The notes beneath the pieces are model-generated. The model worked only from the letters and a program-made list of their open reading frames with translations. It was not told where the DNA came from and did no database searches. From positions 124,001 to 188,000 of the forward strand of contig NZ_VTLB01000004.1 in assembly GCF_020514235.1 (NCBI RefSeq): 64,000 nt of DNA, in the 5' to 3' direction. Source of the DNA: Synechococcus sp. MU1617. Its GTDB lineage: Bacteria; Cyanobacteriota; Cyanobacteriia; PCC-6307; Cyanobiaceae. Positions 1-64,000 of this stretch are shown in pieces (within the stretch, counting starts at the first letter, position 1; each line of letters begins with the position of its first letter). A program made the position numbers and the translations under genes.

Positions 1-559
1 TGCCACTGCGCAGCCGATGCACCCAATCGCGGGCGTATGGGCCGCTGATCCATTGGCTGGCCCCATTGGGCAAAGCGGTGCGGCCGTCCAAGCTCATGGC
101 CCACTTCAGAATCCCGAACGGGCGGCCGGTACGAACGCGGTGCAGGAAAGCCCGGTTCTGCTGGCGGGCCTCCTCGCGCAGCACACCACTGATCACCTCC
201 AGACCCGCCTCACGCAGCTGACGAATGCCGCCCCCATCCACTCGGGGGTCCGGGTCCTCCAGAGCGATCACAACCCTACGAATGCCCGCCTGAAGCACCG
301 CCTCACTGCAAGGGGGCGTGCGGCCGTGGTGGCAACAGGGTTCCAGGGTGACCACAAGGGTTCCGTCTCGGGCCGCATCCCCGGCCTGCCGCAACGCACC
401 CACCTCGGCATGGGCGGCACCGGCCCGCGCGTGAAAGCCGTCGCCAACAAGGCGCCCATCGCGATCAAGAACCACGGCCCCCACGAGAGGGTTGGGACTG
501 GTGTGTCCTTCAGCTAGGGCGGCCAGGGCCAGGGCTCGCCGCATCCAGAGCTCCCACAT
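1..559 (-). CDS. ribD: Riboflavin biosynthesis deaminase/reductase RibD (3' part cut by window edge)
   Basis: RibD deaminates the pyrimidine intermediate of riboflavin synthesis and then reduces its ribosyl chain. The visible 186 residues hold the whole deaminase domain: the zinc-site HAE motif near residue 55 and the PCCHHGRTPPC motif near residue 78. After that comes the start of the reductase domain (ILKWAMSLDGRTALPNG). The rest lies outside the window. The ATG at 559 overlaps the stop of the upstream DUF3122 gene (ATGA), so the two are probably translated together. A second in-frame ATG at 544 has a GGGAG sequence just upstream and is a possible alternative start. Family assignment is clear; only the C-terminus is missing. 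Confidence 0.95.
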   Translation of the reverse strand, partial: MWELWMRRALALAALAEGHTSPNPLVGAVVLDRDGRLVGDGFHARAGAAHAEVGALRQAGDAARDGTLVVTLEPCCHHGRTPPCSEAVLQAGIRRVVIALEDPDPRVDGGGIRQLREAGLEVISGVLREEARQQNRAFLHRVRTGRPFGILKWAMSLDGRTALPNGASQWISGPYARDWVHRLRSG

Positions 560-1047
560 CAGCTGAGAGGCAACTCCTGCAGCGAGCGCCATTCCCCGAC
601 GACATATGGAGGGATCGGCAACTCAGTGAACACACCCGGCAACGCCAAGCGCAGCGGTCGGTTGTTGCTGAGATCGTTCAGCAAGGGATCAAGGGCAAAT
701 TCAGCCGCTGCGTCGCGGCCATCGGTGGCCAGCACCGAATTGGCCAAGGTGATGTCGTCCAGCTGCCATTCGCGGCGACCCGCCAACACCTGGAGGGTCA
801 CCGGATGATCAAGCCTCAGCTTTCCGGGATAGCCCACCACGCGCAGCACCACCGGCTGGCCTGGAGGGCCTTCGCGGTAGGCCACCGCCTGCCAGCTGTC
901 GTAATCGAGATCCCGCAGACTCTCAAGCGAACGAACCATGGCGACGCCTGCCTCACTCTCATGCTGGTGCACCTGGGCCCAGGCCATGCCCGGCGTAAGC
1001 AGCAAGAGCCCAAGGGCGGCCATGAAACAGCAGAGCAAACGGCGCAT
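559..1047 (-). CDS. DUF3122 domain protein, secreted
   Basis: A 162-residue protein of the cyanobacterial DUF3122 family, function unknown. It begins with a clear signal peptide (hydrophobic stretch ending AWA near residue 24), so it is expected in the periplasm or thylakoid lumen. The mature part looks like a compact beta-rich domain with no catalytic motif that I recognise. Its stop codon overlaps the ribD start by four bases (ATGA), giving a two-gene operon. The promoter should lie in the 71-base gap to the divergent AraC-type gene. Family naming rests on sequence resemblance only. Confidence 0.8.
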   Translation of the reverse strand: MRRLLCCFMAALGLLLLTPGMAWAQVHQHESEAGVAMVRSLESLRDLDYDSWQAVAYREGPPGQPVVLRVVGYPGKLRLDHPVTLQVLAGRREWQLDDITLANSVLATDGRDAAAEFALDPLLNDLSNNRPLRLALPGVFTELPIPPYVVGEWRSLQELPLS

Positions 1048-1118
1048 GGGGAGGACGACAGTCCGCGAATTCTCACAACAAAACTGTCCTTCAGAGGATT
1101 TTCACTGAGAATTAATAA

Positions 1119-2099
1119 ATGGAGGTTGCTTTTAATTCGGCTCTGGGCCTTAGCGCCACCCTGGAAAGGGTTGGCTTCGAGATGGGTGTCGCCCAATTGA
1201 GCCGCGGCACTCTCCATGGCGTCGTTCGCCTGGGTGGATCGAAGCAGCTGCCGGTCTTGTCGATCCAGACCAATCAAGACCTGGTGCTTCACGGCAACCG
1301 ACGGCCTGGGGTCTTGCCCTTCACCTTGAACATCTCCGACCAGCAACCAGTGGTTCGCGGAGAAGAAACGCATCAGGGCTCTCTGCATGGGTTCCATGCA
1401 GGACTGAGCGACGTCTTTTTCCAGCTTCCCGCAGGAGCCCACATCCAAGCGGCGCTTGTCTCGCAAACGCGGTTTGAACAGCTCGCCACCGCCACCGGTG
1501 ATCACCAGACGCTGGATGTGATCCACAGATCCAACTCCGCCAACCTTCATCCCCAGCGGTTTAAAGAAATCAGCGCATTGATCCAGGCCCAGCTGATGGG
1601 AGGGGGCCAGGATGATCTGGTGGAAGTGGCGGCGCTGGAGGCCTTGTCACCCCATCATCTGCAGGGAACAGCCAGTGGTGACCTCGGCGTGAGAGCTGGG
1701 CTGATGAAAGATCTGATCGCTTGGGGGTTCGAGAACACCGGCCAAGCGATCACCCTGGACGACCTGTGCACGACGATCTTCGCCTCACGCTCCGCAATCG
1801 TTCACCACTGCCGTCAGACCTTCGGCACTGGCCCAATGGCTCTGCTCAAACAGATCCGGCTCAGCCAGGTGCATCACGCCCTCAGCTCCCCAGAGGTGCA
1901 GCACGCCATTGGCTGCTACACCGTGCAGGCGATTGCCTCACATCACGGCTTTCAGAGCCGCAATCACTTCGCCCGGGATTACCGCAACCAATTCGGCGAA
2001 TCCCCAAGCGCCACACTTCAACGGGCATCCGCTCCCGGGATCAGCGTCCAATCGGTCTCCGTGGCCCAGAGCCCCCAGATGGCCATGGCTCTGAGGTAG
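1119..2099 (+). CDS. AraC-family transcriptional regulator
   Basis: A 326-residue protein whose last 110 or so residues form an AraC/XylS double helix-turn-helix. The signs are DDLCTTIFASRSAIVHHCRQ for the first helix-turn-helix, then QAIASHHGFQSRNHFARDYR with the usual F-x-R-x-Y-R-x-x-F-G-x-S-P ending. The N-terminal 200 residues are an unrecognised sensor-type domain, so the ligand is unknown. It is divergent from the DUF3122-ribD operon. Its 3' end overlaps the convergent GH116 gene by 82 bases. Both frames look genuinely coding there, because the AraC domain ends before the overlap and the GH116 protein needs its C-terminus. Confidence 0.85.
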   Translation: MEVAFNSALGLSATLERVGFEMGVAQLSRGTLHGVVRLGGSKQLPVLSIQTNQDLVLHGNRRPGVLPFTLNISDQQPVVRGEETHQGSLHGFHAGLSDVFFQLPAGAHIQAALVSQTRFEQLATATGDHQTLDVIHRSNSANLHPQRFKEISALIQAQLMGGGQDDLVEVAALEALSPHHLQGTASGDLGVRAGLMKDLIAWGFENTGQAITLDDLCTTIFASRSAIVHHCRQTFGTGPMALLKQIRLSQVHHALSSPEVQHAIGCYTVQAIASHHGFQSRNHFARDYRNQFGESPSATLQRASAPGISVQSVSVAQSPQMAMALR

Positions 2100-4516
2100 T
2101 GACAGGCCCGGTAGGTGTTCACCGCGGTAATCGCCTCAGGGGTGCGGAACTGCAGACCACCGGAATACACCTGCTCAACAACGGCTGAGCAGATCGCTTC
2201 CGCCGTCTGCTTCTCTCCCATCAACCGGTAATAACTGGCAATCCCGAAGTTGATCCCCGTCCACACCTCCAGGGGATGGGTGCCATTGGGATCCAAGGGG
2301 GTTCCATCACGGCGCAGGCCATTGGCCACGCCCAGGCAGCCGCCATCAAAGGCTTCAAAGCAGGCCTCCTTAACGGCCTTCAAGGTGCTGCGGCTGTTGG
2401 CATCACTCACCACCGGCGGCAGGCCCAACAGCCGTGCGTAGAAATCGCCGCAGAGCTGATCAGCCATCACCACTGGCGTGCCGCTCTCGGCATCGATGTC
2501 GTAGTACTCGCCATTCCAGAGCAACTTGTCGAAATTGCCCCGGGATTGCTCGAGCCAACCGCTGAATTCCTTCTGCTCGGCTGAGGTGTCGAGCCCAGTC
2601 CTGAGCTGAAGGGTCTGGGCAATGGCAAGAGCAGCCTCCAGTGCAGCGACCCAGAGGGCACCGCAGTAAGCACTTACCCCCTTCAAGGGCCAGTCGTCGA
2701 AGGTCTGATCCGGGGCACCGCCGTTGTCGGGCAGCCCGTCATTGTTGACATCAAAAGTTTTGAGGTAGCGCAGGGCCTCCACGGCCGCCGGCCAGCAGTC
2801 GGCGAGGAAGCGGATGTCTTTACCGCTGGGAGCCAGCTTGAAGGTTCGCCACACCTGCAGCACAAAATCACTACCGAGATCCTTCCAGAGGTTGCAGTCC
2901 TGATAAGCGGTGTAGTTGGTCGCATCCCAGGGGATCTCGTTGGGAGCCCCCAGGTCATGGGGGGTGGCTCCTTTCACCTTGCGATCAGCCTCCACCCGGC
3001 CCTTGCCCTGGGTGAAGTACCAGCCAATCGGACGCTGGGCGGCGTCCGCCGCCGGAATCGCCCGGGCAAAGCTGCGCAACACGGCCTTGTCGAGTTCGGG
3101 CCAGAGCTGCAACAGAGCAAAGGATCCGTAGAGACGAACATCGAGGCTTTCGTACCAGGCGTAGTCGAGGCACTCCAAAACGCCGAAGCGGCCGTGGGGA
3201 TCGTCGGCTGAGGCCGCACTCCAGAGGCTGCCGCCACTGCAAAGGTCGTAGAGCTCATTGAACAAAGCCATCCGCAGCGGTTCCGGCAGGTCTTCGCGTT
3301 GCAGTACCGGCTGCTGCCAGGCCTCGATCTGCTGGCGCCAACTGCGCCAGTCGCGCAGCGCTTCAGCGGCAATGGCAACCGCCTGGTTGGCATTTGCGCC
3401 AAAGAAGTCGGTGTAGCGGCGCAGAGCCTGGCTGCCGGTGGCAAAGGCCGTCACTGGCAGGTCCCAGCTGATCACCAGCGGAATCTCAATGCTCTGCCCA
3501 GGGGCCAGCTGACACTGAACCGCCAGCGCAGCACTGAGTGGATCATCCACTCCACTGCGTCGATCGTTGTTGCTCTCGGGGATCGAACCATCATTACTGA
3601 AGCTGTCCCAGAGCTCACGGCCATCACCGCTGGGATTCCAGCGGCTGCAGCGCTGGATGGTCACACCGGGCTGCTCAGCCGTGGCAATGCACCACTGGCC
3701 CTCACCTTCAGCAACGGGCTCGGAGACGTTGCCCTCTAGCACCACTCCTTTGAGGGAGCCATCGTCGATGCAACGGTTTCGCTGGCCGGTAGTGGTGCCG
3801 ATGGCCGGGGCGTAGTTGTGCTCCGGGCTGCCGTCATCGCGGAAGTGAACCTCGGCCGAGGCATCGGTGTTGGTGAACCAGCCGGTGGTGTTGCGCCAAC
3901 TCAGCAACAACGACAAATCCAAAGGCTGGTCGGTGGGATTACGCAGCGTCCAGATGAACACTGCCACCGGGTAGCTGGTGCGCTGATAATCACCCGGGAG
4001 GATCGGGCTGAAGGCCTCACAACGCACCTCGGCGTCATACACACCCTCATAGCTCGTCCAGCTGATTGGATAGCGGGCGGCATAGGTGCCGGTGCTGCGA
4101 TCCGCCGTGCTGGCTGGGTACCACTCCCAGGCCTTCAGCGGCTGGCCGCCCTGCGGACGCGAGGCATCCCGATCCGGCTGAACCGCCAAAGCGTGGGCGC
4201 GCTTGCCGCAGCCATTCCCCTCAAACAGAGCGAACTGGCAATCGGGCAGCACACCAAACCAGTGCTCGCCGCCATCAAGGTGCCAGAGGTTGATGTTGCC
4301 GTCGGGCGCCCGCCCGAAGCACCCGGCCCCGAACCCCCCAAGCGGCATGCCGTGGTTGGGGCCGTCGTCGAGGTTGCTGGCATAGCGAACCGTGTAGGGC
4401 TTGTCCCAGCCCAGGCCGAAGGGGCGAATCCAGGATGCCTCCGGTGGCTGCCATCGCTTGGCTTGCTTACCGCGGCCCAGCAGGGAGTTCAGAGCAGACC
4501 AACCGAACGAAGCCAT
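2018..4516 (-). CDS. GH116 family beta-glucosidase (GBA2-like glucosylceramidase family)
   Basis: An 832-residue protein resembling the non-lysosomal glucosylceramidase/GH116 family, which hydrolyses beta-glucosides and related linkages. The N-terminal half is the beta-sandwich domain and the C-terminal half the (alpha/alpha)6 barrel. The expected nucleophile Glu sits in GVLECLDYAWYE (about residue 448) and the acid/base Asp in GAPDQTFDDW (about residue 604), with the family landmark SAYCGALW after it. No signal peptide is evident, so it is probably cytoplasmic. The substrate cannot be read from sequence. A sulfotransferase gene lies upstream on the same strand, but there is no proof of a shared pathway. 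Confidence 0.9.
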   Translation of the reverse strand: MASFGWSALNSLLGRGKQAKRWQPPEASWIRPFGLGWDKPYTVRYASNLDDGPNHGMPLGGFGAGCFGRAPDGNINLWHLDGGEHWFGVLPDCQFALFEGNGCGKRAHALAVQPDRDASRPQGGQPLKAWEWYPASTADRSTGTYAARYPISWTSYEGVYDAEVRCEAFSPILPGDYQRTSYPVAVFIWTLRNPTDQPLDLSLLLSWRNTTGWFTNTDASAEVHFRDDGSPEHNYAPAIGTTTGQRNRCIDDGSLKGVVLEGNVSEPVAEGEGQWCIATAEQPGVTIQRCSRWNPSGDGRELWDSFSNDGSIPESNNDRRSGVDDPLSAALAVQCQLAPGQSIEIPLVISWDLPVTAFATGSQALRRYTDFFGANANQAVAIAAEALRDWRSWRQQIEAWQQPVLQREDLPEPLRMALFNELYDLCSGGSLWSAASADDPHGRFGVLECLDYAWYESLDVRLYGSFALLQLWPELDKAVLRSFARAIPAADAAQRPIGWYFTQGKGRVEADRKVKGATPHDLGAPNEIPWDATNYTAYQDCNLWKDLGSDFVLQVWRTFKLAPSGKDIRFLADCWPAAVEALRYLKTFDVNNDGLPDNGGAPDQTFDDWPLKGVSAYCGALWVAALEAALAIAQTLQLRTGLDTSAEQKEFSGWLEQSRGNFDKLLWNGEYYDIDAESGTPVVMADQLCGDFYARLLGLPPVVSDANSRSTLKAVKEACFEAFDGGCLGVANGLRRDGTPLDPNGTHPLEVWTGINFGIASYYRLMGEKQTAEAICSAVVEQVYSGGLQFRTPEAITAVNTYRACHYLRAMAIWGLWATETDWTLIPGADAR

Positions 4517-4575
4517 GCAGGGGCCGAGAGTCGCCCCAGATTGCCAGGTTTGGCGCGATCAGCCAGCCGTTGAGA

Positions 4576-4818
4576 TCAGCCTGCAGACAATGGTGAGGGA
4601 TTGTCCTCGGCATCCAGCAGGGCATCCAAGGTGACCGCCGTGCGGACCAAGGCCTGATAGCGATGCAGACTCCTGCGGTTCTGATCCAGCCAACGGCCGG
4701 GGGCCGTCCCCTCCAGGTCGGGCTGATCGGGATCGAGCAGGGGCAGATCGTCCTGCTGCGCAATCAGAGCAATCACAAGATCGTGCAATCGTTGACGGCG
4801 ATCGTGGGCTGGGGTCAT
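4576..4818 (-). CDS. Small hypothetical protein coupled to the sulfotransferase gene
   Basis: An 80-residue charged protein with no membrane segment or recognised domain. Its ATG (4816-4818) overlaps the stop of the sulfotransferase gene in an ATGA arrangement, which supports translation from the same transcript. The N-terminal half is helical and rich in Asp, Arg and Gln. I do not recognise a family. The overlap is the main reason to accept it as a gene. Confidence 0.6.
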   Translation of the reverse strand: MTPAHDRRQRLHDLVIALIAQQDDLPLLDPDQPDLEGTAPGRWLDQNRRSLHRYQALVRTAVTLDALLDAEDNPSPLSAG

Positions 4819-5888
4819 GCCTCCTCCATCAGGTCGTTCAGGCGCTGTTGCGCTGATAAGGGCAGGGTCACCGGATCAGCGGTGTAGCTACGGGCCTGGG
4901 CAATCCGAGCCTGCAGCGGAGCCTGCGCCACCGACCAGCTGCTGAGCCCGAGTTCGTCATAGATCCGTCTCACCGCAACGAGGGGTTGGCGAATCAAGGC
5001 CTCATAGGGCAGCTCAACCATCTGCCCCGCAGGGATCCGATGCCGAGAGGCCTCAAAGGCATCAAGCAGCTGGCCATGGGCCGCCACCGTTTCCTCCACC
5101 TGGGTGACAGCATCAGGCAGGGGCTGGAGTCCCACCAAAGCGCCCAACCGCTGCTTCACCTGAACCAGCGAGCGGATCGAGGCCTGCGGATCACGGCGCA
5201 ACAGAACAAAGCGCGCCTTAGGGAAGTGGCGCAGCACCAGCTCCACCCGAGCGGAATGGGCGCTGTTCTTGATCAGCAGTCCCGTCTTTCCCTTGCCGTC
5301 ATGGAGCCAGGAGAGCTTGGTGAAGTGCAGCCACTGCCGCTCGAAAGCACCGGACGAACCCAGAACATTGCGTCGGAAAAACCAGGGATAGGCCAGGGGA
5401 AAAGCCATGCCCGCCATGTTGGTATCCATGGTGAGTCGGGCCAGCCCGAGCTCATCCTCCTGGGGGTCGTCCGGCCCCCACGGCACTGCATCAATCGGCC
5501 GCTGCTGCGTCATCAAGGCTTTGAGTGCCGAACGAATCCAGGGTTTGAGCAGCAACGCCACCTGCGGCGCCATGGTCAGCGAATTGCGTGCCGTCGCCAG
5601 TGTTGGGTCGCAGGCCAGCAACTGATGCAGATAGGTGGTGCCACTGCGCCAGTGGCCAATCACCACGATCGGGTCGTCTGGAAGTTCGACCTTCTGCAAC
5701 CGGCGAGCAAACAGCCAGGACTGAACCCAAGCCAGGGGCTCCACCAGCAGCCCACTGAGTCCCATCACCAGGCTCACCCTCCAGCAGGAGAGGGCCGGAC
5801 GACGAAGCTGCAAACCTCGAAGCAGCACCGCAGGTCGCACAAAGCCTCCCGCCACCAAGCGATCGACCAGCAAAGCCCCCCGTCCCAT
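4815..5888 (-). CDS. Sulfotransferase family protein
   Basis: A 357-residue PAPS-dependent sulfotransferase-like protein. The 5'-phosphosulfate loop is VVIGHWRSGTTYLHQLL near residue 75, and the 3'-phosphate region is ARFVLLRRDPQASIRSL near residue 220. The acceptor is unknown. The open frame continues upstream to 6059, but that part runs back into the divergent cobL gene and is low-quality Arg/Pro-rich sequence. The ATG at 5888 (MGRGALLVDRLVAGG) is the sensible start and leaves a 32-base divergent gap. It is followed directly by the overlapping small gene at 4576-4818. Confidence 0.85.
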   Translation of the reverse strand: MGRGALLVDRLVAGGFVRPAVLLRGLQLRRPALSCWRVSLVMGLSGLLVEPLAWVQSWLFARRLQKVELPDDPIVVIGHWRSGTTYLHQLLACDPTLATARNSLTMAPQVALLLKPWIRSALKALMTQQRPIDAVPWGPDDPQEDELGLARLTMDTNMAGMAFPLAYPWFFRRNVLGSSGAFERQWLHFTKLSWLHDGKGKTGLLIKNSAHSARVELVLRHFPKARFVLLRRDPQASIRSLVQVKQRLGALVGLQPLPDAVTQVEETVAAHGQLLDAFEASRHRIPAGQMVELPYEALIRQPLVAVRRIYDELGLSSWSVAQAPLQARIAQARSYTADPVTLPLSAQQRLNDLMEEA

Positions 5889-5920
5889 GGCCCCACAAAC
5901 CCTCACACCAGAATGACGGG

Positions 5921-7180
5921 ATGATCGATGTGATCGGCACCGACGCCGGGGCTCCCTCCTCGTTGCCCGTTCCGCAGCAGACGTTGCTGCAGGCTGCGGA
6001 GGTGATTGCTGCGCCGCAGCGGTTGCAAGCTGCTCTGCAGGCCTGGCTGGGGGACGCACGCCCAGAACTCATCAGAAGCGATGACCCGCGGGCTCTGGCG
6101 GACGCTCTGCAATCACGGCCTTCGGATCAGCCTGTGGTGGTGCTCGCCAGCGGCGACCCGCTCTGGTTCGGCCTGGGTCGCATTCTCTGCGATCGCATCG
6201 GTGTAAAGCGGCTGCGGTTTCATCCCGCCCCCACATCGCTGCAGTTGGCCTTCGCCCGCATCGGTCGCCCCTGGCAGGACGCCGACTGGGTGAGCCTGCA
6301 CGGACGGAACCCCGAAATACTTGCCAGCGCCTTGCAGAAACGACCGGCGGCCCTGGCGGTGCTCACGGACCCAAACCAGGGGGGCGCCAGCAGCGTGCAG
6401 CGGATGTTGCGCAGCAGTGGCCTGGAGACCAGCACGGATCTGTGGCTCTGTGAAAACCTCGGGCATGCCGATGAGCGGGTTCAGCTGATCACCCCCGGCA
6501 CCGCATTACCAGCAGATCTGCATCCGCTGCTGATTGCGCTACTGATCGCCCGAGAACCTGTCGCACAAGATCCCCATCAGCTGCCGTTGTTCGGGCTCGA
6601 TGACGGGCTCTACCTGCAGCACAGCGACCACCCCGGACTGATGACCAAGCGGGAGGTGCGCATCCAACTACTGGCCGAACTCGCCCTGCCAAAGCAGGGC
6701 GTGCTCTGGGATCTGGGGGCCGGCACCGGTAGCGTCGGCCTTGAAGCCCTGCGCCTGCGCCCTGAGCTGCAACTGCTGGCAGTGGAACGCCGCGCCGGCG
6801 GCGCGCAACTGATCCAGCGCAATGCGCAACGGCTCGGGGTTAACCCCGCAGCGGTGCTGGAAACCGACGCCACCGCGGTACTGAACGGCGGGCTCCCCAG
6901 CCATCTCAGCCAGCCCGATCGGGTTTTGCTTGGAGGCGGTGGCGCCCAACGCGAACGCTTGCTGCAAGACGTTCTGGCACGGCTGCGGTCTGGTGGCGTT
7001 GTGGTGATCCCCCTGGCGAGCATTGAGGCATTGGCCAACGTTCGACCACTGCTCGAAAATGCCGGATTGGCGGTGCGCGTACAGCAACTGCAAGCCTGGC
7101 GTGGACAACCGCTGGGGGATGGCACGCGCCTGGCTCCGATGAACCCCACGTTGATCGTGACGGGAACGAAGCCGGCTTAA
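5921..7180 (+). CDS. cobL: Precorrin-6Y C5,15-methyltransferase (CbiE-CbiT fusion)
   Basis: A 419-residue two-domain corrin methyltransferase of (pseudo)cobalamin synthesis. It methylates C5 and C15 and decarboxylates the acetate side chain. Residues 1-200 are the CbiE tetrapyrrole methylase domain (VVVLASGDPLWFGLGR). Residues 215-419 are CbiT with a Rossmann SAM site (VLWDLGAGTGSVGLEALRL). The GGGGAQRERLL segment matches the CbiT core. It is transcribed alone, divergent from the sulfotransferase and convergent with the DUF192 gene 7 bases downstream. No B12 riboswitch was evident in the very short upstream gap. Confidence 0.93.
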   Translation: MIDVIGTDAGAPSSLPVPQQTLLQAAEVIAAPQRLQAALQAWLGDARPELIRSDDPRALADALQSRPSDQPVVVLASGDPLWFGLGRILCDRIGVKRLRFHPAPTSLQLAFARIGRPWQDADWVSLHGRNPEILASALQKRPAALAVLTDPNQGGASSVQRMLRSSGLETSTDLWLCENLGHADERVQLITPGTALPADLHPLLIALLIAREPVAQDPHQLPLFGLDDGLYLQHSDHPGLMTKREVRIQLLAELALPKQGVLWDLGAGTGSVGLEALRLRPELQLLAVERRAGGAQLIQRNAQRLGVNPAAVLETDATAVLNGGLPSHLSQPDRVLLGGGGAQRERLLQDVLARLRSGGVVVIPLASIEALANVRPLLENAGLAVRVQQLQAWRGQPLGDGTRLAPMNPTLIVTGTKPA

Positions 7181-7187
7181 GGCGGCT

Positions 7188-7637
7188 TCACTCCGAAGGC
7201 GTGAGCGGAGCAATTCGAACCGGATCGCCGATGGCAATCCCAAGCCGCTCCGCCTCCCCGGCACCGATTTCAATCACTGCATCAACGAAATCAGCCCGTC
7301 CATTGCCATCCGCATCGGCGGCGTAGGAGCGACAGGGCAGCGCAGCGCAGGTTGGAACGGCACGCACCAAATCGAGCACCCGCCCATCGCGCACAAAGAT
7401 CATGTCCAAAGGAGCGAGGGTGTTGAACATCCAGAAGCGCTGCGGCTGCGGGGTGGAGAAGGGAAACCACATCCCGCGCAAGGGCGACAGGGCCGGCCGC
7501 TGCATCAACCCCAGCCGCTGCTGCTCCGGAGTGCGGGCTACCTCGAGATCAATGCAACGCTGCTGGTCCACGCACCAGCGGGCAGCAACCGAGAGCCACT
7601 GCGGAGGCGGCTCAGGGGGTAGAGCATCCATAGCCAC
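7188..7637 (-). CDS. DUF192 domain protein
   Basis: A 149-residue protein of the DUF192 family, function unknown. The family motif is visible: RTPEQQRLGLMQRPALSP followed by GMWFPF and FWMFNTLAPLDMIFV. No export signal is clear. A GTG at 7637 lies immediately after the stop of the response-regulator gene, and an ATG at 7631 is an equally possible start. It is the last gene of the nadK-regulator-DUF192 operon. Confidence 0.88.
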   Translation of the reverse strand: MAMDALPPEPPPQWLSVAARWCVDQQRCIDLEVARTPEQQRLGLMQRPALSPLRGMWFPFSTPQPQRFWMFNTLAPLDMIFVRDGRVLDLVRAVPTCAALPCRSYAADADGNGRADFVDAVIEIGAGEAERLGIAIGDPVRIAPLTPSE

Positions 7638-8315
7638 TCAAACCTCCGGCATCAACTGGCCGAGGCAGTACCCCCGGCCGCGCACGGTGTGGAGCAAACG
7701 GCGCTCACCACCGGCCTCCAGCTTCTGACGCAAGTAGCGCACATACACCTCAACAACATTGCTGCTGGAGCTCTCCCCCTGCCACACCTCCTGAAGCAAA
7801 AGCTCGCGGCTCAACACCTGGCCCCGCCTTCGCAACAACACCTGCAACAGCATGAATTCCCGGGCTGTTAAAGCCACAACACGTTCTCCCCGCTGCACCG
7901 TTCGGGTGGTGGGATCGACGCTGAGATCGTCGAGCTGAAGCAGCGCCGGTCGCTGACCTGACCGCTGTTGAATCGTGCGGTGCAAGCGCAAACGCAACAA
8001 CAGGTCGCTGGGCCCGATCTCCGAAAGCCAGAAATCGTCGGCGCCGGTTCCCAGGCAGGCGGCGCGGGCCTCAACGCTGTCCCGTTCCAGGTCCAACAGG
8101 ATCGGCATACCTCCGAAACGGCTGCGCAGGTCTTGAATCAATACGGCCTGATCGGCCGCCAGCACAGCAGCCACAGGCGATTCACCCGGTTCAGGGGCAT
8201 GGGCCGAGGGACCTGCACTAAGCCAATCGAGGGTGGCGTAGCCCGATGCGGCTAGTCGGGGCGCCAGGGACACAGCCGCAGGACCTGCCAGCAGCAACAG
8301 GGGATCAGCGTTCAT
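7638..8315 (-). CDS. OmpR-type winged-helix response regulator with degenerate receiver
   Basis: A 225-residue protein. The C-terminal part from about residue 125 is a clear OmpR/PhoB winged-helix DNA-binding domain ([20 protein letters not shown], then [14 protein letters not shown] and [11 protein letters not shown]). The N-terminal receiver-like domain lacks the expected pattern. No Asp stands at the end of beta-3 in the usual LLDLxLP context, and the conserved Lys of beta-5 is replaced in [14 protein letters not shown]. Phosphorylation-independent control is therefore likely, though this is inferred from sequence. The ATG at 8315 overlaps the nadK stop (ATGA); the longer in-frame start at 8351 would run into nadK. 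Confidence 0.88.
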
Positions 8316-9220
8316 TCCCGCTCGGGCTTGGCGATGTGGGGCAGACCCCATCCGAGCTTGTTGCGAAGCACCTGGAAGAACTCATGGTCAGCGAGACGAA
8401 CAAACCGCACGGGGTGATCGCTGCGACGGATTAGCACCCGATCTTCCGGCCAGACATAGCAACCAGCACTGCCGTCCACCACCATCATCAGGCGCTCTGG
8501 AGTGGCGGGAAACACCGTGACAGGCTCACGGTCACTGAACACCAAGGCGCGGGAGGCCAAGGAATGGGGTGCGATCGGGGTGAGTTGCAGCACCGGACAA
8601 TCCGGCGTGATCACTGGCCCACCGGAGCTGAGGGCATAGGCCGTTGATCCCGTCGGCGTGGAGAGGATCACACCATCGGCAGCGATGTCCACCGGGGCAT
8701 GGCGGCCGATGGCGATCTCGAAGTGACACATGCTGGTGAGCGGCTCACGGTGCAGTGCCATTTCGTTGAGGGACAAAGCCTCCCAGCGGCGCTGATCGCC
8801 CCGCATCACACTCACCACGAGGTTGCAACGTTCCTCGATCGTCCATTGCTGCGTGAGCACCACATCGAGGGCCCGGTCCAGATCATCGAGATAGGCCTCG
8901 GCCAAAAACCCCAGATGGCCGGTGTTGATCGTGAGAATCGGAATCCCAACAGGGGCGGTCTGACGCGCTGCAGAAAGCACCGTGCCATCCCCCCCCAACA
9001 CGATGGCCAACACCATCGATTGGTCGAAACCCTTTGGCACACAGGCGCTGTAGCCCCGAAGCCGCAGGTGCTGATCGGGGTTGGCAAAGCCCACCATGCC
9101 CCCGGAGCTGCTGGCCCGCTCCACGGCATGGCCGGCTGCCTCCAGACGCTGCTGAATCGTGTCCGCGGTCTGAACCGCGAGCGGCTTGCCGTCATTGACG
9201 ATCAGTCCAATGCGGGGCAC
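8312..9220 (-). CDS. nadK: NAD kinase
   Basis: ATP-dependent NAD kinase, which makes NADP, about 302 residues. The family marks are the [11 protein letters not shown] motif near residue 80, the [10 protein letters not shown] motif, and the Gly-rich region [22 protein letters not shown]. The GTG at 9220 gives the usual N-terminus [12 protein letters not shown] and has AGGCGG just upstream. A TTG at 9232 is possible but adds four residues foreign to the family. It is first in an operon with the degenerate response regulator and the DUF192 gene. It marks the left edge of the accessory envelope block. Confidence 0.95.
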
Positions 9221-9401
9221 TGACCGCCTCAAGTGCAGAACCTGGCCATTTTATGAGTCTTGGAGGAAACGGAATCAGGCTGGCCCCCATTCGACACAGA
9301 GGCTCTCCGTGGGCGGTACAGCGCCTGGGACGATTCGAGCGCTTTTATTTGTCGGCCAACAAAAAACCCCTATTTTCAGTTTGATTTATTTTCAAATCGG
9401 C
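9221..9401. promoter_or_regulatory. Divergent control region between nadK and an outer-membrane barrel gene
   Basis: 181 non-coding bases between divergent genes, so promoters for both must lie here. The part nearest the barrel gene is clearly A+T-rich (runs of A and T around 9360-9395). I could not assign specific -35/-10 boxes with confidence. Confidence 0.4.
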
Positions 9402-10391
9402 ATGCGTCGCTTTCTTCTCCCGCTCGCTTTTGCCATCCCTGCACTACTCGGTACAGGTGGTCAAGCATCGGAAGAGTTGGCTTGGTCATACACCCCCTGG
9501 GTGACGCAAGATCTGCTCGCGCAAGCCGAGGGTGATGAGGCTATTTCCGAGGCAGAAGAAGATGACAACGACTGGCGGCTTTACCTCGATCTCTATGGGT
9601 TCTTGCCCCATGAGAATGAGGGAACTCTCAAGCTGGATGGAAACAGCAACACAGGCAAGCTGAGTCTTAGCGACATTCTTGAAAATGTTTCCAGCATTGC
9701 GACAGTTCGAGCAGGAGTGGAACGAGGGCGCTGGGGCCTTCAGACAGGCATCTTTCACGGAGCTGTGGACTTCAACGACAGTGGGTCGAAATATGTGACT
9801 CGTGATCACTCACGTGTCCGGAGACTCACCGGCGACAAAGTGACGCGCAAACTCACCCTCAAAGGTGATGTCGAGGGAGATTTTCACCTCGATCAAACCT
9901 TGATCGATCTTGCTGTTCGCTACCGCGCGGGTGATGTTCAGCGTCCAAAAATGGATCAAGGAAGCTTCAGCTTTGTTGGTTTTGCAGGAGCCCGTCTCGT
10001 GGACGGCACGATCAAAACCGATATAGACGTTGAATTGTCTCCGTCCTACGAGGGCCCAATTCTTCAGGCTGAGCGCTCCAAAAAGCAAAGCTTCGGCGAT
10101 TCCTGGTCACACACCTGGGTACAACCGTTAATCGGAATGCACGCCACTTATGCATTCAGCCCTGAATGGCAAGCTTTTGTGTACGCAGACGCCGCTGGTT
10201 TCGGCCTGGCCGGCGAAAAGGATCTCAGTGGCAACGCACAGGCAGGCATCGCCTATGCAGTTGGAAATTCAACCCAGATTTCACTGTCGTACAAAGTCTT
10301 CGGCCTGGAATATTCGGCCTACGGCAATGACAACGGATACAAGACCTTCTCTCATGGCCCCAACGTTGGAATTCGTTTTCTCTTCGACTAA
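9402..10391 (+). CDS. Outer-membrane beta-barrel-like protein, paralogue 1
   Basis: A 329-residue exported protein. It has a signal peptide (MRRFLLPLAFAIPALLG) and an acidic linker (EAEEDDNDWRLYL). A barrel-like domain of alternating aromatic and polar strands follows, ending in VGIRFLFD. It is clearly a paralogue of the gene at 24778-25698. Shared blocks in the same order include LYGFLP, LRYRAG-like, SFVGFAGARL, TWVQPLIGM, GFGLAGEKDLSG and AYAVGNSTQISLSY. I would call it an outer-membrane protein of unknown function. The ATG at 9402 is chosen because the frame upstream back to 9186 lies in non-coding sequence and in nadK. Confidence 0.8.
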   Translation: MRRFLLPLAFAIPALLGTGGQASEELAWSYTPWVTQDLLAQAEGDEAISEAEEDDNDWRLYLDLYGFLPHENEGTLKLDGNSNTGKLSLSDILENVSSIATVRAGVERGRWGLQTGIFHGAVDFNDSGSKYVTRDHSRVRRLTGDKVTRKLTLKGDVEGDFHLDQTLIDLAVRYRAGDVQRPKMDQGSFSFVGFAGARLVDGTIKTDIDVELSPSYEGPILQAERSKKQSFGDSWSHTWVQPLIGMHATYAFSPEWQAFVYADAAGFGLAGEKDLSGNAQAGIAYAVGNSTQISLSYKVFGLEYSAYGNDNGYKTFSHGPNVGIRFLFD

Positions 10392-10452
10392 TAGCTCATT
10401 ACATCGGCTATGAATCTAATTGCATCTAGATCCATTTTTTCAGGTCATTTTG

Positions 10453-10845
10453 ATGCATAAACCTCAACTCAACACCCGGAGATTGTCCTGTCTGGTTGAA
10501 CTTGCAACCGGCACAGCACTGCTGCTGACGCCTGGGCTGGCAACGACGCTGATCGTTGGATCATCCCTGCCCAACGGTGGGAATCAGATGGCCCAACTGT
10601 TTGGAGCTGCAATCATCTGCCTCGGGTTGTCCTGTTGGTCAACTACTCAATCGTCAAGCCAAGACGCGATGCCAGGCATCGGCCTGACGGCATACAACAT
10701 CATCAGCGGCCTCCTACTGGCCATATTCGCCTTCTCAGGCGATGCAAGGCCCTCTGTGGCACTCCCTGCGGCCATCCTTCACATCGCACTTGGCGTCGCC
10801 CTTCTCAGCACACAAATCAAGGGCCGGACATCAAACCAGCCCTAA
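10453..10845 (+). CDS. Small multi-pass membrane protein, unknown function
   Basis: A 130-residue protein with about four hydrophobic segments (around CLVELATGTALLLTPGLA, AQLFGAAIICLGLSCW, IISGLLLAIFAFSG and AAILHIALGVALL). No recognised family. The ATG at 10453 follows a CAGGTC stretch; an upstream TTG at 10420 is less likely. It follows the barrel gene on the same strand by 61 bases and may share its transcript. Its stop overlaps the stop of the convergent FGE gene by four bases. Confidence 0.7.
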   Translation: MHKPQLNTRRLSCLVELATGTALLLTPGLATTLIVGSSLPNGGNQMAQLFGAAIICLGLSCWSTTQSSSQDAMPGIGLTAYNIISGLLLAIFAFSGDARPSVALPAAILHIALGVALLSTQIKGRTSNQP

Positions 10846-11702
10846 CAATCTGCAGCGCAGCGAAAACCCATGTGACAGGTCGCCGTATCCAGCGTTTGGC
10901 CCATCAGGGCAGACGGTCGGAACCGGTGGCAGTAGTTGTCGGCGCAAAGGAACGAGCCGCCCTTAATCACCCTTCGTTCTTGCTCACCTTCAGGAACCGC
11001 GTAGGGCGTCGACGTCCATTCCCAGACGTTCCCACAAACGTCAACGAGTCCGTAGCCGTTGGCAGGAAAGCTACCGACGGGTGATGTCCAGAACCAACCA
11101 TCCGTCTCTTTGTTGTCCCAAGGGAACGGGCCCTGCCAGACATTGGCCAGCCAACGACCATCAGGCGTCTTTTCAGACCCCCAGGCGTAGTCCTGATCAA
11201 CCAGGCCTCCCCGGGCCGCAACCTCCCACTCATCGGCCGTGGGCAACCGTTTCCCGGCCCAATCGGCATAAGCAAGGGCATCCTCGAAGGCGACATGAAC
11301 AACGGGATGCTGCATCAATCCTTCGAGGCTGGTGTCAGGCCCCTGCGGATGGCGCCAGTCGGCACCAGCGATTAAGCCCCACCAGGAAAGAGGTTCACTG
11401 CGATCCACCGTTGGCGGAGGAGGCAGGAAAACAACAGACTCGGGAATCTGCTCTTCAGGTGGAAGATCCGGGTACAGCGTTGGATCAGGAGGACATTCCG
11501 AAACTGTTTGATAGCCGGTGGCGTCCACAAATTGTTGAAACTCAGCGTTGGTGACTGGCGCCAGATCAATCTCGAATGAGTCAATCGAAATCTGACGCAC
11601 TGGCGCTTCCTCGGGATAGAAGCGATCGGAGCCAACTTGATAGTCCCCAGCCGGGATGGCAATCATTCCATCCCGGCAATTCGACGTCGAGCTCGACACC
11701 AT
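10842..11702 (-). CDS. Formylglycine-generating enzyme (sulfatase-activating)
   Basis: A 286-residue SUMF1/FGE-family oxidase, which converts the active-site Cys of sulfatases to formylglycine. The sequence keeps the substrate-loop cysteine pair: Cys253 and Cys258 in KGGSFLCADNYCHRFR, the same five-residue spacing as in characterised FGEs. It also has the family motifs PVVHVAFEDALAYADWAGKRLPT and GNVWEWT (the longer one spans about residues 134-155). No signal peptide is seen, so it should act in the cytoplasm before sulfatase export. Its ATG overlaps the sulfatase stop by one base (TGATG), so the pair is co-translated. This directly links modifier and client. Confidence 0.92.
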   Translation of the reverse strand: MVSSSTSNCRDGMIAIPAGDYQVGSDRFYPEEAPVRQISIDSFEIDLAPVTNAEFQQFVDATGYQTVSECPPDPTLYPDLPPEEQIPESVVFLPPPPTVDRSEPLSWWGLIAGADWRHPQGPDTSLEGLMQHPVVHVAFEDALAYADWAGKRLPTADEWEVAARGGLVDQDYAWGSEKTPDGRWLANVWQGPFPWDNKETDGWFWTSPVGSFPANGYGLVDVCGNVWEWTSTPYAVPEGEQERRVIKGGSFLCADNYCHRFRPSALMGQTLDTATCHMGFRCAADC

Positions 11703-14098
11703 CAGCCCTGTTTGGTGTCAGTGTCTTTGGGATAGATCTGAATCGTCACCTTGTCGATCTGACCGCCATAGGCGCTGTAACGACGAGGACCGATGGTCTT
11801 GATCGTGACCGCTGATCCACGGTCAAGACCGACGTCAGCACCTTCATCAATGGAGAAGCGCGATGCAATCGTCTTCTCCATGCGGCCCTCTGCGACCACC
11901 TCGCCGTTGAGTTTCAAGCGAACGTCAGCTCCTTTTCCAGTACCACCACCGTCGTAGTCGAGCTCGAAACGGATTTCTGACTTACCAGTTGGTAGTGGCT
12001 TGTTGCTTGTGAGCGTGAACAGCTCTCCCATGTAGTTGTACGTGTAGGAAGGTCTGTTGTTTTCAACGTAAAGAGACCAACCTCCAAATCGACCACCCTG
12101 GGAGAAAATCACACCATCTTCTTCGCCACCTTTCACATCAACAAATGCCGTCACACTGTTCGACACGTTCTTCACGTTGAGAATCGAGTCTTCAACCAGG
12201 TTCCAGGCATAGGGATACAAATCAATGGATGTCCGATCACCTAGAAGCGTCGGCCGACCTGCAACGGAAGGAACGAGACGCTCCAGAAGACGATCATCAA
12301 GGGGCAACACCTGATTTTCAATCGCCTCTTCCATGAACTTCTTCTTCATGGCCTCAAGGCGCTCAGGCTCCTGATCGGCGAGATTATTCGAAAGACTGAA
12401 ATCCTTGGTGGTGTCGTACAGCTCCCAACCATCATCTGCCGCAACCGTGTTCATTCTTTCGGGCGCCATCCAGGGATACATGATTGTCGCCCGCGCCATC
12501 CAGCCGTTGTGATAAATACCTCGGTTGCCGATGATCTCGAAATACTGCGTGTTGTGCTTTTCTTTGGCATCCGGGTTATCGAAGGTATACATCAGGCTGG
12601 TTCCTTGCATGGGAATCTGCGGGATGCCATTAATTGTCTTTGGCATCGGTAGATTGGCTGCCTCAAGGATCGTTGGAGCCACATCATTCACATGGGAGAA
12701 CTGTGTGCGTACACCACCACCTTTCTTGATGCGCTCAGGCCAATGAATCACTGTGCCATTGCGTGTTCCTCCAAAATCACCGGCGACTTGCTTGGAAAGC
12801 GCAAAAGGTGAATTGAAGGCGATTGCCCAAGCCATGTGATACATGGGATAGGTGGTTGGACCGCCCCATTCATCGAGCTTGGCCTCCTGTTCATCCGGCG
12901 TTTCTCCAACACCGTTGAGATAGTGGTTCCAGTTCCAATGACCAGTCCGATCCCCCTCAACACTGGCGCCGTTGTCACCAGTGATATAGATCACCAAGGT
13001 GTTATCAAGCTCACCTAGATCTTCAATCGCCTGAATCAAACGGCCTGCTTCATAATCGGAATGCTCCGTGAAAGCAGCAAACACCTCAGCCTGACGCGCA
13101 TAAATTTTCTGCTGCTGGGGAGTAAGGCTGTCCCATTTGGGAATACTGTCTGGCGCCTTGGCCATCTGAGTCCCTTCGGGGACGATGCCCGCCTTGATCT
13201 GGTTCTGAAGATTGCGTTCCCTAAGAACATCCCAACCTTCATCAAACTTGCCCTTGTATTTAGCAATCCATTCTTTGCCCACATGGTGTGGGGAGTGGGC
13301 ACCGGCCGAGGAGTAATAGATGAAAAATGGCTTATCAGGCTTGATCGCCTTCTGTTGCCGCATCCAACCGATCGCCTGATCGGTCATATCTTCGGTGAAG
13401 TGATACCGATCTTTCTTCGGTGCATCGACAACGGTGACACCATCGTGGATGGTGGGTTCCCACATGTTGTCTTCAGCGCCGACAAAGCCGTAGAACTTCT
13501 CAAAGCCCTGACGCGTTGGCCAACGGGTTTGAGGACCGGCTGCCGTGGTCTCACGGCCGGGAGTCTCATGCCACTTGCCGAAGGCGGCAGTGTTGTATCC
13601 ATTCAGTCGCAGGATTTCTGCAACTGGCACCGCATAATCAGGCACCACAGTTGAGTTGCCGGCATATCCAGTTGCAACTTCAGGGATAGATCCTGTATTG
13701 ACTTTGTGATGATTACGGCCAGATTTCAAGGCCGCCCGGGTTGGCGCACAAAGTGCAGTGGTATGAAATTTGTTGTAGCGAAGTCCGTTCTCGGCAAGTT
13801 TTTCAGCCGTCGGCATGTTCACCACACCGCCAAAGGCGGAGGGTGCTGCATAGCCCACATCATCAAGCAGGATGATCACCACATTGGGTGCATCGGCAGG
13901 TGCCGTCACCTCCCATTGGGGAGGCAATGGCACCTCTGACGGCAGTACCTTGGTAACCTTTTCAGGCCGTGGCTCAGCGATCGGCAGCTGCGTGCGATCA
14001 AACTGAGCGCTGTTAGCCTTATTTTGAAGCCCGAGTTGAGTTGAGCAGGCAGCAAGAACAAGGACGCCGCCTCCCAAAGCAATCTGACGGAGTTTCAT
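11702..14098 (-). CDS. Cys-type arylsulfatase lipoprotein
   Basis: A 798-residue type I sulfatase that hydrolyses sulfate esters. The N-terminus is a lipoprotein signal with lipobox LAAC (Cys18), so the enzyme is membrane-anchored outside the cytoplasm. Metal ligands start with the DD pair at 79-80 (NVVIILLDDVGY). The formylglycine motif is C-A-P-T-R at 117-121, the form that needs an FGE. A C-terminal beta domain (about 620-798) has Gly/Asp-rich strands typical of long bacterial arylsulfatases. The ATG at 14098 is chosen over 14113 because it begins directly at the signal peptide. The substrate is unknown. The FGE gene follows with a one-base overlap. Confidence 0.93.
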   Translation of the reverse strand: MKLRQIALGGGVLVLAACSTQLGLQNKANSAQFDRTQLPIAEPRPEKVTKVLPSEVPLPPQWEVTAPADAPNVVIILLDDVGYAAPSAFGGVVNMPTAEKLAENGLRYNKFHTTALCAPTRAALKSGRNHHKVNTGSIPEVATGYAGNSTVVPDYAVPVAEILRLNGYNTAAFGKWHETPGRETTAAGPQTRWPTRQGFEKFYGFVGAEDNMWEPTIHDGVTVVDAPKKDRYHFTEDMTDQAIGWMRQQKAIKPDKPFFIYYSSAGAHSPHHVGKEWIAKYKGKFDEGWDVLRERNLQNQIKAGIVPEGTQMAKAPDSIPKWDSLTPQQQKIYARQAEVFAAFTEHSDYEAGRLIQAIEDLGELDNTLVIYITGDNGASVEGDRTGHWNWNHYLNGVGETPDEQEAKLDEWGGPTTYPMYHMAWAIAFNSPFALSKQVAGDFGGTRNGTVIHWPERIKKGGGVRTQFSHVNDVAPTILEAANLPMPKTINGIPQIPMQGTSLMYTFDNPDAKEKHNTQYFEIIGNRGIYHNGWMARATIMYPWMAPERMNTVAADDGWELYDTTKDFSLSNNLADQEPERLEAMKKKFMEEAIENQVLPLDDRLLERLVPSVAGRPTLLGDRTSIDLYPYAWNLVEDSILNVKNVSNSVTAFVDVKGGEEDGVIFSQGGRFGGWSLYVENNRPSYTYNYMGELFTLTSNKPLPTGKSEIRFELDYDGGGTGKGADVRLKLNGEVVAEGRMEKTIASRFSIDEGADVGLDRGSAVTIKTIGPRRYSAYGGQIDKVTIQIYPKDTDTKQG

Positions 14099-14246
14099 GA
14101 ACTCAGGAATCAAATAGTCAACATATGAAGCCTAATCAGGATGAGACTCACGAACCAAAAATTTCACAAACAAACCAGAGAGAAATTTCGAAAAAGTTTT
14201 TTTCGTACCAACATCCATAATCGTTTTGGACTGTGGATCGGCAGTG

Positions 14247-15548
14247 TCATCCCTGAAGACTCTTGGCAATGCCCAATGCTGCTGAGGAACCGCTGGCGAT
14301 CGCTCCCTCAATAAAGCCGCGCCAAGCCTGGGCATGGTCTCCGGAGGCAAACACAAGATTGCCCTCCTGTTGAGGCAGGGCATTGGCAAACCTTGCGATC
14401 GTGCCGGGCCGATAGGTGCACCAGGATCCCTGGGACAAAGCATCGCCACCCCAGTCGTGGCCAAAGGTGGACAGCAGCTTGACGCCTGGAAGAAATTCTT
14501 CGAGAACGGCTTGCCATTCATCAACCGACTTGTCCAAAGCACCGGATTCGAGGCTGAATCCAGCCAGAACAGAGTGTTGTTCGCCGCGCTTGTAGGTGAA
14601 ACTGCCGATCAGGGGGGAATCCGTTGAACGCGACAGGGTCATCACCGCGCCGGGATCTCCCTGCACCTCAAAAAACACCTTGTAGCCACCACCAACATGC
14701 TTCAGCGTTGAGGCCTCCTGCTTCGCTGCAGACAATGGCGGATCAAAGCTGACGCTGTTGAGGAGATTCAACGGCAGCGTGACGACCGCACGCTTGGCAT
14801 TAACGACGTCGCCATTGGTTGTGGTGACCACAACCCCGGCCTCCGATTGCTGAACAGAAGCAACAGACGTATTCAGCTCAACATCGAAACCACCATCCTC
14901 AGCGATGGCATCAACCAGCTCACCCGTTCCATTGGTGAACTTGTAGCGGGCCGCGGTGTCATTGAAGATCTCGTAATTCCAACCGGTCAGCGACCAACAA
15001 CGCATCATCTCCACATAAGACGCGTTTTCGGGTTGGTTCATCGAGAGGATCTCGAGGAATCCGCCAATCGATGTGCGTTGCAGAGGGGTGAGATCCAAGG
15101 CGGCAAAGCGATCAGCAACGCTCTGCGAATCATGGGCACAGATCGCATCCCAACAGTGATCTTGGTCGTAAGGGCGCTCCCAAACTTGCTTGGCCTCCGC
15201 AAAGAACAGCTCAAAGCCCTGCAGAAATTCAGCGAGCTGGTCTTCCTGCAGGTCATTTACCTGCCCATCAACCTTGATGGCAACCCGCTCGGCAACACAA
15301 CCGGGAGTTTCCTGAACCTCCAAGCCGTAACGCTCCTTTTCCGCCCAAACAAAGGGTTGGGTCCAGTGAATCCAGGTTCCGCCCAGCTCCACATGGAAAC
15401 CATTCACCTCCTTGTACCAAGTGCGACCACCCAAGCGATCACGGGCCTCGAGCAGCAACACATTGAAGCCACGGTGTTTGAGATCACGGGCCGCGGTAAT
15501 CCCGGCGAAACCGCCACCGATCACAACAACATCAACAGTGCGAGACAT
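14247..15548 (-). CDS. FAD-dependent amine oxidase (MAO-like)
   Basis: A 433-residue flavin amine oxidase-family protein. The N-terminal dinucleotide site reads VVVIGGGFAGITAARDL, followed by LLLEARDRLGGRT, and the family's GGTWIHWTQPF block follows. Near the C-terminus ASGDHAQAWRGFIEGAIASG matches the MAO flavin-binding region. The substrate could be a mono-, di- or polyamine or an amino acid; sequence alone does not decide. No signal peptide is visible at the chosen ATG (15548), so it appears cytoplasmic, unlike its neighbours. It lies between the sulfatase and the DUF1254 genes, all on the same strand. Confidence 0.88.
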   Translation of the reverse strand: MSRTVDVVVIGGGFAGITAARDLKHRGFNVLLLEARDRLGGRTWYKEVNGFHVELGGTWIHWTQPFVWAEKERYGLEVQETPGCVAERVAIKVDGQVNDLQEDQLAEFLQGFELFFAEAKQVWERPYDQDHCWDAICAHDSQSVADRFAALDLTPLQRTSIGGFLEILSMNQPENASYVEMMRCWSLTGWNYEIFNDTAARYKFTNGTGELVDAIAEDGGFDVELNTSVASVQQSEAGVVVTTTNGDVVNAKRAVVTLPLNLLNSVSFDPPLSAAKQEASTLKHVGGGYKVFFEVQGDPGAVMTLSRSTDSPLIGSFTYKRGEQHSVLAGFSLESGALDKSVDEWQAVLEEFLPGVKLLSTFGHDWGGDALSQGSWCTYRPGTIARFANALPQQEGNLVFASGDHAQAWRGFIEGAIASGSSAALGIAKSLQG

Positions 15549-15631
15549 CGGACCAGAGGGAAAGGAGAACGGGACAAGCAACGACACCCATCGATGGATA
15601 GATACCCACCGATGGGATCAAGACAAAAGAA

Positions 15632-17185
15632 TCAGAGCTGTTCGATCGCACCGAGTTTCCAGGTGCGGTCAAACCACTCCTGACCTGGGCCATAGAGACG
15701 GAAGATGCCGAACCAACCCTTGCCGGGAACCGTCTTCACCCAGTTGGCCTCTTTGCCAGCAGGGGCTTCAGGGCCGAAGTAAAGATCAATGCTTCCGTCA
15801 GCATTTTTCGCCATCTCGGGATTGCGCTTGTTGTTTTTGCTGGGGTAGGGCATCTCCTTGCTCTGGAGCATGGAACGGGTCTGCGGGTCGTAGACCACGA
15901 ACGACCAGAAGCGCTGAGCCGGTGGATTGGCAGGGATGTTGACTTTGTAAGTCTTGGATCCATCCAGGTAGGCGCCGCTGCCATCACGCGAGCTGAAGGC
16001 GTATTGGGACCCCACGCCAGGAAGTTCCAGCACCATCGCCGGCGTGTTCACCGTGGCCAGGTAGAAGAACAGCGTGCGGCCATCCATGTCACGGCCACCA
16101 TTGCCGCCATCCACGAGGTACGTGTGGTTGCCGCCGGGGAAACCGGTCTGCCAATAGCCGGCCTTGCCGGGATAGATGTATGCCTTGGGATCCTGCGGGG
16201 CAAACAGAATCGAACGTGCCGTCGCATTGCCAATGGCGACCGCTTCAGTCAGCAGGGCTTTCTGCTCCCTGGTCGGATTGAACGGCTTCCCTTTTTGAAT
16301 GCCAATCGCCGAGGCCATGCCCAAGAGTTCAGGGGAGAACATCTCGGAGGGCTCACGCTGGATCACCTCATCCAGTTCCTCGTAGAACTTGAAGTTGTTG
16401 GCATGGATGGTGTTCACATCTGACCCGGTGAGGTTGGTGAACGTGTTTGCAGGAGGGTTGCTCCTTTGAGCGAAGGGATACACCTTGAGGCCATTTTTAA
16501 ATGCCGTCTTCGCCGTATCAGGCTTGCCTTGGTCATCAAGAAAGCCGCGAAGAATCAGCCAGTTGATTTTGCTGGGAGTCGTCGCAATGAAGTAACCATC
16601 GGTGTTGGCCGGTGGCGTGTGGCCTGGGCCAAGAATCAGATACTTGCCGCCTTTGCCTTTGTCTGGGCCAGGGCCACCCATGTCGACAACAAAGCGGAAA
16701 AAGGCGTCATTAACGGTGCCCGGCCCTGTTCCCGCAGGAACTTCCACCACCACAGGGCCATCACTGAGATCAAGAAAAGCCGAGGCATAGACCGTATCGG
16801 TATTGCCGGTTAGCCAGAGCGATGTGGAGCTCATCAACTCCTCAAACAAACCGATATCTCGATTTGGCTTCAAGCCATAGCCATCGCGGTGGCCGACATA
16901 GAGCATCTCGATGGATGCTGCCGGCATGAAATTGAGGAAGGTCTGCACACCACGGCCGAGATCCACTTGACGGCGCGCTGCCTTTTTTGTGGCTTCATCA
17001 GGGAAGCCATCGAAATAGCGGAACGTGCCGATGCGGGTACGAACAACATCAGGCGTTAAGACATCTTCAGGGATCGGCGTGTTGTAACCCTTGGGAGTGA
17101 CATCCTTCGCTTGAACTGGAAATGCAGAGCTTCCGATCAAGAGAGTGGAAGCCAAGAGAGCTGAAACAGAATTAAGGCCTTTCAT
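15632..17185 (-). CDS. Secreted DUF1254/DUF1214 protein, paralogue A
   Basis: A 517-residue protein with a signal peptide (cleavage after PVQA, about residue 26), then an N-terminal DUF1254 domain and a C-terminal DUF1214 domain. Landmarks are ASIEMLYVGHRDGYGL, LTGNTDTVYASAFLDLSDG, GPGPDKGKGGKYLILGPG and the C-terminal FWSFVVYDPQTRSML. The function of the family is not established. It is closely similar to the next gene upstream (17227-18777), sharing YNTPIPEDVLTPD-type N-termini and GKYLILGP blocks, so the two arose by tandem duplication. Expected in the periplasm or outside the cell. Confidence 0.9.
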   Translation of the reverse strand: MKGLNSVSALLASTLLIGSSAFPVQAKDVTPKGYNTPIPEDVLTPDVVRTRIGTFRYFDGFPDEATKKAARRQVDLGRGVQTFLNFMPAASIEMLYVGHRDGYGLKPNRDIGLFEELMSSTSLWLTGNTDTVYASAFLDLSDGPVVVEVPAGTGPGTVNDAFFRFVVDMGGPGPDKGKGGKYLILGPGHTPPANTDGYFIATTPSKINWLILRGFLDDQGKPDTAKTAFKNGLKVYPFAQRSNPPANTFTNLTGSDVNTIHANNFKFYEELDEVIQREPSEMFSPELLGMASAIGIQKGKPFNPTREQKALLTEAVAIGNATARSILFAPQDPKAYIYPGKAGYWQTGFPGGNHTYLVDGGNGGRDMDGRTLFFYLATVNTPAMVLELPGVGSQYAFSSRDGSGAYLDGSKTYKVNIPANPPAQRFWSFVVYDPQTRSMLQSKEMPYPSKNNKRNPEMAKNADGSIDLYFGPEAPAGKEANWVKTVPGKGWFGIFRLYGPGQEWFDRTWKLGAIEQL

Positions 17186-17226
17186 GACAAATCAATGAAT
17201 AAAAGTGGAAGTCGTGAATTGTTCGG

Positions 17227-18777
17227 TCAATCAAGCACTTCGATATTGTTCAGCTTCCAGGTTTGGTCAAACCAGGGTTGCAATGGGCCATAGAGCCGAA
17301 AGGCCGTGAACCACCCTTTCCCAGGTACCGTTTCAATCCAATTGGTTTCCTTGCCCAAAGGTGCTTTGGGTCCGAAATACAAATCCACGGACCCATCTGC
17401 ATTCATAACCATGTCTTTGTTGCGCTTGTTGTTCTTGGCAGGGAAGGGCTGACTGGTTTGCAGCTGAGAACGCGTTTGTGGGTCATAAACCACGATTGAC
17501 CAGAAATCCTTAGCAGGTGGATTCTTATCAATGGTTAATTTGTATGTTTTACCACCATCAAGAACAGCACCATTTTCATCCGTCCCAGCAATCGCATATT
17601 GAGAGCCGACGCCAACCATTTCCAGCACCATGGCCGGAGTGTTGACGGTGTAAGCCCAGAAGAAGTTGTTACGGGCGTCAAGATTTCGACCTCCCCGGCC
17701 ACCATCTTTGAGCCACTCATAACTTCCACCCGCGAAGGCTGTGAACCATTGGGGATTACCTTCATAGGTGTATGCATCTGAAGCACGGGGGGTAACCATG
17801 TCGGAGCGGACATACGCCACACCCACCTGAACAGCTTCCTCCATCAAGGCTCGATCAGCCGGTGAGGGGTTAAAAGGTTTTCCTTTTTCCATCCCGATCC
17901 CAGCTGCCAAACCGCGAATTTCCGGATCAAGGAAATCGATGGGCTCCCGCTGAATCACACGATTGAGTTCGTTGAAGAATTCAAAGTTGTTGGCATGCAC
18001 AGTATTAAAAACCTTGTCCCCACCTTGGATGAAGGTCATCTTGGGTGGGTTGTCTTTTTGCGACAGCGGATACATCCGCAAACCATTCTCGTAGTTCGCA
18101 ACTGCCTGGTCAGGCTTACCCTCATCATCCAGGAAGGCCCTCAAAATCAACCAGTTGGAATACGTGGGTGAGCGGAAAACAAAGTAGCCATCGGTGTTTG
18201 CAGGCTCTTTATCGTCAGGACCAAGAATCAAATATTTACCACCCTTGCCTTTGTCCGGACCGGGACCTCCTGTATCAGCCACAAATCGAAAGTAGGCATC
18301 ATTGATCGTGCCAGGTCCAAGACCAGCAGGCACCTCAATCACCAACGGCCCCGTCCGCTGCAAGTTGAAAAAAGCCGAGCCATAAACGGTATCTGTATTA
18401 CCGGTTAAAAACAGGGGATTGGAATTCAACGGTGACATCAAATTCACCTTGGTGTAATCATCCACACCGATCTGTTCATGACCGTGCCGCAGCATTTCTA
18501 TGCTCGCCGCAGGCATCATCGTCAGGAAGGTCTCGTAAGCCCGGATGAATTTGAGATTGTCGAAAGTCGCCTTCACCGTGGCCGGATCGGGCATACCATC
18601 GAAGAAATTGAAGGTGCCAACAGACGTGCGCACCTTGTCTGGTGTGAGCAGCTCTGATGGGATCGGAGTGGTGTATCCGGCTGGGATGGCATCAGCCCCT
18701 GCTTGCGCTCTGGTGGGCAAACCAAACAAAACACCTGACAGGGCAAGAAGGGACAGCCCCTTAGAGGCACCCTTCAT
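17227..18777 (-). CDS. Secreted DUF1254/DUF1214 protein, paralogue B
   Basis: A 516-residue tandem paralogue of the gene at 15632-17185, with the same DUF1254 then DUF1214 order (LTGNTDTVYGSAFFNL, GGPGPDKGKGGKYLILGP, FWSIVVYDPQTRSQL). The signal peptide begins MKGASKGLSLLALSG, parallel to the MKGLNSVSALLAS start of paralogue A, which is why the ATG at 18777 is preferred. An in-frame ATG at 18795 would add six residues. The 41-base gap to paralogue A suggests one transcript. Base composition looks more A+T-rich than the flanking housekeeping genes. Function unknown. Confidence 0.9.
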   Translation of the reverse strand: MKGASKGLSLLALSGVLFGLPTRAQAGADAIPAGYTTPIPSELLTPDKVRTSVGTFNFFDGMPDPATVKATFDNLKFIRAYETFLTMMPAASIEMLRHGHEQIGVDDYTKVNLMSPLNSNPLFLTGNTDTVYGSAFFNLQRTGPLVIEVPAGLGPGTINDAYFRFVADTGGPGPDKGKGGKYLILGPDDKEPANTDGYFVFRSPTYSNWLILRAFLDDEGKPDQAVANYENGLRMYPLSQKDNPPKMTFIQGGDKVFNTVHANNFEFFNELNRVIQREPIDFLDPEIRGLAAGIGMEKGKPFNPSPADRALMEEAVQVGVAYVRSDMVTPRASDAYTYEGNPQWFTAFAGGSYEWLKDGGRGGRNLDARNNFFWAYTVNTPAMVLEMVGVGSQYAIAGTDENGAVLDGGKTYKLTIDKNPPAKDFWSIVVYDPQTRSQLQTSQPFPAKNNKRNKDMVMNADGSVDLYFGPKAPLGKETNWIETVPGKGWFTAFRLYGPLQPWFDQTWKLNNIEVLD

Positions 18778-18971
18778 CCACGTTGCGCTCACCATGAGAT
18801 GCAATCGACAGCTTTTTCAAGCTAGATAGCAAAAAGCGATCGGTCAGCGGTCGATGGTACGAAAAAGCCTTGATTTACCAGCAAAGGGAAAGATGGCTTG
18901 CATGAGCTTGAAAACCCACGCAAGCCAAGCCCAAAGGGCATTCAATCCCATTAAGGATCAATCACGGAGAC

Positions 18972-20114
18972 TCATTTGAGCTCCAACTCAGGCCGAACCC
19001 ACGAACCATCGAAATAAGCGGGTTTTGGATTGTAGATCCGGAAGGTGGCATTCCAGCCCGGGTAAATCTCCAAATAGTTGGGTTGTGTAGTATCACCACC
19101 AAAATGCAGCGTCACATCACCTTGTGCGTCTGCCTCGGCAAATGCACTATTCACATTGAAATTCTCACCAACCGGGAATCCATCCTTGTCGTACACCGTT
19201 AGCGACCAAAAAGCATTATCTCCATTCGGAACATCATTAAGCTTCAGCGTTTGAGGCTCAGATGATGATGGCGTGTAGAAGAGATAAACAGCACCTTCCT
19301 TCGGTAATCCGCCAATTCCAACAGCCACACCCATATTATTTTGCTCCGGGGTGACTTCACCGGGCCGACCAAAGAGCGATTCCGACTTCACACCTTTCTC
19401 GTTTCGCTCTTCGTTATAAGCCGCACGGAGAGCCATCATCTGCTCAAGATCCCATTGGTTGGGTTGCACATACTCGCCTGTCTTAGCCTGAGTAACCGAC
19501 AACTTGGCCTGCAGAGCCTGGGCCTGTGCTACATCATCAGGATCCTGAATGTTCACACCGGTACGGAATGCTACTAAGGCATAGCGGCTCCCGACCTCGT
19601 CTTCTGTAAGGGTGTAATCACCAGGCTCTTTTTCCACATACACGTACCCCTGTCCATTAACCACCATGGCGCTCTGGTAGCGGCCATTGGTTTGCGGAAG
19701 CGTAAATGTCGCCGGAGTGGTCAGATCGAGAATCAACCAGGAATATAAGGTGTCAAAATTAATGCGAATCACCGTCCGATCCTTGGGATCCGCAGCCTTC
19801 TGGAGATTCAAAATCGTTCCCAAACCTCCGGTGCAGGTTGCAGCTGAAACATCGGCGATGTATTTGGCAAAGATCGTCTGCGTTTCAGCTTCGGAATAGT
19901 TTTCCTTGGTAACTGGCACAACTGTGTCGCTTTGAATTGAAACAGCAGGCTTAGGGCAATCCTTTTTTGCTGTGCCTACTGAAGCAGGAGCCTGCTCAGG
20001 ATTGGCAGTCGACGAAGGCTGATCCGAAGAACTTTTGGGCTGGCCGCAGGCAACGGTTAAGACACCCAAACCAAGAGCGAGAGCACCAGTGATAGCTTTC
20101 TTTTGAAAAGACAT
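18972..20114 (-). CDS. DUF1254/DUF1214 lipoprotein, paralogue C
   Basis: A 380-residue lipoprotein: hydrophobic leader then LTVACGQPK, with the lipidated Cys at about residue 23. A Ser/Pro/Gln-rich linker follows, then shorter versions of the DUF1254 (INFDTLYSWLILDL) and DUF1214 (AFWSLTVYDKDGFPVGENF) regions. The C-terminus YLEIYPGWNATFRIYNP is shared with paralogue D. It is about 140 residues shorter than the secreted pair A/B and forms its own subfamily with D. Function unknown. Confidence 0.88.
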   Translation of the reverse strand: MSFQKKAITGALALGLGVLTVACGQPKSSSDQPSSTANPEQAPASVGTAKKDCPKPAVSIQSDTVVPVTKENYSEAETQTIFAKYIADVSAATCTGGLGTILNLQKAADPKDRTVIRINFDTLYSWLILDLTTPATFTLPQTNGRYQSAMVVNGQGYVYVEKEPGDYTLTEDEVGSRYALVAFRTGVNIQDPDDVAQAQALQAKLSVTQAKTGEYVQPNQWDLEQMMALRAAYNEERNEKGVKSESLFGRPGEVTPEQNNMGVAVGIGGLPKEGAVYLFYTPSSSEPQTLKLNDVPNGDNAFWSLTVYDKDGFPVGENFNVNSAFAEADAQGDVTLHFGGDTTQPNYLEIYPGWNATFRIYNPKPAYFDGSWVRPELELK

Positions 20115-20169
20115 GATTAAGGGTAGTAATTAGATGAAATTAAAAAAGAGAAGGAAATAATGATTTAAT

Positions 20170-21291
20170 TCATTTTGCGGGCTCAAACTGTGGTGCAGTC
20201 CACGTGCCGTTGAAATATGCTTCTGTTGGTGAATAGATCCGCACCGCGACATTCCAACCAGGATAGATATCGAGGTAGTTGTCCTGACTCTTGTCACCTC
20301 CGAGGTGCATTACATACTCACCTTTATCATTTTTCTTCGCGAAAGCACTATTTACATTGTACTTTTCGCCCACTGCAAAACCATCCTTGTCATAGACAGT
20401 GACTGACCAGAATGCCCTTGGGTCATTGGGAACATCCTTCAGCACCAACACGTGAGGCTCAGTGGAATCGACAATTGTGGGGAAGGGATACACAGCCCCC
20501 TGCTTGGGAAGGCCACCCCAGCCCAAAGCAACACCGAAATCACGCATCTCATCTGAAATCTCACCCTTTTTGCCAAAGACCATTTCGGAGGTCAAACCCT
20601 CGGGTTGCATCCGCTTCTGGTAGCCAGCCCGAATAGCAAGAATTTCATCCATGTCGTACTTATTTTTGCTGACAAACTCACCGGCTTTATCCTGAACCAG
20701 CGCAATTTTCCCTTGGATCTCTGCCGCCTCCTTAAGATCAGCAGGGTCCTGCATATTCACTTGAGTGCGCACAATCACGTACGCATATCGACTTCCAACA
20801 CTCTCCCTGCTGAGTTGGTAGCGACCGGGCTTATCGCTAACGAGTGGGATCCAATGATCCTCGTCGATCACTTCAAGAATCTGATATCGATCCGTTTCAG
20901 GCAGAACCACTGTGGCTGGACTCTCAAGGTCGAGAATCGCAAAGGAATAAAGAGTGTCGAAATTTGGGCGCAGGATCGTGCGCTCTTTGGGATCCATCGC
21001 TGCACGCTGGTGCAGGAAAACACCGACGCCATCACCGCACGTGCCCTTGGCGATCTTGCGAACGTAATCAGCAAAGATCACTTCCGTTTCAGCATTAGCG
21101 TAATTCGCCTTGGTGACAGGCGTCACCTCAGTCGCCTTGCTCACGACCGCAGGACTTGGACATTCGGCAGCTGAGGATGTCGCCTGATCGGGATCAGACT
21201 GGCCAATTGTGGATTGCGTCTGACCACAACCAACAGCACCAAAAACCAATGCAGAAGCGAGAACTAACGACTTAAATGAAGAACGAGTCAT
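20170..21291 (-). CDS. DUF1254/DUF1214 lipoprotein, paralogue D
   Basis: A 373-residue lipoprotein paralogue of C, with lipobox FGAVGC (Cys about 22). The core blocks recur: RPNFDTLYSFAILDLESP, GGLPKQGAVYPFP, FWSVTVYDKDGFAVGE and NYLDIYPGWNVAVRIY. It lies 55 bases upstream of C on the same strand, and the gap is strongly A+T-rich. Together C and D are a second tandem duplication next to A and B. Anchoring by lipid and proximity to an outer-membrane gene suggest an envelope role; the biochemistry is unknown. Confidence 0.88.
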   Translation of the reverse strand: MTRSSFKSLVLASALVFGAVGCGQTQSTIGQSDPDQATSSAAECPSPAVVSKATEVTPVTKANYANAETEVIFADYVRKIAKGTCGDGVGVFLHQRAAMDPKERTILRPNFDTLYSFAILDLESPATVVLPETDRYQILEVIDEDHWIPLVSDKPGRYQLSRESVGSRYAYVIVRTQVNMQDPADLKEAAEIQGKIALVQDKAGEFVSKNKYDMDEILAIRAGYQKRMQPEGLTSEMVFGKKGEISDEMRDFGVALGWGGLPKQGAVYPFPTIVDSTEPHVLVLKDVPNDPRAFWSVTVYDKDGFAVGEKYNVNSAFAKKNDKGEYVMHLGGDKSQDNYLDIYPGWNVAVRIYSPTEAYFNGTWTAPQFEPAK

Positions 21292-21443
21292 GAAACTTGA
21301 ATTAAAAAATCAATGAAGCGAAGAACTTTCTAGCGATTGCTGTAGCCAATGACTTGAACCAAAACAAATCCTAGGCACGTAGTTAAATTTTTAGAAAAGA
21401 ATAAACCGCAAATTCGCCCTAGGTCCAGATAAATATGTCAAGA

Positions 21444-22487
21444 CTATTTCTTGCCAGCCGAGGGGATTAGGAACTGAACCTGCGTACGAATTGTCCAGTC
21501 ACCCATCAGCTCTTCTCCACCAATTTCTGGCTTAATTGCATTGTAATAGCCATGAACTGAGACATTGATTGGCTGCTTTCCAAGCGTAAAGACTCGGCCA
21601 ATTCCAGCACCGACTGGAACAGTCCAGCCTTGATCCTTATTCTCCCAATCAGCTGTAATGATTGGTGAAAATGACACGTACCAACCCTTAGGCAGATTGT
21701 AGTTAATGAAGGGTTGGACCAACATTTTATTCACATCCTTTCGGTCATCTTCACCTGCGAAAGACCACATGTTGTTCACCAAACCGCCCACAACCCAGGG
21801 GCCCTTGGTATAAACACCAACGAGTGCAGGACCGACAGACCACTTTCCGGTGCTCAGCGGGATCTTATTGGAAGGAATACTGAGGGTCGGGCCGAAACCA
21901 AAGGTGAAATCACCCTCCAGGGTGGGCACGAAAAAACCGGTGGGATTGACATCACCAACACCAAACGTGTATTTCTCCCTCCAGCCATCAAAGTAAGGTT
22001 CACCTGCTGGGGTGAGGTTAAACTTTGGCTTAGCGAATGGTGCATTAATGAAAGGAACAATGGTGCGCGTCACCAGCGTCCAGTCATCACTCAATTTGAA
22101 CGGAAAAACAGGTTGAACGTTGACCACATTCATGACCCTGTCATGCTTGGCATCGGGGTCAACCGAATTCGGTGCCCATTGAGTCCCGGGAGTGGCATTC
22201 CATTGGAAGGGAATGCTGATCATGCTGGCGATGGGATTTTGTGCCGCTTTGGCCAGAGCGGCTTGGTCCGGGCCAGCAGCCTCTGCCGCAACAACACCAG
22301 GTGCCTTGTCTTCGGACGCAATGAGCTGGGCCTGAGCGATCTCGGCTTGCTCAGGCTCCGTCAGAGGGCTGTAATCAAAACCGCCTGACTCAGCCTTGAT
22401 CTCGTTGACCTCTTGCGCCACCACGCCAGTGCCAGCAAAAGCTGTAAACGCAACCACGCCCAACAGAAGTCGACGAAACACTGGCAA
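21444..22487 (-). CDS. Outer-membrane protein of the MetA-phenol / neuromedin U-like family
   Basis: A 347-residue exported protein. A signal peptide ends near VVAQ (residue 25). A spacer rich in Ala, Glu and Gln (25-80) precedes a barrel-like domain with alternating strands (SIPFQWNATPG, VNVQPVFPFKLSDDW, GGLVNNMWSFAGEDD). It resembles proteins annotated as transporters of the MetA-pathway/neuromedin U type, which are predicted outer-membrane barrels without proven substrates. It is the first gene of the minus-strand run that continues through four DUF1254 genes, so an outer-membrane route for the cluster's substrate is a reasonable inference. Confidence 0.78.
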   Translation of the reverse strand: MPVFRRLLLGVVAFTAFAGTGVVAQEVNEIKAESGGFDYSPLTEPEQAEIAQAQLIASEDKAPGVVAAEAAGPDQAALAKAAQNPIASMISIPFQWNATPGTQWAPNSVDPDAKHDRVMNVVNVQPVFPFKLSDDWTLVTRTIVPFINAPFAKPKFNLTPAGEPYFDGWREKYTFGVGDVNPTGFFVPTLEGDFTFGFGPTLSIPSNKIPLSTGKWSVGPALVGVYTKGPWVVGGLVNNMWSFAGEDDRKDVNKMLVQPFINYNLPKGWYVSFSPIITADWENKDQGWTVPVGAGIGRVFTLGKQPINVSVHGYYNAIKPEIGGEELMGDWTIRTQVQFLIPSAGKK

Positions 22488-22721
22488 TCACCAAAATCAA
22501 TTCATCTTGACGGGCTGAAAAATCAGGGTGGTACAAATCGATCGGTTATCTCGAGACTCGACAAGAGAATTGCCGGCCGAACCTTTTCAGTTGGGCAGCG
22601 GCCTGTCGTCATTGAAGATCAGTCCGACGGGACCGACATGCGCCCATCCGTACGTGATCGGGTTCGAAGCAGGGCAGAGATCTCCCTCTCTCCCTAGACA
22701 GAGAAAAACGTATCGACGTCC
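22488..22721. promoter_or_regulatory. Divergent control region of the envelope cluster
   Basis: 234 bases with no gene, the longest gap in the window, between the outer-membrane gene (minus) and the beta-propeller gene (plus). Promoters for both directions are expected here. I saw no convincing operator repeat or terminator in it. Confidence 0.45.
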
Positions 22722-24731
22722 ATGAAGGTCTTCAAAACGCTTGGACAGGTCCTCGCCCTTAGTGCACTGGCTGTTGGGACAGCAACAGGGTCTGTCGAAG
22801 CCCGAGGGCAATCAACATTAAAAGGGCAGATCTCCTTGAAGGGTCAGCCGGTGAGCGGCTCATCCATCACCCTCTGGCAAACCCAAGCTGGGCAATCCCC
22901 CAAACAACTGAGCACCCATCGTTCGAACAAAAGCGGGGCGTTCAGCGTCAAGGTTCGAGCAACGCAAGGGGTCGTCCACTACCTCGTGGCCAAGGGGGGC
23001 GACATCGGCGGATCCAGCGCCGACCAACTCACCATGCTCACGGTGCTTGGCGGGGATGAGCATCAGCAGGTGGCCATCAACGAGCTCACAACCGTTGGTT
23101 CGGTTTGGCCCAATGCTCAACTGATTGAAGGCACAGCGTTGGAAGGGAGCCAAAGCGCCTTAGCAATCGGATCGAGCCAAGTGGAAAACCTGGTTGACCA
23201 GAGCACAGGTCGCTTTGGAGCAACGTTGCTGAAAAGCACCAACCTGCTGAATTCCGAGACTGCAGCTCGAATGAATGTGCTCTCAGATCTGATTGCATTA
23301 TGCGGGCAACCCCAGCAGTCTCAAGCGTGCTATCAGCTGCTAGCACTGACAAATTCAGAGAACACACTCTCGGCAATGACGTCCATTGCCCGTCAACCCT
23401 GGAAGAACGCCGGCGCGCTCTATCAGCTGTTCCAAAGCGCATACCCGATCAACAAAGCCTCACAGCTGCGCCCAACTGCAACCGCTCCCTATTTGTTGTT
23501 TCAACCCAAAAGTTTTTCACTTTCCCTGGTTTTTAACGGTGGCGGTGCTTTAGGCCTCGGGAAGTTGATGTTTGACGGAAAAGGAAGCATGTGGAGTGGA
23601 ACCAACTGGATGCCTGGCTCTCAATCCGGAGTGGTAAACAACATCGGCGGAGGCGTGACCCACTTCGGCCCCGGTGGCACGCCTCTTTCACCAGCGATTA
23701 GCGGTTACAACGGCCAAGGCATCAACGGTGTGGGCTGGGGGACCGGAGTATCAGAAAAATATGCTTGGGTTGGCGCGTTCAACAACATGGTTGGGGTGTT
23801 CGACCTCAAAGACAGCAAAGCCCTTGGGCCAGCCACCATTGATAAGGAAGTGGGTCAGCTTCAGGGCGTCGCCACAGCCGCCAATGGAGATGTATGGATT
23901 GCCGACAACACCGCAAACCACATGATTCATTTCCCCGGTGGCGATTACACCCAAGGGAAACGAATCACAATTAATGACCTCCAAGCACCCTTCGGTGTCG
24001 CCATTGACGGACAGAACAGAGTGTGGGTGAGCAGCAGTTACAACAACAAACTCACCGTGTTTCCAGGGGACGCTCCTGATCAAGCCAAAACGATCGAAGT
24101 GAACCTTGGGGGCCGTGGTGTTGCGGTTGATTCAACAGGGCATGTATGGATTGCCCAGCAATCCAATTCTCCTCAAGGAGCACTACCTCCAGGCGCGAAA
24201 ATGCCTCCCAATATCCCTGCCAATGCACCACAACCCAAAACCATCATGGAGGAGTTTGAGGCCGGTGCTGAATACCTTTTGACCAACCCCAACATCACGC
24301 AAACTGGAATGGTTGGGCTGATTTCACCCGACATGGAAGTCGTCCAACAAGACATCGCCAAAGGCACCGCTTATATCCCCTGGGGTGTGACCATCGACGG
24401 CAATGACAACGTCTGGGTCGGCAATCTTTATGGTCAAAGCTTGACTCACATCTGTGGCGTCAATCCCGCCAATTGCCCCGCAGGAAAAACCACTGGGGAT
24501 GTGATTCACAACTACCAAAGCGGCGTTATTCAAATGACCACCGATGTCATTGTTGATGACGCTGGAAACCTCTGGAGCGCCAATAACTGGTTCGACGGTG
24601 ATGTCGTCATTAACCCCACCTACAGGGGCCGCACCTCCACATTTGGAGGGGGCCAGGGATTCGTTGTGACTTATGGCGTGGCCGGACCGGTTCAAAACCC
24701 CCTGATGGGTCCTGTGCGCAAGCCACGCTGA
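22722..24731 (+). CDS. Secreted beta-propeller protein (NHL/Vgb-like) with N-terminal carboxypeptidase-regulatory-like domain
   Basis: A 669-residue exported protein. The signal peptide ends near VEA (residue 27). Residues 30-120 look like a small beta-sandwich of the carboxypeptidase-regulatory type (LKGQISLKGQPVSGSSITLW). From about residue 270 repeated blocks follow the pattern G-V-A-x-x-x-x-G-x-V-W-I/V: GVATAANGDVWIADN, GVAIDGQNRVWVSSS, GVAVDSTGHVWIAQQ, GVTIDGNDNVWVGN and IVDDAGNLWSANN. These are propeller blades as in NHL or virginiamycin-B-lyase-type proteins. No catalytic residues can be assigned. It is divergent from the DUF1254 run and precedes the second barrel gene on the same strand. 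Confidence 0.82.
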   Translation: MKVFKTLGQVLALSALAVGTATGSVEARGQSTLKGQISLKGQPVSGSSITLWQTQAGQSPKQLSTHRSNKSGAFSVKVRATQGVVHYLVAKGGDIGGSSADQLTMLTVLGGDEHQQVAINELTTVGSVWPNAQLIEGTALEGSQSALAIGSSQVENLVDQSTGRFGATLLKSTNLLNSETAARMNVLSDLIALCGQPQQSQACYQLLALTNSENTLSAMTSIARQPWKNAGALYQLFQSAYPINKASQLRPTATAPYLLFQPKSFSLSLVFNGGGALGLGKLMFDGKGSMWSGTNWMPGSQSGVVNNIGGGVTHFGPGGTPLSPAISGYNGQGINGVGWGTGVSEKYAWVGAFNNMVGVFDLKDSKALGPATIDKEVGQLQGVATAANGDVWIADNTANHMIHFPGGDYTQGKRITINDLQAPFGVAIDGQNRVWVSSSYNNKLTVFPGDAPDQAKTIEVNLGGRGVAVDSTGHVWIAQQSNSPQGALPPGAKMPPNIPANAPQPKTIMEEFEAGAEYLLTNPNITQTGMVGLISPDMEVVQQDIAKGTAYIPWGVTIDGNDNVWVGNLYGQSLTHICGVNPANCPAGKTTGDVIHNYQSGVIQMTTDVIVDDAGNLWSANNWFDGDVVINPTYRGRTSTFGGGQGFVVTYGVAGPVQNPLMGPVRKPR

Positions 24732-24777
24732 TGGCTTCGTTGTTCTCGATCTCCTGATTCTTCCGCTCCAAAGCCCG

Positions 24778-25698
24778 ATGCGTCTCAACCGCCTGCTTGG
24801 CCTCGCCACGGCCTGTTTGCTCGCTCCGCTTGCACTGCCGTCAGCCGCAGAAGAAGTGCCTGACGAGGATGGCAACACCCGGGTGTATCTGGAGGCCTAC
24901 GGGTTCTTCCCGCTGGAAACCCACTCCAAAACCACGCTGGACAACAACACCACCAAGGAAACGCTGGATCTCAGCGATGTGCTGGACATGCTCACCGGTG
25001 TGTTCAGCGGCAAGGTGGCTGTTGAGAAAGGGCGGTTTGGCCTGCAAGCAGGGCTGGACCATCTCAGCTTCAGCACATCCGAGACGGTCTCGTCCTGGAA
25101 CAGCTCGAACCCGATTCAGAACGAACGCCACCCGCACTTCCCGCAGCGCCGGGTCACCTCCAAGGGAACGATCAAGTCGGTCACCGACAGCGAGCAAACC
25201 ATTTTTGATCTGGCCCTGCGCTACCGAGCCGGTGAGATTCAAAAACCACGGATGACGCCTGGTTCGGTGAGCTTCATTGGCTTTGCAGGGATGCGATTGA
25301 TCGACGCCTCACTGGACATGGACGTGTCGTTCAAAGACGACGTCACCGTCGAGGGAATCCTGCCCTCAAGGCAACTTCAGCGCGACATTGCCGATGAAGC
25401 CAGTGAGACATGGCACAACACATGGGTGCAGCCCCTCATCGGCATGAACACCACCCTTGCTCTGGGCGAAGACTGGCAAGCCTTCCTCGGCATGGATGCT
25501 GGTGGTTTTGGGATCAATGGCAAACAGGACCTGTCGGGAACCGTCGAGGCGGGTGTGGCCTATGCCCTGGGCAATTCAGCTCAGATTTCCCTGGCCTATC
25601 GCTACTTCGGCATCGACTACTCCGCCCACAACGGACGGAACGGCTACTCCTCCACACAACACGGTGTTTCGATGGGATTTCGCTGGTTGTTTGAATGA
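24778..25698 (+). CDS. Outer-membrane beta-barrel-like protein, paralogue 2
   Basis: A 306-residue exported protein with a signal peptide ending near PSAA (residue 24) and a barrel-like domain ending MGFRWLFE. It is clearly paralogous to the gene at 9402-10391. Matching blocks are YLEAYGFFPLE, LALRYRAGEIQKPRM, VSFIGFAGMRLIDAS, TWVQPLIGMNTTLAL, GGFGINGKQDLSG and AYALGNSAQISLAYRYFGI. It follows the propeller gene by 46 bases on the same strand. Together the two paralogues bracket the sulfatase/DUF1254 cluster. Confidence 0.82.
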   Translation: MRLNRLLGLATACLLAPLALPSAAEEVPDEDGNTRVYLEAYGFFPLETHSKTTLDNNTTKETLDLSDVLDMLTGVFSGKVAVEKGRFGLQAGLDHLSFSTSETVSSWNSSNPIQNERHPHFPQRRVTSKGTIKSVTDSEQTIFDLALRYRAGEIQKPRMTPGSVSFIGFAGMRLIDASLDMDVSFKDDVTVEGILPSRQLQRDIADEASETWHNTWVQPLIGMNTTLALGEDWQAFLGMDAGGFGINGKQDLSGTVEAGVAYALGNSAQISLAYRYFGIDYSAHNGRNGYSSTQHGVSMGFRWLFE

Positions 25699-25724
25699 GC
25701 CTTCAACCAGAGAGACCTGAGGGT

Positions 25725-26336
25725 CTATCCACTCACTGGGCTTAACGGGCTTTTGGGTTTGATGTGGCCAACCCAGCGAATCACTAGGAGAACCAGGGTG
25801 AACACAAGAAAAGGTGCATAGAAATCAGCTGGCCCTTTCTTCACATGGCTCACATACGTGAGGGCGAATTCTGCCCATATCCAATAGGAGCCAATCACGT
25901 GCAGTCGCTTCCAATGCTTCATGCCCATCCATCGTTGGGCCGCATTCGTCGACGTGAGGGCCATCAAGGCAATCAACAGATACGCCATACCGCCAACCAG
26001 CCACTTCCCTGCGGGCTGCTCACTCAGGAATGGATCAGGGAAATCCAGAGACATCGCAAGGATCAAGGCCAAGTGAATCCCGTGGGACGACGCAAAACTC
26101 AGCCCGATCCAGCGCCTGTTTTGCAGCATCCACTGGCTCAGGGATGACGGCCAGAGGCGTTGCACACTCGAAGCCACGAAGGCCATCGAAAAGAGAGCCA
26201 GGGAGCTTCGCCCCGTGGCATCGATGCCTGCCGCAACTGACGTCGACGTCCATCCAGACACGCCGAAATGCAGCGCAAGGCCCGCCAGAATCGCGAACGT
26301 CACCGAGGCCGTCAGTCGCCAGCCAAGACGAGCCAT
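25725..26336 (-). CDS. Ferric-reductase-like transmembrane protein
   Basis: A 203-residue integral membrane protein with about six hydrophobic segments and no soluble flavin or NADPH domain. Paired histidines are placed as possible haem ligands: SSHGIHLALILAM in one helix, and HWKRLHVIGSYWIW then YVSHVKKG further on. This fits the ferric-reductase-like/MsrQ-type membrane domain. The ATG at 26336 is supported by AGGGGAG five bases upstream. The partner for electron transfer is not visible in the window. It is convergent with the second barrel gene. Confidence 0.78.
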   Translation of the reverse strand: MARLGWRLTASVTFAILAGLALHFGVSGWTSTSVAAGIDATGRSSLALFSMAFVASSVQRLWPSSLSQWMLQNRRWIGLSFASSHGIHLALILAMSLDFPDPFLSEQPAGKWLVGGMAYLLIALMALTSTNAAQRWMGMKHWKRLHVIGSYWIWAEFALTYVSHVKKGPADFYAPFLVFTLVLLVIRWVGHIKPKSPLSPVSG

Positions 26337-26448
26337 CGACACTCCCCTAAATCTCTTTTTTAAACACGCTGTTCAGCCTTGCCAACAGGGCATTGAACAA
26401 CCATCGAAGGCCATGAGGGCAGAGCGTCGTTGGCTTTTGCTGCGCCGA

Positions 26449-27456
26449 TCAGAACTGCTCAAGGAAGCGCAGATCGCTGGTGTAGAGCCGGCGAATGTCG
26501 TCAATGCCATGGCGCACCATGCAGAACCGCTCCACCCCCAGGCCTGCGGCAAAACCGCTGTAACGCTCGGGATCGAGGCCCAGCCCTTCCAGTACAGCGG
26601 GATCGACCATGCCGCAGCCCATCACCTCCAGCCAGCGGCCGCGCCACTGCACATCCACCTCGGCTGAGGGCTCAGTGAAGGGGAAGTAGCTGGCCCGGAA
26701 GCGAACCGGCAAGTCGCCGAAGAAGGCCTTTAGGAAGGCCATCACCGTGCCGCGCAGGTGGCTGAAATCCAGTCCCTCATCAATGGCCAGCACCTCCACC
26801 TGGTGGAAAACCGGCGAATGGGTGGCATCGACGGCATCGCGGCGATAAACCCGACCGGGAGCCACGATCCGCACCGGCGGAGGGTTGTCTTCCAGATGGC
26901 GGATCTGCACCGGCGAAGTGTGGGTCCGCATCAGCAGGTCACCCCCGAGATAGAAGGTGTCCTGCATGTCCCGGGCCGGATGGTCCTCGGGGATGTTCAA
27001 GGCGGTGAAGTTGTAGTGGTCCCGCTCCACTTCAGGCCCCTCGGCCACGCTGTAGCCGAGGCCCAGGAACAGATCGACGATCTCTTCTGTGGTGGTGATC
27101 AGGGGATGGCGATGCCCCATCGGCACCCCAGAAGCCGGAGCGGTGACATCCAGACTTTCCTTGGCAATGCGCTCCGCCATGGCCGCCTGCTTCACGGCCT
27201 GTAGCCGCTCTCCCAGCAGCGACTGCACTTGCGTTTTCAGCACATTGGCGCGCTGGCCCACCAGAGGACGCTCCTGACCGGGCAACTTGCCCATGGCTCC
27301 CAGCACACCGGAGATGCGGCCCTTCTTGCCCAGCAGCCCGACCCGCAGTTGCTCGAGCGCAGCGGCATCGGCTGCCTCGGCGATCTCAGCCGCGGCCTGC
27401 TGCTCGAGGGCATCGAGTTGATCGGTGAGCTGCTGCAGGGTGACCGGTGCGCTCAC
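26449..27456 (-). CDS. pheS: Phenylalanyl-tRNA synthetase alpha subunit
   Basis: A 335-residue alpha subunit that charges tRNA-Phe together with PheT (not in this window). It has an N-terminal coiled-coil arm (about 1-85). The class II catalytic core carries [31 protein letters not shown] and motif 3 [20 protein letters not shown]. The length is normal for the family. The start is GTG (SAPVTLQQL). It marks the return to conserved housekeeping genes after the accessory block. Confidence 0.97.
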
Positions 27457-27527
27457 AGGGATGAAACAGACAGCTGCTGACTGTAAGCAGCCAAGCCGCT
27501 TAGGTTCACCTCAGTGCGAATAACCCC

Positions 27528-28337
27528 ATGGCCCCGCTGCGGATCCTGATCAGCAATGACGATGGGGTCTTCGCAGACGGCATCCGAACCCTGGCCGCCG
27601 CAGCTGCAGCCCGCGGCCATCAGGTGACGGTGGTCTGCCCAGATCAGGAACGGTCTGCCACTGGTCATGGCCTCACCCTGCAGACCCCCATCCGTGCCGA
27701 GCGGGCCGACGAATTGTTCGCCCCAGGGGTCACCGCCTGGGCCTGCAGCGGCACCCCCGCCGACTGCATGAAGCTGGCCCTTTTCGAACTGGTGAAAGAG
27801 AAGCCGGACCTGGTGCTCTCCGGCATCAATCACGGCCCCAACCTGGGAACAGACGTGTTCTGCTCAGGCACCGTTGCCGCAGCAATGGAAGGCACCCTTG
27901 AGGGCATTCGTTCCCTGGCTGTGAGCAGCGCCTGCTTCCAGTGGCGTCAGTTCCAGGCGGCCGCCGACCTTGCTCTGGAGGTGAGTGAACAGGCCATCGC
28001 AGACCAGTGGCCCGACAACCTGTTGCTCAACCTCAACATCCCCCCCTGTGCCCGGGAGGAGATGGGAGCACTGCGCTGGACCCGACTCTCGATCCGGCGA
28101 TACGACGAGCAATTCAGCCGTCGGGAAGACCCCCGTGGCCGCGCCTACTACTGGCTGGCCGGAGAAGCCGTGCAGGACCTGGAATCAGCCGGAGAAGGTC
28201 CCCGGGATTGGCCCAGTGATGTGGCCCAGATTCATGCCAATTCACCCTCACTCACGCCGATCCAGCCCGACCTGTTCTGGAGGGGGCCCCTCGGCGGACT
28301 TCCGCAGCTCAAGCTCAAGGATCAACTGGTGCGGTAA
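27528..28337 (+). CDS. surE: 5'-nucleotidase SurE
   Basis: A 269-residue metal-dependent nucleoside monophosphate phosphatase. Metal ligands are in [14 protein letters not shown] (Asp-Asp at 9-10). The Ser ligand is in [11 protein letters not shown] and the Asn in [10 protein letters not shown]. Its 3' end overlaps the convergent DUF3611 gene by 16 bases. It is divergent from pheS across 71 bases. Confidence 0.96.
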
Positions 28338-28882
28338 ACCCGCTGCAACAACCAAAGGGAGAACAACACTCCGATCAGGTGGGCGAACAGCACCTGGGTG
28401 TTGCTGAGCACGGACAGCATTTCCAGGGAGGTGATCGCCAGGTTGTCGGCCATGCCGCGGCCGCCGATGGCAATGCCTGGAGTCTGCATGGAGGCCTGCA
28501 CGAACAGGCTGCCGGCGAGGGCCTGATAGCCGATTGTGGCAAAGGTGAGACCCAGGAGATCCGCCAACAGCCCCCGTTTGATCAGCCGTGCCACCTCTCC
28601 CCGACTGGGACGGGCCCCACTATCGATCGCCCGACCGGTACGGACGATCAGCCAGCCCTGCCAGAGGCTGAACAGCAGTACAAGGAAGGCCAGGGAGGTA
28701 AGCGACAGGCCAGGTCCCAGGCCCACGGCACGTTCGGAATTGCGGGCCAGGCTGCCGCCGATGTTGTTGAACAGCAGAACGCCCACCACAACGATGCCGA
28801 GGACCACCTGGATCCAAAAGCGGATCCATCCCATCCGACGCACGCCGAACGACAACTTCTGGAAATCGAGGCGGTCTGGCAT
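28322..28882 (-). CDS. DUF3611 family membrane protein
   Basis: A 186-residue membrane protein of the DUF3611 family found in cyanobacteria and plastids. It has about four transmembrane segments (around [53 protein letters not shown] and [14 protein letters not shown]). The N-terminal stretch [19 protein letters not shown] is characteristic. The function is not established; related plastid proteins have been linked to the inner envelope. Convergent with surE. Confidence 0.87.
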
Positions 28883-28936
28883 GCCCTGGTGCTCGGTCGT
28901 TCAAACTTGCCACCAAAGCGCACCTTCTGCACCTCT

Positions 28937-29878
28937 TTGATCCCGCTCTGTTCTCCAGAGGAAGCCCGTCGGCCCACTGCCCTGGCGCTGGGGAGTTTCG
29001 ATGGCTTGCACGCCGGCCATCGCAGCGTGATCGCCGAGGCCATCCAGGGCAGCCCGGATGAGGCCATTGCCTCAGTGGTGAGCTTCTGGCCCCATCCCCG
29101 TGAGGTGCTGTTCGGCGAAGCACGCCTCAGGCTGGATCTACCCAGCGAAAAACTCGCCCTGCTGGAACCCCTTGGGATCCAGCAGCTCGTGCTGGTGCCC
29201 TTCACCCGCGAGCTCGCTCAGCTGAGTGCGGAAGACTTCGTCACCAGCGTGCTGCTGGGCACACTTCAGGCCAAACGCATTGCCGTGGGCACCAACTTCC
29301 GCTTCGGTCATCAGCGGCGCGGTGACGCCGAGATGCTGGAACGGCTTGCGGCTCGGAACGGCGTTGAGGTGAAGGTGGTGCCGATCGTTGAAGACAAAAA
29401 GGGCCGGATGAGCAGCAGCAGAATCCGCGCGGCCCTCGACCAGGCCGACCTAACCACTGCCAAAGCCCTGCTGGGCCGGGCCTACCGCTTTCAGGGACGG
29501 GTGGTTCGGGGCCGAGGGCTGGGGCGTGAACTGGGCTGGCCCACCGCCAATCTCCAGGTGGATGGACGCAAGGCATTGCCAGGGCTTGGCGTCTACGCCG
29601 CCTGGGCCCAACTGGATGGGGAGGGTGATCGCCTGCCGGCCGTGATGAACCTCGGCCCCCAACCCACGATCGATCCCACATCGCCCTCAGCCGTTGAGGT
29701 GCACCTGCTGGATCAGAGCCTGGAGCTGGAGGGCCGGCACCTGGGCGTCGAGCCTGTGCAGCGCCTGCGCGGCCAGACCAAATTCAGTGGTCTCGAGGAG
29801 CTCAGCAGCCAGATCGGCCGCGACGCAGCTCAAGCCCGCGAGATCCTTCAGACCGGCTCTCAGGCCACGGTCGGATAG
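28937..29878 (+). CDS. ribF: Bifunctional riboflavin kinase / FAD synthetase
   Basis: A 313-residue RibF making FMN and FAD. The N-terminal adenylyltransferase domain has ALGSFDGLHAGHRSVI and the downstream SSSRIR motif. The C-terminal kinase domain has GRGLGRELGWPTANL and VMNLGPQPT. No ATG is available. The TTG at 28937 (LIPLCSPEEARRPTALALG) fits the expected N-terminal length, and a GTG at 28889 is an alternative. Upstream extension of the frame to 28379 lies wholly inside the DUF3611 gene and is not real. Confidence 0.92.
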   Translation: MIPLCSPEEARRPTALALGSFDGLHAGHRSVIAEAIQGSPDEAIASVVSFWPHPREVLFGEARLRLDLPSEKLALLEPLGIQQLVLVPFTRELAQLSAEDFVTSVLLGTLQAKRIAVGTNFRFGHQRRGDAEMLERLAARNGVEVKVVPIVEDKKGRMSSSRIRAALDQADLTTAKALLGRAYRFQGRVVRGRGLGRELGWPTANLQVDGRKALPGLGVYAAWAQLDGEGDRLPAVMNLGPQPTIDPTSPSAVEVHLLDQSLELEGRHLGVEPVQRLRGQTKFSGLEELSSQIGRDAAQAREILQTGSQATVG

Positions 29879-29979
29879 GCATTCACTAGGCCCCAGACGA
29901 TGAACACGCCGATGCCGCCGAGAAGAACGATTCCCCAGACCAGAACGTGCATGGTGCTCTCAGAACCACCGTTCTCCAT
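29860..29979 (-). CDS. Possible 39-residue single-span membrane protein
   Basis: A short frame of 39 residues (M-E-N-G-G-S-E-S-T then one strongly hydrophobic helix, HVLVWGIVLLGGIGVFIVWG, ending LVNAYPTVA). It is convergent with ribF and overlaps its 3' end by 19 bases; it is divergent from thiE. The shape resembles the tiny single-helix subunits common in cyanobacterial photosynthetic and NDH complexes, but I do not recognise it as a known one. An internal ATG at 29952 would give 30 residues. The frame could be chance, since it is short. Confidence 0.5.
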   Translation of the reverse strand: MENGGSESTMHVLVWGIVLLGGIGVFIVWGLVNAYPTVA

Positions 29980-30012
29980 GACCGACGCAGAAACCGTTGC
30001 CCACAGGGTGCC

Positions 30013-31071
30013 ATGAATCCAACCCCAAACGAGACATCCCTGGATCCACGGGTGGCACGTCTGATCGACGCCAACCTCGACCGTGCCCGGGAAGGGTTGA
30101 GGGTTGTTGAGGACTGGTGCCGCTTCGGGCTGGAGCAACAGGATCTGGTGGTGCGCCTCAAGGATTGGCGTCAACGGCTCGGACGGCTCCACCACGACAG
30201 CTACAAGCAGGCCCGCTCCACCAGCACTGACACCGGCGCCGGACTGGAGCATCCAGCCCAACTGGATCGCCACAGCCCCGACCACGTGGTGGCGGCCAAC
30301 TGCGCCCGGGTGCAGGAAGCGCTGCGGGTGCTGGAGGAGTACGGCCGCAACATCGATCCCGCCCTAGCTGCTGAAGCCGCTGCGATCCGCTACGGCCTTT
30401 ATGACCTGGAGGTGACCTGCCTCAACGCCACCCTGGGAGCAAGGCGACGCAACAAGCTTCAGGACTGTCGCCTCTGCCTGATCACAACGCCCTGCGATGA
30501 CCTGAGCGATCGGGTGCAGGCCGCCCTGCAAAACGGCGTGGGCATGGTGCAGTACCGCTGCAAAGCGGGACATGACCGCGAACGTCTGCAGGAGGCCCAG
30601 CAGCTCAGGCAGCTCTGCAACCGCTTCGGGGCTCTGTTGTTCATCAATGACCGTGTGGACTTGGCCCTGGCGGTCGATGCGGATGGGGTGCACCTGGGCC
30701 AGGAGGACATGCCCAGTGAGGTGGCCCGCGATTTGTTGGGTACCGATCGTCTGCTGGGCCGCAGCACCCACAGCATCGATCAGGTTCATCAGGCTCAGCA
30801 GGAGCCGATCGACTACCTCGGCTTCGGCCCGATCCACTCCACGGCCGTCAAACCCGAGCGGAACCCTGTTGGTGTGGAGCTCTTGGCGCAGGCCACTGCG
30901 ATCAGCCAACGCCCCGTCTTTGCCATCGGTGGAATCACAGCAGCCAACCTGCCGGCACTGCTTTCGGCCGGCGGCCAGCGTGCGGCGGTGATCGGCGCGA
31001 TCATGCACGCAGATGACAGCGGGCAGGCCTCGCGGCAACTGCTCCAGCAGCTGGACCACGCCACGTTCTGA
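30013..31071 (+). CDS. thiE: Thiamine phosphate synthase with N-terminal extension
   Basis: A 352-residue ThiE that joins the thiazole and pyrimidine phosphates to make thiamine phosphate. Residues 1-135 are the extra helical domain seen in cyanobacterial ThiE (LIDANLDRAREGLRVVEDWC). Residues 140-352 are the TIM-barrel synthase with FINDRVDLALAVDADGVHLG, DYLGFGPIHSTAVK and FAIGGI. The ATG at 30013 follows AGGGTGCC. The frame upstream to 29947 is not needed. Three bases separate it from thiS, so they form an operon. Confidence 0.96.
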   Translation: MNPTPNETSLDPRVARLIDANLDRAREGLRVVEDWCRFGLEQQDLVVRLKDWRQRLGRLHHDSYKQARSTSTDTGAGLEHPAQLDRHSPDHVVAANCARVQEALRVLEEYGRNIDPALAAEAAAIRYGLYDLEVTCLNATLGARRRNKLQDCRLCLITTPCDDLSDRVQAALQNGVGMVQYRCKAGHDRERLQEAQQLRQLCNRFGALLFINDRVDLALAVDADGVHLGQEDMPSEVARDLLGTDRLLGRSTHSIDQVHQAQQEPIDYLGFGPIHSTAVKPERNPVGVELLAQATAISQRPVFAIGGITAANLPALLSAGGQRAAVIGAIMHADDSGQASRQLLQQLDHATF

Positions 31072-31074
31072 GCC

Positions 31075-31293
31075 ATGCCTCTCACCCTGATGGTCAACGG
31101 TGAAACCCGCGTGCTGGATCCAGCACCGACCCCCGCCAGCCTGGCGGCCGTTGTTGCCCTGCTGGCCAACAACCCCCAGCTGGTGGTCGCCGAGCACAAC
31201 GGGGTGATCGCACCCCGCAGCCGTTGGGACAACATCGTGGTGAAGGATGACGACACCCTTGAGATCGTCACCATCGTTGGTGGTGGTTCCTAG
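31075..31293 (+). CDS. thiS: Sulfur carrier protein ThiS
   Basis: A 72-residue ubiquitin-fold sulfur carrier for thiazole synthesis. It ends in IVTIVGGGS, so the usual Gly-Gly tail carries an extra Gly-Ser. It directly follows thiE by three bases, consistent with the thiamine pathway. ThiS usually ends at Gly-Gly for thiocarboxylation, so the two extra residues are a small oddity. Confidence 0.92.
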   Translation: MPLTLMVNGETRVLDPAPTPASLAAVVALLANNPQLVVAEHNGVIAPRSRWDNIVVKDDDTLEIVTIVGGGS

Positions 31294-31311
31294 AGTCGCC
31301 GGACTGATGCT

Positions 31312-32268
31312 GTGGGCGCTGCTTTGGCCACCCCCCGACTGTTGAAACGACCCCAACGACTGCTCGCATCACTACTTTTGCCCCTGGTGATTGTGGGGCT
31401 CTGCCTCTTCCAGGCACAGCCGGCTGATGCCGCCCGCGGTGGGCGCATGGGAGGGGGCAGCTTCCGCGCTCCTTCGATGCCGCGATCCGGTGGGAGCTAC
31501 GGCGGAGGCTACGGCGGCGGCTACCGCGGGGGTGGCTACCGCGGCGGCGGAATGGGCTTCCCCTTTCTCATTCCAATCTTCGGCTTCGGTGGTGGTGGTC
31601 TGTTCGGGCTGCTGATCCTGATGGCGGTCGCAGGTGTGCTGGTGAACGCCGTTCGTGGCGTTGGCAATACTCCCTCGATCGGTGGTAGCGCTGCTGCACC
31701 AGCCATGCCGCGCAACGTGAACATGATTCAGGTGCAGGTGGGGCTGCTGGCCAGTGCCAAATCCCTGCAGGACGATCTGCGCTCTTTGGCCTCCTCGTCC
31801 GACACCAGCAGTTCTGCTGGTCTGCAGAGGCTGCTACAGGAAACAACCCTGGCCCTGCTGCGCCAACCGGACCTCTGGGTTTACGCCAATGCCGAGAGTG
31901 GAAGTGTTCCCTTCAGCTCAGCTGAATCGACGTTCAATCGCCTCTCGATGAACGAGCGCAGCAAGTTGGACGCTGAGCTCACCAGCAATGTCGGTGGTCA
32001 GCGAATAAGCGACACCAGCAGCAGCGCTGGCGAGGCAGATGCCACCAACGAATTCATCGTTGTGACCTTGCTGGTGGCCTCGACGGCATCGGCCAAGCTC
32101 GCTGGAGCCGATACCGGAGAAGATCTGCGCCAAACCCTGCGCATACTTGGTTCCACAGCCTCCACTGAACTCATGGCCCTTGAGGTGATCTGGCAACCGG
32201 AGGGCCGCGGAGATGTGCTCAGCGCCAACGACCTCGTCACCGCCTATCCCAACCTGCAGCACCTCTGA
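31312..32268 (+). CDS. DUF1517 domain protein, membrane-anchored
   Basis: A 318-residue protein of the DUF1517 family found in cyanobacteria and plastids. It starts with a hydrophobic signal (LLASLLLPLVIVGLCLF). A Gly/Arg/Tyr-rich low-complexity stretch follows (about 42-80: GGSYGGGYGGGYRGGGYRGG), then a second hydrophobic segment (FGLLILMAVAGVLVNAVRG) and a globular DUF1517 region. The family is reported mostly from photosynthetic organisms; the function is unproven. The GTG at 31312 lies 18 bases after thiS. Confidence 0.85.
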   Translation: MGAALATPRLLKRPQRLLASLLLPLVIVGLCLFQAQPADAARGGRMGGGSFRAPSMPRSGGSYGGGYGGGYRGGGYRGGGMGFPFLIPIFGFGGGGLFGLLILMAVAGVLVNAVRGVGNTPSIGGSAAAPAMPRNVNMIQVQVGLLASAKSLQDDLRSLASSSDTSSSAGLQRLLQETTLALLRQPDLWVYANAESGSVPFSSAESTFNRLSMNERSKLDAELTSNVGGQRISDTSSSAGEADATNEFIVVTLLVASTASAKLAGADTGEDLRQTLRILGSTASTELMALEVIWQPEGRGDVLSANDLVTAYPNLQHL

Positions 32269-32387
32269 AGAACTAAAGATTTTCTTCGCCGATTTTCAGG
32301 TTTTCTGGGTATTCCTTCTCAGGAATCAGCCTTAATTTGTTGATAATCAAATTTGGACTATCTGCGTTGGCTCCCGACCCCCGCTCC

Positions 32388-32525
32388 ATGGAATGGCAAC
32401 AGGACGGTGAGCTAGCTCGGGCTGATCTTGATGCTCTTGTCCATGCGCTTCAGCGGGTGGAATGCGACCACAACAGCGCTGAGCTGAAGCGCCTCGGCCA
32501 AATCGATCCTCCCGCGGGGGCTTGA
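32388..32525 (+). CDS. Small conserved-looking hypothetical protein
   Basis: A 45-residue charged protein (MEWQQDGELARADLDALVHA at the start) with a single predicted helix and no membrane segment. The ATG at 32388 follows a 119-base A+T-rich leader. It is convergent with larB across four bases. No function is recognised. Codon choice looks coding, but short length limits certainty. Confidence 0.55.
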   Translation: MEWQQDGELARADLDALVHALQRVECDHNSAELKRLGQIDPPAGA

Positions 32526-32529
32526 TACC

Positions 32530-33204
32530 TCAGCTTGAAGCTTCTGGGGCAAAGCCCCTGAGCATCCGCAATGCAGCCATTGCTGCGCCGTAGCCGTTGT
32601 CGATATTCACCACAGTCAGTCCTGGGGCACAGCTGGCGAGCATTCCTTCCAAAGCAGTTCGCCCCCCTGCGCTAATCCCATAGCCAACGGAAATCGGGAC
32701 GCCAATCACGGGTTGCGGCACCAAACCAGCGAGCACTGTCGGCAACGCACCCTCCATCCCCGCGCAGGCGATCAGGATCCGAGCCGAGGCCAGGCGGGGG
32801 AGTTGATCGAGCAGGCGATGCAATCCGGCCACCCCCACATCCATCACAGGATCCACGCCGATGCCATGGCAACGCAGGGCCACGCTGATCTCAGCCACCA
32901 CCGTGCGATCACTGCTGCCTCCACTGAGCACCACCACCTCAGCTGGTGGCGCAGGCACTGGAGGCAACGCACCCAGGGTGAGGCAGCGAGCATCGGGGTG
33001 CCGCGCCACCTCCGGCAACGCCTCACACACCCGTGCCGCCTTTTCAGGAGCTACCCGAGTCACAAAACCCAGTTCTCCTGCTGCGGCAAAGCTTTCAAGA
33101 ATGGCGACGATCTGATCGGCTGTCTTGTGTTCCCCCCAAACGGCCTCGACCATGCCCAAGCGCTGGCGGCGCCGCAGATCGAGGCGAGCATCCGGCGTGT
33201 TCAC
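32530..33204 (-). CDS. larB: LarB / CpmA, nickel-pincer cofactor carboxylase-like protein
   Basis: A 224-residue protein related to PurE-type AIR carboxylases. LarB carboxylates nicotinate adenine dinucleotide in nickel-pincer cofactor synthesis; the cyanobacterial homologue was named CpmA, circadian phase modifier. Motifs are VVLSGGSSDRTVVAEI, DVGVAGLHRLL, IACAGMEGALPTVLAGL and GVPISVGYG. larA/C/E are not in this window. Its start overlaps the stop of the TIGR03792 gene (ATGA). Confidence 0.9.
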   Translation of the reverse strand: MNTPDARLDLRRRQRLGMVEAVWGEHKTADQIVAILESFAAAGELGFVTRVAPEKAARVCEALPEVARHPDARCLTLGALPPVPAPPAEVVVLSGGSSDRTVVAEISVALRCHGIGVDPVMDVGVAGLHRLLDQLPRLASARILIACAGMEGALPTVLAGLVPQPVIGVPISVGYGISAGGRTALEGMLASCAPGLTVVNIDNGYGAAMAALRMLRGFAPEASS

Positions 33205-33641
33205 TGCGGTAACAGTTCCCCTTCAAACACCAGTGGGAAAGGGTTGCCCTGGCGCTGTCCTGTTTGCTCGCGGGCCAGAGTCTCGAAGCGCTCCTGAACC
33301 GTCTCCACCTCTTCCATGGAGATGGATTTCCATTCCTCACGACTGCTCCAACGAATCAGCAGCGTTCCCTCCTCGGTTGCTGGATCCCAGAACAGTTCAC
33401 GGCCCAGAAACCCAGGCTGTTGCTTCAACCAAGGCTCCCAGCTGCCGCGTTCCGCCACCATCCAATGCTCACGGCTCTCTTGGGGCACCTGCAGCCGCAG
33501 GTGCTCAACCACAACCACAGCTTCACCAAGCCTCGGGGCGTTCTCTGCCCGAACCTCTGCCTTCGAAAGCCCGCCCAACAACAGAACCAGCGCCAAACAA
33601 GGTGCGACGACCCTAAGCAGTAGCGACCGGAGATGATGCAA
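33201..33641 (-). CDS. TIGR03792-family secreted protein
   Basis: A 146-residue protein with an N-terminal hydrophobic signal or anchor (VVAPCLALVLLLGGLS). A ferredoxin-like (ABM-type) domain follows with ERGSWEPWLKQQPGFLGRE and TLLIRWSSREEWKSIS. It matches the cyanobacterial TIGR03792 family, function unknown. It overlaps larB by four bases and lies just downstream of the trmD-ispF ORF on the same strand. Confidence 0.82.
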   Translation of the reverse strand: MHHLRSLLLRVVAPCLALVLLLGGLSKAEVRAENAPRLGEAVVVVEHLRLQVPQESREHWMVAERGSWEPWLKQQPGFLGRELFWDPATEEGTLLIRWSSREEWKSISMEEVETVQERFETLAREQTGQRQGNPFPLVFEGELLPQ

Positions 33642-33644
33642 GGC

Positions 33645-34850
33645 TCAGCTCCGCTGCAGCAGGGCCACAGCCTGGCAACTGATGCCCTCTTCCCGTCCCT
33701 CCGGACCCAAGCCTTCGTTGGTGGTGGCCTTCACACCCACGGCATCCGGAGCAATGCCGATCGCTGACGCCATACGGCTGCTCATCTCCGCGATATGCGG
33801 CTTGAGCTTGGGGCGCTCGGCAATCACCACGGCATCGATGTTCACCACCGACCAGCCGCGCTCCTTCACCAACTTCACGACTTGATCCAGAAGCTTCAAG
33901 CTGTCGGCCCCTTTCCATTGGGGATCGGTGGGGGGGAAGTATTTGCCGATGTCACCCAGGGCGAGGGCCCCGAGCAGGGCATCCATCACGGCATGCACCA
34001 GCACGTCGGCATCGCTGTGTCCATCCAGGCCAAGACCGTCGGGATGGTCCAGGGTTACACCCCCCAGGATGAGGGCCCGTCCAGGCACCAGCCGATGGAT
34101 GTCGTATCCGTTGCCGATGCGCAGCTCCATGCCGGGGTCTGAAGGGTCATTCATTGTCGCGGTCTGCCAGCGGGCAAACAGATCAGGTCGCCGCTCGCGG
34201 GTGCGCTGCTCCCGCTGCTCCTGACGCCACCGGGCGATGGCACCGTGGTCGCCACTGCGCAGCACATTCGGAACGACCATGCCGCGGAAGTCGGCAGGGC
34301 GGGTGTAGTGCGGGTGTTCCAGGAGTAGTGCACTGTGGCTTTCCTCCACCAGGGAATCGGCCGTCCCCACCGTGCCGGGCAGCAGGCGAACAACGCCGTT
34401 AATCACCGTCATCGCCGGTAGCTCACCACCGGTGAGGACGAAATCACCCATCGACACCTCCTCATCGGCCAAACCGCGAATCCGCTCGTCAAACCCCTCG
34501 TAGTGACCGCAGAGGAAGACCAGTTGATCGTGGTCGGTGGACCAGCGCTGCAGATCCTCCTGCTGCAGGGGACGCCCCTGCGGCGACATCAACAGAACCC
34601 GGCTACGGGGGCTGCGGGGAATCGCCTCCATCGCAGCGAACACCGGCTCCGGCTTGAGCACCATGCCGGCACCGCCCCCGTAGGGCTCGTCATCAACCTT
34701 GCGATGGCGATCCGTGGCGAAGTCCCTGGGGTTGTGCAGATGCAACTCAGCAATACCCGCGTTGAAGGCGCGACCGATCACCCCCAGCTCCAGCAGAGGA
34801 GCAAACGCCTGCGGCGCCAGGCTCACCACATCAAGGCGATAGGGCGCCAT
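33645..34850 (-). CDS. trmD-ispF: Fused tRNA (guanine-N1)-methyltransferase TrmD and MECDP synthase IspF
   Basis: One uninterrupted 401-residue frame carrying two complete enzymes. Residues 1-232 are TrmD, which makes m1G37 in tRNA ([41 protein letters not shown]). Residues 241-401 are IspF, the MEP-pathway cyclodiphosphate synthase, with metal ligands in GNGYDIHRL and [11 protein letters not shown], and [10 protein letters not shown] near the end. The linker ([19 protein letters not shown]) has no stop. IspF could also start internally at the ATG at 34154 or 34130. The two genes are often neighbours in these organisms; a true fusion would be unusual. Confidence 0.93.
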
Positions 34851-34856
34851 TCCGCC

Positions 34857-35318
34857 TCAGGCCGCCGGTTTGGACACCCTGCGGATGTCCGTGCAGAAAC
34901 TGCCCTGCACTGGTGTTCCCTGCGCATCCACCGCCGTGGTGCTGCGCAAGCGCAGGTTGACCCGCGTGAACCAGATCCTCTCCTGAACCTGCACGCCGTC
35001 AGCCCGACTGAGGTTCAGCTCCATGCTGCCGTCGGGCCAGAACCTCCAGTTGCCCTGGGAATCAGCATCGAGGATCAGCTGTCCATCAGCGGCGAAGGTG
35101 AGCGTGCTACTGGTTCCACCTGGGGCCTGCACCTGCAGTTGGCCGAGAGCTCCCTGCTCTTTCACCCAGCGGACGGTGAGTTCACCCCGTTCGCTGCTGT
35201 GCCACTCGTCATCACCACCGGCAGCCAGCTCAAAGCAGCTGCGAAGGCTCATCCACACCCCGTCGCAGAGGCTCAGAAAGGAGCCAGGGTCTTCGGGGGG
35301 AAAGGCTTGTTCACTCAT
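34857..35318 (-). CDS. CpcS/CpeS-family phycobiliprotein lyase
   Basis: A 153-residue protein of the S/U-type bilin lyase family, which attaches chromophores to phycobiliprotein cysteines. Signs are the single beta-barrel-like length, the GVWMSLRSC start and the conserved ending with a Phe-Cys pair (VQGSFCTDIRRVSKP). Which of CpcS, CpcU, CpeS or CpeU it is cannot be settled by eye; it lacks the most typical early S-type motif, so a U-type member is possible. It supports a phycobilisome-containing host. Seven bases separate it from trmD. Confidence 0.8.
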   Translation of the reverse strand: MSEQAFPPEDPGSFLSLCDGVWMSLRSCFELAAGGDDEWHSSERGELTVRWVKEQGALGQLQVQAPGGTSSTLTFAADGQLILDADSQGNWRFWPDGSMELNLSRADGVQVQERIWFTRVNLRLRSTTAVDAQGTPVQGSFCTDIRRVSKPAA

Positions 35319-35339
35319 GCGCCCATCCTCTCAGCCGGA

Positions 35340-36242
35340 TCACCAGCTGATGGGAGAAAAGGGATAGGGGCGGTTCCAGCCGTAGAGCGCCAACCTCTGC
35401 CGACCCTGGACGGCTGCTCCGCGCCGGTGAAAGCCGAACACATCCGCCAACACCAGAGTGTTGGCAGGGCAAGTAAGCGCAACAGGCTTGGGCAGACCCA
35501 GCTCAGCCAAGGACTCTTCCTGAATTCGGAAGGATCCAGACACATCTGGCTGCCGCCGTTGTTCGGCCGCCGCGGTGGCTGTGGACTGCTCCCAACGCAA
35601 GCGGTACTGATCAAGACGATGGCTGCCCGGCACGTATTCGAAAGGGCCGTCCTGACGTTGAACCGGCCGCAAAAAAAACCAGAACTTGAGGGCACGGAAG
35701 AACGTGTCGCGGTGCAGCACCTTCTGCAGATCCGGCGTGCGGGTCTCCTCGCCATGCACCGTGAGATAAACGTCCAGCTTGCGCGGATTCATCGGCAAGC
35801 CAATGACCTGGCGGGATCCCGCACTGAGCCGCTGGTCATGGGAGAAGGCAGCGGCCCGAGGCATTTGCTCAGGATCGATGTGTAAGAAACGGTTGAGGGT
35901 GCCTCCATCGAAACGGTCAAACCCTCCAGCAAAGGGTTGCTTGGGGCGAAAACCAGGCCGAGTGTTGTCCTGTACTGGATGCAGGCGTGAGGCGCGACCA
36001 ACAACCGCCTCCACCTCGTCACGCAAGGCCTCGAACTCCTGCTGCGGCAGGAAGTTCTCCAGCGCCACAAAACCGTCCCTCTCCAGGCTGGACAGCTGCG
36101 CCGGTCGCAGCAGGCGTCTCCAAAGACAGAGCGTCTCCGCCAGCTGAACGCGGTGTCGATGCAGCTGCCAACGCCGGTTCAGGCCAGGGTGACCGACCCA
36201 GGGATCCCGAAAGCTCTTTTGGCGCGTCAGCAGCGAAAGCAT
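35340..36242 (-). CDS. Phytanoyl-CoA dioxygenase (PhyH)-family oxygenase
   Basis: A 300-residue Fe(II)/2-oxoglutarate-dependent oxygenase-like protein. The iron triad is readable as His and Asp in KVLHRDTFFRALKFW and a distal His in LADVFGFHRRG. GPFEYVPGSHRLDQYRLRW is the usual PhyH block between them. The substrate is unknown. The ATG at 36242 gives a sensible N-terminus; the longer frame to 36335 would overlap the era gene. It sits between era and the bilin lyase on the same strand. Confidence 0.85.
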   Translation of the reverse strand: MLSLLTRQKSFRDPWVGHPGLNRRWQLHRHRVQLAETLCLWRRLLRPAQLSSLERDGFVALENFLPQQEFEALRDEVEAVVGRASRLHPVQDNTRPGFRPKQPFAGGFDRFDGGTLNRFLHIDPEQMPRAAAFSHDQRLSAGSRQVIGLPMNPRKLDVYLTVHGEETRTPDLQKVLHRDTFFRALKFWFFLRPVQRQDGPFEYVPGSHRLDQYRLRWEQSTATAAAEQRRQPDVSGSFRIQEESLAELGLPKPVALTCPANTLVLADVFGFHRRGAAVQGRQRLALYGWNRPYPFSPISW

Positions 36243-36280
36243 GGGCGCGACATTACGCGCTGATGCTGTTAAGCGCGCGG

Positions 36281-37216
36281 TTATTGATTGCCCGTGTAAC
36301 CCAGCTCCGCCAAGCGGGCCGGTTTGCTGCGCCAATCGGGCACCACCTTGACGAACAGCTCTAAATACACCGGGCCATCGATCAGCACCTGCATCTGCAG
36401 CCGGGCCCCCTGGCCGATCGTCTTGAGCATCGCCCCACCTTTGCCGATCAGGATTCCCTTCTGACTCTTGCGTTCCACCAGCACCGTGGCCAGAACGGCT
36501 GTTCGCCCAGCCCCTTTGCCCTTTGCCGGCAACTCCTCAACGCGATCAATGGTGACAGCAACGCTGTGGGGCACCTCCTCCCGCGTGTGCAGAAGAACCT
36601 GCTCGCGGATCAGTTCACCCAGCAGCACCCGCTCTGGTTGATCACTCACCATCTCGGGCGGATAAAGCTGTGGCCCCAAGGGCAACTGAGCCGCCATCGC
36701 TGCTGTGAGCTCTTCGCAGCCATCGCCTGAAAGGGCGCTGCAGCGGTGCACCGGCCAATTCGTCTCATGCAGCAGGGCGGCATAGGCCTCTTCCGCCTCG
36801 GAGCGATGCTCCTCCGCCAGTTTGTCCCACTTGTTCAGGGCCACCAGCACCGGCAGGGACTGCTGCTGCAGCAGATTCACGATGAAGGCATCACCCCGCC
36901 CCGGGCGCTCGCACCCCTCCAGAAGCAACACCACCAGGTCCACTTCACCGATGGCGCTGCGCGCACTCTTCACCAAGCGTTCCCCAAGCAAGTGGTGGGG
37001 TTTGTGGATGCCAGGGGTGTCCACCAGCACCATCTGTGCCACCTCCGTGGTGAGGATTGCCCGCAGGCGATTGCGGGTGGTTTGGGCCACAGGGGATGTG
37101 ATCGCCACCTTCTCCCCAACCAGCTGATTCACCAGCGTGGATTTACCCACGTTCGGTCGACCAATCAGTGCGATGAAGCCAGAGCGGTAGTCCTCTGGCA
37201 GAGGAGTTGGTTGCAT
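36281..37216 (-). CDS. era: GTPase Era
   Basis: A 311-residue ribosome-assembly GTPase. It has G1 GRPNVGKS, G3 DTPG and G4 NKWD, and a C-terminal KH RNA-binding domain with the conserved GKGGAMLKTIGQ. The ATG at 37216 (MQPTPLPEDYRSG) is preferred. A TTG at 37237 overlaps the stop of the upstream acetolactate decarboxylase gene and is an alternative. Confidence 0.96.
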   Translation of the reverse strand: MQPTPLPEDYRSGFIALIGRPNVGKSTLVNQLVGEKVAITSPVAQTTRNRLRAILTTEVAQMVLVDTPGIHKPHHLLGERLVKSARSAIGEVDLVVLLLEGCERPGRGDAFIVNLLQQQSLPVLVALNKWDKLAEEHRSEAEEAYAALLHETNWPVHRCSALSGDGCEELTAAMAAQLPLGPQLYPPEMVSDQPERVLLGELIREQVLLHTREEVPHSVAVTIDRVEELPAKGKGAGRTAVLATVLVERKSQKGILIGKGGAMLKTIGQGARLQMQVLIDGPVYLELFVKVVPDWRSKPARLAELGYTGNQ

Positions 37217-37233
37217 ACGCCAAGTCTGCGCCG

Positions 37234-38085
37234 TCAACGGCCTCCTCGCGTTTCTGCCTCTTCCAAAGCGGCAGATGGATCACCCGAAAGATCCGCCATC
37301 AAAAATTCCTTGGTTTCAGGCAGCGCCAACCGAAGATTTGATTGGAAATCAAACTCCACCTCCAACGCGGTGGCTTTCAAATCGAGCAGATGGCCACCAT
37401 GGCGCTGATCGTCTGAAAGGAAATGAAGGTGATAGCCGGGAATATTGAGGCTGCTTGCATGGGTTGGACTCCAAAAACCAACCAACGTTCCCCGTATGGC
37501 GTGATGGGTGAACGTGGTTTGAGCGCGCGTTGCATCCAGCAGGCTGGCCCCTTGTTCAACGCGCGAAACGGAGCGCACCATCACCTCTTCAAATTCGCCC
37601 GTAACGCGAATCGCCACAAACAAATTCGCACTGGGGCGATAGGGGTCGAGCAGCTGAGCAAACTGCCCCAGATCCGAAATCGGGCCGAGACGCATCTGGC
37701 GTTCGCAGGCGAAATGGGTGGCAATCCAAAAGGGAATCCCTTCGTCCATTGGAGCCTGGATGAGCGTGCCGTCGGCACCGGCTTGCCAACACACACCGTT
37801 CAAGAGGATTCCCTCCCCATCAAGCTGCTCAAACGTGCCAATGCCGAAATCACCGTGGTCTGCAAGATCTTTCACCTGCAGCGCCTCACCAAACACCCCT
37901 TTTACGACCGCACTTGAGGTGGATAGCTGCCACAGGGTGTGGTGCTCCAGATCGAGATAATCGCCAAGAGCCTTCCGGATCACAGCACTCGCACTCTCTC
38001 CTGATCGCTCACAGTGCTGCTGAAGCTCTTTCCAATGTCCTGCTGGAAGACGCAGATGAAGATCATGGAAAGAAGCGCTGGACAT
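37234..38085 (-). CDS. Acetolactate decarboxylase with N-terminal ribbon-helix-helix domain
   Basis: A 283-residue protein. From about residue 48 it is alpha-acetolactate decarboxylase, which makes acetoin. Support: LWQLSTSSAVVKGVFG, HGDFGIGTFEQLDGEGILLNG, and the zinc site GYHLHFLSDDQRHGGHLLD, where the H-x-H plus a His eleven residues later match the known ligands. Residues 5-43 (HLRLPAGHWKELQQHCERSG, then ASAVIRKALGDYL) look like a ribbon-helix-helix DNA-binding fold, which ordinary enzymes of this family lack. ATG 38085 is chosen; the longer start at 38118 adds eleven residues. A dual enzyme and regulator is an inference. Confidence 0.88.
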   Translation of the reverse strand: MSSASFHDLHLRLPAGHWKELQQHCERSGESASAVIRKALGDYLDLEHHTLWQLSTSSAVVKGVFGEALQVKDLADHGDFGIGTFEQLDGEGILLNGVCWQAGADGTLIQAPMDEGIPFWIATHFACERQMRLGPISDLGQFAQLLDPYRPSANLFVAIRVTGEFEEVMVRSVSRVEQGASLLDATRAQTTFTHHAIRGTLVGFWSPTHASSLNIPGYHLHFLSDDQRHGGHLLDLKATALEVEFDFQSNLRLALPETKEFLMADLSGDPSAALEEAETRGGR

Positions 38086-38135
38086 TGGAACGGCCACACC
38101 TGCCCATAGCCTGGCCACAGTGTTTCCACGCTGCC

Positions 38136-38657
38136 ATGGCCAATCAGCAGCCCACCTTCCAGCAGGCCATGGAGATCACAGCGGCCTGGCTGCAGCAGTG
38201 GGATAACGAGGAGATCAGCGATGAGGTGCTGGCCGACCGGATCGGTGAAATGGTGGCCAGCCGCGATGGTGCCCGGGGATTTTTTGTGGTGAGCCTGGCG
38301 GGCGAGAGCGTACTGATGGATCGGTTGCCCGATGCCGTCGTCGGCCAACTGCGCGGCGCCGGTGCTGGAGTTGTGGATCTGAGCGTCCGCAATCTGGCCA
38401 TGAGCACCGCCATGGCCGTTCATCACAGGCGCACGGGAGATGAAGTGCAGCAGGCAGGCTCGGAGCGGGTCAGCAACCGCTGCATTGAACTACTCAGGCT
38501 GCTGGAACCAGCAGAGGTGAAAGAGCGTCTGGAGCAACTGCTGGCCGCCGCCCTCGACAACCGCGGTGAAGACGTCTCCTTCCTGGAGAAGTGGGGGTAC
38601 GACGCCGAGCAGAAACAAGCGATCGGGAACAGCGTCTATGCCGTGGCCGAAGGTTGA
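38136..38657 (+). CDS. Conserved-looking hypothetical protein
   Basis: A 173-residue soluble, mostly helical protein with no signal peptide or membrane segment. The frame starts at ATG 38136 (MANQQPTFQQAMEITAAWLQ), 50 bases from the divergent acetolactate decarboxylase start. The middle (GFFVVSLAGESVLMDRLPDA) looks like a small alpha/beta core. I do not recognise the family. Base composition matches the neighbours. It is convergent with the Bax-inhibitor-like gene, with that gene's terminator between them. Confidence 0.75.
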   Translation: MANQQPTFQQAMEITAAWLQQWDNEEISDEVLADRIGEMVASRDGARGFFVVSLAGESVLMDRLPDAVVGQLRGAGAGVVDLSVRNLAMSTAMAVHHRRTGDEVQQAGSERVSNRCIELLRLLEPAEVKERLEQLLAAALDNRGEDVSFLEKWGYDAEQKQAIGNSVYAVAEG

Positions 38658-38662
38658 GCCAT

Positions 38663-38686
38663 AAAAAAACCCCGGACAAGCCGGGG
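38663..38686 (-). terminator. Intrinsic terminator of the Bax-inhibitor-like gene
   Basis: Read on the minus strand: a 6-bp G+C stem (CCCCGG/CCGGGG at 38670-38675 and 38681-38686) with a 5-base loop, followed by seven T residues (38663-38669 on the opposite strand). It lies 30 bases past the stop at 38716. A textbook rho-independent terminator. Confidence 0.88.
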
Positions 38687-38715
38687 CGAAGGCGGATTCG
38701 ATTGCGTTGAAATCG

Positions 38716-39447
38716 TCAGTCGCGACGACCACCACCGTTGAGCACGATGATCAAGCGCAGGATGAAGATGAACAGGTTGATGTAGGTGAGGTACATGCTC
38801 AAGGCACCTGCCAGGTATTGGTCATCCCGGTAAGAGCGAGGCATCGTGTAGAAGTCGACGAAGGCGGCGCCTACGAAGAGCACAGTGCCGAAGCCGGCGA
38901 TCATCAGTTCAAAGCTGGTGCCATGGAAGATGGCTGGGGCAAAAATGCCGCCAACAAACTGGACGACCATGGCCAGGATCAGGCCAATCAAGCCGAGACC
39001 AACCACGCCGGAGAGCGCCTGACCGACGGAATCACTCATGCGACGACCAACGATCGACGCAATCACGAAGGTGATGCCGGTGGCCAGGGCAGCTGTGCCG
39101 ACCGCACCGATACCGGCGACAGCTCCAGCGAACGCCACGAGACCGCTCAGGGTGAATCCGGTGATCAGGCTGTAGATCGACAACAGCGGCAAGGCTGTGG
39201 CGTTGTTCCCCTTCATCGCGACGTTCTGCGCGACGAAGAAGAGAACCAGGTTGCCGATCACGGCCACCCAGAACAGGGGCATGAACAACGGGGTGGCCAT
39301 CATCGAAAGACCACCGATCACCCCGATCGAGGTGAGCACCATGCCGCCGCCGACGTAGGGCAGCGCTTTATTGACAACGTTGGGCCCGACAAGGGCGCTC
39401 GATTGCGCCTGACGGATCGCCTCCTGGAAATTGCTGCTTGCTGGCAT
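38716..39447 (-). CDS. Bax inhibitor-1 / YccA family membrane protein
   Basis: A 243-residue protein with about seven transmembrane segments, as in the BI-1/YccA family, which in bacteria is associated with membrane proteolysis control or ion leak. Typical parts are NVAMKGNNATALPLLSIYSL, TGFTLSGLVAFAG and the late GAAFVDFYTMPRSYRDDQYL. ATG 39447 (MPASSNFQEA) is chosen over 39477. A strong terminator follows the stop. Confidence 0.9.
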   Translation of the reverse strand: MPASSNFQEAIRQAQSSALVGPNVVNKALPYVGGGMVLTSIGVIGGLSMMATPLFMPLFWVAVIGNLVLFFVAQNVAMKGNNATALPLLSIYSLITGFTLSGLVAFAGAVAGIGAVGTAALATGITFVIASIVGRRMSDSVGQALSGVVGLGLIGLILAMVVQFVGGIFAPAIFHGTSFELMIAGFGTVLFVGAAFVDFYTMPRSYRDDQYLAGALSMYLTYINLFIFILRLIIVLNGGGRRD

Positions 39448-39515
39448 GTTGACCAGGTCACCAAAGACTCCCCACATCCTGCCAGCGGTGGCAAGGGATT
39501 GGAGTGTGGATCTCC

Positions 39516-40511
39516 CTATCGACGCTGAGGCTTGGCTGTCTTGCGTTCGTCCCGTCGGGCATAGGCCTCGACTACCCGCTGTACCAGGGGGTGACGCACC
39601 ACATCCGCCGAGGTGAGGCGACAGACAGCCACCCCTTCCACACCATCCAAAACATCGGAGGCCTCCACCAAACCGCTCTGCACAGTGGCGGGAAGATCCA
39701 CCTGGGTGATGTCTCCCGTCACCACCATCCGAGAACGCTCTCCGAGGCGGGTCAGCACCATGCGCATCTGGGCAGGCGTTGTGTTCTGAGCTTCATCCAG
39801 GATCACAAAGGCATCGCTGAGGGTGCGGCCCCGCATGTAGGCCAGCGGAGCAACCTCAATCACCCCCTTTTCCAACAGCACGCTGGTTTTCTCCGCACCG
39901 AGCAGGGAATGCAAGGCGTCGTAGAGCGGACGCAGATAGGGATCCACCTTCTGCTGAAGGTCGCCCGGCAGAAACCCCAGGCGCTCCCCAGCTTCAACAG
40001 CCGGCCGGGTGAGAATCAAGCGCTCCACCTTGCGTTCGGTGAGCATCCGAACCGCGAGAACGGTGGCAAGAAAAGTTTTGCCGGTGCCGGCAGGGCCGAG
40101 GGCAAAGGTGAGGTCGTGGCGCTCCATGGCATCCACGTATTTCTTTTGGCGCAGCGTGCGCGGGCGCAGCAGGTTGCCCTTCTGGCTCTTCGCCAACACC
40201 TGCTCACCCATGGCGGCGTGGTCATCGCCGCGGCCGGTGTTGAGAGCCCCCAGGGCCGATTGAAGGTCTACCGGTGACACCGACTGGCCGTCCTGCCAGA
40301 TCGGGCGCACCAATTCCACAACCGCAGCAGCCCTCTCAATCTGCGTTGGCCGCCCGGTGATCACCAGTTGAAGACCCCGCAGCACCATGGAGGCTCCGGT
40401 CAGAGCTTCAAGGCGATGCAGGGTTGTTTCTGCTTCACCAGCCAGGGCCAGTGCAGCATCAGGATCAGGCAGGTCGAGAACGAAACGGCCGCGTTCGCCG
40501 TCGTCAGACAC
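39516..40511 (-). CDS. phoH: PhoH-family ATPase
   Basis: A 331-residue PhoH-like P-loop ATPase. Walker A is FALGPAGTGKTFLATVLAV and Walker B is SDAFVILDEAQNTTPAQMR. The N-terminal region (about 1-90) is a KH-like domain. The role is thought to be in RNA metabolism or stress; phosphate control is not shown by the sequence. It starts with GTG eight bases downstream of rpsP, so the two are co-transcribed. Confidence 0.93.
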   Translation of the reverse strand: MSDDGERGRFVLDLPDPDAALALAGEAETTLHRLEALTGASMVLRGLQLVITGRPTQIERAAAVVELVRPIWQDGQSVSPVDLQSALGALNTGRGDDHAAMGEQVLAKSQKGNLLRPRTLRQKKYVDAMERHDLTFALGPAGTGKTFLATVLAVRMLTERKVERLILTRPAVEAGERLGFLPGDLQQKVDPYLRPLYDALHSLLGAEKTSVLLEKGVIEVAPLAYMRGRTLSDAFVILDEAQNTTPAQMRMVLTRLGERSRMVVTGDITQVDLPATVQSGLVEASDVLDGVEGVAVCRLTSADVVRHPLVQRVVEAYARRDERKTAKPQRR

Positions 40512-40519
40512 CGGAATGA

Positions 40520-40921
40520 TCAGCCCTCGGTCGATTCGGATTCTGCGGAATCGGAAGCTTCAGCAGCCTTCTCCTCAGCTGCTGCAGCCTTGGCCTCAGC
40601 AGCCTCCTTGGCGGCTTGCTTGGCATCAGCTTCACGCTTGGCCGCTTGCTTGACCTTGCCGACGGTCTCAGCAGGACGCACGGTCTTTTCCAGAAGACCG
40701 CCGCGCTCGAGCAGCGTGCGCACGACATCGGTGGGTTGAGCACCCTGACCCAGACGCTCACGGATGGCCTCGGTGTCGAGACGCGTTTCCTTCGTCCGCG
40801 GGTTGTAGAAGCCCAGCTCCTGAAGGGGACGACCGTCCCGACGTGAGGTGCTGTTGCAGGCCACGAGGCGGAAGCTCGCTTCCCGCTTCTTGCCAAACCG
40901 CTTCAGGCGGAGCTTGATCAT
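40520..40921 (-). CDS. rpsP: 30S ribosomal protein S16
   Basis: A 133-residue S16. The ribosomal core is residues 1-82 ([20 protein letters not shown], then [12 protein letters not shown]). It carries a long Ala/Lys/Glu-rich helical tail (about 85-133), longer than the usual ~80-residue bacterial S16. ATG 40921 is the family start; the longer frame to 40987 is not needed. Followed by phoH. Confidence 0.96.
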
Positions 40922-40999
40922 CGTGGCCCTGGAATGAAGGAAAGAGGTGGTCCGGCGACGCCTAAACGCCCGCCAAACAACCACCATACCGTTCCACCC

Positions 41000-42505
41000 T
41001 CACAGGTCCCCGAAGCCCTTCTTCTTCTTGGCGGGTCGCTGCCGCTTCGGCGGTCCACCGCGACCGGGGCGACCACCGCCCCCGGGCATGCCTCCCATAC
41101 CAGGCATTCCACCCATGCCCGGCATTCCACCCATTCCGGGCATACCTGGCATGCCGCCCATCCCGGGCATGCCTCCCATCCCGGGCATGCCTCCCATCCC
41201 GGGCATGTTGCCCTGGCTCATCTGCTGCATGAAGCCGCGCATTTTCTGGAAGTCGGCCAACACCTTGTCCACATCTGCAGCCTGATGACCGCTGCCGCTG
41301 GCGATTCGGCGACGCCTTGAGGGTTGACTCGCCAGGAGGTCGGGGTTTTCCCGCTCCTGCTGTGTCATCGAGCCGATCATGGCCTCGATGCGCTTGAGCT
41401 GCTGCTCCCCCTGCTTGAGCATGCCGTCATCGATCTTGTTCATGCCCGGGATCATTTTCATCAGGCCCCCAAGCGAGCCCATGCGCTTGATCAAGCGCAT
41501 CTGCTTCACAAAGTCCGAAAAATCAAACGTCGCCTCCTGCAGCTTCTTCTGCATCTTTTCGACGTCGGCGAGTTCGACCTCCTTCTGGGCCTTCTCCACC
41601 AGCGTCAGCACATCACCCATACCGAGGATGCGGCTGGCCATCCGTTCGGGATGGAACGGCTGTAGGGCCTCCACCTTCTCGCCGGTGCCGATGAACTTGA
41701 TCGGCTGACCGCTCACCTTGCGGATCGAGAGGGCGGCACCGCCGCGGGAATCACCATCGAGTTTGGTGAGCACCGCTCCGGTGATCCCCACCTGGTCGTG
41801 GAAGGCACGGGTGAGTTCGGCCGCTTCCTGGCCGATCATCGAATCCACCACCAGCAGCACCTCATCGGGCTGCACAGCGGTGCGGATCCGCACCATCTCC
41901 TCCATCATCTCGGTGTCGATCTGGAGGCGACCGGCGGTGTCGACCAGGAGCGTGTCGAACCCTTCCTCTTTCGCCTTGGCCAGACCAGCGGCCGCAATGT
42001 CTTCCGGCTTGGCCTCGGCACCGAGGCTGAACACCTCCACATCGATCTGAGCACCGAGCGTTTTCAACTGCTCGATGGCAGCTGGTCGGTAGACGTCGGC
42101 ACCCACCATCAGGGCTCGACGCCCCTGATCCTTGAGGTGGAGGCCCAGCTTGGCCGTCGCGGTGGTTTTACCGGCACCCTGAAGGCCGGCCATCAACACG
42201 ACGGTGGGAGCGTCAGCAGCCTTCACCAGAGGAGCGTTATCGCCCCCCATGACCTCCACCAGCTGTTCATGGACCACCTGAATGAACTTCTGATCCGGGC
42301 TGACGCCGCGCACCACCTCGGCACCTACGGCTTTGTCGCGGACCTCAGCCACGAACTCCTTCACCACCGGCAGGCTGACGTCGGCTTCAAGCAAGGCCCG
42401 ACGGACGTCCTTCAGGGCTCCATCGACGTTGGTTTCGCTGATGCTGTCTTGGCCACGCAGCCCCTTGACCGCATCCTCAAAACGGGCTGAAAGCTCGTCG
42501 AACAT
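41000..42505 (-). CDS. ffh: Signal recognition particle protein Ffh
   Basis: A 501-residue SRP54 GTPase that targets membrane proteins. The N domain runs about 1-85. The G domain has [23 protein letters not shown] and [11 protein letters not shown]. The M domain (about 300-430) has [17 protein letters not shown]. After it comes a repeat tail of Met, Gly and Pro (about 435-478) and a basic end ([12 protein letters not shown]). The tail is much more extended than in enterobacterial Ffh and could add methionine-rich surface for signal peptides; that is an inference. Confidence 0.96.
41082..41207. repeat. Tandem 18-bp repeats coding the Met-Gly-Pro tail of Ffh
   Basis: Short tandem units, clearest at 41161-41207 where an 18-base unit (TCCCGGGCATGCCTCCCA on the plus strand) recurs almost exactly. 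Older, diverged copies lie to its left. On the coding strand the units give Gly-Met-Gly-Gly-Met-Pro. Copy number is likely to vary between strains by slippage without breaking the frame. Confidence 0.85.
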
Positions 42506-42573
42506 CGGCGTTACGCCCCTGGATCAATGGAGTGATCGTAAAAAGCGACGGTCAAGCCACTCAATCGAGCAAC

Positions 42574-44535
42574 TCAGGAGCCCGGGATGTAGTCGTGCAA
42601 AAGCCATTGGGTTCCATCTCTGCCAAGCACGTAGGTCACGATGAAATCAGTCGGTGCTGTCTCTTCAATGACGGTTCCGTCGGCAGCCTGAAGGCGATCG
42701 CTGTAGGCCACCTGGGCCAGCAGTTCAATCCTCTGAGGCTTGCGGTCGACCACCTCAATGGTGGTGATGGCTGCGTCAATCGACTTGGATCGCCCTGCAG
42801 CCTGATCAGCGGCCCGCTCCAGCTCGACGCGCTTCACCAGGGGCTCCCTCGCCACGACGGAAAGATCAGCTTGCTGACCAGACAGCGTCAACGCCTTGGC
42901 ATCAAGCCATCCCTGGAGCAAGGCCTGAAGCTCGGCTTCCGTCGGGGCATCACTGACCAGTGGCTCAGACGGTGCTGAAGGCTCAAGACCGGCCTTCAGG
43001 CTCGCGACTGGCTCGTCATCCACGGGGGATGAAACAGCGTCGAGCTCCAGCCTCTCTTCAACCTGCTTCTCCTCAGCGGGTCTTGAAGCGGTTTCCGGCA
43101 AGAGCGGAGCAGGGTTCCAGTTGCGTCGAAGCAAGACGGAACCTGCAACGGTGATCCCGACCAGTGCAAGAACTGCAGCAGCGGGGCGAACCCAGCGTTG
43201 CTGCCAGAGCGGCGTGGCATCCGCGTCTTCGGAGTCAACCTCCTGGTCCGATTCAGCCGGTTCGCTCGACGCACCAAGAGCTGCATCCCCTGCAGATGCC
43301 CAGGCCAGGGTCATCTCTTCAGCGCCGATCTGGCGCGACGCCTTGCGATCGAGACGATCGACAAAGCCCTGCACGTCACGATCAGCGAACCAGGCATCCA
43401 AATCAGCGCCCGAGGCATCAACGTCGCGATATCCCGGCAAGACATCGCGTTCAAGCCAGGCTCGGCAGTATTCGCATTGCGCGGCTAGCCGATCACCGGG
43501 GTGGTTCAAGAACCAGGCCTGCAGATCCGGATCCCGCAAAACGGCGAAATGCCGATCCGCATCCTTGACGTTGCCCAACAGCAGATCCAGACACCCAAGC
43601 AGCGGCATGGGATCAAGGTCGGCATTGGCAAGCGTCTGCATCCGGTCGCGCGCCTGCTCGAGGAACTCGGGCTTGCGCCGCGAGAAGCCCGCGGCGGTGA
43701 GGGCCAGAACCGTGAGGAAACCGGCATCGGCGGCGCCCCCCTCAAACCAGCGGCTGAACAGATCGATCTGCTCCTGAACGGTCAAGAAGCGACGGATCTG
43801 ATGAAAGAACGATTCGAAATCGTCCTGGCAAAGGCTGCCGGGCTGATCCACATCAGCATCGGCGGCCTCCAGACCACCACGGGCCACGACCAGCTCATCC
43901 AACAGCGTTAAACCCCGTTGATGGGAGTCCTGATCACCAAGATCACGGCTGAGCAGATCCAGAATCCTGAAGGGAGTGAGCCCCTGCAGGGTGTCTTCCA
44001 GCTGGCGCTGCTGGTCGGGCAGCTTGCCCATCCGCTGTTGCAGCTGAATGCCGTCAATCAAAAGCTGGGCCGCCGACTCGTAGCGCCGTTGGTCTTGTTC
44101 CTCCAGGGCAGCATCGCGGCAGGCCAGGGCGGCCAGGAGCGTCAGATCCGCTTCACGGCCGCTTCCGAGGGCAGGGGCCTGAGGGGGTTGGAGACCCTGC
44201 CGCGCCAACTGAAAGGCCTCGAGAGCTCCATGGGCCTCCCAGAGCAGAATCAGGCCCGCCACCTCACTGCTGGTGGGGAGGTCCAACCCCACCGTGCCGT
44301 TGGGATGGGATTCACTGAGCCGCAACAGAGCTGCTTCGTATTCAGCCCTGTCGGAGGGGTCGGTCAGCAGATCGGCGGAGCGACGCAGCAGGTCGGCCCG
44401 TTGGAGCAGAGCCTCGTGGGTAAAGCCCTGATCCGGTGGACTGTCACAGCGGGTTTCCAAGCGACGCAGAATCGCTTCAGGCGCTGCCGATGGACTGACG
44501 CCCAGAAGTCGGAAATGATCGATGGGCAGATCCAA
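42574..44535 (-). CDS. ftn2: Cell-division protein Ftn2/ZipN (ARC6-like)
   Basis: A 653-residue protein matching the cyanobacterial ARC6 homologue that anchors FtsZ at the division site. The N-terminus is the J-like region (DHFRLLGVSPSAAPEAILRR). A long helical repeat region follows (about 90-390). One transmembrane segment lies at about 465-485 (VRPAAAVLALVGITVAGSVL), and a C-terminal IMS domain (about 540-653) ends DGTQWLLHDYIPGS. Size and domain order fit. It is divergent from pdhA and upstream of ffh on the same strand. Confidence 0.9.
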   Translation of the reverse strand: MDLPIDHFRLLGVSPSAAPEAILRRLETRCDSPPDQGFTHEALLQRADLLRRSADLLTDPSDRAEYEAALLRLSESHPNGTVGLDLPTSSEVAGLILLWEAHGALEAFQLARQGLQPPQAPALGSGREADLTLLAALACRDAALEEQDQRRYESAAQLLIDGIQLQQRMGKLPDQQRQLEDTLQGLTPFRILDLLSRDLGDQDSHQRGLTLLDELVVARGGLEAADADVDQPGSLCQDDFESFFHQIRRFLTVQEQIDLFSRWFEGGAADAGFLTVLALTAAGFSRRKPEFLEQARDRMQTLANADLDPMPLLGCLDLLLGNVKDADRHFAVLRDPDLQAWFLNHPGDRLAAQCEYCRAWLERDVLPGYRDVDASGADLDAWFADRDVQGFVDRLDRKASRQIGAEEMTLAWASAGDAALGASSEPAESDQEVDSEDADATPLWQQRWVRPAAAVLALVGITVAGSVLLRRNWNPAPLLPETASRPAEEKQVEERLELDAVSSPVDDEPVASLKAGLEPSAPSEPLVSDAPTEAELQALLQGWLDAKALTLSGQQADLSVVAREPLVKRVELERAADQAAGRSKSIDAAITTIEVVDRKPQRIELLAQVAYSDRLQAADGTVIEETAPTDFIVTYVLGRDGTQWLLHDYIPGS

Positions 44536-44636
44536 CAGCGGCGCTGCGAGGAGACGCGGATCTTAGTCAGTGTCTGGGGTTTTGCCCATCGCTCATCCGT
44601 TGGCCCTTAAAGTTGAGCGCAATCCCTTAGGTGGAC

Positions 44637-45722
44637 ATGGGTCAGGACCTCGCTGTCGATTCCGCTCCGATTGGCACTGCGACTGCTGGTCCCCATGCCG
44701 AACGGCTCTCCAAACTGGTCACGTCACAACGGGCCACCGTGGACCGGGACACCGGTTTGGACCTCTACCGGGACATGACCCTGGGCCGGCGCTTTGAGGA
44801 CAAATGCGCCGAGATGTACTACCGGGGCAAGATGTTTGGCTTCGTGCACCTCTACAACGGTCAGGAAGCAGTCAGCACCGGTGTGATCGGTGCGATGAAG
44901 CGGCAGCACGACTGGTTCTGCAGCACCTATCGCGACCACGTGCATGCCTTGAGTGCCGGCGTGCCTGCCCGCGAAGTCATGAGCGAACTCTTCGGCAAGG
45001 AGACCGGTTGCAGCAAGGGTCGCGGCGGTTCGATGCACCTGTTCTCCAAGGAGCATCACCTCCTGGGGGGCTTTGCCTTCATCGCCGAAGGCATTCCCGT
45101 GGCACTCGGATCTGCCTTCACCAGCCGCTACAAGCGTGACGCCCTCGGTGATGCCTCCAGCAACGCCGTGACAGCAGCGTTCTTCGGCGATGGGACCTGC
45201 AACAACGGTCAGTTCTTCGAGTGCATGAACATGGCGCAGCTGTGGAAGCTGCCAATCATTTTCGTGGTCGAAAACAACAAGTGGGCCATCGGCATGGCCC
45301 ACGACCGGGCCACCAGTGACCCGGAGATCTGGCGCAAGGCCAGTTCCTTCGGCATGGCCGGAGAGGAAGTGGACGGCATGGACGTTCTTGCGGTGCGGGC
45401 AGCGGCTCAACGCGCAGTCGAACGAGCCAGAGCGGGTGAAGGGCCGACCTTGCTGGAGTGCCTGACCTATCGCTTCCGCGGTCATTCCCTGGCCGACCCT
45501 GACGAACTGCGGGCGGAGGAAGAAAAGCAGTTCTGGGCCAAGCGTGATCCCCTCAAAGCCCTCGAGCGGGACCTGACCGAAGCGGGTCTGGTGAGCAGCG
45601 ACGAGCTGCGCGCGATCGAGAAGGAAATCGACAGCATCGTTCAGGACTGCGTTGACTTCGCCCTCTCCGCACCCGAACCAGACCCCTCAGAACTCACCCG
45701 CTACATCTGGGCGGAAGACTGA
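44637..45722 (+). CDS. pdhA: Pyruvate dehydrogenase E1 alpha subunit
   Basis: A 361-residue E1-alpha that decarboxylates pyruvate with thiamine diphosphate and passes acetyl to E2. The TPP-binding motif starts [47 protein letters not shown] and the late [14 protein letters not shown] are family blocks. The ATG at 44637 has AGG five bases upstream; GTG 44631 is an alternative. Its E3 partner lpdA is also in this window, at 54544-55986. Confidence 0.96.
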
Positions 45723-45767
45723 TTCAGCTGAATTGGATCTGTTGGAGCCATCGTCACCCGAGGCGGC

Positions 45768-46706
45768 TCAGATGCCGCTCGGGAGACGACGGGTGAGGTT
45801 GCGTAGCTTCCGCAACGCTTTGAGTTCAACCTGACGCACCCGCTCTCGGGATACCTCCATCAGGCGTCCGATTTCAGCCAGCGTGTGGCGCTCATTGCCC
45901 TCAAGCCCGAAGCGCATGCGCAGGACATGCTGCTCCTGTTCGCTCAGGTGGCTCAGCCAGCGGCCCAGCTGTTCGTGATGAATCCGCTGCTCAACGATCT
46001 CGAGCGGTTCATCAAGGGATGAATCAGCAATCAGATCCCCGAGGAAGCTGCGCCCCTCCTCACCATTGACGGGAGCATCCAGGCTGCTGGTGGTGAGGGC
46101 CTGACGCAGCAGCGAATCCAGTTCATCCAAAGGAATATCCATGGCTTCGGCGATCTCCACACGGCTGGGCATGGCGCCCAGCTTGTGGGCCAGATCAAGA
46201 CTGACCTTGCGGATCGTGGTGAGCCGCTCACTGAGATGGACAGGAAGTCGGATCGTGCGCGACTGGCAGGCAATGGCGCGGGTCATGCTCTGGCGGATCC
46301 ACCAGAAGGCATAGGTGGAGAACTTGTACCCCCGGGTGGGATCGAATTTCTCTACAGCACGCTCAAGTCCGAGGGAGCCCTCCTGAATCAGGTCGAGCAA
46401 TTCCAGACCTTTGCCTTGATATTTCTTGGCAACGCTGACAACAAGACGAAGGTTGGCCTTCATCATCCGCTCTTTGGCGCGGCGACCGATTCTCAGAAGC
46501 CGGCGCTGTGGCGTGGTGAGTTCTCCATCCTCGAACTCACGGGAACCGTCTTCGGTGAGGGCCATCATGGCCTGCACCTGATTGCCCAGTTCGATTTCTT
46601 CAGCTGGGGTCAGCAGTGGAATTCTGCCGATGGTGGCGAGATACCAACTGACGGGGTCGCTGCTGCGCCGACGTTGCGTCTCCAGCGGCTTGGAAGCTGT
46701 GGACAC
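45768..46706 (-). CDS. Group 2 sigma-70 family RNA polymerase sigma factor
   Basis: A 312-residue sigma factor without region 1.1. Region 1.2 begins SDPVSWYLATIGRIPLLTPA. Region 2 carries NLRLVVSVAKKYQGKGLELL and KFSTYAFWWIRQSMTRAI. Region 4.2 is TLAEIGRLMEVSRERVRQVE. This is the RpoD-like, non-essential class found in several copies per cyanobacterial genome; the specific regulon is not readable. Starts with GTG. The 179-base upstream leader is A+T-rich. Confidence 0.93.
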   Translation of the reverse strand: MSTASKPLETQRRRSSDPVSWYLATIGRIPLLTPAEEIELGNQVQAMMALTEDGSREFEDGELTTPQRRLLRIGRRAKERMMKANLRLVVSVAKKYQGKGLELLDLIQEGSLGLERAVEKFDPTRGYKFSTYAFWWIRQSMTRAIACQSRTIRLPVHLSERLTTIRKVSLDLAHKLGAMPSRVEIAEAMDIPLDELDSLLRQALTTSSLDAPVNGEEGRSFLGDLIADSSLDEPLEIVEQRIHHEQLGRWLSHLSEQEQHVLRMRFGLEGNERHTLAEIGRLMEVSRERVRQVELKALRKLRNLTRRLPSGI

Positions 46707-46885
46707 CTTGGGTGCTGCGGAAGTGAAATGACTTTCCTACGAACAGAAAGAATGTCGATGTGTTTTCAGCAACCCTTCAGATTCAGAACAGCAAACCGCA
46801 ACATTTCAGATTTGCGAAAGATTTAAAAACCAAGGAAAGCTCTTTTGGGACCTACAAGCCGAGACGATGAAAAAGACGCATTTGT
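46707..46885 (-). promoter_or_regulatory. A+T-rich leader upstream of the sigma factor gene
   Basis: 179 non-coding bases between nnrD and the sigma gene, both on the minus strand. Visibly richer in A and T than the genes around it. No terminator with a T-run was found; a promoter for the sigma gene is expected here, but I cannot place its boxes. Confidence 0.35.
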
Positions 46886-48409
46886 TCAGACTTCGTTGAA
46901 CATCGTTGTTTGCTTTTTCTGACACCGCGCTGTATTGATTTTCAAACAATCCGCAACCGTTGAAGCATCACTTGAGCGAGCACGAGCTGCCGCCAAACCA
47001 TGCAAAGCCGCAGCGGCAGTAAAGCTTTCCAGCCCAGGCTGCTGCTGAGCCGCAACAGCCTGGGCGCCCCAACCGGTGGCAAAACCGGCCAGCAGGTCAC
47101 CCAGGCCGGTGCGGGCCACACGAGGGGTCGTACCTGTCAGGACCACCGCCATACCCGATGGATCCGCCAGCACGGAATGCGCTCCCTTCAGCAAAATGCA
47201 GCAACGGCTGCAGCGTGCTGCGGCGATCGCCTTCTCCAGCGCATCAGCCGCACCACAATCAGGGAACAAACGCGCGAACTCAGCAGCGTGGGGTGTCAGC
47301 CAGGTTGGACCCTGACGCTGCAGCAGCCAGCGCCACCCCTCCGGACTGGACGCCAGGGCATTGATCCCATCTGCATCGAGCACCAGCAAACCAGCGACAG
47401 TGCGCAGTTGCTCCGACCACTGGTTCCACCACCGAGAAGGGTTGCCAAGCCCGGGACCGACCAACACCGCATCCAGCCGGTCTGGAATCACCCCCTCCTC
47501 CAGTTGCATCACCTCCGGCAACACCTGCCACAAGCTGGATTGAAGACAGGGCGGCACAACAGCCTGAACGCAGCCGCAGCCACTGGCCATGGCCCCCCGA
47601 AGCGCGAGATGAGCCGCGCCGGGGTAGTGATCACTGCCCGCCACCACCAGGCAGCGGCCCCGTTCGTACTTCATCGCTGTGGGCGGCAGCGCTGGTAACG
47701 GGGCCGTACAGGCCTCTCCCACCGGCAGGCGGCGCGGCAAGACCGCAGCGGCGTTGCCTACCAACGCAGGCGGCAACCCCAGATCGATCCGCACCAACGC
47801 ACCAACCCAGGGACGGGCCGGGTCCAGACACAACCCGCGCTTCAACCAGCCAACGCTGAGGGTGACCGCGGCACAGGCCGCCTGCTCGCCCAACACAGTT
47901 CCATGGTCAGAACAGAGGCCCGACGGCACATCCAGGCTGATCAACGCCCCAGGTCGCAGCTGCTGCCGACGCCGAAACAGATCCGCCAACGACTCAGGCA
48001 TCGACCGGCTCTGGCCGAGCCCGAAGACCGCATCCACCCACAATGCTGCTCCACCTGGATCGGGCTCTTCAGACAAGCGACGCAGACCAAGCCACTCCCC
48101 GTGGCGCAGATGTTCAGCGGTTAGGGGCTTGCGAATCGGCAGGGGACACCACAACGACACCTCAATGCCAGCCAGGTTCAACTCCCGGGCCACCACCAGA
48201 CCATCGCCACCGTTGTGACCCGGTCCCACCAGGACCACAACGCCACGGTGCAGCAGATCCCGGCGCGCAAGCAGCCAAGCCGCCATGGCCAGCCCCACCT
48301 TCTCCATCAAGGCAGCGACGGGCATTCCGCTGTCAAACAACCTCTGTTCCGCGGCGCCCATGGACGCGGCATCCACCAGTAAGTGATCGGAATCAGCGGG
48401 AGGCCACAC
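46886..48409 (-). CDS. nnrD: Bifunctional NAD(P)H-hydrate epimerase / dehydratase
   Basis: A 507-residue repair enzyme that restores hydrated NAD(P)H. Residues 1-210 are the YjeF-N epimerase ([33 protein letters not shown]). Residues 225-500 are the ribokinase-like dehydratase ([59 protein letters not shown]). The last 20 residues are basic and not conserved in character. It starts with GTG, divergent from mnmA by 51 bases. Confidence 0.94.
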
Positions 48410-48460
48410 CAGTTACAGGTTGCCGGGACCTCACTATGGAGAGAACTCCCTGCGCCGCCC

Positions 48461-49612
48461 ATGGCCATCGGATCCACCACAACCCGCGCTGGAGAGGCTG
48501 CTCTTGAGCGCCTCCGGCAATGGCCTGGGGACCATCGCGTGGCCGTTGGTCTCTCTGGAGGCGTTGACAGTTCCCTCACTGCTGCGCTGCTGGTGGAGGC
48601 GGGCTGGCAGGTGGAAGGCCTGACGCTCTGGCTGATGAGCGGGAAAGGGGCCTGTTGCGCCGAGGGGCTGGTGGATGCGGCCGGCATCTGTGAACAGCTG
48701 GGCATTCCCCACCATGTGGTGGACACGCGGGAGACGTTCCAACAGGAGATCGTTCAACGGCTGGTGGATGGCTATCGCGATGGGATCACGCCATTGCCCT
48801 GCTCCCAGTGCAATCGATCGGTGAAATTTGGACCGATGCTCGATTGGGCTCTACAGGAGCGCAAGCTGCCCCGCATCGCCACCGGCCACTACGCCCGAAT
48901 CCGCCATGGCGGCGATCAAGGGCGACATCAGCTTTTGCGGGGCCTCGATACCCGCAAGGACCAGAGCTATTTCCTCTATGACCTGCCCCAAGAGGTCTTG
49001 GGGCGCATCGTTTTCCCCTTGGGGGAACTGACCAAACCCGACACGCGGCTCGAAGCCGCTCGACACGGTCTGCGCACCGCAGAAAAACCAGAGAGCCAGG
49101 ATCTTTGCCTGGCAGACCACCACGGATCAATGCGGGCGTTCCTGGATGCCTATCTGCCACCGCGGCAGGGGGAAATCGTGCTGGCGGACGGGACCGTTGT
49201 GGGCGAGCACGATGGCATCGAACACTTCACCATCGGTCAACGCAAAGGTCTCGGGGTGGCCTGGCGCGAGCCCCTTCACGTCATCCGCCTTGACGCTGCG
49301 ATGAATCGAGTGGTCGTCGCACCCCGGGCCGAAGCCGGGCGAGACGGCTGCGTGGTGGGCGCGGTGAACTGGGTCTCGATTGACCCGATCGAGGCGCCGC
49401 AAACCGTTGAGGTGCAGGTGCGCTATCGGAGTTCGCCGGTGCTTGCGCAGCTTTCACCCCTCCCAGCAACCGAGGCAGATCAGCAGCGAGAGCGGCCCCA
49501 CCGCTGCCGTCTCAGCTTTGAAGAGGAGCAGTTCTCGATCACGCCAGGGCAGGCGGCTGTCTTCTACGACGGTGAAACTGTTCTGGGTGGGGGACTAATC
49601 CAACGCGAATAG
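48461..49612 (+). CDS. mnmA: tRNA-specific 2-thiouridylase MnmA
   Basis: A 383-residue enzyme that 2-thiolates U34 of certain tRNAs. The PP-loop is [18 protein letters not shown]. The catalytic cysteines are Cys in [14 protein letters not shown] and the later ESQDLCLAD. Interaction motif DRKDQ-type reads [18 protein letters not shown] 48461 is the family-like start; the frame upstream lies in the gap and in nnrD. Its 3' end overlaps the convergent lnt gene by 49 bases. Confidence 0.96.
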
Positions 49613-50979
49613 GGCGTGACGCGCTGGCGCACCTGAACGACGGCCTCGGCGACGCCCCGAGCCTCAGGCGGAAGCAGCCACTGCACCGACCCATTGGCCG
49701 AAATCAGCGCCGTGGGGCCCGTGTTGCCAACGCTGAGCAGATCCCGTCCTGTCTCGATCGCCCGTAACTGCGCCAGAGCCAGAAACTGCTTTTGCAGCTG
49801 CAGCGGATAGGGGTCGAGATTGGCAATGGCAAGGAGCCAGGTCGCACCATCGGCAGCAGCGCGCGCCAGAGCCAGACCATCGGCGATCTCGTAGCAGATC
49901 GCCACAGCCGCTGGGGGTTCAACCACCGCCATCGTTCTCGAGGCCGGACCGGGAGACAATCCACCCACCGCAGACAGACCCGCCGTCAGCCCGGCAGGAA
50001 GGGGCGGGATCCATTCCCCGATCGGAACCAAACGGTGCTTATCAGCCAAGGGAACAGGAGAACGGGCCGGCGGCTCGTACAGCAACAAAGAACTGCGTTG
50101 CTGACCCCGCACCCAACGAAATCCGCCACTGATCAAGGGAATGGCTGGAGCATCGGCCGGCAGCTGAAAACGCGCCGGCAGCGCTCCTTCCGGAGCCACC
50201 ACAGCAGCTGGATTGTTGGGCTCCAGCTGACGCATCGCATCCACCAGAGCTTCTGGAAGCGCCTGTTGACGCTCCAGATCTAATTTTTCTCGTGTGGGAA
50301 CGGCGGGTTGCCAGACCCCCAGAGCAACGGAGCCGACCGGCGGCGGCGGCGCCAACAACAGCCAGCTCCCTAAGCCATGGGCCAGAAGCACACTGGCCAA
50401 TCCGAGCAAGCCCCAACGACGCCAGGCAGCTGGTTGCTCGAACAGGGCCAGCAGGCAACAGCCCCAGCACAACTGCAGCAACGTCAGCCCTCCGGAGCCG
50501 AACCAGCGGGCCAACCCCGCCAAGGGGCGGTCCCAGGGCAGGGTGGTGCCGCCGACGCCGATCCAAAACAGCGGCGACCCTGACAGCACCAGTTCAGCCA
50601 GGGCCCAAAGCCCGGCCAACAGCATCAGCCGCACAAGACGCGGCCAGCGGCGAGGCAGCCGCCGCGCCAGCACAGACCATCCAGCCAAGAGAAGAGCGGC
50701 AAGGCTCCCGCAGGCCAGCCAGAGGCCCAGCGCCACCGGCAGGCTGAGCCAGGCGGGAACACCCATCCAGGTGAGTGGATGCAGGGCTAGCAACCAACGG
50801 TGGCTGACCAAAACAGCCAGCAGTCCCCAGCCAGCCGACCAGCGTGGACGCTCAGCCACAGACCAGAGCAGCGCCAGGGCGGGGACCATCAGCAATGGCC
50901 CGCCAAGAGATGGAGCCATGCCTGCCAAGACGCCGCCCAGCAGCGCCCGCGATCCGGCCTGCAGTTGGTGATTGCCCAT
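49564..50979 (-). CDS. lnt: Apolipoprotein N-acyltransferase
   Basis: A 471-residue enzyme that adds the third acyl chain to lipoproteins. About six membrane segments (residues 10-190) precede the nitrilase-fold domain. The catalytic triad is readable: Glu in [12 protein letters not shown], Lys in [13 protein letters not shown] and Cys in [12 protein letters not shown] 50979 (MGNHQLQAG) replaces the longer frame to 51084, which overlaps the divergent gene. It may act on the lipoproteins of the accessory block, among others. Confidence 0.92.
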
Positions 50980-51032
50980 GGTCAGCAGTCCCGGCCGAAG
51001 GCATCCTGGATCGGACCCGCCCACCTGTCGCC

Positions 51033-51362
51033 ATGGATGCCGCGAATCCTCTTCAGCAACTGCTGCTCCGCGGCCTGGGGACAACCACCCTCGTTGCGGA
51101 CCGTCTGCGCGGCGTTACCCAGAACTGGGTGAGCAGTGGACGGCTGGATCCGAATGAAGCGTCCGCTCTGGTGGACGACGTGCTGAAAGCCCTCCGCGGT
51201 GAAACCCCCGAACTGGAACAGCAAATGGGGCGCAACCTGGAACGCAACCGCGACAACCTGCTCCAGGACTTTGGCGTTCCCAGCCAGAAGGAAGTTGATG
51301 AGCTGCGGGGCCGGATTGATCGCCTCGAGCAACAGCTGCGGCAGATGAACCGGCCTGAATGA
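51033..51362 (+). CDS. Small phasin-like helical protein
   Basis: A 109-residue all-helical protein (NPLQQLLLRGLGTTTLVADR, then a C-terminal coiled-coil QKEVDELRGRIDRLEQQLRQ). Proteins of this type in cyanobacteria are usually annotated as phasin-like, although granule binding is unproven. ATG 51033 begins 53 bases from the divergent lnt start; the frame further upstream overlaps lnt and is rejected. Confidence 0.75.
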   Translation: MDAANPLQQLLLRGLGTTTLVADRLRGVTQNWVSSGRLDPNEASALVDDVLKALRGETPELEQQMGRNLERNRDNLLQDFGVPSQKEVDELRGRIDRLEQQLRQMNRPE

Positions 51363-51413
51363 ACGCCGACGCCGCTGACCGGAGGTCAGAATCGACGCAA
51401 TAGAAGCCTTTCC

Positions 51414-52013
51414 GTGCGCGACATCATCATCAGCACAACGGTCTGCGTGGCCTGCCTGCTCCTGGCCCTGGTGAGCCAGATCGTTGCCCCCTCCACCGTT
51501 TCCGCAGCCCCGGCGCAGCCGGCTGCAATTCGCACCGAGGCTTCGAAACCACAAAAAGCGTTGAGCTTCGAACTCGACCCTGACGACCCCAACCCAACTC
51601 TTTTCGCCATGGCCAACGATTCCGCTCCCGCCGACGCCTCAGCCCTCGGCGGCCCCCTCGATGCCCCTGACACCACCATCACCGCCAGTGGTCTGAAAAT
51701 CATCGAGTTGGAGTTGGGCAACGGCGAAGAGGCCACTCCCGGCCAAACGGTTGTGGTGCACTACCGCGGCACCCTGGAAGACGGACTGCAGTTCGATGCC
51801 AGCTACGACCGGGGAACCCCCTTCAGCTTCCCCCTCGGCGCTGGCCGGGTGATCAAGGGTTGGGATGAAGGCGTTGCCGGAATGAAAGTGGGCGGCAAGC
51901 GCAAGCTGGTGATCCCCTCCGACCTGGCCTACGGAGCCCGGGGCGCCGGTGGCGTGATTCCCCCCAACGCAACCTTGATCTTCGAGGTGGAACTGCTCGA
52001 CGTGAAGAAGTGA
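51414..52013 (+). CDS. FKBP-type peptidyl-prolyl cis-trans isomerase, exported
   Basis: A 199-residue FKBP. The N-terminal hydrophobic signal ([17 protein letters not shown]) indicates lumenal or periplasmic location. A linker follows (about 32-85), and the FKBP domain occupies 90-199 ([60 protein letters not shown]). The start is GTG. It lies 42 bases upstream of sodN on the same strand, with a hairpin in the gap. Confidence 0.93.
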
Positions 52014-52048
52014 GCGGAAGCTAGGCTCATCCAAAGCCAATTCCGCTC
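52012..52048 (+). promoter_or_regulatory. Inverted repeat in the sodN leader
   Basis: An 8-bp outer stem (GAGCGGAA at 52012-52019 with TTCCGCTC at 52041-52048) encloses an inner 4-bp stem (GGCT at 52024-52027 with AGCC at 52035-52038). It begins at the FKBP stop codon and ends eight bases before the sodN ATG. No T-run follows, so it is not a classical terminator. It could be an operator or an RNA leader structure controlling sodN. Confidence 0.5.
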
Positions 52049-52055
52049 TAAACCG

Positions 52056-52529
52056 ATGCTGCGCTCGGCCCTTTCCGCCCTTGCATGTGCCCTTCCTGCT
52101 CCCGTGGCAGAAGCCCATTGCGACGGTCCTTGTGGCGTGTACGACCCGGCTTCCGCTCGTGTGGCAGCCGAAGCCGTGCTGTCGATGACCAAAAAGCTGA
52201 AGGCGATGGAAGCTCCCGCCGCTGGTGACGCGGCTGCTCTGGCTGCTTACAACAACACCTTCGGTCGCTACGTCGCCATCAAGGAAGAGGAAGCACAGAA
52301 GACCAAGAAAGAGCTGTTGATCCTCTGGACCGACTATTTCAAGCCCGATCACCTGGCCACCTTCCCTGACCTGCACGACACCTTCTGGAAAGCAGCCAAG
52401 CTCTGCAGCGCCTGCAAGGTGAACATCGATCAGGCCAAGGCAGAAGAACTGATGGCTGCCGTTGAAAAAATCCACGGCATGTTCTGGCAGTCCAAGGGCC
52501 GTTCCGACGCCTGGGTCACCGCATCCTGA
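52056..52529 (+). CDS. sodN: Nickel superoxide dismutase
   Basis: A 157-residue NiSOD precursor that removes superoxide. The nickel hook is intact: after a 20-residue leader the mature protein starts H-C-D-G-P-C-G-V-Y-D-P, with His21, Cys22 and Cys26 as ligands. The rest is the four-helix bundle (EAVLSMTKKLKAMEAP, ELLILWTDYFKPDHL). The leader must be cleaved to free His21, which is the job of the next gene. A strong intrinsic terminator begins 26 bases after the stop. Confidence 0.97.
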   Translation: MLRSALSALACALPAPVAEAHCDGPCGVYDPASARVAAEAVLSMTKKLKAMEAPAAGDAAALAAYNNTFGRYVAIKEEEAQKTKKELLILWTDYFKPDHLATFPDLHDTFWKAAKLCSACKVNIDQAKAEELMAAVEKIHGMFWQSKGRSDAWVTAS

Positions 52530-52912
52530 GTTCGAACAGAACCAATCCCCCCATCGCAGCAGCAGGTCTTCGCGACCTGCTGCTGCTTTTTTGTGGGCGA
52601 CTGCTTCTGCTGCGGATCGAAGGACGATCGATGCAACCCACCCTTGAACCTGGAGACCGGGTTCTGGTCAGACGGCTGGGACGGAAGCTCTCTCCCAGCC
52701 TGGGATCCGTGGTCGTGACCTGGCATCCACAGCGAAGCAAGCTCCGCCTGATCAAGCGTCTGAAGAGCGTTGAGGAAACGGGGCTTTGGTTGCTGGGAGA
52801 CAACCCCACCGAAAGCACCGACAGCCGCCAACTCGGAGCGGTGCCAACAAACCTGTTGATCGGCGAAGTGGTAGGCCGGCTCCCGCGCGGGGAATCAGAA
52901 CAGGGCCGGTGA
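52526..52912 (+). CDS. sodX: NiSOD maturation protease SodX, apparent non-AUG start
   Basis: An S26-type peptidase that trims the SodN leader. The signal-peptidase Ser-Met pair (EGRSMQPTLEPGD) puts the catalytic Ser just before the first ATG (52631), so the true start must be further upstream. The frame is open from 52466 with no ATG, GTG or TTG. The CTG at 52526 overlaps the sodN stop (CTGA) and gives 128 residues; an ATC at 52553 is another option. With the CTG start, Ser35 and Lys77 (LRLIKRL) form the dyad, and GDNPTESTDSRQLGAV closes the fold. Residues 11-23 are coded by a terminator hairpin. Confidence 0.85.
   Translation: MSSNRTNPPIAAAGLRDLLLLFCGRLLLLRIEGRSMQPTLEPGDRVLVRRLGRKLSPSLGSVVVTWHPQRSKLRLIKRLKSVEETGLWLLGDNPTESTDSRQLGAVPTNLLIGEVVGRLPRGESEQGR
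52556..52592 (+). terminator. Intrinsic terminator or attenuator between sodN and sodX
   Basis: A perfect 13-bp stem (GCAGCAGCAGGTC at 52556-52568, GACCTGCTGCTGC at 52574-52586) with the 5-base loop TTCGC and six T residues (52587-52592). It lies 26 bases after the sodN stop and inside the sodX reading frame. It should end most sodN transcripts and let a fraction continue into sodX. Confidence 0.92.
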
Positions 52913-53563
52913 GGTCTTCTGCAGCCAGATGGCCCCGGTGATGATCGAGAGAGCGCCCGTACCGCCCACGATGAAGGGCATCAGCCGGGCACCACTACGG
53001 AGGGTGAGGAACGACACCACCGACACCACGGCCACCATGGCGCCGATGGATCCAAGCAGGTAAGCAACCAGATAGCCCACAGCGGCGTGGGGCGGCAGAG
53101 CCAAAGCAGGAATCACCGCGAGCAGGTGGCTGGCCCCCGCCAGGCCATGCAGGAGACCCAGACCGGAGGAGGCATGGACGTGGCGACGGTGATTGCTGGC
53201 ACCGTGCACATGCAGGTGAAGATGACGATGCTCGGCGGCACCGTCGTGGCGGTGCTCATGGGTGTGCAGTTCCAGCCCGAAGGCCGTGCGCACGGCCAGG
53301 GCACCCACCACCAAAAGGGCCACGCCCACGAGGAATTCCGCCCAGGACGACATGGCCTCCACATGGGCCAGGTCTTTCAGACCAATGGCGATCAACGCCA
53401 AAACCACAACTCCTGTGGAGTGACCGGCACCCCAAGCCAAGGCGTGACGACAGGCAGCCCATGGCTTGTTCAGAGAGAAGGGCGCCATCGCCACCAAGTG
53501 ATCAGCACCACCGACCACATGAACGGCCCCGGCTACAACACCGGTCAAAAGGCTAATCAGCAC
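52895..53563 (-). CDS. Nickel transporter-like membrane protein (SodT-like, NicO/UreH type)
   Basis: A 222-residue protein with about six membrane segments. Signature-like parts are AGAVHVVGGADHLVAMAP in the first helix and GAGHSTGVVVLALIAIG. A central His-rich loop (HTHEHRHDGAAEHRH, continuing to about residue 132) suggests metal binding. Such genes sit next to NiSOD in marine cyanobacteria as presumed nickel importers. The GTG start at 53563 has AGGCGG six bases upstream. It is convergent with sodX, overlapping it by 18 bases. Nickel specificity is inferred from position. Confidence 0.82.
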   Translation of the reverse strand: MLISLLTGVVAGAVHVVGGADHLVAMAPFSLNKPWAACRHALAWGAGHSTGVVVLALIAIGLKDLAHVEAMSSWAEFLVGVALLVVGALAVRTAFGLELHTHEHRHDGAAEHRHLHLHVHGASNHRRHVHASSGLGLLHGLAGASHLLAVIPALALPPHAAVGYLVAYLLGSIGAMVAVVSVVSFLTLRSGARLMPFIVGGTGALSIITGAIWLQKTSPALF

Positions 53564-53616
53564 AAAGAACCGCCTGAATGTCGCAATTCTGCATCAGCAG
53601 TGAAATAGCAATGGCC

Positions 53617-54504
53617 TTAGACGGCCTGGATCAACTGCACCAGACCAGCTTCAACATCCGGCTGCCGCATCAGGGCTTCTCCCACCAGCACAGCCCCCGC
53701 ACCGGCGGCTTGCACCCGATCGAGATCGGCCCGGCTGAACAGGCCCGATTCACTCACAAGCAGCGCCCCCAGTTGCTTCAACCGGTCGTTGAAATCGATC
53801 ATCAGACGCTCGGTCGTGGCCAGATCCGTCTCGAAGCTGGCGAGATCACGGTTGTTGATCCCGATCAAGGGGAAGCCGCCAATGCTGAGCACACGGTCCA
53901 TCTCGGTGGCGTCGTGGACCTCCACCAACACCGTGAGGCCCAGTGCCGCCGCAGCCTTGTTGAGATAACGAAGATCCTGGTCCGACAGGATGGCAGCGAT
54001 CAGCAGCACCGCATCAGCGCCGGCCGCCCGGGCCTGAAACAGCTGATAAGGACTCAGCACAAACTCCTTGCAGAGCAGAGGCAGGTCGACGGCCTGACGC
54101 ACTTCCACCAGGACATCAAAACCGCCCTGGAAAAACGTCTTGTCGGTAAGCACCGAGAGGCAGCTTGCACCGCCAGCGGCGTAGGCCTTGGCAATCGCCG
54201 CCGCGTCGAAATCCTCGCGGATCACCCCTTTGCTGGGGCTCGCTTTTTTCACTTCAGCAATCACCGCTGGTTTCGTTGCGGCCGCCTGAAGTGCCCCCAG
54301 GAAATCCTTTGTGGGGGGAAGCTTGGCAATCTGCTGCTTCAGGTTGTCGAGGGGAACCTTGTCGCGAGCAATATCGATCTCACGGTCTTTTGCCCAGACA
54401 ATTTTCTCGAGAATGTGACGCGGTTCTTCGTCGTCATGGGGCACCGCATATTCGAGATGGGCCACCCGCACCTTGGGGTTGGGGGGACGACGGCGGATCT
54501 CCAT
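53617..54504 (-). CDS. trpC: Indole-3-glycerol phosphate synthase
   Basis: A 295-residue TIM-barrel enzyme of tryptophan synthesis. Catalytic Lys and Glu motifs read [40 protein letters not shown] and [31 protein letters not shown] and [14 protein letters not shown] follow. A 40-residue N-terminal extension is usual in cyanobacteria. It is not next to other trp genes here. It lies 39 bases downstream of lpdA. Confidence 0.97.
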
Positions 54505-54543
54505 GGAACAGGGAAAAAGCTGGAACGAAAAAGCTGGGCGTGA

Positions 54544-55986
54544 TCAGGCTGCCACCTGGGCGGCAGCCTGCTTGTAAGCGACCTCCACCACCTCGCTGAG
54601 GGTCGGGTGGGTGTGCACTTCGGTGGCGAGCTGACGCACGCTCTGACGACGGGCAACGGCATTGGCCACCTCCTGGATCAGGTCGGCGGCGTGAAGTCCG
54701 TAAATGTGGGCCCCCAGCACTTCACCACTGGTTTTGTTGAACAGCAGCTTCATCAGACCGTCGCTGTCCAGCTCTGCCAAAGCTTTGGAATTGGCCTTGA
54801 AGTAGCTGCGAACGGAACCGAGCTGGAAGCCATCCTTCTCTGCCAAAGCTTTGGCATCCGCCTCGGTCAGGCCAACAGAGCTGATCTCGGGATGGGTGAA
54901 GGTAGCTGCCGGAATGCTGCGGTAATCGATCTCGCGCGCATGACCAAGGATGTTGTCCACGGCAACGGTGCCCTGGGCCGCTGCCGTGTGGGCCAGCATC
55001 AGCTTGCCTGTCACATCTCCGACGGCCCAGAGATGGGGAACAGGCTGGTCGTTAACCAAGACCCGCATCGCGTCGTCGATCGGGACGAAGCCGCGGTTCG
55101 TCTCCACATTCAGCGACTCCAAGTTGAGATCCTTGCTGCTGGGAACACGCCCTGTCGCCACCAGAACGGCATCAACCTCAAGGGTCTCCACCAGTTCACG
55201 GCTGTTGAAATCAGCCAGCTCGATCTGCACCGGACAGCCCGGTGTGACCTTGCGGGCCAGCAGACCGGAACGCGCATCGATATCGCGACCATCAATCAGA
55301 TGACGCCCAGCGATCTTCGCGATGTCGGGATCAAAGGTGGGCATCACCTTGTCCATGGCCTCGATCATCGTCACTTCGCAACCGAGGGCGGTGTACACAT
55401 CAGCGAATTCAAGGCCGATGTAACCGCTGCCGATGATGGCGATCCAGCGGGGCAGCCATTCCAGGTTGATGGCCTCATCACTGGTGAACACCGTGCGGCC
55501 ATCGGTTTCGATGCCTGGCGGCACAAAAGGATCAGACCCCGTGGCGATGATCACGTCCTTGGCGGTCAGCACCCTGTCCACCCCGCTGGGCTCCCGCAGC
55601 CCCACCTTCTGGCTCCCCTCCAGACGGCCGTGCCCCCGAAGGATCGTCACCCCGGCCCTTTCCAGGGTTTTGGTGAGGTTGGTGCGGATGGTCTGAACGA
55701 GCTGATTGGCGTGATCAGCGATTTTCTGCCGTTCGAACCGCACAGGAGCAGCGTGAATTCCGAAGCTCGACAGGTGCTTGTCGTCCGCGAGTTCCCGCAC
55801 TTTTCCGCTGGCGGCCAGCAGCGCCTTGGAGGGAACACAGCCCCGGTTCACACAGGTGCCACCCATGTCGCGAGATTCAACGATCGCCGTCTTCAGGCCG
55901 TGCTCGGCGGCATGTTTGGCAGCGTCGAAGCCGCCGTAGCCGGCTCCAATAACGATGACGTCGAAGTCGAAGCTGGCGTCGCTCAC
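54544..55986 (-). CDS. lpdA: Dihydrolipoyl dehydrogenase (E3)
   Basis: A 480-residue flavoprotein disulfide reductase serving pyruvate dehydrogenase and possibly glycine cleavage. FAD site VIVIGAGYGGFDAAKHA; redox disulfide GGTCVNRGCVPSKALL; NAD site IAIIGSGYIGLEFADVY; C-terminal dimer-interface His-Pro in EVHTHPTLSE. The start is GTG, overlapping the stop of the trmH-family gene (GTGA), so they form an operon. Confidence 0.97.
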   Translation of the reverse strand: MSDASFDFDVIVIGAGYGGFDAAKHAAEHGLKTAIVESRDMGGTCVNRGCVPSKALLAASGKVRELADDKHLSSFGIHAAPVRFERQKIADHANQLVQTIRTNLTKTLERAGVTILRGHGRLEGSQKVGLREPSGVDRVLTAKDVIIATGSDPFVPPGIETDGRTVFTSDEAINLEWLPRWIAIIGSGYIGLEFADVYTALGCEVTMIEAMDKVMPTFDPDIAKIAGRHLIDGRDIDARSGLLARKVTPGCPVQIELADFNSRELVETLEVDAVLVATGRVPSSKDLNLESLNVETNRGFVPIDDAMRVLVNDQPVPHLWAVGDVTGKLMLAHTAAAQGTVAVDNILGHAREIDYRSIPAATFTHPEISSVGLTEADAKALAEKDGFQLGSVRSYFKANSKALAELDSDGLMKLLFNKTSGEVLGAHIYGLHAADLIQEVANAVARRQSVRQLATEVHTHPTLSEVVEVAYKQAAAQVAA

Positions 55987-56780
55987 CCGAACTGCTGCGA
56001 TGTGGCGGTCATTGTCGCCCTTCGCCGCTCCAGAAGGAGAGGAACAGCGGCAGACGCCACATTCAGGGATTCCACCCGTGCGCTGTGGGGGAGCGTGACG
56101 GCATGGGTACAGCAGGCCTGCAGATCCGGATGCAGACCTGCTCCCTCGGTTCCCAGCACCAGCGCCGTCGGCAGCGTCCAGTCGAGATCCCAGTAAGGCG
56201 AGGGAGGATCAGCCTTGTTCGAATCGGGCACCAGGGTGGCCACCACCTGCACACCCAAGGCCACCAGTTGCGTCAGTTCCTGCTGAAGCTGTGAAATCGC
56301 AACCGCTTCGCTCGGGCCAAAGCGTTGATGCGGCAGTTGAAGCAGAGCACCGGCAGAGGCCCGCAACACCTTCGTGCCGAGGGGATCAACGCCAGCCCCC
56401 ATCCAGACCGCGTTGATGTCAGCAGCCAGGGCCGTGCGCAGCAAAGTGCCCAGATTCCCTGGATCCTGAATCCGATCCAGAACCAGGAGGAAGTCCAGCT
56501 CTGGAGGGACGGTGGGCAGTCGATCCAGGGGGCTCAGGCAGGCAACACCATCGGGTGTGACCGTTGTGAGAGCAGCCCGCAACACCTCATCAGTGACGAT
56601 CCACCATCGAGCTTGTGGACAACGTTCAGCCAGGGCCGGATGACATTGCAACCAGGCTTCAGTCGCGATGATTTCCTCGGGTGCGTTGCCCTGCCTGAGA
56701 ACTTCCTGCAACAGGTGGGTGCCCTCGAGAAGCAACAGCCCCTCGGCCTGTCGCCCCGCACGGGTGGCCAGAGTTCGCAA
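55983..56780 (-). CDS. TrmH/SpoU-family RNA 2'-O-methyltransferase
   Basis: A knotted SAM-dependent RNA methylase, at least 265 residues. Motifs are LVLDRIQDPGNLGTLLRTAL, ALVLGTEGAGLHPDL and a final SLNVASAAVPLLLERRR. The only standard start is TTG at 56780, but the 12 codons before it read like the normal family N-terminus (L-I-S-S-R-R-N-P-L-V-K-R). The true start may therefore be a CTG at 56816 or 56834, or the conserved end has lost its start codon. Overlaps lpdA by four bases. Confidence 0.9.
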   Translation of the reverse strand: MRTLATRAGRQAEGLLLLEGTHLLQEVLRQGNAPEEIIATEAWLQCHPALAERCPQARWWIVTDEVLRAALTTVTPDGVACLSPLDRLPTVPPELDFLLVLDRIQDPGNLGTLLRTALAADINAVWMGAGVDPLGTKVLRASAGALLQLPHQRFGPSEAVAISQLQQELTQLVALGVQVVATLVPDSNKADPPSPYWDLDWTLPTALVLGTEGAGLHPDLQACCTHAVTLPHSARVESLNVASAAVPLLLERRRATMTATSQQFG

Positions 56781-56842
56781 CCGTTTGACAAGGGGATTGC
56801 GTCGGCTGCTGATCAGGGGAGAGAAGGAGTCCAGAGAATGAC

Positions 56843-57091
56843 TCAGAACGCTGCGTGTTTGCGCACGTTGAGGCCTTTGTGAACGCTCAGATTTTCGCCA
56901 TCGAGATCGAGGCCGTTGATGGCTGCGATTTCACCTTTAATTCCTTCCGCCGCAAGATTCTCAATCAACTTTTTGATCACCTGATCCTCAACGGTTGTGT
57001 GATCGATGGAGTCAGGAGTGAGGAGCTCAAGGAACTTGCCAACCTTGGAAGCAACCACTTCCGATGCATTGGAGATCTTGAGAACGATCAT
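56843..57091 (-). CDS. Small conserved-looking protein, unknown function
   Basis: An 82-residue soluble protein (MIVLKISNASEVVASKVGKF at the start) with an alpha/beta pattern and no signal. It resembles small hypothetical proteins annotated in marine picocyanobacteria, but no function is known to me. It lies between the trmH-family gene and tRNA-Leu(CAG). PurS was considered from size and position but the sequence does not match it. Confidence 0.72.
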   Translation of the reverse strand: MIVLKISNASEVVASKVGKFLELLTPDSIDHTTVEDQVIKKLIENLAAEGIKGEIAAINGLDLDGENLSVHKGLNVRKHAAF

Positions 57092-57123
57092 GATTGTCGG
57101 GCGTTGCTATCCGACAAAGTTAG

Positions 57124-57207
57124 TGCGGATGGGGAGACTTGAACTCCCACGATGTTGCCACCACTAGTACCTGAAACTAGCGCGTCTACCAATTCCGCCA
57201 CATCCGC
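57124..57207 (-). tRNA. tRNA-Leu (anticodon CAG)
   Basis: An 84-base tRNA on the minus strand. Acceptor stem GCGGATG pairs with CATCCGC, followed by discriminator A. D-arm GGCGGAATTGGTAGACGC, anticodon loop TTCAGGT (CAG), a long variable arm typical of tRNA-Leu, and T-loop GTTCAAGTC. CCA is not encoded. Confidence 0.95.
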
Positions 57208-57274
57208 TGGCGTGTCGTGTTCGACCGAAAGAACATAGGGCATCACCGATTCGTGACTGCCCCAGCCCCGTAAC

Positions 57275-57309
57275 AAACTGTCCAGTTTGAACGCCGGCCG
57301 TCTAGACGG
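57275..57309. promoter_or_regulatory. Two short palindromes upstream of murA
   Basis: AAACTG-tc-CAGTTT at 57275-57288 and the perfect 12-mer CCGTCTAGACGG at 57298-57309, within the 149-base gap between tRNA-Leu and murA. Either might be a regulator site, but palindromes this short also arise by chance. Confidence 0.3.
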
Positions 57310-57356
57310 TCTCAAAGAACGTTGCCAAGATCCCGATATAGGGGATCAGCTCATCG

Positions 57357-58658
57357 ATGAAGGCCGTTGCAGAAGTGTCTCAAGAGGGTCTCAAGCAACG
57401 CCTCAATGTCAGCGGCGGCCAGGCATTGAAGGGAACGCTTCACGTCAGCGGTGCCAAAAACTCTGCTCTGGTGCTGATGACAGCCAGCCTCCTCAGCGAG
57501 GAGACCATTGAGCTGACCAATATTCCCTCCCTCACAGACATCGATGGCATGAGCGCCATCCTTGAATCTCTGGGGGTTCAGGTGAACCGAAGGGCGGACC
57601 GCATTCGCCTCACCGCCGCCAAGCTCAGCGGCTCTGCTCCTCCCTACGAACTGGTCAACAGCCTTCGCGCCAGTTTCTTCAGCATTGGCCCCCTGCTTGG
57701 ACGCTTGGGACACGCACGGGTCCCCCTGCCTGGGGGTTGCCGCATCGGGGCACGTCCCGTCGTCGAGCACATCCGCGGCCTGAAAGCCCTTGGTGCCGTC
57801 GTCCACGTTGAGCACGGGATTGTCACGGCGTCAGTCCCGGGCATCAAAAAACGCCTGACAGGGGCTCAGATCGTGCTCGACTGCCCCAGCGTTGGCGCCA
57901 CCGAAACCCTACTGATGGCAGCGGTTCTAGCCGATGGGGTCTCCACCATTGAAAATGCTGCTCAGGAACCTGAAGTGCAGGACCTGGCCAACCTGCTCAA
58001 CAGCATGGGAGCCCAGGTCAGCGGCGCTGGCGGCCCGGTGATCACCGTTAAGGGAGTGGAGCGGCTCCATGGTTGCAACAACTATCCGGTGATCCCGGAT
58101 CGCATCGAAGCCGGAACTTTCCTGATGGCGGCGGCAATCACGCGCTCACCACTCGTGGTGGAGCCCGTCATTCCCGAGCACCTCAGCGCGGTAATCCAAA
58201 AACTTCGGGATTGCGGCTGCTCCATCGACATCAAGGGGAGGGCCGTGACGATCACCCCGGGAGAGATCACGGCCGTGGACATCACCACCCAGCCGTTTCC
58301 TGGGTTTCCAACCGATCTTCAGGCACCGTTCATGGCCCTGATGTGCACCGCGAAGGGCACCAGTGTGATCAGCGAAAAGATCTACGAAAACCGGCTGCAG
58401 CATGTGGCCGAACTGCAACGCATGGGGGCATCCATTCGTCTCAAGGGCAGCACAGCCATTGTTGAAGGCGTGGCTCAGCTGAGCGCGGCTCCCGTCACCG
58501 GCACCGACCTCCGTGCAGCGGCTGCCATGGTTCTGGCTGGTCTCTCCGCCAAAGGAATCACCGAAGTGGCTGGTCTGAAGCACCTTGATCGGGGTTACGA
58601 CGACCTCGAAGCCAAGCTCAGCGCTGCCGGCGCTGAGGTGAAGCGCAACATCCACTGA
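57357..58658 (+). CDS. murA: UDP-N-acetylglucosamine 1-carboxyvinyltransferase
   Basis: A 433-residue enzyme for the first committed step of peptidoglycan synthesis. The active-site loop Cys is kept in PLPGGCRIGARPVVEH (about residue 128). SGAKNSALVLM near residue 32 holds the conserved Lys-Asn pair. AGTFLMAAAITR and FPTDLQAPFMAL are later family blocks. Flanked by two tRNA-Leu genes. Confidence 0.97.
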   Translation: MKAVAEVSQEGLKQRLNVSGGQALKGTLHVSGAKNSALVLMTASLLSEETIELTNIPSLTDIDGMSAILESLGVQVNRRADRIRLTAAKLSGSAPPYELVNSLRASFFSIGPLLGRLGHARVPLPGGCRIGARPVVEHIRGLKALGAVVHVEHGIVTASVPGIKKRLTGAQIVLDCPSVGATETLLMAAVLADGVSTIENAAQEPEVQDLANLLNSMGAQVSGAGGPVITVKGVERLHGCNNYPVIPDRIEAGTFLMAAAITRSPLVVEPVIPEHLSAVIQKLRDCGCSIDIKGRAVTITPGEITAVDITTQPFPGFPTDLQAPFMALMCTAKGTSVISEKIYENRLQHVAELQRMGASIRLKGSTAIVEGVAQLSAAPVTGTDLRAAAAMVLAGLSAKGITEVAGLKHLDRGYDDLEAKLSAAGAEVKRNIH

Positions 58659-58691
58659 AGCGGGGCCCTTCAATCAATACAATTCCCGTGC

Positions 58692-58774
58692 GGGAGCCTG
58701 GCGGAATTGGTAGACGCAGCTGACTCAAAATCAGCCGGCCACTGGTCTTGGGGGTTCAAGTCCCCCGGCTCCCA
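58692..58774 (+). tRNA. tRNA-Leu (anticodon CAA)
   Basis: An 83-base tRNA. Acceptor stem GGGAGCC pairs with GGCTCCC, discriminator A at 58774. D-arm GGCGGAATTGGTAGACGC, anticodon loop CTCAAAA (CAA), long variable arm, T-loop GTTCAAGTC. It ends 13 bases before argD; CCA is not encoded. Confidence 0.95.
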
Positions 58775-58787
58775 TCCATCCGCTGTG

Positions 58788-59969
58788 ATGAACACCTACG
58801 GCCGTTTCCCTTTGGCTCTGGCCAAAGGGAAAGGCTGCTGGGTCAAGGACACCGAAGGGCGGCGCTACCTGGATGCAGTCGCTGGCATCGCCACTTGCAC
58901 CCTGGGCCACAGCGACAGAGCCATGCAGCGGGCTCTGCGCAAGCAGCTGGGACGCCTCCAGCACGTTTCGAACCTCTATCAGATTCCAGAACAGGAAGAG
59001 TTGGCCAGCTGGTTGGTGCACAACAGCTGTGCTGACAGCGTCTTCTTCTGCAATTCCGGAGCCGAAGCCAATGAAGCCGCGATCAAGCTGGCCCGGAAAC
59101 ACGGACATCAACGGCGCGGCATCGAACAGCCCGTGATCCTCACGGCAGCAGCCAGCTTTCATGGCCGCACGCTCGCGGCGGTCACCGCCACCGGTCAACC
59201 CAAGTACCACAAGGGTTTTGAGCCCATGGTGACCGGGTTTGATTACTTCCCTTACAACGATCTAAAGGCTCTCGAAGCCCTGATCAACCGCTACGAACAG
59301 GCCGGTCCCTCGATCGCAGCTGTTCTGGTTGAACCCCTGCAAGGTGAGGGTGGCGTCAACCCTGGAGACCGCGTTTTCTTCTCACGCCTGCGCGAGATCT
59401 GCACAGAGAACAACATCCTGCTGATCCTTGATGAAGTGCAGGTGGGCATGGGACGGAGCGGCCGCCTGTGGGGCTATGAGCAGCTGGGCATCAGCCCTGA
59501 CGCCTTCACCCTGGCCAAGGGCCTGGGCGGTGGCCATGCCATTGGTGCCTTGCTGGTGAACGCATCCGCGGATGTGTTTGAACCCGGCGACCATGCCAGC
59601 ACCTTCGGCGGCAATCCATTCGCCTGCCGGGCGGGTTTGACGGTGGCCACCGAAATCGAACGACGAGGACTGCTAACCAACGTCACAGCCCGCGGCGAAC
59701 AACTGCGCGATGGGCTCCAAGAGCTGGTGAACTGCTTCCCCGAGCACCTGCAAGGCGTGCGGGGCTGGGGCCTGCTCCAAGGCATCGTGATCCGGGAGGG
59801 CAGCAGTTGGAAGGCCCCTGCGCTGGCAAAAGCCGCCATCGACCACGGCCTGCTGCTGGTGGCGGCCGGCCCCTCGGTGCTGCGCATGGTGCCCCCACTG
59901 ACCATCAACAAGCGCGAGGTGCGCGAACTGCTGCGCCGCCTGGCGGCAACCCTCTCCAGCGTCAGCTGA
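58788..59969 (+). CDS. argD: Acetylornithine aminotransferase
   Basis: A 393-residue PLP enzyme of arginine synthesis. The PLP lysine is in FTLAKGLGGGHAIGALLV. FFCNSGAEANEAAIKLARK, LILDEVQVGMGRSG and HASTFGGNPFACRAGL are class III transaminase blocks. ATG 58788 is chosen; the frame upstream runs through tRNA-Leu and is not coding. FolC follows with no gap. Confidence 0.95.
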   Translation: MNTYGRFPLALAKGKGCWVKDTEGRRYLDAVAGIATCTLGHSDRAMQRALRKQLGRLQHVSNLYQIPEQEELASWLVHNSCADSVFFCNSGAEANEAAIKLARKHGHQRRGIEQPVILTAAASFHGRTLAAVTATGQPKYHKGFEPMVTGFDYFPYNDLKALEALINRYEQAGPSIAAVLVEPLQGEGGVNPGDRVFFSRLREICTENNILLILDEVQVGMGRSGRLWGYEQLGISPDAFTLAKGLGGGHAIGALLVNASADVFEPGDHASTFGGNPFACRAGLTVATEIERRGLLTNVTARGEQLRDGLQELVNCFPEHLQGVRGWGLLQGIVIREGSSWKAPALAKAAIDHGLLLVAAGPSVLRMVPPLTINKREVRELLRRLAATLSSVS

Positions 59970-61184
59970 GTGGACGATCTGTCTGATCTGATCCCACGCT
60001 TCGATCTGCGTGGCATGGATCTGCAGTTGGATCGCATGCATGCGGCACTGCACGAGCTCGACCATCCCTGTCGGACGATCCCCGCGATTCAGGTGCTGGG
60101 CACCAATGGCAAGGGTTCCATCGTCAGCTTTCTGGAATCAGCCCTTTGTGCAGCCGGCCTCCGCTGCGGGGTCACAACCTCCCCCCATCTGGTGAGCTGG
60201 TGCGAACGCATCCGGATCAAGGGAAAGCCCATTGCCGCTGAAACGCTGCGCACCCAGTTGCAGGCGCTCCAGCCCCTGAACGAACGGCATCGGCTCACCC
60301 CATTTGAACTGCTCGTGACCTCAGCCTTCTTGGAGTTCCAACGGCACGCCTGCGACCTGCTGGTGCTGGAAGTGGGGCTGGGAGGGAGGCTTGATGCAAC
60401 CACGGCCCACCCATGCCGCCCTGTGGTGGCTGTCGCCAGCATTGGCCTGGACCACTGCGAGCACCTGGGCAACAGCCTCACCGCTATCGCAACCGAAAAA
60501 GCGGCAGCGATCCCGCCGCAGGCCACCGTGATCAGTTGCGTCCAAGCCCCTGAAGTGCAGGACGTCCTGGAGACAACCTGCCGGACCCAGCAGGCCAAGC
60601 TCCACTGGGTGAAGCCCCTGGATTCAACCTGGCAACTGGGCTTGTCCGGCACCATTCAGCGGAGCAACGCCGCTGTGGCCCTGGGTGCCTTGCGAGCCCT
60701 CTCGGGCTTGGGCTGGACCTTGCCTGAAGCCGTAATCCAGGAGGGCTTTGCCACAGCCCACTGGCCCGGTCGCCTGCAAACCGTGCATTGGGGGGACCAA
60801 AAGCTTCGCCTGGATGGAGCCCACAATCCACCGGCAGCGGTGCAGCTGGCCGAAGAACGCAGCCAGTGGATCGATGCCTCCAATGGCGTGGTGTGGATCC
60901 TGGCAATCCAGGCCCATAAGGACGCTGTCGCCATGCTCCAGACGCTGCTGCAGCCGCAGGACCAGGCTTGGATCATTCCTGTGCCGAGCCACAAGAGCTG
61001 GAGCCGGTCGGCCCTCCTCCAGGAACTGCCTCAGCTCGAGCACCAGCTGCAGGAGGCCGACGGCCTTGAAACCGTGCTGAACCACCTCAGCAGCAACGAA
61101 TGGCCGACACCTGTACCGATTGTTGCCGGATCGCTGTATCTGATCGGTGACCTGTTCGCTCGTGGCGTTGTAACGGCAGAGTGA
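59970..61184 (+). CDS. folC: Folylpolyglutamate synthase / dihydrofolate synthase
   Basis: A 404-residue Mur-ligase-like enzyme adding glutamate to folates. P-loop VLGTNGKGSIVSFLESAL; SPHLVSWCERIRIKGKPI; LEVGLGGRLDATTA; C-terminal domain with LRLDGAHNPPAAVQL. The GTG start directly follows the argD stop. Its own stop overlaps the next start (GTGA). Confidence 0.95.
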   Translation: MDDLSDLIPRFDLRGMDLQLDRMHAALHELDHPCRTIPAIQVLGTNGKGSIVSFLESALCAAGLRCGVTTSPHLVSWCERIRIKGKPIAAETLRTQLQALQPLNERHRLTPFELLVTSAFLEFQRHACDLLVLEVGLGGRLDATTAHPCRPVVAVASIGLDHCEHLGNSLTAIATEKAAAIPPQATVISCVQAPEVQDVLETTCRTQQAKLHWVKPLDSTWQLGLSGTIQRSNAAVALGALRALSGLGWTLPEAVIQEGFATAHWPGRLQTVHWGDQKLRLDGAHNPPAAVQLAEERSQWIDASNGVVWILAIQAHKDAVAMLQTLLQPQDQAWIIPVPSHKSWSRSALLQELPQLEHQLQEADGLETVLNHLSSNEWPTPVPIVAGSLYLIGDLFARGVVTAE

Positions 61185-61726
61185 CCACAGCTTGCGCGTG
61201 GACTGTGCTGCGAATCTCCAGGTTGCTGGGCCTTCTCCTGCCCCTTCTGCTCATGGCAACGCCTGCCCAGGCCCTTGACACCTCAGCTGGGGTGGGGCTG
61301 CAGGACCGGGCCCTGTTCCAGGAAAAAGTGGATTACACGCTCACCAACCAGAGCAACGGTGACTTCGAGGGGCAGAACCTGGCCAACACATCCTTTGCCG
61401 GAGCTGTGGGCCGCGGAGCGAATTTCCGGGGCGCCAACCTGCATGGCGCGATCCTCACCCAAGGGGCCTTCGCCGAGGCTGATTTCCAAGGCGCTGACCT
61501 CTCCGATGCCCTGATGGATCGCGCTGACTTTGTCGCCACCGATCTACGCAATGCCGTCCTAACCGGGATCATTGCTTCGGGCAGCAGCTTCAGCAACGCT
61601 CAGATCGAGGGGGCTGACTTCACTGACGCCCTGCTCGATCGTGATGATCAACGCCGGCTATGCGGCGAGGCCGATGGCATCAACCCCAGCACGGGAGTCG
61701 CCACCTTCGACAGTCTTGGCTGCTGA
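61181..61726 (+). CDS. Pentapeptide-repeat protein, exported
   Basis: A 181-residue protein with an N-terminal signal (LLGLLLPLLLMATPAQA) and then pentapeptide repeats of the A(D/N)LxG type (GANFRGANLHGAIL, GADLSDALMDRADF, GADFTDALLD). A right-handed beta-helix in the lumen or periplasm is expected. The C-terminus has two Cys (RRLCGEADG and the last residue). Function unknown. It overlaps folC by four bases. Confidence 0.88.
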   Translation: MTTACAWTVLRISRLLGLLLPLLLMATPAQALDTSAGVGLQDRALFQEKVDYTLTNQSNGDFEGQNLANTSFAGAVGRGANFRGANLHGAILTQGAFAEADFQGADLSDALMDRADFVATDLRNAVLTGIIASGSSFSNAQIEGADFTDALLDRDDQRRLCGEADGINPSTGVATFDSLGC

Positions 61727-61729
61727 TCC

Positions 61730-63079
61730 TCAGGAGCGCTCCTCCCAACCCCGAAGCTTGCCTGGATTGAGCAGACCGGCAGGATCAAAGCGCTGCTTGG
61801 CCGCCACCTGATCGGCATCGATGACGCCAAGGCCGCCGTCTTCCACAGTGATCACGTGGGGGTTGAACAGCACGGCACCCGCGGCCCTGCAGTCGTCCAT
61901 CAACCGGTTCAGCTGATCTGCTCCCTGCCAACGCACCAACGGCAGAGCAGCCAGGCGGGGACAGCCCTGCTGTCGCACAAGCTCGAGATGCCAGACCAGG
62001 GCATCACCCCAGCGCTGCTTCAGTGCCGCCATCGCAGGGGCCTCCGGTTGCGGCAACAGCATCTGCAGGTAGGTCCATCCCGGCTCGGAGGCCCGCACAT
62101 GCAGGGTGGTGTGATTCCAGCTCAGCTCGCGCAAGCCATTGCCCCCGGAGAGATCCTCAGGGCCGAGATCCCGCAGGCTGGCCCCGGCTGACTGAACCAT
62201 CCTTTGCAAGCTTTTGAGCCCATCGGGTGCGACGAGCAACAGCAGCCGGTGGGCTGAGACGGCAGGACCACCCCAGCCGGGCATCCGCGACAGCAGCGGC
62301 TGTTCCAGCAGGCTCGCCAAATGGAGATCCAAGGCCGAGGCAGCGATCCTCTGCATCAGCTCAATTGCCTGCTCCCAGTGCTCGCAGTCCACACTCACCT
62401 GGTGCCAGTTGACCGCTGGAGCTGTGGCCAGGCTGAGGGCCGTGATGATGCCGTTGGTGCCGTAGGCATGGTTCAAGGCCTCGGCATCCATCTCGCCGAG
62501 TTGATGGCGCTGGGCATCGGGGCGTAGAGGCACAATCTCCAACCCGAGGAGATGGCCTGGATCCCGCAGAAAGCCCCAGCGCAGCGAACCGATGCCCCCA
62601 GATCCCCCTGCAACAAAGCCACCAATAGTGGCGCTGCGCCAGGTGCTGGGCATCAAGCGCAGCTGGCGTCCATGCCGGCGCAACTCCTGATCCAGATCAC
62701 GCATCACACAGCCCGGTTCCACGGTCACCACCCCAGTGATCGGATCAATCGAACGGATCTGCCGCAGGGCCGTGGTGAGCATCACAACGCCGCCCTGCAG
62801 AGGCACACACTGGCCGTAGTTCCCCGTCCCGGAACCACGCAGGGTCAAGGGAATCTGGTGCTCAGCGCAGGCCGAAGCCAGTCGTTCGACGGCGTCCACC
62901 GAGCCGGGGCGGACCACCAACTCAGCACGGCAGGCCTCCAGCCGCGGCGTCAGGACGGGGGAGTACTCAAAGGCATCCCGGGAATGGCGCTGAAGCTCCC
63001 CCGGTTCCTCCAACAGCTCCAGATCCGGAACAACGCTGAGGGCTTGCCGCAGGGCAATTAAGGCTTCAGCGCGACCCAT
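61730..63079 (-). CDS. GlcD-like FAD-binding oxidoreductase
   Basis: A 449-residue flavoprotein of the glycolate oxidase GlcD / FAD-linked oxidase type. PCMH-type FAD domain with TLRGSGTGNYGQCVPLQGGV and FVAGGSGGIGSLRWGF; C-terminal substrate domain ending RFDPAGLLNPGKLRGW. GlcE/F partners are not visible. Substrate is probably a 2-hydroxy acid. ATG 63079 is chosen over GTG 63094. It follows the amidohydrolase gene closely on the same strand. Confidence 0.87.
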   Translation of the reverse strand: MGRAEALIALRQALSVVPDLELLEEPGELQRHSRDAFEYSPVLTPRLEACRAELVVRPGSVDAVERLASACAEHQIPLTLRGSGTGNYGQCVPLQGGVVMLTTALRQIRSIDPITGVVTVEPGCVMRDLDQELRRHGRQLRLMPSTWRSATIGGFVAGGSGGIGSLRWGFLRDPGHLLGLEIVPLRPDAQRHQLGEMDAEALNHAYGTNGIITALSLATAPAVNWHQVSVDCEHWEQAIELMQRIAASALDLHLASLLEQPLLSRMPGWGGPAVSAHRLLLLVAPDGLKSLQRMVQSAGASLRDLGPEDLSGGNGLRELSWNHTTLHVRASEPGWTYLQMLLPQPEAPAMAALKQRWGDALVWHLELVRQQGCPRLAALPLVRWQGADQLNRLMDDCRAAGAVLFNPHVITVEDGGLGVIDADQVAAKQRFDPAGLLNPGKLRGWEERS

Positions 63080-63097
63080 GACGTGGCGGAACACTGG

Positions 63098-64000
63098 TCA
63101 GTGTCTAGCGCTTGGTGACGACTGCCAGTGGCCGTTCACGAGAATCTGACGCTGGGGAGAACACTGGATCAGATCGGACCATCCCCGGCCCTCCGTGCAG
63201 ATCAGATCGGCTGGAGCACCGGCCCGCAGCACCCCATCCCACTCCAACTGAAGAATGGCGGGCGGCGCTGTAGTGAAGGGAGCCAGGCCCAGGCGCTGCC
63301 AGGGCAACAACTGAGTCAACGGCATCGAAGCAGACAGCAGGGCCAAGGGATCAAAGTCGCCTCCCGGGAACCAAGGATCAGCCACGTTGTCACCCGCAAC
63401 CGCAACAGGAACACCGCAACGTTGCAACTGACGGATTGGGGCCTGCGGACGCTGAAGTGGTGTGGCGTGATCCGCCCGTGCCAGCAACCAGGCATTGGTG
63501 AGAGGCAGGGCAATCACATTGATCTGTGCTGCCGCCATGCGCTCTGCCAACCGCATAAGGCGTGGCGCCGGCAGCAGGGAAAGACTGCTGGCATGGCTGC
63601 AGGTGACTGCAACCTGCACTGGTACGCGCCGCAGAGCCTTCAGAAGCTGAACCATGCCCTCCGCCGCACCATGATCCGCTTCATCGATGTGCAGATCGAC
63701 GCCGCAGCTGTAGCGATCAGCCAAGCGCAACAACGCCTCCAGCTGCTCGGTGACCACAGAAGATCCGCAGGGGGGAGTCACGACACCGCCCAAGCAGCCG
63801 CCACTGGCGGCGACGCGACGCGCCAGAACATCAGCTTCAGCTGTCCCCCAGAAGGCCAAAGGCACCAGCGCCACCAGCTGGAGATCGATGCGGCTGCGCC
63901 AGCGCTGCTGCAGCGTGAGCAGCGCATCCCAGCTGGGCTCAGCGCCGGGGCCACCACTGTCGACATGGCTGCGGATGGCCCGCAGCCCATTGGCAAACGC
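63098..64000 (-). CDS. Cytosine-deaminase-like amidohydrolase (5' part beyond window)
   Basis: At least 300 residues of an amidohydrolase; the N-terminus lies past the window end, since the frame is open to 64000. Metal or active-site motifs in the CodA-like order: IRSHVDSGG, VDLHIDEADHGAAEG, VTCSHASSLSLL and AGDNVADPWFPGG. The C-terminus returns to the small beta domain (ADLICTEG, RQILVNGHW). The substrate could be cytosine or another cyclic amide. Confidence 0.85.
   Translation of the reverse strand, partial: AFANGLRAIRSHVDSGGPGAEPSWDALLTLQQRWRSRIDLQLVALVPLAFWGTAEADVLARRVAASGGCLGGVVTPPCGSSVVTEQLEALLRLADRYSCGVDLHIDEADHGAAEGMVQLLKALRRVPVQVAVTCSHASSLSLLPAPRLMRLAERMAAAQINVIALPLTNAWLLARADHATPLQRPQAPIRQLQRCGVPVAVAGDNVADPWFPGGDFDPLALLSASMPLTQLLPWQRLGLAPFTTAPPAILQLEWDGVLRAGAPADLICTEGRGWSDLIQCSPQRQILVNGHWQSSPSARH

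Follow-up and report, generated by a model that had tools for sequence, protein, structure and literature searches.

The four DUF1254/DUF1214 genes described here (A–D) sit on an accessory island, and the function best supported for it is, tentatively, the processing of sulfate esters in the cell envelope. We favor this reading because orthologues of the neighboring sulfatase, its activator and an amine oxidase were found, among the matches listed, only in genomes that carry A and B, because linkage to DUF1254 genes recurs elsewhere, and because the active sites are kept. Its observed basis comprises the genes present, their active-site motifs and export-type N-termini, their co-occurrence, a recurrent neighborhood and the boundaries of the island; the substrate, the order of steps, the topology and any catalytic role of the DUF1254 proteins we infer. 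The window is the whole stretch of DNA analyzed: 64,000 nucleotides of Synechococcus sp. MU1617 (GCF_020514235.1, NZ_VTLB01000004.1, positions 124,001–188,000 of the forward strand). In window coordinates the features are:

9233–26448, no strand: the island, i.e. the nadK–pheS interval (empty site in relatives and GC drop)
9402–10391, plus: OMa, predicted barrel-like outer-membrane protein (ORF; the ATG at 9402 is the chosen start)
10453–10845, plus: h10420, small conserved protein (relatives in L007, L039, L041 and L044)
10842–11702, minus: FGE, formylglycine-generating enzyme, aerobic-type, sulfatase activator (PF03781, 6.5e-74)
11702–14113, minus: SULF, exported S1 sulfatase, predicted lipoprotein in the window strain (PF00884, 2.3e-55)
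14247–15587, minus: AO, cytoplasmic-type flavin amine oxidase (PF01593, 2.7e-53; PDB amine oxidase, 9e-91)
15632–17185, minus: A, long exported DUF1254/DUF1214 protein, 517 aa (Pfam; tree clade of 14 rows)
17227–18804, minus: B, long exported DUF1254/DUF1214 protein, 525 aa (Pfam; tree; 58% identity to A)
18894–18927, minus: terminator-like hairpin of 15 pairs in the C–B gap (terminator/hairpin scan)
18972–20114, minus: C, short exported DUF1254/DUF1214 protein, 380 aa (Pfam; tree; lipobox-like TVAC in the window strain)
20170–21291, minus: D, short exported DUF1254/DUF1214 protein, 373 aa (Pfam; tree; lipobox-like AVGC in the window strain)
21444–22487, minus: OM, barrel-like outer-membrane protein, 347 aa (ORF; remote link to Phenol_MetA_deg)
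22722–24731, plus: NHL-repeat protein, exported-type (divergent from OM; adjoins nadK in several relatives)
24778–25698, plus: OMb, paralogue of OMa (several genomes have relatives within the block)
25725–26342, minus: MsrQ-like haem membrane protein (Ferric_reduct, 7.6e-9; MsrQ model, 42 of 130 bits, below the family cut-off)

An initial annotation had singled out 15632–22487. This range does hold five ORFs on the minus strand (A–D and OM), but the same-strand unit runs on through AO, SULF and FGE. The nadK–pheS interval is a genomic island of about 17 kb with a clean empty site and a deviant composition: it is present or absent among relatives, nadK adjoins pheS in all four island-less relatives read, and GC lies between 0.496 and 0.556 in segments wholly inside it, against 0.599–0.648 in those wholly outside. 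The duplicated genes, first pictured as retained in a compact genome, are better described as members of an island that is cleanly missing from some relatives. Pfam scans of the block proteins gave no integrase, and no significant family for h10420; there is no tRNA gene in window positions 1–40000, and repeats of at least 18 bp are absent from 9000–27000. OMa (taken as 9417–10391) and OMb share 41% identity.

All four of A–D pass the Pfam thresholds of both PF06863 and PF06742, and the tree separates long A/B from short C/D, as the initial annotation had proposed. D and C are 50% identical, and the long-form and short-form profiles align with an hhalign probability of 99.3. D (N110–Y115) and A (N128–Y133) have in common an N-x-D-T-x-Y segment, a candidate binding site. 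The proposed two rounds of duplication give way to a different history: on the phylogeny of the paralogues, the best reading is that one duplication produced A/B and another C/D, both probably predating the genomes compared, and that the long/short split is far deeper. Tandems of long and short DUF1254 genes also occur in Proteobacteria, and matches to DUF1254/DUF1214 extend over Cyanobacteria, Proteobacteria, Planctomycetota, Streptomyces, Rhodococcus, haloarchaea and Listeria plasmids. Scanned against viruses, D, B and OM had no relatives. N-termini of A–D carry export-type signals. That the short forms are lipoproteins agrees with the lipobox-like motifs of C and D in the window but is not general: with a loose pattern and mechanically set ORF starts, the motif appears in three of eight C orthologues and three of nine D orthologues (the window's included), as well as in seven of 13 A orthologues, the window's A not among them. 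C and D are thus predicted lipoproteins in some strains only.

The long forms are related across nearly their whole length to VPA0735 of Vibrio parahaemolyticus (3vb9, 2p3y), which the PDB labels uncharacterized: B matches 3vb9 at a phmmer E of 1.7e-67, and the long-form profile matches VPA0735 at 9.9e-112. PMC2744874 sets VPA0735 apart as its own fold, 'VPA0735-like'. The best phmmer match of D in the PDB has an E of 0.048, while the short-form profile finds VPA0106 (5.9e-11) and VPA0735 (4e-7, over its last 88 positions); an AlphaFold2 model of D from five sequences was poor (mean pLDDT 44.4). Our literature search found no function for DUF1254/DUF1214, no paper joining DUF1254 with Synechococcus and none joining GrrA, GrrM and cyanobacteria. 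In published data sets Caulobacter CC_2518, labelled phosphatidylserine decarboxylase, is down-regulated in an iron/Fur comparison, Bradyrhizobium bll2664 appears in nnrR-mutant data, and Listeria lmo1241 is up with garvicin KS; the passages on these three DUF1254 genes make no mention of sulfatases.

SULF matches arylsulfatases in the PDB at 7.1e-53, and PF00884, the formylglycine motif and the metal-site residues together mark it as a predicted cysteine-type S1 sulfatase. The motif (C-x-P-x-R, here CAPTR) is present in six of six orthologues aligned; around it the active-site residues DD, K-x-H, H and DN are conserved as well. The C-terminal part of the 803-aa protein lies outside the matches to PDB arylsulfatases. 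FGE matches solved formylglycine-generating enzymes at 3.3e-65; with PF03781 and an active-site cysteine pair, found in all ten orthologues checked, it has the signature expected of the aerobic (SUMF1) type. Two of the six sulfatase orthologues have A at a position that a narrower motif pattern restricts to S or T; CAPTR is present in them too.

A survey of 201 Cyanobiaceae genomes bore out that the arrangement recurs: A and B occur together in 12 of them, all with an OM match. Since A and B recur with an OM match in Cyanobiaceae, and OM–DUF1254 in R. johnstonii and Pantoea, the arrangement is not peculiar to this genome; absence of the order elsewhere would have told against the initial annotation. 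SULF orthologues were found in nine of the 12 A/B genomes and AO orthologues in seven, with none in the other 189; FGE orthologues were found in at least 11 of the 12 and, among the matches listed, in none of the 189 (at most 8 AO, 5 SULF and 12 FGE candidates were scored per genome, full orthologues being expected to rank first). Fisher tests within g1+g34 only, with at least 10 non-A/B genomes counted among the matches listed, gave P values of 0.003 (SULF), 0.0001 (FGE) and 0.003 (AO). Two findings count against a common module: a SULF orthologue lies within 15 kb of A/B in seven of the 12 genomes, and in G156 and G169 the contig with the SULF and FGE orthologues is not the one with A/B.

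Linkage extends beyond the block. Using all 143 DUF1254 rows, and omitting rows that were fragments of one gene in the SULF, FGE and OM lists, unlisted FGE rows and control rows that were fragmentary or below cut-off, at least 26 of 84 DUF1254 loci lie no more than 10 kb from a match to SULF or FGE (2.3 expected). Outside the 12 A/B genomes the figure is at least 15 of 66 (1.9 expected); the remaining 51, among the matches listed, lack such a match and count against the module. An OM match lies within 5 kb of 12 of the 84 loci (0.30 expected) and of four of the 66 (0.17 expected). For the control family PF00144 the counts over the 84 loci are 0 at 5 kb (0.42 expected), 1 at 10 kb (0.80) and 2 at 15 kb (1.19), and outside the A/B genomes 1 of 66 within 10 kb (0.7 expected). 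P values for these linkages treat loci as independent, which those of related genomes are not, and islands collect accessory genes. In PLSDB, whose annotation is incomplete, plasmids with a sulfatase close to DUF1254 come from Rhizobium rhizogenes (at 1.8 kb), R. johnstonii (at about 6 kb) and a planctomycete (where the two adjoin). The four loci of the first selection were picked for adjacent long and short matches and are thus biased; of 11 picked later by host genus, one has a sulfatase beside DUF1254 and one a related phosphodiesterase, which weighs against the module.

If sulfate esters are indeed processed, cytoplasmic FGE would convert the CAPTR cysteine of SULF to formylglycine, and SULF would be exported and, in the window strain, probably anchored as a lipoprotein. 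Substrate or product may cross the outer membrane through the OM barrel, and the exported A–D could bind the substrate or the desulfated product, or convert either one further; where a strain has AO, this cytoplasmic enzyme would take a desulfated amine further. An envelope function, as suggested earlier, fits both the export signals and the linkage to SULF and FGE.

A somewhat unlikely alternative is that the DUF1254 genes and SULF/FGE are independent cargo of one variable site, with unrelated functions. The nadK–pheS site is, after all, a presence/absence locus, and the order of genes in the block is reshuffled between genomes; G089 carries A–D and OM without SULF, FGE or AO (which also counts against the module), and G141, G029 and G071 keep A/B with SULF/FGE but have no C/D in the block. 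Against independent cargo stand a link that recurs elsewhere with other DUF1254 subfamilies (the 15 or more of 66 loci above), an accessory control family that stays unlinked, and an adjacency of OM and DUF1254 that recurs in one alpha- and one gammaproteobacterium.

It is less probable still that OM and the DUF1254 proteins form a self-contained envelope unit, binding or transporting hydrophobic or aromatic compounds, with the sulfatase optional – a proposal close to the original one. OM matches accompany A/B in 12 of 12 genomes, G089 included; homologues of OM are found just upstream of DUF1254 genes, at 29 bp in Rhizobium johnstonii and 41 bp in Pantoea, and outer-membrane proteins of other families lie within 3.3 kb of DUF1254 on three other plasmids. 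For the description of OM as MetA-like there is a remote link in the family, which favors this proposal: two of 12 members match Phenol_MetA_deg (PF13557; best 6.9e-6), but the window's OM has no Pfam match up to E 10. Its hhalign probability against one MetA protein is 6.5, its single PDB match is 4rl8 (E 0.58), and an AlphaFold2 model from two sequences was poor (mean pLDDT 36.1). Matches to OM also occur outside the A/B genomes (G194 at 70%, others lower). Against a self-contained unit, the 9 kb on each side of L060 and L062, two of four OM homologues examined from Proteobacteria, contain no DUF1254, and FGE is nearly as constant in the block as OM.

Intergenic gaps measure 152 bp (OM–D), 55 bp (D–C), 167 bp (C–B), 41 bp (B–A) and 44 bp (A–AO). 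The C–B gap contains the 15-pair hairpin, whose tail is rich in T, and in 10 of 10 short-to-long gaps checked there is a hairpin of -17 to -30 kcal/mol, although longer gaps score higher by chance. Similar hairpins occur in other gaps (A–AO, -17.5; OM–C of G004, -23.2; OM–D of G147, -20.3), and terminator-like sites over the region show no excess over shuffles (16 found, mean 14.2). The C–B hairpin thus argues weakly against one operon. Of the OM-headed tandem first described, the shared strand and the position of OM upstream of D stand, while a single OM-led operon is made doubtful by the hairpin and gap sizes. That the four duplicated genes are expressed as one unit under OM is very unlikely: the OM–D–C–B–A series shares a strand and the D–C and B–A gaps are short and hairpin-free, but the hairpins between short and long genes, if suggestive only, speak for separation, and in G123 the long pair comes before the short one, while the block of G141, G029 and G071 has no short pair.

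Returning to sulfate-ester processing, passages of PMC9298688 report that vesicles of MIT9313 carry the sulfatase PMT_1515 and show sulfatase activity, and that intact cells do not. G071 is probably MIT9313; its single SULF match, at 1604419–1606761, lies beside A/B, and PMT_1515 is plausibly this gene. Counting against the module, PMC9361551 reports that the S1 sulfatase cluster CK_00006730, which may correspond to SULF, is absent from marine picocyanobacteria. The parts of PMC5839243 and PMC7029141 consulted have no bearing on the island sulfatase, and the main text of PMC10119275 contains neither 'sulfatase' nor DUF1254. A bolder version, which we consider doubtful, is that formylglycine sulfatases have dedicated partners in the DUF1254/DUF1214 proteins of the island clade, which would be exported as enzymes or as carriers of sulfated metabolites and leave picocyanobacteria together with the sulfatase on outer-membrane vesicles. 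Were it true, picocyanobacteria would gain a surface sulfate-processing activity and a widespread family its first function. With a DUF1254 clade tied to a sulfatase and its activator, surface sulfate removal is the most testable functional idea, and an island present or absent in close relatives offers a concrete assay along with natural knock-outs. What picocyanobacteria would gain from processing sulfate esters is a fair question, sulfur not being scarce if the host is, as presumed, marine.

Polysaccharide utilization loci are defined by a SusC/SusD pair plus a glycoside hydrolase or lyase, with sulfatases. Like them, the island would act on sulfated material at the cell surface, close to an outer-membrane protein; it was rejected as such a locus, there being no SusC, SusD or glycoside hydrolase/lyase among the block proteins scanned with Pfam. 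In Klebsiella an arylsulfatase gene is linked to an amine oxidase (tyramine oxidase), with an anaerobic-type maturase; we know of no DUF1254 in that system. Rhizobial DUF1254 loci (R. johnstonii, R. rhizogenes, S. meliloti pSymA) have long+short or long+long tandems as in the island, with an OM homologue upstream in R. johnstonii and an arylsulfatase in the stretch of two; they differ in their neighbors (a DUF900 hydrolase, DUF2092, adenylate cyclase) and in having no FGE match in the stretches. Aerobic pairs of S1 arylsulfatase and FGE (1hdh, which SULF matches at 1.6e-50) likewise place a cysteine-type sulfatase beside FGE; unlike them, SULF shares its island with genes for DUF1254 proteins and OM.

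The positions that the initial annotation had assigned to the long DUF1254/DUF1214 genes A and B, the short forms C and D, and the outer-membrane-type gene upstream of D (OM) were borne out by ORF calls, and both domains score above cut-off in each of A-D. The genome (G000, Cyanobiaceae) comprises 2,323,049 bases in 10 contigs, the window being G000:C4:124001-188000; of the named relatives found, the MAG Synechococcus sp. MED650 is the closest (98-99% identity across A-D). The block lies in an island with the following borders:

8312-9232, nadK, left border
26449-27456, pheS, right border

GC content in 3-kb windows (within 1-45000) is 0.496-0.556 wholly inside nadK-pheS versus 0.599-0.648 wholly outside. 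Seven same-genus genomes in the sample are without A/B: nadK was found in five, and in all four whose surroundings were read (G131, G174, G112, G162) it directly adjoins pheS. The same nadK and pheS flank the block in G004, G089 and G147, and in G141, G123, G156 and G169 no more than 4 kb separates it from nadK; neither gene occurs within the fetched stretch around the block in G075, G101, G029 and G071. Searches found no tRNA in window 1-40000 and no repeats of 18 bp or longer in 9000-27000.

Other genes of the island include two barrel-like paralogues near its ends (OMa, 9402-10391, and OMb, 24778-25698; 41% identical), with OMb relatives inside the block in several related genomes. An exported-type NHL-repeat protein (22722-24731), divergent from OM, adjoins nadK in several relatives and is thus possibly part of the island core. 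At the island edge is an MsrQ-like haem membrane protein (25725-26342; score below the family cut-off), with no recognised partner in the block. Elsewhere in the genome are an OM paralogue (C2:144862, 52% identity) and, outside the island, a fifth DUF1254 gene (C3:74020, locus L054), a distant short form 26% identical to D.

The same-strand unit continues 3' of A with a flavin amine oxidase (AO, 44 bp from A), a formylglycine sulfatase (SULF) and a formylglycine-generating enzyme (FGE), the FGE and SULF reading frames overlapping by one base. SULF carries the CAPTR motif and neighbouring metal-site residues, and a lipobox is present in three of six orthologues, the window's own among them. The cysteine pair of true FGEs is found in 10 of 10 FGE orthologues, and the window FGE matches a solved FGE at 3.3e-65. 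For AO, the match to a bacterial amine oxidase is at 9e-91; its nearest relatives are probably enzymes of nicotine pathways.

Across 201 Cyanobiaceae genomes, 52 of which have DUF1254, B orthologues (at least 69% identity) occur in exactly 12, spanning three genera (G000, G004, G089, G147, G075, G101, G123, G141, G156, G169, G029, G071), and A accompanies B in every one. SULF orthologues (at least 67%) are present in 9 of the 12 versus 0 of the 189 others, where the best sulfatase reaches 50%; FGE orthologues (at least 75%) in 11 versus 0, among the matches listed; and AO (E 1e-60 or better) in 7 versus 0. Fisher P values (SULF 2e-13, FGE 3e-17, AO 3e-10) ignore kinship of the genomes. All 12 have an OM match. 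SULF, FGE and AO are all absent from G089; G123 and G075 have FGE and a sulfatase at only 39%; G156 and G169 carry their SULF and FGE orthologues on a different contig, the sulfatase close to A/B being a 39% match.

Grouping of 143 DUF1254 matches gave 84 loci, 66 of them outside the 12 A/B genomes. Within 10 kb, SULF matches occur at 20 of the 84 (1.4 expected) and FGE matches at 20 (0.9 expected, among the matches listed); for the 66 outside loci the counts are 12 for SULF (1.2 expected), 11 for FGE (0.7 expected) and 15 for either (1.9 expected), again among the matches listed. An OM match is no more than 5 kb away at 12 of the 84 loci (0.30 expected) and at 4 of the 66 (0.17 expected). Against a single control, PF00144 (found in 56 of the 201 genomes), the association is conspicuous: the control family is near 0, 1 and 2 of the 84 loci at 5, 10 and 15 kb (expected 0.42, 0.80, 1.19). 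The sulfatase/FGE link is not general: 51 of the 66 outside loci are without it.

The observed gene content, gene order, motifs, export-type N-termini, island and co-occurrence suggest a module that handles a sulfate ester in the cell envelope. Judging by their families, FGE would act in the cytoplasm, ahead of sulfatase export, and the sulfatase in the periplasm or at the cell surface. OM would provide the port, the DUF1254 proteins would bind or convert the compound in its sulfated or desulfated form, and AO may perform a later, strain-specific step. Should the host be marine, the module is unlikely to serve sulfur supply; carbon, nitrogen, detoxification and surface remodelling are candidate purposes.

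A tree of 84 proteins, built by a quick method, rooted at the midpoint and subject to a long-branch warning, has A and B clades of 14 rows each (support 100), and C and D clades of 8 and 9 (support 99 each). Both splits are older than the genomes under comparison. A single A/B duplication would be the simplest reading, the fork of A, B and a Sinorhizobium meliloti pair being left unresolved by the tree. The separation of long from short forms is far deeper than either split, and the short forms fall into one group (28 rows, support 99) with short forms from Proteobacteria and Natrinema. C and D are missing from the block in G141, G029 and G071, where A/B are kept; D is missing in G004, and C in G101, G156 and G169; in G123 the long pair precedes the short. 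Long and short pairs thus act as modular units. All 10 short-to-long gaps checked contain hairpins, as do some other gaps (raw counts regardless of gap length); a terminator scan gave no excess overall (16 sites versus 14.2 in shuffles).

G071 is probably Prochlorococcus MIT9313: its 38 Nif11-type leader matches are consistent with the 29 procA genes of that strain (PMC9298688). Sulfatase PMT_1515 is among proteins detected only in MIT9313 vesicles, and vesicles, not intact cells, show sulfatase activity; the authors hold that chance explains the entry of most proteins into vesicles (PMC9298688). G071 has a single SULF match (1604419-1606761, 68% identity). With a total of about 2,275 genes, gene 1515 would be expected at that position. 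The 2830 annotated proteins tabulated in PMC9298688 would instead place PMT_1515 near 1.29 Mb. Identity of PMT_1515 with this SULF gene is plausible, and the sulfate-ester reading barely rests on it. That DUF1254 proteins of the A-D clade are dedicated sulfatase partners shed on vesicles seems unlikely, slightly more so in view of the 2830-protein count. Between FGE and B, G071 (L048 3886-6770) carries GrrP (TIGR04262), GrrA (TIGR04260) and GrrM (TIGR04261), each above cut-off, which together make up a cyclophane RiPP system. At the equivalent place in G029 there is a GrrM match; 5 of the 84 loci have GrrM within 10 kb (0.69 expected), a mild enrichment, and in the window genome it is on another contig than the island.

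Twenty plasmid DUF1254 loci were read (L059, L061, L063-L068, L071, L073-L083; L075 is from Synechococcus elongatus). Long and short forms are in tandem in L063, L064, L065, L066 and L079, the first four having been selected for this. An OM-family gene is directly upstream of DUF1254 in two of the 20, by 29 bp in L066 (R. johnstonii) and 41 bp in L078 (Pantoea; E 7.7e-47). A sulfatase lies within the stretch in three of the 20 (L063, L066, L077), a phosphodiesterase in L076 matches sulfatases more weakly, and among diversity-picked loci the count is 1 of 11. L060 and L062, found via the OM protein, have no DUF1254 within the stretch. On S. meliloti pSymA, the first of two tandem DUF1254 proteins is the top plasmid match to B (56% identical). 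This tandem (L059, L061) stands directly before a cbb3 oxidase cluster, with a DUF2092 protein nearby and, in L059, an adenylate cyclase. An alpha/beta hydrolase of the DUF900 type is a repeated neighbour of rhizobial DUF1254 or arylsulfatase genes (L059, L060, L061, L063, L066, L080). Candidate DUF1254-like stretches also occur in four unannotated Listeria phage records (OR847259, OR848596, OR848136, OR846720), at 22-33% identity to B (tblastn).
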